This document shows, in pieces, positions 1 to 29,214 of a stretch of DNA of 29,214 bases. Numbering within the stretch: position 1 is the first letter of the stretch; each line of letters starts with the position of its first letter. Source of the DNA: a virus; IMG/VR virus record IMGVR_UViG_3300030085_002549, positions 1-29,214 of that record. One strand, written 5' to 3'. The translations under genes and the position numbers were made by a program. The notes under the pieces are model-generated. The model was given only the letters and a program-made list of their open reading frames with translations, searched no databases and was not told the origin of the DNA.

Positions 1-102
1 TCCATGAATCGTTCCCTTTGGATTTTCATCCGTGTAGAGGTCAGAGTGTTTTTTGGAATTTGCTGGTTGCCCAGGTTTTCTTGGAATACGAGGGTTGCTC
101 AT
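1..102 (-). CDS. N-terminal fragment of a small basic protein (before expected gp17)
   Basis: Only the first 34 codons are inside the window, from the ATG at 100-102, which overlaps the previous TGA. A GAGAG purine run lies just upstream. The visible sequence, MSNPRIPRKPGQPANSKKHS then DLYTDENPKGTIHG, is basic, Pro- and Lys-rich and stays open to the edge. I recall a small cyanophage protein of about 100 residues that starts this way, but the family and function are unknown. It is unlikely to be the start of gp17, though the missing part could show otherwise. Confidence 0.6.
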   Translation of the reverse strand, partial: MSNPRIPRKPGQPANSKKHSDLYTDENPKGTIHG

Positions 103-224
103 TTTGCTCTCTTTTTACGACCAGCACAATGTGCTTTTTGTGAGAATCCTTTTGGATTAGAGCAGTCAATACTCTTTTTATATTTATTACTCCAAGACTC
201 TTGAAACTGCTTAAACGTCTTCAT
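99..224 (-). CDS. 41-residue basic protein with CTS-like N-terminus
   Basis: ATG at 222-224 overlaps the stop of the coiled-coil gene (ATGA); the TGA at 99-101 overlaps the next ATG the same way. The product begins MKTFKQFQESW and ends in NPKGFSQKAHCAGRKK plus RAK. It has 12 Lys/Arg in 41 residues, and Cys21, His32 and Cys33 could bind a metal, though this is unproven. The KGFSQKAHC-type tail recurs in small cyanophage proteins as I remember it. The first ten residues resemble the T4 capsid-targeting sequence MKTYQEFIAE, so it might be an internal head protein. That is a hypothesis. The double ATGA overlap and motif content argue that it is a real gene. Confidence 0.75.
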   Translation of the reverse strand: MKTFKQFQESWSNKYKKSIDCSNPKGFSQKAHCAGRKKRAK

Positions 225-2410
225 ACCTCTAATGCGGTAAAAACTACTTTAAAAGTTGTCTCTGATGAGAATGCTGGATGTCCTATTAATCTTAATGATC
301 CGCTACTAATATCCGATGAGAATGTAGCTACTCCGATTGGTTGATTGATTATACCGTACTCTGACATGTACGTATTAGTACCATCATGAATGATATTAAT
401 GGTTGACATGTTATAGTTAGTTCCTCTTGTAACCTGAACCTGATAATTTACGGATCTATAAGTTGATGCACTTATGGACATTACGACTGCAGCGTTTGTG
501 CTAGTTGTAGTTAAAATACCAGACTGTATATCACCAGCGATCAATTCAAGATTAGTTGCTGAAACAGGAGCAAATGTAAATTCTTCTGACGAAGCATCAT
601 ATCTTAAGAATCTACCATCACCAAGATTTGCAGTGTCAACATCAGTAAGATCAATTAGTTGTGTTGAACCTCCACTACCACCAAGTGCAGTGCTAGCAAT
701 ACCGACCCACTTTGCTCCGTTGTAAATGAGCAGTTCATTAGTTCCAGTGGTTTGATCGAAGGTAACATCATCCAGATCCTTTATGAACCCAGCACCGCCA
801 CCACCGATAGTAGCAATTTGTTGCTGAATTCTATTGATAAACAGTTTGTAATGCTGTTGTAGTTGATCAATAGTTACAAAGTTTTGATCAAGAGGAGTTA
901 ATGGATCTGCCGAATTATTTGTCGATGCATCTCCTGGAAGTGTTGGATTATCTTCCTTTAATATTGCTTTTTCGTTGAATTCAGAGAGAATTTTTTCAAT
1001 GTACACTACCTTTTCAAATAAGGCCTTGTTCTTTTCCTCAATAGATTCAATCTGAAGTCTCTCTATAACATCTTTTACTTCTTCTTTGATATTATCAATA
1101 CTTTCATTTTGTTTTTTAATATGTTTTTCATTGACAACCAGATTAAGTTCTAGATCCTTAATTTGATTTGACATACTCTCTTCAAATTCACCCACTTCAT
1201 TTTTGAGAATGTCATAATATTTTGTTGTGCTAATATCTAGTACATTTTGCAGTTCTCTTACATCTTCAGCAATAGTTTCTTCAAAGAAAGAAAATTTCTT
1301 AGAGAACTTATCAAGTTCTCCCGAGTATTCCTCTAGCTTTTTGTTTTCATGAATCTCTCTATTTTTGAAGTCTTTATATAGAGATGTATATACATTAGAT
1401 ATCTCTGTTATTTTTTGTTTGGAGTCATCAATCGTTGATTGCAATTCGTCAACCTTTGCTTCAACTAAAGAATCAATATCAGAAGTTTTCTCTGTAATAT
1501 CACTAGAAAGAACTTCAATTTGTTCTTTCAGCGACTGAACTTGATCCAATACATTTTTTTCGAGTTCTTTTACTTCCTCTTCTGACTTTATCTTAGTCTC
1601 AATAAGCAGATTACTATACTTAGGAATTTCATTCTCAGTAAATTCATTAACCATTGAGGTTAATTTCTCAATGACTTCATCATATGCAGAGACTCTTTGT
1701 TCAGTCTTTAATTCAGTTTCTGCAAACAGTTTTTTGTACTTTGGAAACTCTTCATTAACAAGATTACTTACAGTCTCATTAATATTTTTTGTTGTTTTTC
1801 TTAAATCTTTTTTTAAGTCAGATACAATATTTTCATTAACTGTCTCAACACCTGCTAAGGCAGTGTTTACTTCTCTATTAATGTCTTCTTTAATACCATC
1901 AAGATCTTCTTCCACTAAACCTTTAAAACTTGCAAATCTAGTATCAAATCTAATCTCCGACTCTGATACTAACTTTTTGTAGTTTGGAATATCAACATCT
2001 ACAAAATTCTCTACAGTTTCAGAAAGGTTTATAAAGTCTTCTTTTATCTTATCAATAGTATCTCCATTGATACTCTTTATTCGTCCCTCAATCTTTTTGA
2101 TTGACTCCTCAACAAAGAGAAGATGAGCAACCATTGCCTCATCCAAATCCTCTTTACTAATCAGTCCTCTGATATCTTCTTTTACTTCTGAGATTTCTTT
2201 AGAAATACTCTCAACTTTATCAACATTATCTTTAAAGTTCTCAACTGTATCTGAGAAATCTGATATAGACTGAATATGATTTAAGTTTGTTTTAAAAGCA
2301 CTAAAAGCCTCAGATACCGTTTCAATTTTTTCCGTGGAAACAGTATCTTTGATTTTGTCAAAGTCGTTTTTATTCTTACCAAAAAAATCTGAAGGCTTCT
2401 TTAATGCCAC
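221..2410 (-). CDS. Long coiled-coil fibre-like structural protein between gp16 and gp17 positions
   Basis: A 729-residue protein. The GTG start is chosen because GGAG lies 11 bases upstream and it gives MALKKPSDFFGKNK. Residues about 15-475 are rich in Glu, Lys, Ile, Val and Leu with few Gly or Pro, a predicted long coiled coil. Within it, three copies of an E(T/M)V..F...IPKYKKL..ET..K unit start near residues 131, 212 and 252. A short linker (490-510) leads to two L.DL.DV....G..L.YD...W repeats at 542-573 and 585-616. A beta domain follows at 627-729 with TINIIHDGTNTYMSEYGII. This layout (rod plus C-terminal head) fits a fibre or neck whisker. T4 has no gene here, so the role is inferred. 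Its TGA overlaps the next ATG. Confidence 0.82.
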   Translation of the reverse strand: MALKKPSDFFGKNKNDFDKIKDTVSTEKIETVSEAFSAFKTNLNHIQSISDFSDTVENFKDNVDKVESISKEISEVKEDIRGLISKEDLDEAMVAHLLFVEESIKKIEGRIKSINGDTIDKIKEDFINLSETVENFVDVDIPNYKKLVSESEIRFDTRFASFKGLVEEDLDGIKEDINREVNTALAGVETVNENIVSDLKKDLRKTTKNINETVSNLVNEEFPKYKKLFAETELKTEQRVSAYDEVIEKLTSMVNEFTENEIPKYSNLLIETKIKSEEEVKELEKNVLDQVQSLKEQIEVLSSDITEKTSDIDSLVEAKVDELQSTIDDSKQKITEISNVYTSLYKDFKNREIHENKKLEEYSGELDKFSKKFSFFEETIAEDVRELQNVLDISTTKYYDILKNEVGEFEESMSNQIKDLELNLVVNEKHIKKQNESIDNIKEEVKDVIERLQIESIEEKNKALFEKVVYIEKILSEFNEKAILKEDNPTLPGDASTNNSADPLTPLDQNFVTIDQLQQHYKLFINRIQQQIATIGGGGAGFIKDLDDVTFDQTTGTNELLIYNGAKWVGIASTALGGSGGSTQLIDLTDVDTANLGDGRFLRYDASSEEFTFAPVSATNLELIAGDIQSGILTTTSTNAAVVMSISASTYRSVNYQVQVTRGTNYNMSTINIIHDGTNTYMSEYGIINQPIGVATFSSDISSGSLRLIGHPAFSSETTFKVVFTALEV
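563..787 (-). repeat. Two LxDLxDV fibre repeats in the coiled-coil protein
   Basis: Residues 542-573 (FIKDLDDVTFDQTTGTNELL, then IYNGAKWVGI) and 585-616 (LIDLTDVDTANLGDGRFLRY, then DASSEEFTFAPV) are copies of a unit common in cyanophage fibre proteins. They link the rod to the C-terminal beta head. Confidence 0.65.
1541..2020 (-). repeat. Coiled-coil internal repeat
   Basis: Three diverged copies of a roughly 40-residue unit lie at residues 131-290 of the fibre-like protein, with cores IPNYKKLVSESEIR, FPKYKKLFAETELK and IPKYSNLLIETKIK. The spacings are about 81 and 40 residues, which suggests duplication of a helical rod segment with a Pro hinge. Confidence 0.65.
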
Positions 2411-2432
2411 GTTAAATATAACTCCGTCTCTA

Positions 2433-2855
2433 TTATTTATTCTCCTCTTTTACGCCCTGTTTCAGCATCTTTGCAAGTTCTGCTGTGGATCCAACAAATA
2501 ATGCGTTATTAACAGTAGAGGGTCCGCGAGATTGTTTTTCTTCTTCGACATCCTTCAGTTTTTTCTGAAGATCCATCAGTTTATCTGTGGCATCAGCAAC
2601 ATTTTTAATCAATTGGCCTGCAACTTCATATGCTCTAGGCATCTCACTTTCTTGTGCAAGTTCTAAAATACCATTAATTGCTTCTTGCCCTTTTTCGATT
2701 ATACTATAAAGATTACCCCTTGTATAATCATAGTCTTTCTTGACATCATCTGTTGTTTCTTTTACTTTTTCTATCTTTGCATTAACAACTTCAGACTGCA
2801 CAATGTCTCCCTTGACGTTGAACTCATCATTTAAACTATCAAATTTACTTGTCAT
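2433..2855 (-). CDS. gp16: Terminase small subunit gp16
   Basis: The 140-residue protein matches T4 gp16 (164 residues), which forms rings that regulate the gp17 motor and start DNA packaging. The central part, SEMPRAYEVAGQLIKNVADA followed by DKLMDLQKKLKD, aligns with T4 [31 protein letters not shown]. The C-terminal STVNNALFVGSTAELAKML aligns with T4 NIQNATVFMGSPTELMDEI. The helical central region is the oligomerisation part in this family. The start overlaps the gp15 stop, so translation is probably coupled. The large subunit gp17 is not in the window and should lie beyond the left edge. Confidence 0.92.
   Translation of the reverse strand: MTSKFDSLNDEFNVKGDIVQSEVVNAKIEKVKETTDDVKKDYDYTRGNLYSIIEKGQEAINGILELAQESEMPRAYEVAGQLIKNVADATDKLMDLQKKLKDVEEEKQSRGPSTVNNALFVGSTAELAKMLKQGVKEENK
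2434..2441 (-). promoter_or_regulatory. Candidate late promoter before the coiled-coil gene
   Basis: The coding strand reads AATAAATA, overlapping the end of gp16 and 23 bases before the GTG of the next gene. It is identical to the octamer before gp8. A GGAG ribosome site (2422-2425) follows, 11 bases before the GTG. Confidence 0.45.
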
Positions 2856-3853
2856 GTTAACGAACCACTAAATCCAAAGTCATCACCTTCCTCAATTAAT
2901 GCATTATCTGCAGCATTGATGATATGCACCTCTGCACCTCTAAGGTGTTCTGTTGCAGTTGTTTTATCTTGTCCTCTTAGAACAGTTAGTTTGTTATCAG
3001 TGATAGACTTAATGAATATACTCTCATCATCGATTACTATGTAAGACTTGGCAGTCAAACCACTTGCACTCTCAACCTCAATTATCTTACCAGTCTTGGA
3101 GGTATCAACAGAAACAGTGGTAGATGCATCTCCGGTATAATTTTTGGTTGCTCTTGGAACAGTAGAATATGTAACTTCTCTTGTAGTATTTGTGATGTCT
3201 GTTCCAGTAAGGTAACTGACAGTTGCTCTCTTGATGATATCCTTGGTCGCAGATGTAGCAGGACCAAACAGATACGTTTTTGCTGTAAATCTTAAGGTAT
3301 AGAGAAGAACTCTTCTAGTTGTAAAGTCTCCATCATAATCATCTTGCATGGTGATATTTTCAAGTATCACTGGAATATCACGTTTCTCCTGTATTGATTC
3401 GACTAATTCTACACTTAAATTATATGATGGTTGAAAGTATGGTAAAATTTGTTCTACAATTTGTAATGCATCATCATTTAACTTTGTCATGATGCTCAGT
3501 TCAAACTGCATGTTGTAAGGAACTGGCATGTATACTTTCTTTGACTCTGATCCATCATTTGGATCCTTTACAGTATACTGCTGCGTTGTTGATACCTTTC
3601 TTGCAGGATCATAAGTCATTCCAGTAAACTCAAATGACATTCTTGGCAATGTTATCGCAGTTCCTTTATTGAGATCTGCTTGCTGCTCAAGTCTTGCAAG
3701 AAATTTTTGAGTAGGCCCATAGGACAGGGGAACTCTGACAGTGTTGATCACATTGTCAGACGAGTTAGTTTGTTTGATAGTTAAAGAATTAAAAAGAGTA
3801 CCAAAAGATACAATGGTTCTTCTCAAAATCTCGTTATAAAAATATTCAAACAT
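2852..3853 (-). CDS. gp15: Tail terminator / sheath stabiliser gp15 with extra C-terminal module
   Basis: The 333-residue protein matches T4 gp15 (272 residues), the hexameric ring that caps tail tube and sheath and joins the tail to the neck. Diagnostic parts are MFEYFYNEILRR at the start (T4 MFGYFYN.S.RR) and NDDALQIVEQILPYFQPSYN at 126-145 (T4 EDDMFQIVEQILPYFQPHFN). DYDGDFTTRRVLLYTLRFTA at 172-191 also fits T4. Residues about 245-312 form an added module with YIVIDDESIFIKSITDN and LTVLRGQDKTTATEHLRG, resembling units in the two giant proteins. The end, EEGDDFGFSG, looks like the usual cyanophage gp15 tail. The TGA overlaps the gp16 ATG by ATGA. Confidence 0.94.
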   Translation of the reverse strand: MFEYFYNEILRRTIVSFGTLFNSLTIKQTNSSDNVINTVRVPLSYGPTQKFLARLEQQADLNKGTAITLPRMSFEFTGMTYDPARKVSTTQQYTVKDPNDGSESKKVYMPVPYNMQFELSIMTKLNDDALQIVEQILPYFQPSYNLSVELVESIQEKRDIPVILENITMQDDYDGDFTTRRVLLYTLRFTAKTYLFGPATSATKDIIKRATVSYLTGTDITNTTREVTYSTVPRATKNYTGDASTTVSVDTSKTGKIIEVESASGLTAKSYIVIDDESIFIKSITDNKLTVLRGQDKTTATEHLRGAEVHIINAADNALIEEGDDFGFSGSLT

Positions 3854-3858
3854 TTTTT

Positions 3859-3864
3859 ATCCTT
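3859..3864 (-). promoter_or_regulatory. Shine-Dalgarno of gp15
   Basis: The coding strand reads AAGGAT five bases before the ATG at 3851-3853, which supports this gp15 start. Confidence 0.65.
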
Positions 3865-3893
3865 ATGGAATTACAATATACTGAGAGTGATAT

Positions 3894-3901
3894 TATTTAG
3901 G
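3894..3901 (-). promoter_or_regulatory. Candidate late promoter before gp15
   Basis: The coding strand reads CCTAAATA, overlapping the gp14 stop codon and 40 bases before the gp15 ATG. The octamer is identical to the one before gp13. It lies at the edge of the largest gap in the window (43 bases). Confidence 0.45.
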
Positions 3902-6455
3902 GGATCCCGAATGGGTTCTGCTCACTAAAGTCTAGAATAGAATCTGCCTCAGTTTCGATATTGATATTATCAGCAAATCCATCATCTGCAGGTTGAATAT
4001 TAACTGATCTAAGATCATAAGAGGCTCCTGAAGTAGATCCGGTAATTGTCTCACCAAAAGTAAATTCTCCAGTTACGGATGAAATTTCTAGAATACTATC
4101 GTCAGCTTTCCAGACCACAACTCTTCCAGTTGATCCGCTCACAGATCCAGTAACAATTTCATTGAACACAAAAGTTCCTGATCCACTTGATTCTGATGCA
4201 GAAACTGTTATTTCCGGTTCAATTACATATCCATAACCAGCATCTAAGATATTCAAATGCGATATTGTTCCAGCTGCACTTACAGTCGCTATTCCCGTCG
4301 CAGTGGCAATACCAGCAACTTCTTCGACATAATTCTTCTCCGATACCTCATTGGAAATGGTTACAGTAGGCGGTGCCAAATATCCACCACCACCAAAAGT
4401 AACAGCAATTCCAGTTACAATTCCACAATTCTCAATACCAAATTCAAATACCGATGTCGCAATGCCAACATTTGTGGCAGACTCTGACATGGTTAGAGAA
4501 TTGGAACCAATAGATTGTACAAAGATATCTGCAGGTATAAAGTTATATGGTTTGTTATATCCAACACTAAGTCTTACTCTGTCTCCTACAATAATATTGG
4601 TTGTAGTAATTCCAGTAATTACACTAGATCCTATACCAACAGTGCCCTCAGTCTTAATTGATGTAGATCTAATGGTCGCAATACCAAGTGCTCTAAATTG
4701 CTCATCTCCTCCCGAAGAACCAGAAATAGTAACTGTTGGGGTAGTCAAATATCCAAATCCGCTATTACCTATACTAATAGTATTAACCGTTCCAGCAACT
4801 GAAACAGTAACTGTAGCAGTTGCTTGTACTGGGGATGGATTTCCACTGAAAGATATAGAAGGTGCTACTGTATATCCAAGACCAATAGTTGCTCCAGTGC
4901 CAACGCACCATGGATCTGTCGTACTATTAAATCCAACTGCTGTAACGATACCCGTAATAGGATGAATCGTTGCGATACCAACAGCGACTTGAGTTGGAGC
5001 ATCCATGACTCCAGACGTTGAGATTGCAACCGTAGGTGCAGTTGTATATGCTCTACCAGTAGTACTAAATGCAACAGAACTTGGATTTACAGAAGAACCA
5101 GCAATACCTATTGTTGCAGATGCAAAACTAAATCCTGGATGAGTGATGGATACTGATGGAGCACTGGTATAGAATTTACCTCCCGTGGTAATTGCGAGAG
5201 TTTCTACTGTTCCTCCAGTCTGTGACAACTGGTCTAAAGTTGCAGTTGCTTGTGCAGCATTTCCTGTACCTGTAGGTAATGCAAACGTAACTGTAGGTGC
5301 TGTTTTATAGAATACGCCACCAGTTGTTCCTCCTGGGAACAAGAATGCAGATGCACCGATACTTATTGGTGCAGATGTGACACTAACACCACCACCGACA
5401 ATTGGACTATCTAGAACAGCAGTAGCAGCTGCACCAACATGTTTTGGAGTAGATATTGTGACTGTGGGTGAGGTTGTATATCCAGATCCTCCCGAAGATA
5501 TTGTAACTATTCCAACACCACCGGTTGTTGAAATACCAACTGTTGCTGCAGCACCAGCTCCACTATTAGAGACAAATCTCACACCAGGTGAATTAGTATA
5601 TCCACTACCTGCATTTAAAATCTGAACCTGTTGAACAGATTGTGCCTTTGGATTTGCACTTTGATTACAAACGTTAATTCCTCCAATCATTATTGCAGTA
5701 GCAATACCAGTAACTCCTCCAGATGGGGCAGAGGATATTGCTACTCTTGGTGGCGCTAGGTATCCACCACCTCTATTGGTCAATCTAATGAATCTAATTG
5801 CTCCATTTGTAATTCCAGCAGTTGCTGTTGCAGTTGCTGCTGCTCCGACCAGAGTAAGTCTTTGAGTATTTCCAATGATTGTGGATATACCATCCTCAGT
5901 TAATCCATCAGACTCTCCACCAGTTAAAACATCATCAATTTCTTCTATACCAGTGTCAATAACTTCATCACCATATCTAAAGAGTTCGCACCTTAACTCA
6001 TAGACATAGTTTTTCTGTAATTGATAAAATGGTTTTTCATGCTCAACAAATTTAATTTCAAATAGACGATCACCAAGAGGAAAATAAATTAAGTCTCCTT
6101 CTTTTGGTCTTGTTGATAATTTTATATTTTCCTCATTTCTCATCAAAGGAGAAATATAAGTTTCAAATCTTTCCTTTGAAATAATTAAATTTAATTCTTG
6201 TTGTTGCTGAATTCCAAACTTTGATAATATCGTTGTGTTATCATTATACCCATCAAAATTATCAATGTAGGCTTCAATAGGATATGCATCATCAAACTTA
6301 GATTGAATTACCTCTTTGATAATTGTTTTCTCTGTTAAATATTTTCTTGGAATATAATGCACTTCGACACCATACATCCTCAACTGTTCGTTGATAAGAT
6401 CTTGAATTAGATTTTGTTCAGACCTTGCTCCTTGTTGGAAATATGGATTAAGCAT
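3897..6455 (-). CDS. gp14: Neck protein gp14 with a large internal repeat insertion
   Basis: An 852-residue protein, against 256 in T4 gp14. Residues 1-185 are the gp14 core: MLNPYFQQGARSEQNLIQDL, YGVEVHYIPRKYL, IYFPLGDRLFEIKFVEHEKP and YVYELRCELFRYGDE. The last ~25 residues (INIETEADSILDFSEQNPFG) look like the gp14 C-terminus. Between them is an insertion with ten GxGY-x3-P type repeats at about residues 229-752 (for example GSGYTTSPTVTIS, GFGYLTTPTVTIS, GGGYLAPPTVTIS), then two GETxTGSTSGA-type units at 758-815. There is no frameshift or stop, so the expansion is a real part of the protein. gp14 binds gp13 in the neck; the inserted part probably projects outward (inference). It sits between gp13 and gp15 as in T4. 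Confidence 0.92.
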   Translation of the reverse strand: MLNPYFQQGARSEQNLIQDLINEQLRMYGVEVHYIPRKYLTEKTIIKEVIQSKFDDAYPIEAYIDNFDGYNDNTTILSKFGIQQQQELNLIISKERFETYISPLMRNEENIKLSTRPKEGDLIYFPLGDRLFEIKFVEHEKPFYQLQKNYVYELRCELFRYGDEVIDTGIEEIDDVLTGGESDGLTEDGISTIIGNTQRLTLVGAAATATATAGITNGAIRFIRLTNRGGGYLAPPRVAISSAPSGGVTGIATAIMIGGINVCNQSANPKAQSVQQVQILNAGSGYTNSPGVRFVSNSGAGAAATVGISTTGGVGIVTISSGGSGYTTSPTVTISTPKHVGAAATAVLDSPIVGGGVSVTSAPISIGASAFLFPGGTTGGVFYKTAPTVTFALPTGTGNAAQATATLDQLSQTGGTVETLAITTGGKFYTSAPSVSITHPGFSFASATIGIAGSSVNPSSVAFSTTGRAYTTAPTVAISTSGVMDAPTQVAVGIATIHPITGIVTAVGFNSTTDPWCVGTGATIGLGYTVAPSISFSGNPSPVQATATVTVSVAGTVNTISIGNSGFGYLTTPTVTISGSSGGDEQFRALGIATIRSTSIKTEGTVGIGSSVITGITTTNIIVGDRVRLSVGYNKPYNFIPADIFVQSIGSNSLTMSESATNVGIATSVFEFGIENCGIVTGIAVTFGGGGYLAPPTVTISNEVSEKNYVEEVAGIATATGIATVSAAGTISHLNILDAGYGYVIEPEITVSASESSGSGTFVFNEIVTGSVSGSTGRVVVWKADDSILEISSVTGEFTFGETITGSTSGASYDLRSVNIQPADDGFADNINIETEADSILDFSEQNPFGIP
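4200..5771 (-). repeat. GxGY-x3-P protein repeat array inside gp14
   Basis: About ten diverged repeats of 35-120 residues share G-x-G-Y-x3-P-x-V-x-I-S followed by an Ala/Thr-rich GIAT or AATA segment. GY centres lie near residues 232, 286, 326, 382, 428, 469, 528, 569, 692 and 743. Copies differ at DNA level, so the array is old or selected rather than freshly amplified. Confidence 0.8.
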
Positions 6456-6459
6456 ATGA

Positions 6460-7305
6460 TTAACCGATCATGTCCAATGGTGGAAGTTCATAAGTGTTAG
6501 ACATAACTTCTCTAATTGAATCAAGCTCTTTTTGAGCATCATCATAAATTTGTCTACCGTTAAGTTCAACGCCACCAGGTAATTTTACACCCTGGAACTT
6601 CATTAAATTTTGTCCCCACTGTCTTTTAATTAGTTGAGTTACATATCTCTTGAGGAATGAGTCATTCCAAACTCTACTAAAATCATTTGGATCTAAAAGT
6701 CTATAGCAATCAATGATAAGATAATCATCCTTAGTAACGTCACTCCAATCAACATCCAAATAAAGTCTATCTTGTCTTTGATTAAATCTTATCTGTTTCT
6801 CCGTATTCAATGCAAAGTCCATGTCTTCAAGATATCTCTTTGTCATTGCATAAGTTAAAACTTCAGTGGAACTGAAATAATAAATGTCATTTAAAAACAT
6901 TTGATATTTCACACTGAACATATTATTGGTCACCGTTTGTGACCCGTCATATCTGAATATTTTGTTTATCCCAATAACTTGTGAAGGAATCTGCAAATAG
7001 TTACTGTTTTCCTCAAAAGAAAACGTTACAGATGAACCATCTATAGTTGAAGATGCTGTTGTGGTTACAATACCAACAGTTTGATTATTTCCTCTAGTTC
7101 TTCCTCTATTAATGTCACCTTCTGTAATTTTATATTTTAGGTATGTTTGAACTACACCATCAAAATGTCTTTCATGAAAATACTGAAGAGCATCATCTAT
7201 TAGATCATCAATTTGCTCATCAGCAACGTTGATTTCTAAAACCGGTGCTCCCAGTTGTCTCTTACAATAGTTTATTAAATCAGACCTACTTGCTGGTTGA
7301 GCCAT
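6460..7305 (-). CDS. gp13: Neck protein gp13
   Basis: The 281-residue protein belongs to the T4 gp13 family, which with gp14 forms the neck that seals the filled head and receives the tail (T4 gp13 is 309 residues). The N-terminus is diagnostic: CKRQLGAPVLEINVADEQID, then DDALQYFHERHFDG, close to T4 RRLGAPI...LTPDQIYD...ALELYGEYHFDG. The middle and C-terminal parts, with LLDPNDFSRVWNDSFLKRYV, WGQNLMKFQGVKLPGGVELN and a closing EVMSNTYELPPLDMIG, fit cyanophage gp13. The ATG is preceded by AAGGA at 12 bases. Four bases separate its stop from gp14. Confidence 0.93.
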   Translation of the reverse strand: MAQPASRSDLINYCKRQLGAPVLEINVADEQIDDLIDDALQYFHERHFDGVVQTYLKYKITEGDINRGRTRGNNQTVGIVTTTASSTIDGSSVTFSFEENSNYLQIPSQVIGINKIFRYDGSQTVTNNMFSVKYQMFLNDIYYFSSTEVLTYAMTKRYLEDMDFALNTEKQIRFNQRQDRLYLDVDWSDVTKDDYLIIDCYRLLDPNDFSRVWNDSFLKRYVTQLIKRQWGQNLMKFQGVKLPGGVELNGRQIYDDAQKELDSIREVMSNTYELPPLDMIG

Positions 7306-7327
7306 GTATACACTAATTCCTTAATTG

Positions 7328-7335
7328 TATTTAGG
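7328..7335 (-). promoter_or_regulatory. Candidate late promoter before gp13
   Basis: The coding strand reads CCTAAATA, 22 bases before the gp13 ATG, in and next to the 31-base gap after the 126-codon gene. The same octamer occurs before gp15. It differs from the T4-type TATAAATA at the first two positions. An AAGGA ribosome site (7318-7322) lies between this box and the ATG. Confidence 0.45.
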
Positions 7336-7336
7336 T

Positions 7337-7717
7337 TCAAGATGAAATGGTATTGAAGACATTTACGTTTCCACGAACCAATGGATACGTCGATGATCCA
7401 ATTGTCACGAGAACATCATAAACATATCTACCTTCAGTTAGATTACTAGTTTCGGTATCAGTTAAAGAAATTTTCATAACTCCACCAGCTGCACTAGTAA
7501 TTCCAACTGTAAAAGTATCTGTGGCTCCAAGAGTCGCACCAACAGCAACACTTTTTGCTAATGCACCTGCACCAGAATAGCTTGTCAAATCAAAAGCAGT
7601 ATTTGATGTTGTTTTTACATTAAAGGTGGTTGAAAAATCAGTCCCACCATAAATTGACAAATTGGCACCATATGGTACGCCAGAGTCTGGATCAAAAGTA
7701 ATTGTTTTAGTTGCCAT
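7337..7717 (-). CDS. Small beta-rich virion structural protein (wac position)
   Basis: A 126-residue, Gly/Thr/Ser-rich, beta-strand-like protein. The segments TDFSTTFNVKTTSNTAFDLT, VMKISLTDTETSNL and EGRYVYDVLVTIGSSTYPL look like the immunoglobulin-like fold at the start of phage upper-baseplate proteins and short cyanophage structural proteins. It occupies the position of T4 wac (fibritin), just before gp13, but has no coiled coil and shows no similarity to fibritin. No signal peptide or membrane segment is seen. The start ATG (7715-7717) has only a weak AGG upstream and overlaps the previous gene by 11 bases. Virion component is likely; the exact location is unknown. Confidence 0.75.
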   Translation of the reverse strand: MATKTITFDPDSGVPYGANLSIYGGTDFSTTFNVKTTSNTAFDLTSYSGAGALAKSVAVGATLGATDTFTVGITSAAGGVMKISLTDTETSNLTEGRYVYDVLVTIGSSTYPLVRGNVNVFNTISS

Positions 7718-7892
7718 TTGTTGGTATACCTATTGAAGCCATGGTTTCCTGTTGCTTATAATAAAGTTTACAGAAACACTTAGCAATATTTCTAAGTTCT
7801 CCCTTATCATCACAACTATCTATTTGACTTGCTAACTTAGTATATTCAAAACTTTTAGTTAGATTATCTAAAGTTATCTCAGTTGGATCCAT
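7707..7892 (-). CDS. Small conserved-looking phage protein, unknown function
   Basis: A 61-residue protein with a strong AAAGGAG ribosome site seven bases upstream. It starts inside the preceding gene and its stop lies 11 bases inside the next one. It is mostly helical in appearance, with three cysteines (in QIDSCDDKGE and AKCFCKLYYKQQE). Such small genes sit between fibre and neck genes in cyanophages, but I cannot assign a role. The tight overlaps on both sides and the ribosome site argue that it is real. Confidence 0.75.
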   Translation of the reverse strand: MDPTEITLDNLTKSFEYTKLASQIDSCDDKGELRNIAKCFCKLYYKQQETMASIGIPTNGN

Positions 7893-8103
7893 TGATTAAC
7901 TCCTTTAATAGTGATTTAATTTCGGAAATGTCCTCCTTAAGATTAGCAACTTCTTCCTCAATAGTCTGTACTTTTTGATGCTCTTTATTTTTGACTTTAC
8001 GTCTCTCAACATATTTCTCATGATCTAAAGAATTCATGTTCAATATTGCACCAGTTCGTGGATCCCTTACGAGATCCACATAATCTTTTACTTTATGCAT
8101 CAT
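7879..8103 (-). CDS. Small coiled-coil protein of unknown function
   Basis: A 74-residue protein starting at the ATG that overlaps the DUF4815 gene stop by ATGA, so translation is probably coupled. A second ATG follows at once (8098-8100). The N-terminal half contains DLVRDPRTGAILNMN. The C-terminal half (about residues 45-70) is a heptad-like acidic/hydrophobic helix, VANLKEDISEIKSLLKELI, a likely short coiled coil. Its place between fibre and neck genes suggests a virion component or assembly helper, but no function can be named. The last 14 bases overlap the next gene. Confidence 0.75.
   Translation of the reverse strand: MMHKVKDYVDLVRDPRTGAILNMNSLDHEKYVERRKVKNKEHQKVQTIEEEVANLKEDISEIKSLLKELINGSN
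7900..7906 (-). promoter_or_regulatory. Strong Shine-Dalgarno for the 61-codon gene
   Basis: On the coding strand this reads AAAGGAG, seven bases before the ATG at 7890-7892, and lies inside the previous coding region. It is one of the clearest ribosome sites in the window and fixes the start of the small gene. Confidence 0.75.
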
Positions 8104-11100
8104 GCTAGGGCGATAACTCTCAGGTTTCTGGCTCTTGGTACATAAGTTTGTGAAGTGCCTGTCAATAGAATTTTAATTCTATAACACTTGAAGGAAGGCA
8201 ATTCATCAATACTAAATGTATGTTCCTTAAACTCAATAGACCCACTTTCAAATCCATATGTGGGAGTCTTAGATACGAACGAATCTGACTCACCGTTGCT
8301 GTTTGCAACATCAATAATTTGCCCTCTAGAGTTAAGATTTTTATATCCAGGGAATGGAACAAAGATTGGATTGAATCCATCTTTATTGCTGATAGCATAT
8401 AAAACTCTAATATCTGAGAAGTCATTAATATGTGCATCCAAGATAACCTTCAGTGAAGTTGCAGGATTTTCCAGTGTAATCTCCTTAGAAATATACTGGC
8501 AAGCAGTTGGATCTGTCAAGATTTGTTTCACTCTAGAGTCGTTTGCAATATCAGTGATTTGACTATCAACTCTGTTAGAAGAAAGAATTGTGCTGACTCT
8601 CTGACCATCAATAACCGGTGAAATATGAGAATCTGTAGTTACAAGATTAAGTCTCATTTGCATGGACTTAGCACCTTCAATCGCAGTCAACTTAGCATCC
8701 TCATTAACTTTAGATGCAATTAATCTTGTGCTATTAAGATAATTTGGTACGTTTGGAACAATAGATTCAAATCCAGCATCAAGGTAAGGAATTTCATTAC
8801 CACTCATACTCTGTCCGGTTGTAGTTCTAACTTCTGCGCTAATAGAAGTTCCTCTTGTAGTTACATTTTGAACGATTGGAGTAATAATTTCAAACGGCAT
8901 GTTTTGAGTTGCCTTAATATTTGGTCCTCCAGTAGATCCGGTGGTTCCCATATGAAGTTTGGGGAATCCAGCCGTAGAATCACTTCTATCGTCATTAGAA
9001 GCATTAAACTTCTCTGACATATCAAGTTTGATGTTATAAGAATCGAACGTAATAGAACTTCCGATAGAAACATCACTCAAGGTATGAGTTTTGTTAATTC
9101 TATGAAGATTAACACCACCAAGTTCGTATTTATAAACTGGTGTTCCAGCTGGATATGTGATAGGATTGTTTCCTCTAGAAATGTTTCCACCAATTGTATT
9201 TCCATCTACACTAGAATATTCAATAACTTCTTCACCAATTATCAAATATCCAGTGTTTGTAGTTCCGACACTAACGTTTTCAAATGTGGAGAATGCAGTT
9301 GCATTTTCAACAGAAAGACCCGATGTAGAATCAGAGGAATATACTGCACTTAACCTAGTTGGTTTAATATCTGGAAGAACTCCAGAAATAACTACTTTAT
9401 TATCTGGGAAATACATTCCATGATTTTGATGATTCACCTTAATATGCAGTCCATCAGTAATTTCATTGATCGAAGCAATCTGAACATCACCACCTGGTGC
9501 AGCAGGTAAGTCATTATTCAGAGTCTGAGCAACACCAACACTATTGAAATAATTTAATTGAGGTCCACTAACAGTGAATTCTCCTTGAACATTATCTAAG
9601 ATAAGTTCACTAGTCTTACCGATTCCAGAAACAGTAAGTCTTACATTTCTTCCTACTGATCCAGCACCGATTGTATTAATTCCAACAACGTCTCCAGTTT
9701 GATAACCATTACCACCAGATCCGGTAACAACCACTGAGTTAACAACACCATTATTGACACCAACGGTGGCCTGAGCACCCCTACCATTACCTGAGAGAGT
9801 CACAAGATCGACACCCGTAAATGTATGGGATCCATCTGTTGGTGTCAAACCAATACCTGCATTAGAAATTGTAAGTCCGGTTCTTTCAATGGTTCCAGCA
9901 ACACCAATTAAAACGCCAGTAGCATTTGTCTTATTGATGTGGCTTGCTCCTTGGAAGAATGTGTTACCAATTTCATATCCAGAATCTTGAACTGTAGTTC
10001 CAAGGCCAACTCTAATTGTTTTAGAAGAAACCTGAAGAGAGTCTGGTTGGAGAACTGGAATTTGTCTGTTACCATCAGACAGTTCTGGACTATAGAAATC
10101 AATAGTACCAGACTCAAGGAAGTCTGCTCTATACATGATAAACTTGAGATCCTCCCACTGACTTGCTTCCCAAGTTGAAGCATTTTGAGATTTAAACAGA
10201 GACCCAAGATATGGTTGGTTTGATATAAATGCGTCACTTAAAAGATCATTCTCACCAATTCTTGAGATATAAACACTATACTTAGTTGAGTTGGATGCAA
10301 GAGCAATTGCATATTCTTGACCACCCTCTAAGAAGACAGGGGCCTTAAACTCAATTGTTGTTGCAACTGATCCATCATCAGAAAGTTCAATATCTGCAGG
10401 GTCAACAACAATTTCAGAGAATGGTAAAATTTTCTGTGTTGGGAAACCGTTTTGCATGGTTCTGAGTTGGAAGACCAAAGGAATGTCCATATCATCCTTT
10501 GTTCTGAAGTAAACATCACACTTGGTGACGAATACACCAGTGTCTTCCTCAACCAAGAATGATTGTGCAAGAGGATCATACCAACCAACTACGTCAGAAC
10601 GTGTTGTTTGACCAGTAACTTGAGAACCAACAACTTGTGTTCCAAGATTTTCATTAACGTTTCTTTCTTGGAACTCTTGCCTTCTCTCAATTCTTGCATT
10701 TCTGACCGAGATAATATTTTCCTGAACGGTCTCAAGTGTTCCAGAAGCAGTGAATGCTTCTTCTGCAATTGTTGTTGCTACATCTGGATCGTTATCTTCG
10801 TCATTGGTCAATGTAAATACCTTTGTTCCAGTCTCAAACCTTGGATGATTTACAGAATTAGGGTTTGGAATAAAGAAACTGCCGATCAAATTTGCAGCAA
10901 GATCAGAAACAAGTCTATGTCCTGTTATGACTGCTTCTGCACCACTTGTGGATCCTTTGAGAATCATTCCCTCAGCAATGACTCCAGAGTACTGTCCTTG
11001 AGCTTCATTTGATAATGAGAAAGTATCAACGTTTAGAATTGTAGACGTTGCAGAATAAACCGCAGACATTGAAGTTCCATCATAAGGGCTTTCTCTGAAT

Positions 11101-14100
11101 ACTTGATTAGGTGCATTATATTCACCTTCTCTGTGATTTGCCTGAGCAACTCTAAATGTAATTCTTGGTTCTTCTCCGACCAATCTTCTTGCTACTGGTG
11201 CAAGTCCAGGTGTAGTCATTCTACCAATAACAGTTTCTCCAATCTGGAAAGTTCCAGATGTCATTGAAATTTCAAGAAGCTTAGGAACACAGAATTCATC
11301 AACCTGTTCTCCATCAAAGAATGCGTGCATTCTTGTAAGAGGTTTCATTCTCTTAGAAATGAATTCAACGTTCCTTGATCTCATGAATGGAATGAGATCT
11401 CTACTTACTGTTCTGTCTCCGACAGACTCACGGTCAAACTGTTCATGAACAAATAATTGAGAACCAGCTCTTGTTTCTACACCAGTACGAATTGTTTCTC
11501 TAACAGTGTCCTCAATGGTTGTTAAAGTTGTGTCTTGAACCCATCTTGCCGACCCGGAACCACCATTAATCCAACCACCAACACCGCGAGTCGCAGTTTG
11601 TACGGTTTGTCTTTGTGTAGTGGTATCATTAAACTCAAATCCAGTCCAATTAGTTTCCCACGCATTCCAAACAATAGGAGCAAATCCAGTTTGTGGGTCA
11701 AGGTTTTCTGTTTGCTGCAGCAATGCAACCTGAGCAGCATAATCACCCTCAACATCAATAACCTTAGGTTCAATTCTTACAGTATCAACCCAGGTATCAG
11801 AAGCAGGATTTAACTCCATAGTTCCCTGCCAGAAACTAATCAAGAAAGGAGTAACACTTTCTGTTCTAGTTGCAAATGGTTGATTAATATATTCAACTTC
11901 ACTATAATCAAGAGTAATTACATCATTTGCTTTTCTTATATTGTTTCCTTCTACAGTTGAGAAGTTAAGATCTGCAGTGGAATCTGCATTAACAACGGGA
12001 CCAAAGATTAAGTCAATAGAGTTTGTATAATGTCTTGGTCTCAGTTCTTTGTGTGCTCTATCAATACTATTTTTTATTGGTGCGCTTGTTTCTTGAGCAG
12101 CAAATCCAGTAAAATTATCGACAAAGAATCCAGATTTAAATCTGTTCAGTCCCTCACTGTCTGGAACAAACAGGTTTGCGGTGTTTGCCTCAAGTAAATT
12201 TAAGGAGGTATAATATTCAAGACTTGAAATTCTGTTATCAAGTTTTTTGATATCTCTCATTTGATATCTCTTGTGTTCCAGGAACTTTAGAGATGCCTGA
12301 CTGACATTGTAGAGATATGGAGGTAGAGTTATCGTGGCAACTTCTAAAGCATCATCAATTGGATTGGGTGGTTGTGGTAGTTCTGATGGAGTTCCGAATA
12401 TAACTTGGAATTTACCATTTTTATCTAAAAAGACTCTATCAATTCTTCCAAGATAATGAGAGAATGTTGTTAAAATCGCTTCATCAGATGCTAATGCATT
12501 TGATGCAGAATTTCCATCACCATTAAAAGATCTTCCAAAGAATTCAAGTGGAGATCTTGTGTCCTCAGCAACTGTATATTCAGAAACTCTTGGCCTAATG
12601 TCAATGATATCGGTATTAGCGTCTCCATTAATACCTTTAATTTCTTTGCTATAGTCAAAGTTTTTGTAAGATTCTACAGTTGTGAGATCTCCATTATCAG
12701 TAGAATCAAAAGATGCGCTCTTATAATAAATTTTTAGTTTCTTAGTAGGAAGAGACTTACCCTCTTTTATTATAATTCTTCCTTGGTCATAGAAGGTGCT
12801 TTCTTGTCCTGTTCTAAATTTATAATTTTCAGAAATATCAAAACTTTCAGAAGTCAGAACAGATACTACTGCTGTAATTCCGGTTTCTTGGAAGGTTACT
12901 GTTTCTCCCTCAACAAATTTCTTATCATTTTTGGAAATATATGAAATTTGTGCAGATGAAAGTTTTTCTGCTACAATTCCGTTTGCACCAGAAGTTTCTC
13001 CAATAAAGGACTCTCCGACCACTAATTCACCAGTCGTAGTTGATGTGCTATTAATAGTAATGAGAGAAACTTTTGGTGCTGTAGCATTATTAGTATCAGC
13101 GGATTCAAAAACACCATGAACATCAATAACATCTGGAACGTTCAGAGAAATGGTAGCATCTTGAACTCTAGTTCCATATGGATAATTACCACCACCATAA
13201 ACCAATCCATCATTCAGAGTTGTTGATCCAATACCAGAAGCTTGATTATTTGACTTATCGACAATTATGGATTTGACTCTGTTCTTTATTTTAATTTTTG
13301 AAGTTGGTTTGACCTTCTTCAAAGATACAATCAGAGAAGATCCAGTGTCATTGGCACCGAGACCAAAAATGTTTAATGCTGTTCCACCACTGGCAATAGT
13401 GAGTTTATCAGCGGATAATGCTTCAGTTTCTCCATCCGATCTAATTAAAGCGTATCTTTCCTCATCAAATGGGAGAAATGTTTCATTTTGACCAGCAATT
13501 ATGTTAGAAGAAAGTTGACCATTAGCAATGTCAACACTCAAAACTTTTCTTATGGTTAGACTTGCATTAGTAAAATCAACTGACTCAATGTCAGTCTTTG
13601 GTAATCTAGTATAAAGAGTGTTATCAGAAGAGGGATCAAGTTTTGTAGATACTACCTTAAAGTCATTGACATCAACTGATCTGGTTGGGAGAGCTCCTTG
13701 AACAATTCCTGGAACAGGGGTAACTGCAGCGATCTGAATAGAATCAGTATCTACACTTGTAACTCTTCCAAAAGTAGGATCAATGATGGTTGCCGATGGA
13801 TTTGTATATTCTACAAGGTTTCCAACTTTGAATAATCCTGGAAGAGCATCACTTGTACTCCTTACAGTACTAACTCCACCAGAAGCTTTAGTAATTGTTG
13901 CTACTCCAACAGCAATTATTGGAGTCTGAACAACATCAGCAGCAAAGGTATTAATACCAGTCAGTCTATCAGTGCTTCCAAAAACAGATTTTACATCAGA
14001 TAAACTGTATGCTGTCACTGCAGTAGCAATTCTGCCATCATTTATTCCATTAAACACCAATGCTTCATTAGGAATAAAGTCCCCTTCTACCTCATACAAA

Positions 14101-15674
14101 GATACTGCATTTGAGTCTGAGACTGCATCTTTAATAAATGCGGTTGCACCACTTCTACTGCCCTGTACAAAAGTAGGAACAGATAGTGTGGTTGCTTGGT
14201 TAAGAACTAAATCTACTGTCGTTTGAACATCAAACAGAGAAAGATTCCATTGATTAAGACTGCTATTGGATGCGCTATAAGATCCAGACTCTAATCTGTA
14301 ATCATATACCCTAGCGACACCAATTTCTCTACCTGCAGGGTCTGGCGTTCCACCGGTTCCATCTGTAGCAAGACCCACTCTCTGATCTCTCAAACTGAGA
14401 ATGTATGTATTTCCAACTCCAACATCTGGTGCTCTCCAGGTTCTATTAACCCTTAAAGTTGGACCCGTATTATAAATTATTGATTGATCTTCAATGGTCG
14501 CTGTTGTTCTTGGTTTAGGAATATCAATAAAAGTTACGCTACTAATATCAATATCATAACCTCTTATAAACGCTCTACCTGGAGAGAACTTATACAACAT
14601 CAGATCATCAGATGGAGTTTTTCCCCCAGCAGTTAATTGACCAGATTTGTATACACCTCTGTTTCCTATTCCATCATTAAGAGACTCATGAACAGATAAA
14701 TCAAATGCTTTTACATAATAATCACCAGATTCTGCATATGTTCTTCTTGCAAGAATGTCTGTCCAATCTTTATATCCTACTCCACCACCAAGATCTCCTC
14801 TCTTGGTTTGAGATTTAATATTTCCTTCTTCAATAATGGATAATTCAACAAACTGATCATCATTGTAATCAGTTATTGGTTTTTTAAATAAACTTACAGA
14901 AATTTTAAGTCTATCTGCACCTGGAGCAGAATAATTATTAAATCCCTGAGAATTATCATTTAGAGAATCATCTTCATCAGCGTTAACAATTGTTTCGTTT
15001 ACAAATAAACCAACTCTATAATTAGGATTAGTACCATATTGATCAAGAATCAGAGTCTCTGTATTAACATTGACAAAATGTCCACGAATAAAATATACAC
15101 CCTCTTGAATTTGGAAAGCAGATCCAGTAGCGGCCGCTTCATCTGGGATGGTTGTTGCAAAAGGAGCTCCTGCAGCAATAGTGCTATTACCAAGAAGTCC
15201 TGAGGTAATGATCTGATTGCTTGTTAAATTTTCTCCATCAGAGAACGTTTGAGTTGAATTATTTGCAGTGCTAGAATTAAGATAGTTGATATAAAGAGTA
15301 AGATTTCCTCTTTCCGAATCTTCTGGTAAAAGAACTTTATCTACAACAGCACTTACTCCAGATGTTTCTCCAGTAATTCTAGATCCAACTAACTGTTCCG
15401 CATATGCCGCAACAGGAACTCCTAGATAAGTATTTTGTAACTGAATACAATAATACAACTGAGTATATCCAGTATTGCCTGGAATTACTTTAGCACCCTC
15501 TTTAAAAAAGTGCTGACCAAACCTCTCAATCTGATTCTGCAGAATCGATTGTAAAGTAGTTAATTCTCTGGCCTGAACTGGATATCCAGGTTTAAAAAGC
15601 ACCTTATGGTAATCATCTACCGGATCAAAGTCATCAAAATATGGTGCTACATTGAGGTTCGTTTGCTGTGGCAT
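8100..15674 (-). CDS. DUF4815-type giant virion structural protein (baseplate/fibre)
   Basis: A 2,524-residue protein in the place of T4 genes 9-12. Residues 1-90 have the DUF4815 signature (PVDDYHKVLFKPGYPVQARE, then LQSILQNQIERFG), continued by APGADRLKISVSL and RAFIRGYDIDI to about residue 430. The middle carries GETSGA-type units, IPFMRSRNVEF/AFFDGEQV near residue 1425, and a domain opening with DPLAQSFLVEEDTG at about 1700-1865 that recurs in myovirus fibre or tail proteins. An IGEEVIEYSSVDG...SRG module lies at about 9117-9350. The C-terminus (SPVIDGQRV, ITLENPATSLKVILD) is also typical of cyanophage structural proteins. Virion location is well supported by family and synteny; the exact role, probably peripheral baseplate or tail fibre, is inferred. 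It starts six bases after gp8 without a clear ribosome site and ends ATGA-overlapped with the next gene. Confidence 0.88.
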   Translation of the reverse strand: MPQQTNLNVAPYFDDFDPVDDYHKVLFKPGYPVQARELTTLQSILQNQIERFGQHFFKEGAKVIPGNTGYTQLYYCIQLQNTYLGVPVAAYAEQLVGSRITGETSGVSAVVDKVLLPEDSERGNLTLYINYLNSSTANNSTQTFSDGENLTSNQIITSGLLGNSTIAAGAPFATTIPDEAAATGSAFQIQEGVYFIRGHFVNVNTETLILDQYGTNPNYRVGLFVNETIVNADEDDSLNDNSQGFNNYSAPGADRLKISVSLFKKPITDYNDDQFVELSIIEEGNIKSQTKRGDLGGGVGYKDWTDILARRTYAESGDYYVKAFDLSVHESLNDGIGNRGVYKSGQLTAGGKTPSDDLMLYKFSPGRAFIRGYDIDISSVTFIDIPKPRTTATIEDQSIIYNTGPTLRVNRTWRAPDVGVGNTYILSLRDQRVGLATDGTGGTPDPAGREIGVARVYDYRLESGSYSASNSSLNQWNLSLFDVQTTVDLVLNQATTLSVPTFVQGSRSGATAFIKDAVSDSNAVSLYEVEGDFIPNEALVFNGINDGRIATAVTAYSLSDVKSVFGSTDRLTGINTFAADVVQTPIIAVGVATITKASGGVSTVRSTSDALPGLFKVGNLVEYTNPSATIIDPTFGRVTSVDTDSIQIAAVTPVPGIVQGALPTRSVDVNDFKVVSTKLDPSSDNTLYTRLPKTDIESVDFTNASLTIRKVLSVDIANGQLSSNIIAGQNETFLPFDEERYALIRSDGETEALSADKLTIASGGTALNIFGLGANDTGSSLIVSLKKVKPTSKIKIKNRVKSIIVDKSNNQASGIGSTTLNDGLVYGGGNYPYGTRVQDATISLNVPDVIDVHGVFESADTNNATAPKVSLITINSTSTTTGELVVGESFIGETSGANGIVAEKLSSAQISYISKNDKKFVEGETVTFQETGITAVVSVLTSESFDISENYKFRTGQESTFYDQGRIIIKEGKSLPTKKLKIYYKSASFDSTDNGDLTTVESYKNFDYSKEIKGINGDANTDIIDIRPRVSEYTVAEDTRSPLEFFGRSFNGDGNSASNALASDEAILTTFSHYLGRIDRVFLDKNGKFQVIFGTPSELPQPPNPIDDALEVATITLPPYLYNVSQASLKFLEHKRYQMRDIKKLDNRISSLEYYTSLNLLEANTANLFVPDSEGLNRFKSGFFVDNFTGFAAQETSAPIKNSIDRAHKELRPRHYTNSIDLIFGPVVNADSTADLNFSTVEGNNIRKANDVITLDYSEVEYINQPFATRTESVTPFLISFWQGTMELNPASDTWVDTVRIEPKVIDVEGDYAAQVALLQQTENLDPQTGFAPIVWNAWETNWTGFEFNDTTTQRQTVQTATRGVGGWINGGSGSARWVQDTTLTTIEDTVRETIRTGVETRAGSQLFVHEQFDRESVGDRTVSRDLIPFMRSRNVEFISKRMKPLTRMHAFFDGEQVDEFCVPKLLEISMTSGTFQIGETVIGRMTTPGLAPVARRLVGEEPRITFRVAQANHREGEYNAPNQVFRESPYDGTSMSAVYSATSTILNVDTFSLSNEAQGQYSGVIAEGMILKGSTSGAEAVITGHRLVSDLAANLIGSFFIPNPNSVNHPRFETGTKVFTLTNDEDNDPDVATTIAEEAFTASGTLETVQENIISVRNARIERRQEFQERNVNENLGTQVVGSQVTGQTTRSDVVGWYDPLAQSFLVEEDTGVFVTKCDVYFRTKDDMDIPLVFQLRTMQNGFPTQKILPFSEIVVDPADIELSDDGSVATTIEFKAPVFLEGGQEYAIALASNSTKYSVYISRIGENDLLSDAFISNQPYLGSLFKSQNASTWEASQWEDLKFIMYRADFLESGTIDFYSPELSDGNRQIPVLQPDSLQVSSKTIRVGLGTTVQDSGYEIGNTFFQGASHINKTNATGVLIGVAGTIERTGLTISNAGIGLTPTDGSHTFTGVDLVTLSGNGRGAQATVGVNNGVVNSVVVTGSGGNGYQTGDVVGINTIGAGSVGRNVRLTVSGIGKTSELILDNVQGEFTVSGPQLNYFNSVGVAQTLNNDLPAAPGGDVQIASINEITDGLHIKVNHQNHGMYFPDNKVVISGVLPDIKPTRLSAVYSSDSTSGLSVENATAFSTFENVSVGTTNTGYLIIGEEVIEYSSVDGNTIGGNISRGNNPITYPAGTPVYKYELGGVNLHRINKTHTLSDVSIGSSITFDSYNIKLDMSEKFNASNDDRSDSTAGFPKLHMGTTGSTGGPNIKATQNMPFEIITPIVQNVTTRGTSISAEVRTTTGQSMSGNEIPYLDAGFESIVPNVPNYLNSTRLIASKVNEDAKLTAIEGAKSMQMRLNLVTTDSHISPVIDGQRVSTILSSNRVDSQITDIANDSRVKQILTDPTACQYISKEITLENPATSLKVILDAHINDFSDIRVLYAISNKDGFNPIFVPFPGYKNLNSRGQIIDVANSNGESDSFVSKTPTYGFESGSIEFKEHTFSIDELPSFKCYRIKILLTGTSQTYVPRARNLRVIALA

Positions 15675-15680
15675 AATTCT

Positions 15681-17231
15681 TTAGAACTGCAAAATAATTT
15701 TGATATCTTCTTTTTGGTTAGATGATCTGGTAATTGAAGGCCTGTTATCAACGTAAATAATATTTCCTGCATGTTTTTTAACTTCAGGACCTGCAACTCC
15801 ACTTGTAAATGACTGACCAAGATAATATGTACGATTATTTATTACGGTTGTGATACCCGTAAAGTTTGTATCAATATTCAAATTAGAACCACTTGAAGGT
15901 GTGATTTGAACATTACCGCCAGCGTCTGGAGAAGAAGTAAATTCAGTAACATTAAATCCATATGTTGGATTTGTGGTTCCAGAACCAACAAAATTAAATC
16001 CATGATTGGTTTTATCTTGCCAATATTTAAGAACACCTGTTGTTTGATTATAACTAACAACTCTACCAATAGCTGTAGCTCCTGTTCCAACAGTTTGAAC
16101 AACTATAGAATCTGCATCAAACGTAGCAGAACTATATCCAATTCCAGTTAATTTAAGGGCATTAAGAACACTTGCTTTATCGGAAGTTAATACATTTCCA
16201 GTAGATACTTCTGGGTTTTCAATAACTCCTACTCTTGCAATTTGGTTTCCGGTGACAAAATCGGGGTTTTCATTATCATTTTCAATTCTAGAGTACAATA
16301 AGACATTGTATGCTCCCAGTTCTCTATAGATGTCCTTTCCATGACCACCTTGAGGACTCATAATAACATCAAATCTTGGAATAGTAGTTCCTGTTGGAAC
16401 ATTACCGCCAGTTAGATTTACACTTCCATAACTATAGTTTGATCCTTGGTTGGAAACAGTAACTCCACTAACCTTAGAGTCTGCTCCAACTGTTATGGTA
16501 CACTCTGCTCCAGATCCATCACCTTCAATAGGAACTCTTGTATATGTTTGGTTTGCAGTACCAATACCAACTCCAGCATTGGTTACAGTCACAATCTTGA
16601 TGGATCCATCAACAGCATTATCCCTTACAGGAGCATTGTCTGAACTAGATCCCCAATTAGCAGGAACTGGCATGAAGTCTGTAGACTCAAACTTTACAAC
16701 TTCATTCGCTTTAATAGTATAAAGGTATTTCCAGATATATCCATCGCCACTTGATCCGGCAGATCTTGGTTCTAAATCAGTAAAAGTTGGTTCATCCAGA
16801 GATGGTCTCCCATTAGGATTGTCTGGATCAGTTCCGTTCTGAAGGCAAATGTAAACTCTGAAATCACTATTTAATACGTAGAAAAATGATGAATATAAAT
16901 TAGTGGCACCAGATACGGCTGCAGTATTGGTGACACTGTAATCATGTCGATACATATCATAAGTTGTACCTGATGTCCAAGTTCTCTTAGGAATTACCTG
17001 TCTAACATCAGTAGCATTGATCTTCTTTACAGCGATCATTGTATCCCAATAATCGTTCTCTTCAGAAAAATTATCTTTTGGTGCAGGGGGAGATGAGTCC
17101 CAATCACTTTGATAGTCTGATGGATTAGGTAATCCAATAAAAGAATAATATGCATTAGAACTGGAACTAACTCCAGATACAAAATTTTTCGCATTCAAAA
17201 TTCTAATTTGATCAGTTATAATTGCAGCCAT
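15681..17231 (-). CDS. gp8: Baseplate wedge subunit gp8
   Basis: The 516-residue product matches the T4 gp8 family, a wedge protein that works with gp6, gp7, gp10, gp25 and gp53 in the baseplate. Visible landmarks are VIPKRTWTSGTTYDMYR at residues 79-95 (T4 has VIPRRDWGD at the same place) and GDGYIWKYLYTIKAN at 162-176 (T4 GDGYVWEYLFEIPPD). MSPQGGHGKDIYRELGAY at about 291-308 and an IIYVDNRPSITRS C-terminal segment at 491-503 are further conserved-looking stretches. It is longer than T4 gp8 (334 residues); residues 215-275 carry a GxGY-type repeat like those in gp14. ATG start at 17229-17231; TAA stop six bases before the next ATG. It follows the giant gp7-position gene exactly as in T4. Confidence 0.93.
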   Translation of the reverse strand: MAAIITDQIRILNAKNFVSGVSSSSNAYYSFIGLPNPSDYQSDWDSSPPAPKDNFSEENDYWDTMIAVKKINATDVRQVIPKRTWTSGTTYDMYRHDYSVTNTAAVSGATNLYSSFFYVLNSDFRVYICLQNGTDPDNPNGRPSLDEPTFTDLEPRSAGSSGDGYIWKYLYTIKANEVVKFESTDFMPVPANWGSSSDNAPVRDNAVDGSIKIVTVTNAGVGIGTANQTYTRVPIEGDGSGAECTITVGADSKVSGVTVSNQGSNYSYGSVNLTGGNVPTGTTIPRFDVIMSPQGGHGKDIYRELGAYNVLLYSRIENDNENPDFVTGNQIARVGVIENPEVSTGNVLTSDKASVLNALKLTGIGYSSATFDADSIVVQTVGTGATAIGRVVSYNQTTGVLKYWQDKTNHGFNFVGSGTTNPTYGFNVTEFTSSPDAGGNVQITPSSGSNLNIDTNFTGITTVINNRTYYLGQSFTSGVAGPEVKKHAGNIIYVDNRPSITRSSNQKEDIKIILQF

Positions 17232-17258
17232 TTTGTGCCAGTTTAACGGAGTTTTTTT

Positions 17259-17266
17259 TATTTATT
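17259..17266 (-). promoter_or_regulatory. Candidate T4-like late promoter before gp8
   Basis: On the coding strand this is AATAAATA, which fits the NATAAATA late-promoter box described for cyanophages (TATAAATA in T4). It lies in the 40-base gap between the giant gene and gp8, 27 bases before the gp8 ATG, and is followed by a run of A. The gp8 start has no good Shine-Dalgarno sequence. AT-rich DNA can produce this octamer by chance, so support comes mainly from its position in a gap and from similar boxes before other genes here. Confidence 0.5.
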
Positions 17267-17271
17267 AAACA

Positions 17272-20200
17272 TCAAGTGATGTAATTCTTGAATTTCAGTG
17301 GAGCAGATCTCTCTACTCTAGTCGATGTGGTAATTCCAAGAACACCACCTTCAGTGTATGCAGTGTAACTATTTAATCCTGCTCTTGAGTCAAGCGTAAT
17401 TTTACCCCAACTATAGTCTCCATATCCAGCAACAGTAGATACAGATTGTGTTCCAATACCACTGGTATCAAACACTGGTTGAGTAACATCAACGAATACT
17501 CTTCTACAGACAGTTGTTCCAATTCCTACACCAGAAGAATTCAAACGAATTGTTCTTTGAACGTTTATGGCGCGAGCAACGACATATACATTATCAACGA
17601 AGGACTTACCTACACCCACTGTGTTATCACTAGAATCAAGTGATGTAATAGATGTTGTTGCAGATCCAACATTAGAATTAGTAACAATGAAGTAGTCATT
17701 TGGTTCCAATCCACTCAAAGTCACTGCTGTTCCAACTATAGAAGTGTCTCTTAACTTAGAATCGAACGGAATATGCAAGTCAAAGACGAATTGTGTGGTA
17801 AGACCAGCAGTTGTTGTGGTTCCAAATCCAACAATGATTCCAGAATCACCTGCAAAATCTATAGCAGTATTTTCTTCTTCACTATAACTAGGTTCGCTTA
17901 TAAGTACGATTGGTGGATTTGTATGAGTATATCCAGTTCCAGCATTTGTAATTGTGACGGAGGATATTGTTCCTCCAGCACTAATGACTGGATTTGCCAG
18001 AGCAGTCGTAAGTCCAAGATGTGGGACAAGATGAGAGGTTGATCCAATAGTAACCACAGCAGTGCTATAACCAACTCCACCATCTGAAAGAACAATAGAC
18101 GAGATAGTTCCTGTACTACTTACAACAGCAGTTCCTGCTGCTCCAGAAGTTACTGCTTGATTTGCAAACTTAAACTTATTCTGGAATGCTAAGGCCGTGT
18201 CATTTTCATTTATTCCATTGAAAAGAGGTCTTGCTCTATCAACGTAAATTACTGTGGATCCAATGCCAACAGACTTGGTAATGTATGCATATGGGTGAAT
18301 TTGTGGTTCATAAAGCTCTCTATCTTTAGAAACACGTTTTTCGTCAATAATTTTATCCTCGGTTTGTCTGCACCACATAACCCTTCTCTGTAAGGTTTCG
18401 TCTGCAGTGTTTCCTGGTCCAAAGTATGCAAACGTTTGAACTTGATCAGTTGAGTTTACATTAGTTACCGTTCTTGGATCTTCTTGTAAGAAAGAGAGTT
18501 GCGTTGGATTTGCATTGCGATCATATCCAAGAGTTAAAGTATCACCTTGCTTGACTGTTTCGATGACTTCTTTAAAGATGACATCAGTGTCATCACCAGT
18601 TCCCTTGTAGAATAGAATCTTACAACTATCACCTGGTTTTGGTGCTTCTGTAAATTTGATTACGCTGCCACCTGGGAATTCATAACCTTTACCTGGTTCT
18701 TGAAGAATATCATTAATGGTAACGATAAGAATTTTTTCAACATCAACCTTAGAACCTCTTGGTGCTCTAATTGAAATTTGAGATCCCGCAAGAGAGAGAT
18801 TAAACGCCCTAGTAGATCCATCAAAAAGAACTGATGGATCATCAAGTGTTTGAAGAACACCAAGACTCCATCCAGTAAATTCATCAGAGAATACTTTCTG
18901 GACTGTTAATTCAAATTGTCTAAAATCACTATGTGATCCTGTCGTAGGAATTCCAGTAAGTCCGCCAGTTGGAATAGTAAGAACTTCGCCTGGCTTGTAT
19001 CCAACACCTTTATTATTGATGCTGAAGTCAACGATACTAGAACCATTACCAACTACGATATCAACAGTTCCATTCAGTCCTGAGTTTGCTGCACCAACAT
19101 AATTAAGTGGAATGTTGGTGTAGGAAAGTGGATCGTCAACAAATAGAGAGAGTGGTCTGTTAACTTTACCACATCTATTGTAGAAATGAGCACAAGTTGA
19201 AGTTCCTGTATTGACTACAAAAGAAGTAGGGCTAAGAACTGCTATGACAGAGGAACCATCAGATGCAAAATCATTTCCACTAGCAGACTTGTTTTTCTTT
19301 CTAGGTGCATTGATAATCGCGCCTTGTACTGTTCCTCCAGTCTTATAGAATGTTGGAACTGTAGATGGTCCAGTGTTAACAACGAACTGAGTTGAACTCA
19401 GAACTTCAAGAACAGGAACTCCACAATATGCGGGATCAGTTGTTCTTGGATAATAATGCGGATTAACAGCGTCATATTCACAGGTCATTCCAATACTAGT
19501 CAGAACAACACCTTTTCCTACCAACAAATTATGTGCTGTCGCAGTGGTAATGGTTGTGATTCCACTTACTGTGCTATAACCAACGTTGGATACGTTAACA
19601 GGTGGTGCATAAGTACAAGTGAATGCGATACCAGACAATTGAATTGCTTCTCCTGCACTTAATCCATGAGCAGTGGATGTAGTAACGGTTGTTATTCCTG
19701 TAATAGAACTATACCCAACATTACTGATTGATTTTGCGGGATAGAATCTTGCAGACGAATTGTTTGTTACAGAGATGGCAGTAGAAACATGCCCATTAAT
19801 GATGGTTGCAAATCCAACATGATAAACTGAAGTTTCGACACCAACACTTGTAGAAGCAGCACTGATATTAACAAATCCGACTGGAGGATTGGAAACACTA
19901 ATACGAGCCTGAGTTCCTGTAGGAATTCCGATAGTCGCTTTATCATCTATATGAAGTCTTACAAAAGTAGATGCAGATGATACAATTGTTCCGGAGACAA
20001 AGGTATCACCAATTCTTCCAAATTTTATTTCAGAATTAGAACCATTATTGATATGTGGGAGAATATCAAGAACTGCTTTGGTATTTGGAATGTATACTTC
20101 AGTGGATCCAATTCCTACAAATTCGTTTGTATTAACTAAGAACTCATACTTTTCAGCGGCTCTATATCCAGACCCAGTATTGCCAATTGCAACATCAGTA

Positions 20201-23200
20201 AGAACTCCAACATTAGTGACCTTAGCAGTTGCACCAGCAGAAACGAGAGGTTGATAACCAAATCCCTCTGTAGAACCCATAGAAAGAAGAACACCACCAA
20301 CTGGTAATCCAGATGTGTTAGCATCAGTAGTTGTAGAAGATGCAGTTCCGGTGAATGCAATAGTAGTAATACCAGTATTTTCTCCAAGAGTGAAATCTCT
20401 AGTAAGTCCAGGACCTTGAAGAATATCATTAATTAAAATGATTGCATTTCCGGTAGAAATTCCAGAAATATCTGATGATCCAGCAGAAGTTAAAGTATAT
20501 ACTGAAGTATTACCATCAAACTTATTTGAAATACTATCAAAAAGATAATTCGTAGAATAAGTATCAGTGCTGATACCTTCAGCACCAGATCTCATAAACG
20601 TTCTTCCTTGGAAAGAAGAACTTCCAGAGATACCTTCCCAATCTCTTTCGTCAGGTGGATTTGTTGTACTACCAATCGGGACTTGACCATATGGTGCTTC
20701 CGCGAAGTGAAGAATACTATCAGTAATGTTATAGTTTCCAACAACCTTAGTAATTGGATCACCAGTCGCTCCAAATCCAATTAGTGTTCCTAATTGGCCT
20801 CTCTTAACTCTAACTGAATTTGTACTTCCAACACCAACGGCAGTAATCTTCATAATTTCATCACCCATCTTAATAAGATCAGATCCAAAATATGATTGTA
20901 TACCACTTAACTTGATAATATTATCAACAGTGGTGACATTGGTAGAAAGACCTGTTGTTTGTGAGGTTGCAACAATTGGAGATTGAATTAAATTATCAAG
21001 GGCAATAAGACATCTTGCATTTTGATTAGTTGCGCTAAATCTATGTGAAGTTCCAATTCCAACACTAGTGATATCCATGGCGACAGGAATCTTCTTCAGT
21101 GCATTTTCTGCAGTGGATGCCAGTTGAATTTTTTCATCATCAATTTTAATTGCAAATATATCAGTGTTGATTGGTAAGAATTCAGTATTACCAACTCCAG
21201 AAATATTAGTTAAACCAATACCAATAGAAGAAGTGATTCCGCCGTTTCTATCATATCTGATTTTTTCTCCAGAAACAAAGAAGTGGTTTGGAAGAGTAAT
21301 TGTATTAGCACTAATACTAACAATGTTGGAATCATTTCCTAAGAAATACTTTTCAAATATTGGCGCAGATCTGTGCTCCAAAGTGAAAGTCTTCTTAACA
21401 GAATTTTCTGTTCCTTCATATCGTGCAAAATTACTAACAAACAAACCATTACCAAAGCTTCTTTGATCTTTAGCATCATCTTCAAGTCTTAACGCAGTCA
21501 TATACGTTTTGACATCAACATCAATATTTGCTTCAGGAGTAAATGTTATGGAAACTCCGCCGCCAGAATTAATTCTTGCACCAAATGTTCCAAGACCACT
21601 TACATATGGCATAGTAGTATCAGTTTCTACGATACCAAAGTCCTGAACTTCTACATCTCCAGTACCGTTTTCATTACTATCGGTATCCATGAGAATAAGT
21701 TCTCTCATTTCATAGGTATTATTGGTTTTATCTGTGATTGATACCATGAAGTATGCGGAATCAAATACTGCATCATAATCACCAACAGTGGTTATCCCTG
21801 GAGTTCCAGAAGACGCAATTGAAGTTGATCTTCCCTCAAGAAGGGCATGTTTCATCTCATCAGTGCTAATTCCAGATATTCCATCAGTACCAAAACCAAT
21901 TTTTAAAGTATTAGAAGTTAATGCAACACCTACACTTGGTATAAAATCAACTTTTAATGTATTACTATCAATATATGGATAGTAAGTTCCAAATCCTGGT
22001 CCAGTGAATGAAGTACTATTTTCATTTGATACTAATCTACCAAATTCAGTAACGCTAACTTCAGTATCGTCGTGAATGATATTCAATTCATCATATTGAT
22101 GATCATTGCTATCTGGATCAGAAATGAGAGCCATGACCTTCATTGATCTGGTTGTTGCAGCAGTAGACACAACGGTTGTCCTAGATCCAGCACCTGCGGG
22201 AACAGCAACACTATTAGTGCGAATATCTACACCTCCATTTCCTAACACTATGGAGGTTCCGAGACCCACTACATTATCATCCAAGTGATATGCGAGACTT
22301 ACAATTTGATAATCATTAACTGCAAAATTTATTGGGAAAAACTGCAGCGAACCTTGAGTTCCGGCAACCTTAAAGTCAAAGTCTGCAAGATCACCTACAC
22401 TAACCATTCTTCCATATTGATTCATGAAAGAAATTTGTCCATCTTGAAGTAGAGACACAATTCCAAATTGTCTTTCACTCTGGAATCTTTCATCTTTAAA
22501 GTATACGAAATACTTTAAGAATCTGCTGGTGCTAACATTAAACTCATCAATCAGTTGAAATCTAGTTGCTCTAGGATTGCTATTGAATTGACCACTTACA
22601 TCATCAAAGTCAACGGCTCTGTTTCCGAAAGATTCAAAGAAATCTGTTAAAATTCTACTTGCGAAAATAATTTCATCAGAGAAAACACTATTACCAATAT
22701 TAAGAGAATTTTCTAAAGCAAGGTCAAAATCATAGAAACAGTTAAAGTCACCAATACTATAAAGATCATTAACAGAAGTGAAATATGAAAGTTGGGTAGA
22801 TAATCCAACTTGCATCGAGTTGCCGATAACTTCCGAAAACTTTGCTGGTGTTTCTAACTGATAGTCAGAGAATTTTTTAAATCCAGCTGTATGATTTGTT
22901 GCACTTACGACATCATTCCAACTATCAAAATCAACTTTTGATCTGAGAGAATATGAGAAGTTTTGATAATAGAAACTATCTTGAACTCTCTGCATGTTAG
23001 CATTAAGGAATCCAGATTCAGTTTGAGAACCTTTAACTACTCTTGATGATGCATCAGTGTTAAGAATAGACTCATATACTACTACTTCATCAGCAACTCC
23101 CTGAGTTTTTGATGCAAGTCCTTCAATAAGTTCTCCTTTGACAAAATTCTTAGAACTTGATACTCTTAGTGTTCCAGTTTTTCTATCCCAACTTTCTACA

Positions 23201-26200
23201 ATTCCAGATGCTGTGGAAGATTTAACTTCTTCCCCATTAAGAAATTCATTGTCCTTAAGATTAACATCAAAGATTGGAAAATGTCTTTCTGAGATAACTC
23301 TACCGGAAGAATTAAATTTATCAAATGCTCCGATAAATTCGCCTATGGATGAATCAAATAAACCATCCAAACTATAACTGAAAGTTGCTCCAACTCCACC
23401 CAAATTTTTATCTACAGCAATAACCGGGAATAACTTATATCCATGATCAGAAGAGTTATAACCTATACCAGTAGAACCAATACCAATACTGATATTTTCA
23501 ATTAATACTTTATCTCCAACTTCAACAGGAAAATCATCAGATGCACTAAATCCAACAGACAATTCAGCCGTAACTTCTTTGGTTACTGTATTGAATCCAA
23601 TCGTACTAATTCCACATCCATTAGTATTGAAAACTGGCAATATGGTTGGAACTGTGTTACTAATTCCCTTTGTGTTCTTAAGAACAGTTACTCGATCATC
23701 TCCAAGATCGTATTTGAGATCTACGTCTTTAATCTGTTCATTTGTTTTTCCATCGAAAACCAACAATCTAGGTGCAGAAGAATATCCTCTTCCGCCAGAT
23801 GATATTCCAATAAAATCAAACGATTTTAATGATCTAATTTTGATGAGGTTTGGCAGTGTAATAGATGGTCTGAGAGTTCTATCTGATGGGAAGTCAAATC
23901 CAATATCTTTTATGTTTGTTTTGGTTATTCTCCCAATAGAATTACTTTCTGCTTCTAAAATAACACCTTTACCGTTAGTGGTAGAAACTGTGGTAATACC
24001 TGGTAATGATTGATATCCCTGACCACTATTGATAACTTCAACTCGTGCTACAGGACCATCTGTGTGAGTACAATCTGTTTCATAGTTAATTTCAGATAAA
24101 CCAGCGGTACTGTAAGACGATTTTTCTGGAGTTGGTCCTACGGTAAAACTAAACGAATTGGGTTCTACACGAGAAATTTTATGTTTTCCGTTGTAGATAC
24201 TGGGAGAAATGTTTATCGTATTATTTTCAAAAATTTCATTATCAGTGTTAATCTCAGTTTTTATTGCAGGAACTTCTCCAGACTCATATGTTGGATCAAG
24301 TCTATAATAAAGTTTTTCTGGTGTATTATCATTAACTACCAAAGTAACCTTAGCAATTCCATCAATACCAACAGTACCATCTCTAGTTACATCGTAATTT
24401 TTACCATCACTAATTTTTCCAACATACTTGTTAGTAAAGTTCTTATCATTATATAAATTAAATTCAAACGAAGGATAATTTGTAGATTGAACTTCGTGTG
24501 AAAGAGTAGGGCTCGTTAACGTAAATGTAACTGTAGAATCTTTATATACTTTTAGCGGAGGATTGATTGGATTAATTACTCCGCCGCCACCAGTGCTTGC
24601 AACTCCAACTGTATTTGGAATTTCTAAAGTAGCATCATTTAAGGTATTAGAAAATTTAAATGTATTTTTGTCAATTACGTAAAGATAGTAAATTGAATTA
24701 TTTGTCAATCCCTCTGTAGGATTACTACCGTCTTCAGTGTAGACAACTTTTTGACCCTTAGTAAATCCATGGTTCTCTATTGTAACCACACCTGTCGAGG
24801 TATTAATTCCTGTAGAAGAGTATGATTTTGGATCTATAATCAATTTTCTATTAAAATCATTATATGAAATGTTAAAGGCAGATGTAATACCTGGATTAAC
24901 ATCCAATACTATATCATGACCAACATGAATGCCGTGAGATACACCTGTAGCTACAGTAACAGTGTTTTTGCTAATAGTTCCCTTAATTACACTATAATTT
25001 GTTTTGAGACTGTGATAAACACCTGTGCCTATTCCAAGGAATGCTAGAGTGGTTGCGGTCGATGAGCTACCAACAGGACCTTCAAATGTTCCTGTGCTTC
25101 CAAGACCAACTCTTGCGGTCGCTAAACCAATTAAATTGTTGGCAATTTTTGCTACAAATAAATTGGTTCCATCAGAAACAGTTGTTCCTATTCCGGCACC
25201 ACCAACTTGTCCTGGGGTATGATTGTCTTCGACAACAATTCCATCTCCTCCATTGGCAGAGTAAGTTACTATATCACCAGTTTGAAGTCCATGATCTTTG
25301 ATGAAAATAGTTTTAGTAGGTATTACAATAGATGTAGCTCCAGCTCCTGGATTTTCAAAGAAAATAGTGGTCCCAATACCAACTCCACCTGTGCTACCCA
25401 ATCCAACGACCTCTACTGGGTTAAAATACAATTGTTTGTTTACTTTGTAATCAATATCAGTTTTAAATCCGGCAATAACACTTAACTTTCTTTGAGTTAC
25501 CGTTGCTGCAGTGCCAACAGTATGAGCAACTCCAACGACACCATTTACAGATCTGATAACTCTAATTCTAGACAACCGATTATCTACGTTCAGAACTTTT
25601 ACTTGCTCTGTCCCAATCTGAAGAATGTCATTTTCTCTAATATCTGGATAATTAAGATTACCAGTTAAATTAAAGTAAGTAACAAATCCGGTGTAAGAAA
25701 CGGTTCCAATTCCATTAGTCGAAATACCTGTGCCAGCAACCTTGTATACATTTGTACCAATACCAGCGGCATAGATTCCCTCAAGATCTGATGCCGTTGT
25801 TGTTATACCACTTATTGATATTGTATCAACATTTGAAAGATTATGAGGATTATCAGAAAATAGTAAATATCTTCCCTTTCCATTAGGATAAAATTCTACA
25901 TTTTCAATAGAGCTAGTAGCAACACTTACACTATCAACTGGTTTTCCTAAGACGTGTGAGACCCTTGCAGAAACGCCTCCACCGCCTGTATCTGACTCGT
26001 TGAATACAACTGGGTCACCTACCTTGTAATTGTTCCCTCCGGTTACAATACCAACTCTAGTGATTCCACCCCTTGCGGCATTTTTAACCTCAATCTTTTG
26101 AGTTAAGTTTGCAGGTAATGAAAGATATCTATATTGAATATCTCTGTCATCAAAGAAGTTATATGGATTAGTATTTTTTATGTAATCAGTCGTATTGATT

Positions 26201-29200
26201 CTAAAATCATCTTGATTTGATACTTTTTGGAAATTAAACTCCTCTGGTTTTGCGTGGAAATTATCTCCAACCAAGTATGGGAATTTTGGTCTTCTAAAAT
26301 TAGTAAATGGAGATTGTGTATCAGCATCATCAGACGCTATTGTAGCAAAATATGCATATGTTCCATTTGGAAAATCTGGAGTTACGCAATGTCTTCCATT
26401 ATTTTCATCAAGGACAGATTCACTAGTTTTGTTTTCATAAACAAAATCATTAATAAAGAAACCAGATGGCCATGTTGTTAATGGGGGTCTCTGTGGTGCA
26501 TCTGATTTCTCAACATATCCAGTCTTCATGATAGTGACAGCACCACCAGATCTCGTTGAATAACCATATGGACCATAAATTGGATGTCCATCATATGCCC
26601 ATCCAATGATTGGAGAATGATTTTCTGCGATTGCTTCTTGTTTTGTATTAACGTTTATTTGTAAATCAGCATCTCCATGAAGTGTATTGCCATTACCATC
26701 AACAGCATAAGATAATTGTCTTAACTTTCTTGGAGCGTATAAGTGAGAGTATTGTAATCCAAAATCTTCATTAGTTCCAACATCGATAACTCCATCATCA
26801 TCGCTAAGTGAATAAAGATATTTTTGAAAAAGGTTAACCCTCCATGTCTGTAATTTTGCCTTTAATACTTCACCGTCTCCTGGATGAATTACATTAACAG
26901 TTGTTGTACTTTGTTCATACCCTGCTCCAGATTCAAGAACCTTAACTTCTATCAAAGTTCCATTACTTAACACTGGAGTTATAACTGCACCAAGTCCTTC
27001 TCCTTCAATTACTAGATCTGGGGGTGAAACATACTGTCTACCAGGATTTAATACAAGAACTTCTTCTATTCTTCCTTGGTTTATAATCGCTTGACATTGT
27101 GCTGCTTCACCAGGAACAGCAATAACTAAAGGTGATCTATCTAAATTCAGAACTTCAGATGCACCATAACCAACTCCATTATTTGATAAATTAACTGATG
27201 TAATTTCCCCTCTAAAAATTGGTTGAAGTTCAGCTTGGAAAGTTTCTAGGCCGATCGAGGAGATACCAATCTGTCCAGTGATAGAAACTGAAATTTCTGG
27301 ATAATTGAACGAGTGTGTTCCAGCACCAATTGATGTTAAATTGATAAATTGATTAGTTTCATAAAAATATCTTTTTGTTGATGTTGTAAGTCCAACATTA
27401 GTTAATCTAAACTTATCATCATTTAATTTAATAACATAATATTGACTACCATCAGTTAATCCACTGATAGGAGAAGATCCTGCGATATATTTTACTATCT
27501 CTCCAGACTTATAATCGTGGTTTTTAATCTCGATACAGTTAAGAGATGTGCTTACACCAGTTACTCCACAAGATCTTTTTTTATTTTGATATCCTTCGCC
27601 ACTACTAATAACCGAAATTGATTCAACAACTGATTTTTTGTTTACTGTTTGAAAACTATGCAATCCATTACCAAAATCTGTCAATACTACAGTATTAATA
27701 CCAGCAATAACATCATCAAGAGTATTGTGGAGTGTTATCGTTGTATTATTAGTAGTTCTTGCAAAATACTTTGCATCTGTCGATAATCCAGCAATACCAG
27801 ATTGTCCATTAGTTTTATAAATGACATGTTCACCATTTCTAAATTTATGATAAGTTGAGAAACCAATAGTAGATGTAGCATTACCAGTGCTAACACCTGC
27901 GGAGGACATTTCAGCAAAAAATGAAACTGAATAATCGATCAACTTCATATTTGCTTGAGCCGATGCTCCATCTCCATTACCACCAATAATAGTGATAATA
28001 GGATTCTCAACATAGTCGAATCCAGGATCTAAAACTCTAATAGATTCTAGAGAACCAGAAACTGCAATGTTTCCAGTAGCACCTGTTCCTACACCATCAC
28101 TAATAAGCAGTTGTGGAGGATCAATGATATCAAAATTTTCTCCAGGAGCAAGAACTTCAATATCATCAATCTGACCATAATAAACAACATCAGGTGCTTT
28201 ATAGTTTAAGATTTCAACACCATTGACTAGAATTCCATTATATCCAGGTTTGGTTTTTGTTAATTCGCCAGTATGCTGAGCATTTTTCGGAATTTGTCTT
28301 AAAAGTTTTTGTGAAGTTAAAGACTTACCTTGAAAGTTAAATGGTCTTAATACATTGTCAGTTACTGTGACTTGACTCTCAACAGATACGAATTTGTTAT
28401 TATAAACGTCATTTTTACTCTTTGCTAATTTAATACTTGTGTCAGACAATCTCTTAACATAATACATACCATCTGGGAAATTAGCACCTAAAGATTCATT
28501 TCTAACTTCTCTTACATCAAGTTGCCCTCGATCATTGAAAAATCCTTCTGTTCCAACTCCTGCAGAATAATAAACTGCATCCCCAGAATAAAAATTATGT
28601 TTTGATCCAGGAGTTATTGCTAATTCTTCCCCTAAGAATGTTCCAGAAAAAGTTACAGATCTATCAGAAGCGTTAAGTCTTGAACCAAAATATGATGGTA
28701 TGGATGAAGAAGCTACAAGAAAATCTTCAGATCTGTCAAAAACACCCTGAACATTTGCTTGGTATGTTGAGGCTGAAATAAAGTTAGCAGCATCACCACT
28801 CAATACATTTCTTTTGACAGAATATGTTTTATTAATATCTAAAGCGCCAGATCCTTTTATTGAAACTGATTTTTCGGAGTTAATTCTATATACCACTCCT
28901 CCTGTTTTAGAAATTCCTTTTAATTCTTTTACATCAATTTTATCATTCTCTCTAAAGAAATGTTTTTTATTTAAAACTAAATCATAACTGTTATCGGAGG
29001 AATCTATTAATGTGATAGAATTAATTAAGTATTCCGAAGCATAGTTATAAAACCAATTGTTAAAAACTGGTGTATCGAAATCATTACCTAAGGTTTTAAT
29101 TTGTGCAATATCTCCGTCTTGGAAATTTTTTGTATCTGCTGGATATACAAAATCACTCAGAACTGCATTGATTCTTACCTTGATTGTTTCATCTGGATTC

Positions 29201-29214
29201 TTAAAAGATCTTCC
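17272..29214 (-). CDS. Giant baseplate/tail structural protein in gene 7 position, 5' end outside window
   Basis: Partial gene: the frame is open from the window edge at 29214 to the TGA at 17272-17274, giving at least 3,980 residues. The GTG at 28894-28896 is internal, because 106 sense codons lie upstream of it in frame. The gene lies directly before gp8, where T4 has gene 7 (baseplate wedge initiator). A segment at about 22855-23265 (FLNGEEV ... FVKGELIEG ... DSFYYQNFSYSLRSK ... W ... H.AGF) resembles the C-terminal part of T4 gp7 as I remember it. A YHYH-type domain (GWAYDGHPIYGPYGY) sits at about 26340-26790. HGLxxGD-type beta modules, GxGY repeats, two NIIHD-type sandwiches and a cyanophage-style 3' part (INDILQEPGKGYEF, DRELYEPQIHPYAYI) fill the rest. 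Virion location and wedge role are inferred from synteny and these motifs. The alternative is a cyanophage-specific tail protein that absorbed gp7. Confidence is high for the gene, moderate for the gp7 link. Confidence 0.85.
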   Translation of the reverse strand, partial: GRSFKNPDETIKVRINAVLSDFVYPADTKNFQDGDIAQIKTLGNDFDTPVFNNWFYNYASEYLINSITLIDSSDNSYDLVLNKKHFFRENDKIDVKELKGISKTGGVVYRINSEKSVSIKGSGALDINKTYSVKRNVLSGDAANFISASTYQANVQGVFDRSEDFLVASSSIPSYFGSRLNASDRSVTFSGTFLGEELAITPGSKHNFYSGDAVYYSAGVGTEGFFNDRGQLDVREVRNESLGANFPDGMYYVKRLSDTSIKLAKSKNDVYNNKFVSVESQVTVTDNVLRPFNFQGKSLTSQKLLRQIPKNAQHTGELTKTKPGYNGILVNGVEILNYKAPDVVYYGQIDDIEVLAPGENFDIIDPPQLLISDGVGTGATGNIAVSGSLESIRVLDPGFDYVENPIITIIGGNGDGASAQANMKLIDYSVSFFAEMSSAGVSTGNATSTIGFSTYHKFRNGEHVIYKTNGQSGIAGLSTDAKYFARTTNNTTITLHNTLDDVIAGINTVVLTDFGNGLHSFQTVNKKSVVESISVISSGEGYQNKKRSCGVTGVSTSLNCIEIKNHDYKSGEIVKYIAGSSPISGLTDGSQYYVIKLNDDKFRLTNVGLTTSTKRYFYETNQFINLTSIGAGTHSFNYPEISVSITGQIGISSIGLETFQAELQPIFRGEITSVNLSNNGVGYGASEVLNLDRSPLVIAVPGEAAQCQAIINQGRIEEVLVLNPGRQYVSPPDLVIEGEGLGAVITPVLSNGTLIEVKVLESGAGYEQSTTTVNVIHPGDGEVLKAKLQTWRVNLFQKYLYSLSDDDGVIDVGTNEDFGLQYSHLYAPRKLRQLSYAVDGNGNTLHGDADLQINVNTKQEAIAENHSPIIGWAYDGHPIYGPYGYSTRSGGAVTIMKTGYVEKSDAPQRPPLTTWPSGFFINDFVYENKTSESVLDENNGRHCVTPDFPNGTYAYFATIASDDADTQSPFTNFRRPKFPYLVGDNFHAKPEEFNFQKVSNQDDFRINTTDYIKNTNPYNFFDDRDIQYRYLSLPANLTQKIEVKNAARGGITRVGIVTGGNNYKVGDPVVFNESDTGGGGVSARVSHVLGKPVDSVSVATSSIENVEFYPNGKGRYLLFSDNPHNLSNVDTISISGITTTASDLEGIYAAGIGTNVYKVAGTGISTNGIGTVSYTGFVTYFNLTGNLNYPDIRENDILQIGTEQVKVLNVDNRLSRIRVIRSVNGVVGVAHTVGTAATVTQRKLSVIAGFKTDIDYKVNKQLYFNPVEVVGLGSTGGVGIGTTIFFENPGAGATSIVIPTKTIFIKDHGLQTGDIVTYSANGGDGIVVEDNHTPGQVGGAGIGTTVSDGTNLFVAKIANNLIGLATARVGLGSTGTFEGPVGSSSTATTLAFLGIGTGVYHSLKTNYSVIKGTISKNTVTVATGVSHGIHVGHDIVLDVNPGITSAFNISYNDFNRKLIIDPKSYSSTGINTSTGVVTIENHGFTKGQKVVYTEDGSNPTEGLTNNSIYYLYVIDKNTFKFSNTLNDATLEIPNTVGVASTGGGGVINPINPPLKVYKDSTVTFTLTSPTLSHEVQSTNYPSFEFNLYNDKNFTNKYVGKISDGKNYDVTRDGTVGIDGIAKVTLVVNDNTPEKLYYRLDPTYESGEVPAIKTEINTDNEIFENNTINISPSIYNGKHKISRVEPNSFSFTVGPTPEKSSYSTAGLSEINYETDCTHTDGPVARVEVINSGQGYQSLPGITTVSTTNGKGVILEAESNSIGRITKTNIKDIGFDFPSDRTLRPSITLPNLIKIRSLKSFDFIGISSGGRGYSSAPRLLVFDGKTNEQIKDVDLKYDLGDDRVTVLKNTKGISNTVPTILPVFNTNGCGISTIGFNTVTKEVTAELSVGFSASDDFPVEVGDKVLIENISIGIGSTGIGYNSSDHGYKLFPVIAVDKNLGGVGATFSYSLDGLFDSSIGEFIGAFDKFNSSGRVISERHFPIFDVNLKDNEFLNGEEVKSSTASGIVESWDRKTGTLRVSSSKNFVKGELIEGLASKTQGVADEVVVYESILNTDASSRVVKGSQTESGFLNANMQRVQDSFYYQNFSYSLRSKVDFDSWNDVVSATNHTAGFKKFSDYQLETPAKFSEVIGNSMQVGLSTQLSYFTSVNDLYSIGDFNCFYDFDLALENSLNIGNSVFSDEIIFASRILTDFFESFGNRAVDFDDVSGQFNSNPRATRFQLIDEFNVSTSRFLKYFVYFKDERFQSERQFGIVSLLQDGQISFMNQYGRMVSVGDLADFDFKVAGTQGSLQFFPINFAVNDYQIVSLAYHLDDNVVGLGTSIVLGNGGVDIRTNSVAVPAGAGSRTTVVSTAATTRSMKVMALISDPDSNDHQYDELNIIHDDTEVSVTEFGRLVSNENSTSFTGPGFGTYYPYIDSNTLKVDFIPSVGVALTSNTLKIGFGTDGISGISTDEMKHALLEGRSTSIASSGTPGITTVGDYDAVFDSAYFMVSITDKTNNTYEMRELILMDTDSNENGTGDVEVQDFGIVETDTTMPYVSGLGTFGARINSGGGVSITFTPEANIDVDVKTYMTALRLEDDAKDQRSFGNGLFVSNFARYEGTENSVKKTFTLEHRSAPIFEKYFLGNDSNIVSISANTITLPNHFFVSGEKIRYDRNGGITSSIGIGLTNISGVGNTEFLPINTDIFAIKIDDEKIQLASTAENALKKIPVAMDITSVGIGTSHRFSATNQNARCLIALDNLIQSPIVATSQTTGLSTNVTTVDNIIKLSGIQSYFGSDLIKMGDEIMKITAVGVGSTNSVRVKRGQLGTLIGFGATGDPITKVVGNYNITDSILHFAEAPYGQVPIGSTTNPPDERDWEGISGSSSFQGRTFMRSGAEGISTDTYSTNYLFDSISNKFDGNTSVYTLTSAGSSDISGISTGNAIILINDILQGPGLTRDFTLGENTGITTIAFTGTASSTTTDANTSGLPVGGVLLSMGSTEGFGYQPLVSAGATAKVTNVGVLTDVAIGNTGSGYRAAEKYEFLVNTNEFVGIGSTEVYIPNTKAVLDILPHINNGSNSEIKFGRIGDTFVSGTIVSSASTFVRLHIDDKATIGIPTGTQARISVSNPPVGFVNISAASTSVGVETSVYHVGFATIINGHVSTAISVTNNSSARFYPAKSISNVGYSSITGITTVTTSTAHGLSAGEAIQLSGIAFTCTYAPPVNVSNVGYSTVSGITTITTATAHNLLVGKGVVLTSIGMTCEYDAVNPHYYPRTTDPAYCGVPVLEVLSSTQFVVNTGPSTVPTFYKTGGTVQGAIINAPRKKNKSASGNDFASDGSSVIAVLSPTSFVVNTGTSTCAHFYNRCGKVNRPLSLFVDDPLSYTNIPLNYVGAANSGLNGTVDIVVGNGSSIVDFSINNKGVGYKPGEVLTIPTGGLTGIPTTGSHSDFRQFELTVQKVFSDEFTGWSLGVLQTLDDPSVLFDGSTRAFNLSLAGSQISIRAPRGSKVDVEKILIVTINDILQEPGKGYEFPGGSVIKFTEAPKPGDSCKILFYKGTGDDTDVIFKEVIETVKQGDTLTLGYDRNANPTQLSFLQEDPRTVTNVNSTDQVQTFAYFGPGNTADETLQRRVMWCRQTEDKIIDEKRVSKDRELYEPQIHPYAYITKSVGIGSTVIYVDRARPLFNGINENDTALAFQNKFKFANQAVTSGAAGTAVVSSTGTISSIVLSDGGVGYSTAVVTIGSTSHLVPHLGLTTALANPVISAGGTISSVTITNAGTGYTHTNPPIVLISEPSYSEEENTAIDFAGDSGIIVGFGTTTTAGLTTQFVFDLHIPFDSKLRDTSIVGTAVTLSGLEPNDYFIVTNSNVGSATTSITSLDSSDNTVGVGKSFVDNVYVVARAINVQRTIRLNSSGVGIGTTVCRRVFVDVTQPVFDTSGIGTQSVSTVAGYGDYSWGKITLDSRAGLNSYTAYTEGGVLGITTSTRVERSAPLKFKNYIT
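19155..19735 (-). repeat. Nested tandem beta-module duplication in the giant protein
   Basis: Two adjacent ~47-residue copies begin NVGYSSITGITTVTTSTAHG and NVGYSTVSGITTITTATAHN. They are followed by two copies of a VLSxTxFVVNTGxST...FY...G.V unit. The order head1-head2-tail2-tail1 suggests one module inserted into another. Confidence 0.65.
22855..23265 (-). other. gp7 C-terminal-like segment within the giant protein
   Basis: The encoded order is EFLNGEEVKSSTASGIVESW, TGTLRVSSSKNFVKGELIEG, then VQDSFYYQNFSYSLRSK, W, H.AGF. T4 gp7 has, in the same order, GQTIYTATGRCNVTYIERSY, a GKLQW segment, LIAGQEVKAERL, then SRSYYVMKIKSNLP, W and HPVGFGF. The comparison is from memory and by eye. Confidence 0.5.
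26340..26790 (-). other. YHYH-type domain within the giant protein
   Basis: The encoded motif ENHSPIIGWAYDGHPIYGPY, with ...YGYSTRSGG after it, is the signature of the YHYH protein family (PF14240 as I recall). It is preceded by LHGDADLQIN and followed by NGRHCVTPDFPNGTYAYFAT, where the family usually ends in TYHYHAT. The final YHYH is therefore degenerate (YAYF). The domain has no known enzymatic role; in a tail protein it may be structural or bind a ligand. Confidence 0.75.

Follow-up and report, generated by a model that had tools for sequence, protein, structure and literature searches.

The gp14 neck protein encoded in IMG/VR record IMGVR_UViG_3300030085_002549 carries a chain of beta repeats that probably forms an external decoration of the neck, lying between the genome gate and a presumed gp15-binding tail and containing a cassette exchanged between phages; we put the probability of this reading at about two in three. 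The whole stretch of DNA analysed, positions 1 to 29,214 of that record, is called the window here. Its gene order at the locus is gp13-gp14-gp15-gp16, and among isolates it is closest to S-SM2, a Synechococcus phage of the genus Nilusvirus (Kyanoviridae), with 78.5% DNA identity across 75% of the region. Neck proteins are usually taken to be invariant plumbing, whereas here near-identical marine viruses have or lack a large module.

The gp14 core and its repeat chain

An uninterrupted ORF on the minus strand (window 3897–6455) encodes gp14, a neck or head-closure (stopper) protein of 852 aa assigned to PF11649 and PHROG 460. The Pfam T4_neck-protein profile (PF11649) covers residues 1–176 with an E value of 1.6e-31 and 110.1 bits against a cut-off of 25, and T4 gp14 chains in the PDB align to residues 2–171 (E ~3e-26). 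The modeled core, a T4-like beta barrel spanning residues 1–178 (window 5922–6455, minus strand), superposes on solved T4 gp14 (9lu4_M) with a VIA Z of 9.6 over 99 residues at 40% identity, and the equivalent of the T4 stopper loop falls at residues 63–86, where the aligned columns contain no gaps. By core profile, gene order, and barrel fold, the window gp14 is a T4-type neck protein and a presumed genome gate (stopper). The first-pass annotation had placed the end of the core near residue 205, but the profile match ends at about residue 176. T4 gp14 (PDB 9MKB and 9LU4–9LU7) shares with the window protein the core fold, the position between gp13 and gp15, the stopper-loop segment, and a tail after the barrel; it differs in being 256 residues long, as first stated, in lacking repeats, and in having a tail without NPFG. 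The same core is found in Kyanoviridae gp14 of PHROG 460 (S-SM2, 481 aa; P-SSM2, 470 aa; S-CAM9, 657 aa), together with GxGY repeats, the FxxGE module, and NPFG.

Beyond the barrel, all on the minus strand, lie a Gly/Asp-rich linker of low predicted confidence (residues 179–196, window 5868–5921; pLDDT below 50 at residues 161–194), N-terminal repeats common to short and long gp14 (motifs 1–3, residues 197–345, window 5421–5867), and the main part of the cassette, which is absent from S-SM2-type gp14 and consists of motifs 4–8 and a small beta domain (residues 346–675, window 4431–5420). These are followed by the final two repeats found by motif scan (motifs 9–10, residues 676–755, window 4191–4430), an FxxGExxxGxxSGA module (residues 756–820, window 3996–4190) that occurs without GxGY repeats in the gp14 of S-PM2 and S-RIM44, and, at the C terminus, an acidic peptide that terminates in NPFG (residues 821–852, window 3900–3995). 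An AlphaFold2 monomer model built with 42 homologues gave a mean pLDDT of 75.7 and a pTM of 0.46, with pLDDT of ~80–90 across most repeats; confidence is low in the linker and over the final 30 residues.

The repeats are marked by ten G-x-[GAF]-Y-x3-P motifs at residues 229, 283, 323, 380, 426, 467, 525, 566, 689, and 740, spanning residues 229–747 (window 5771 down to 4215). Shuffling residues 179–852 2,000 times gave a mean of 0.07 motifs and a maximum of 2. The ten repeats first counted between window positions 4200 and 5771 stand in both number and place. Their earlier description as GxGY-x3-P holds strictly for seven of the ten copies, the others reading GVFY, GKFY, and GRAY. Spacing between motifs is 40–58 residues, with a single exception, a 123-residue gap between repeats 8 and 9; the repeats before it occupy residues 197–596, and the gap contains an unlike beta domain (residues 598–673, window 4437–4664, minus strand) that superposes on 8eci_1 from Arthrobacter phage Bridgette (rmsd 1.7, 65 aligned residues, 31% identity, VIA Z 7.8) and also structurally resembles a domain inserted in a phage tail-tube protein. 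For the GxGY repeats themselves, phmmer and profile searches detected no relative of solved structure and Foldseek returned no convincing match, which is not proof of a new fold. Virion, tail-fibre, and baseplate proteins in PHROG carry repeats resembling those of gp14. The window also encodes a gp7 homologue of at least 3,980 aa (17272–29214, minus strand, open at the window end); it has GxGY motifs at positions 23771 and 24002, and its YHYH domain matches PF14240 with an E value of 1.5e-22.

At the C terminus, the core had been thought to resume. What lies there is instead a tail peptide conserved in Kyanoviridae, DILDFTExNPFG, with the FxxGE module before it; the peptide is found across the family, with NPFG in 391 of 395 gp14 proteins, but does not align clearly to the T4 tail. 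In T4, the barrel and stopper loop comprise gp14 residues 5–177, and residues 178–256 are disordered before tail attachment and then bound to gp15 (PMC12270204); by analogy, the acidic NPFG tail is presumed to be the gp15 anchor. The beta-repeat chain lies between the channel-closing barrel and a C-terminal tail that in T4 holds gp15.

Length classes across the Kyanoviridae

Comparison of gp14 lengths across the Kyanoviridae, which the first-pass annotation had proposed, revealed a ladder of classes: 272–292 aa (no repeats), ~350–390, 450–500, 525–575, 625–660, 825–885, 945–952, and 1,020–1,110 aa. The classes from ~350 aa upward come from 395 complete gp14 proteins in the fetched loci, a sample that depends on the queries used. 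Among named phages, gp14 has 213 residues in SF02, 256 in T4, 272 in Mosig, 292 in S-PM2 and S-RIM44, 355 in ACG-2014d, 390 in Syn33, 456 in S-T4, 470 in P-SSM2, 481 in S-SM2, 492 in ACG-2014f, 656 in S-PRM1, and 657 in S-CAM9, compared with 852 in the window. The gp14 proteins of Mosig, S-PM2, and S-RIM44 have no GxGY repeats yet keep the core and the NPFG tail, which indicates that the repeats were inserted between core and tail; those of S-PM2 and S-RIM44 also hold the FxxGE module, which in Syn33 is split by the repeats. Thus, the proposed 550–600-residue insertion absent from T4 is right in size (~560 residues), but it reflects a length ladder and a cassette that is present or absent rather than one private insertion. 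Isolate gp14 proteins have 0–8 motifs and are missing a 330-aa block, whereas the window protein has ten motifs and the extra beta domain; the block that short forms lack falls within residues ~346–755.

A second sample of 66 complete gp14 proteins was picked for the similarity of gp13, without regard to how long gp14 was. It contained 53 short forms (460–488 aa), 3 of 563–565 aa, and 10 long forms (852–953 aa), with none between 565 and 852 aa, so that gp14 length in the window's clade is nearly two-state, at ~480 or ~852 aa. That most relatives would lack the insertion and that an assembly error would be found here had been named together as grounds for doubt; the former is the case for 53 of the 66, but no assembly error was found. 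The window comes from a virus record of 35 kb, which could be taken as a point in favour of an assembly chimera or annotation artefact, but long gp14 occurs in more than 60 other contigs (65 proteins of 825–885 aa and 11 longer ones in other records), the frame is uninterrupted, and the sequence is under purifying selection (see below). Because independent contigs carry long gp14, we reject assembly error, and the chance of an artefact is negligible.

A search of 50,697 annotated phage records for the long block yielded no homologue, the sole hit being a weak match in P-HM1 gp7. The long form was found in metagenomic viruses and in no isolate searched, and it has therefore gone unannotated so far. 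Repeats in Kyanoviridae gp14 are already in databases, since PHROG 460 includes repeat-bearing gp14, and our search of the open-access literature turned up no account of them. To judge from the searchable literature and databases, neither the long form nor its nearly two-state occurrence nor its exchange independent of gp13 and gp15 seems to have been described. A cultivation bias against long gp14 was considered (the block is present in 12 of 80 environmental relatives and in no isolate) and set aside, the clade's isolates being too few for significance. P-RSM6, a candidate isolate with long gp14, proved to encode a protein of 291 aa. In Synechococcus phage DSL-LC02 (L108:3126-4424), gp14 is annotated as starting at 3612, too far into the gene, as open frame and homology set in near 3126 or earlier.

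The longest gp14 proteins (1,021–1,109 aa) are encoded by uncultured viruses (L237, L239, L242, L246, L248, L265, L268, and L429–L444) and contain an additional insert of ~200–290 residues that looks laminin-G-like or lectin-like by eye (WHYVYIE...LYLDG). This insert matched no Pfam, NCBIfam, or PDB profile, gave an AlphaFold model with a pLDDT of 30, and was not found in isolates. Long neck proteins also occur outside the cyanophages: BFVD matches of the gp14 model included that of Tenacibaculum phage PTm1 (619 aa), and a protein resembling P22 gp10 was among them too.

Probable exchange of the central block

The clearest contrast is between two loci, L043 (gp14 of 852 aa) and L139 (480 aa), whose partial gp13, gp15, and gp16 are 96.7, 97.3, and 98.6% identical and which differ by a block of ~370 residues present in the long form only. 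Among long forms, pairwise distances in the block correlate at only 0.23 with those of gp13 and 0.17 with those of gp15, compared with 0.80 between gp13 and gp15 and 0.74 between the N-terminal repeats and gp15 (all bare coefficients). The block thus diverges uncoupled from gp13 and gp15 and has its own history, which would be explained most simply by recombination between phages. In a tree built from 98 core sequences, long and short gp14 alternate, and the window's 53-tip clade requires 16 changes of length state against 17.6 ± 1.9 with shuffled labels; this tree (179 columns, 42 weak branches) serves as supporting evidence only, because many branches are weak and the thinning of rows by length class makes long and short tips more likely to intermingle. 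On these sequence comparisons, the block is a cassette that behaves as exchanged, being gained and lost among cyanophages: the central part of gp14, residues ~346–755, would be acquired, lost, and swapped by recombination with the lengths of gp13, gp15, and gp16 unaffected. Those lengths showed no covariation with block presence.

The repeats resemble one another and the length of the array varies, as would be expected of slippage without any selected function. Such neutral expansion is very unlikely: the length classes are few, the length-blind sample has its gap from 565 to 852 aa, and the block includes a distinct nonrepeat domain. The block also keeps 46–66% identity between distant viruses, and its dN/dS is 0.16–0.19 compared with 0.04 for the core. 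Judged by these ratios, the block is under purifying selection and not decaying.

Behind gp16, the window encodes a 729-aa ORF (221–2410, minus strand) with weak coiled-coil-like matches. A homologue is present downstream in 18 of the 42 loci with long gp14 and in 14 of the 81 with short gp14 (Fisher p 0.004, ignoring relatedness), an association that we did not use.

Probable placement and possible role at the neck

The insert begins directly after the gp14 barrel. Six copies of residues 197–755 would amount to ~329 kDa and ~4.0e5 cubic angstroms, whereas the neck channel offers 1.2–2.5e5 cubic angstroms, as calculated from cylinders of published width and assumed length. The six inserts exceed the channel volume: the lumen would be too small for the chain, leaving room only on the outside. 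From volume and the T4 structures, we infer that the repeat chain most likely projects outward from the neck, where six chains per virion (an inferred copy number) outside the head-tail junction would form a collar or brush. An outward collar or decoration had been suggested from the start: outward is the most likely placement, but the word "collar" fits by position alone, because the T4 collar and whiskers are fibritin, bound on gp13 domain III (PMC12270204), and not gp14. Fibritin (wac) would resemble the window chain, if outward, as a fibrous neck decoration, but it is a separate trimeric protein on gp13 domain III without sequence relation to gp14, and Pfam detected no fibritin C-terminal domain in the window gp14.

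Cyanomyoviruses lack wac, and cryo-EM of S-PM2 shows no collar (PMC2984593). Fibritin_C (PF07921) was absent from four complete cyanophage genomes, T4 being positive with the same model. In a one-phage comparison, the collarless S-PM2 has a gp14 without GxGY repeats. The whiskered St. Kilda phage of PMC2984593 was considered as a possible match to S-SKS1 (gp14 of 491 aa), but the link was not established. In the window's neck adaptor gp13 (281 aa, window 6460–7305, minus strand, PHROG 211), 29 of the 50 positions aligned to T4 domain III, the part that binds fibritin, are kept. A collar made of gp14 itself, in phages without fibritin, would fit these observations; if the chain is exposed, such cyanophages would get a collar encoded in the stopper. 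Anabaena myophage A-1(L) provides a cyanophage neck with extended, bead-chain-like appendages, which differ in being five fibres that are built from three separate proteins and sit on a pentadecameric ring (PMC10966104).

Cleavage of the insert during assembly, in which it would serve as an aid, appears unlikely: the conserved C-terminal tail beyond the insert argues for a chain that stays linked, and S-CREM2 virions contain gp14 (9 peptides, 22.8% coverage, peptide positions not given; PMC10665884), a protein of 347 aa by its coordinates.

The repeats could also lie flat on gp15 and the first sheath ring or on the portal vertex, stiffening the head-tail joint without touching the host. This is possible but doubtful. 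The position of the repeats between barrel and presumed gp15 anchor and their scarcity of charges (39 in 559 residues) are consistent with it, whereas gp13, gp15, and gp16 stay constant in length whether the block is present or not, isolates with 0–4 repeats are viable, and exchange independent of gp13 and gp15 is less expected of a tightly packed interface. Since the block exchanges independently of its assembly partners, a role at the virion surface fits better, and we favour host-surface contact or fibre docking over plain stiffening. The externally placed chain may then make weak contacts with the host surface or dock tail fibres, which is the job of fibritin in T4. More tentatively, the genome-gate protein might double as a host-contact protein, the exposed cassette binding surfaces and passing freely between phages; a protein that closes the channel, a kind usually counted with a virion's conserved components, would then contribute to host range or attachment. 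If the chain is exposed, pairs of long and short forms would offer a natural experiment on the function of neck decoration.

The tail terminator gp15 (333 aa, window 2852–3853, minus strand) has a C-terminal extension of its own, ~85 residues beyond the T4-gp15 domain (PF16724, residues 4–246); residues 235–316 match a tail-fibre family, PHROG 9851. With the repeats of gp14, this makes two adjoining neck proteins with added modules.
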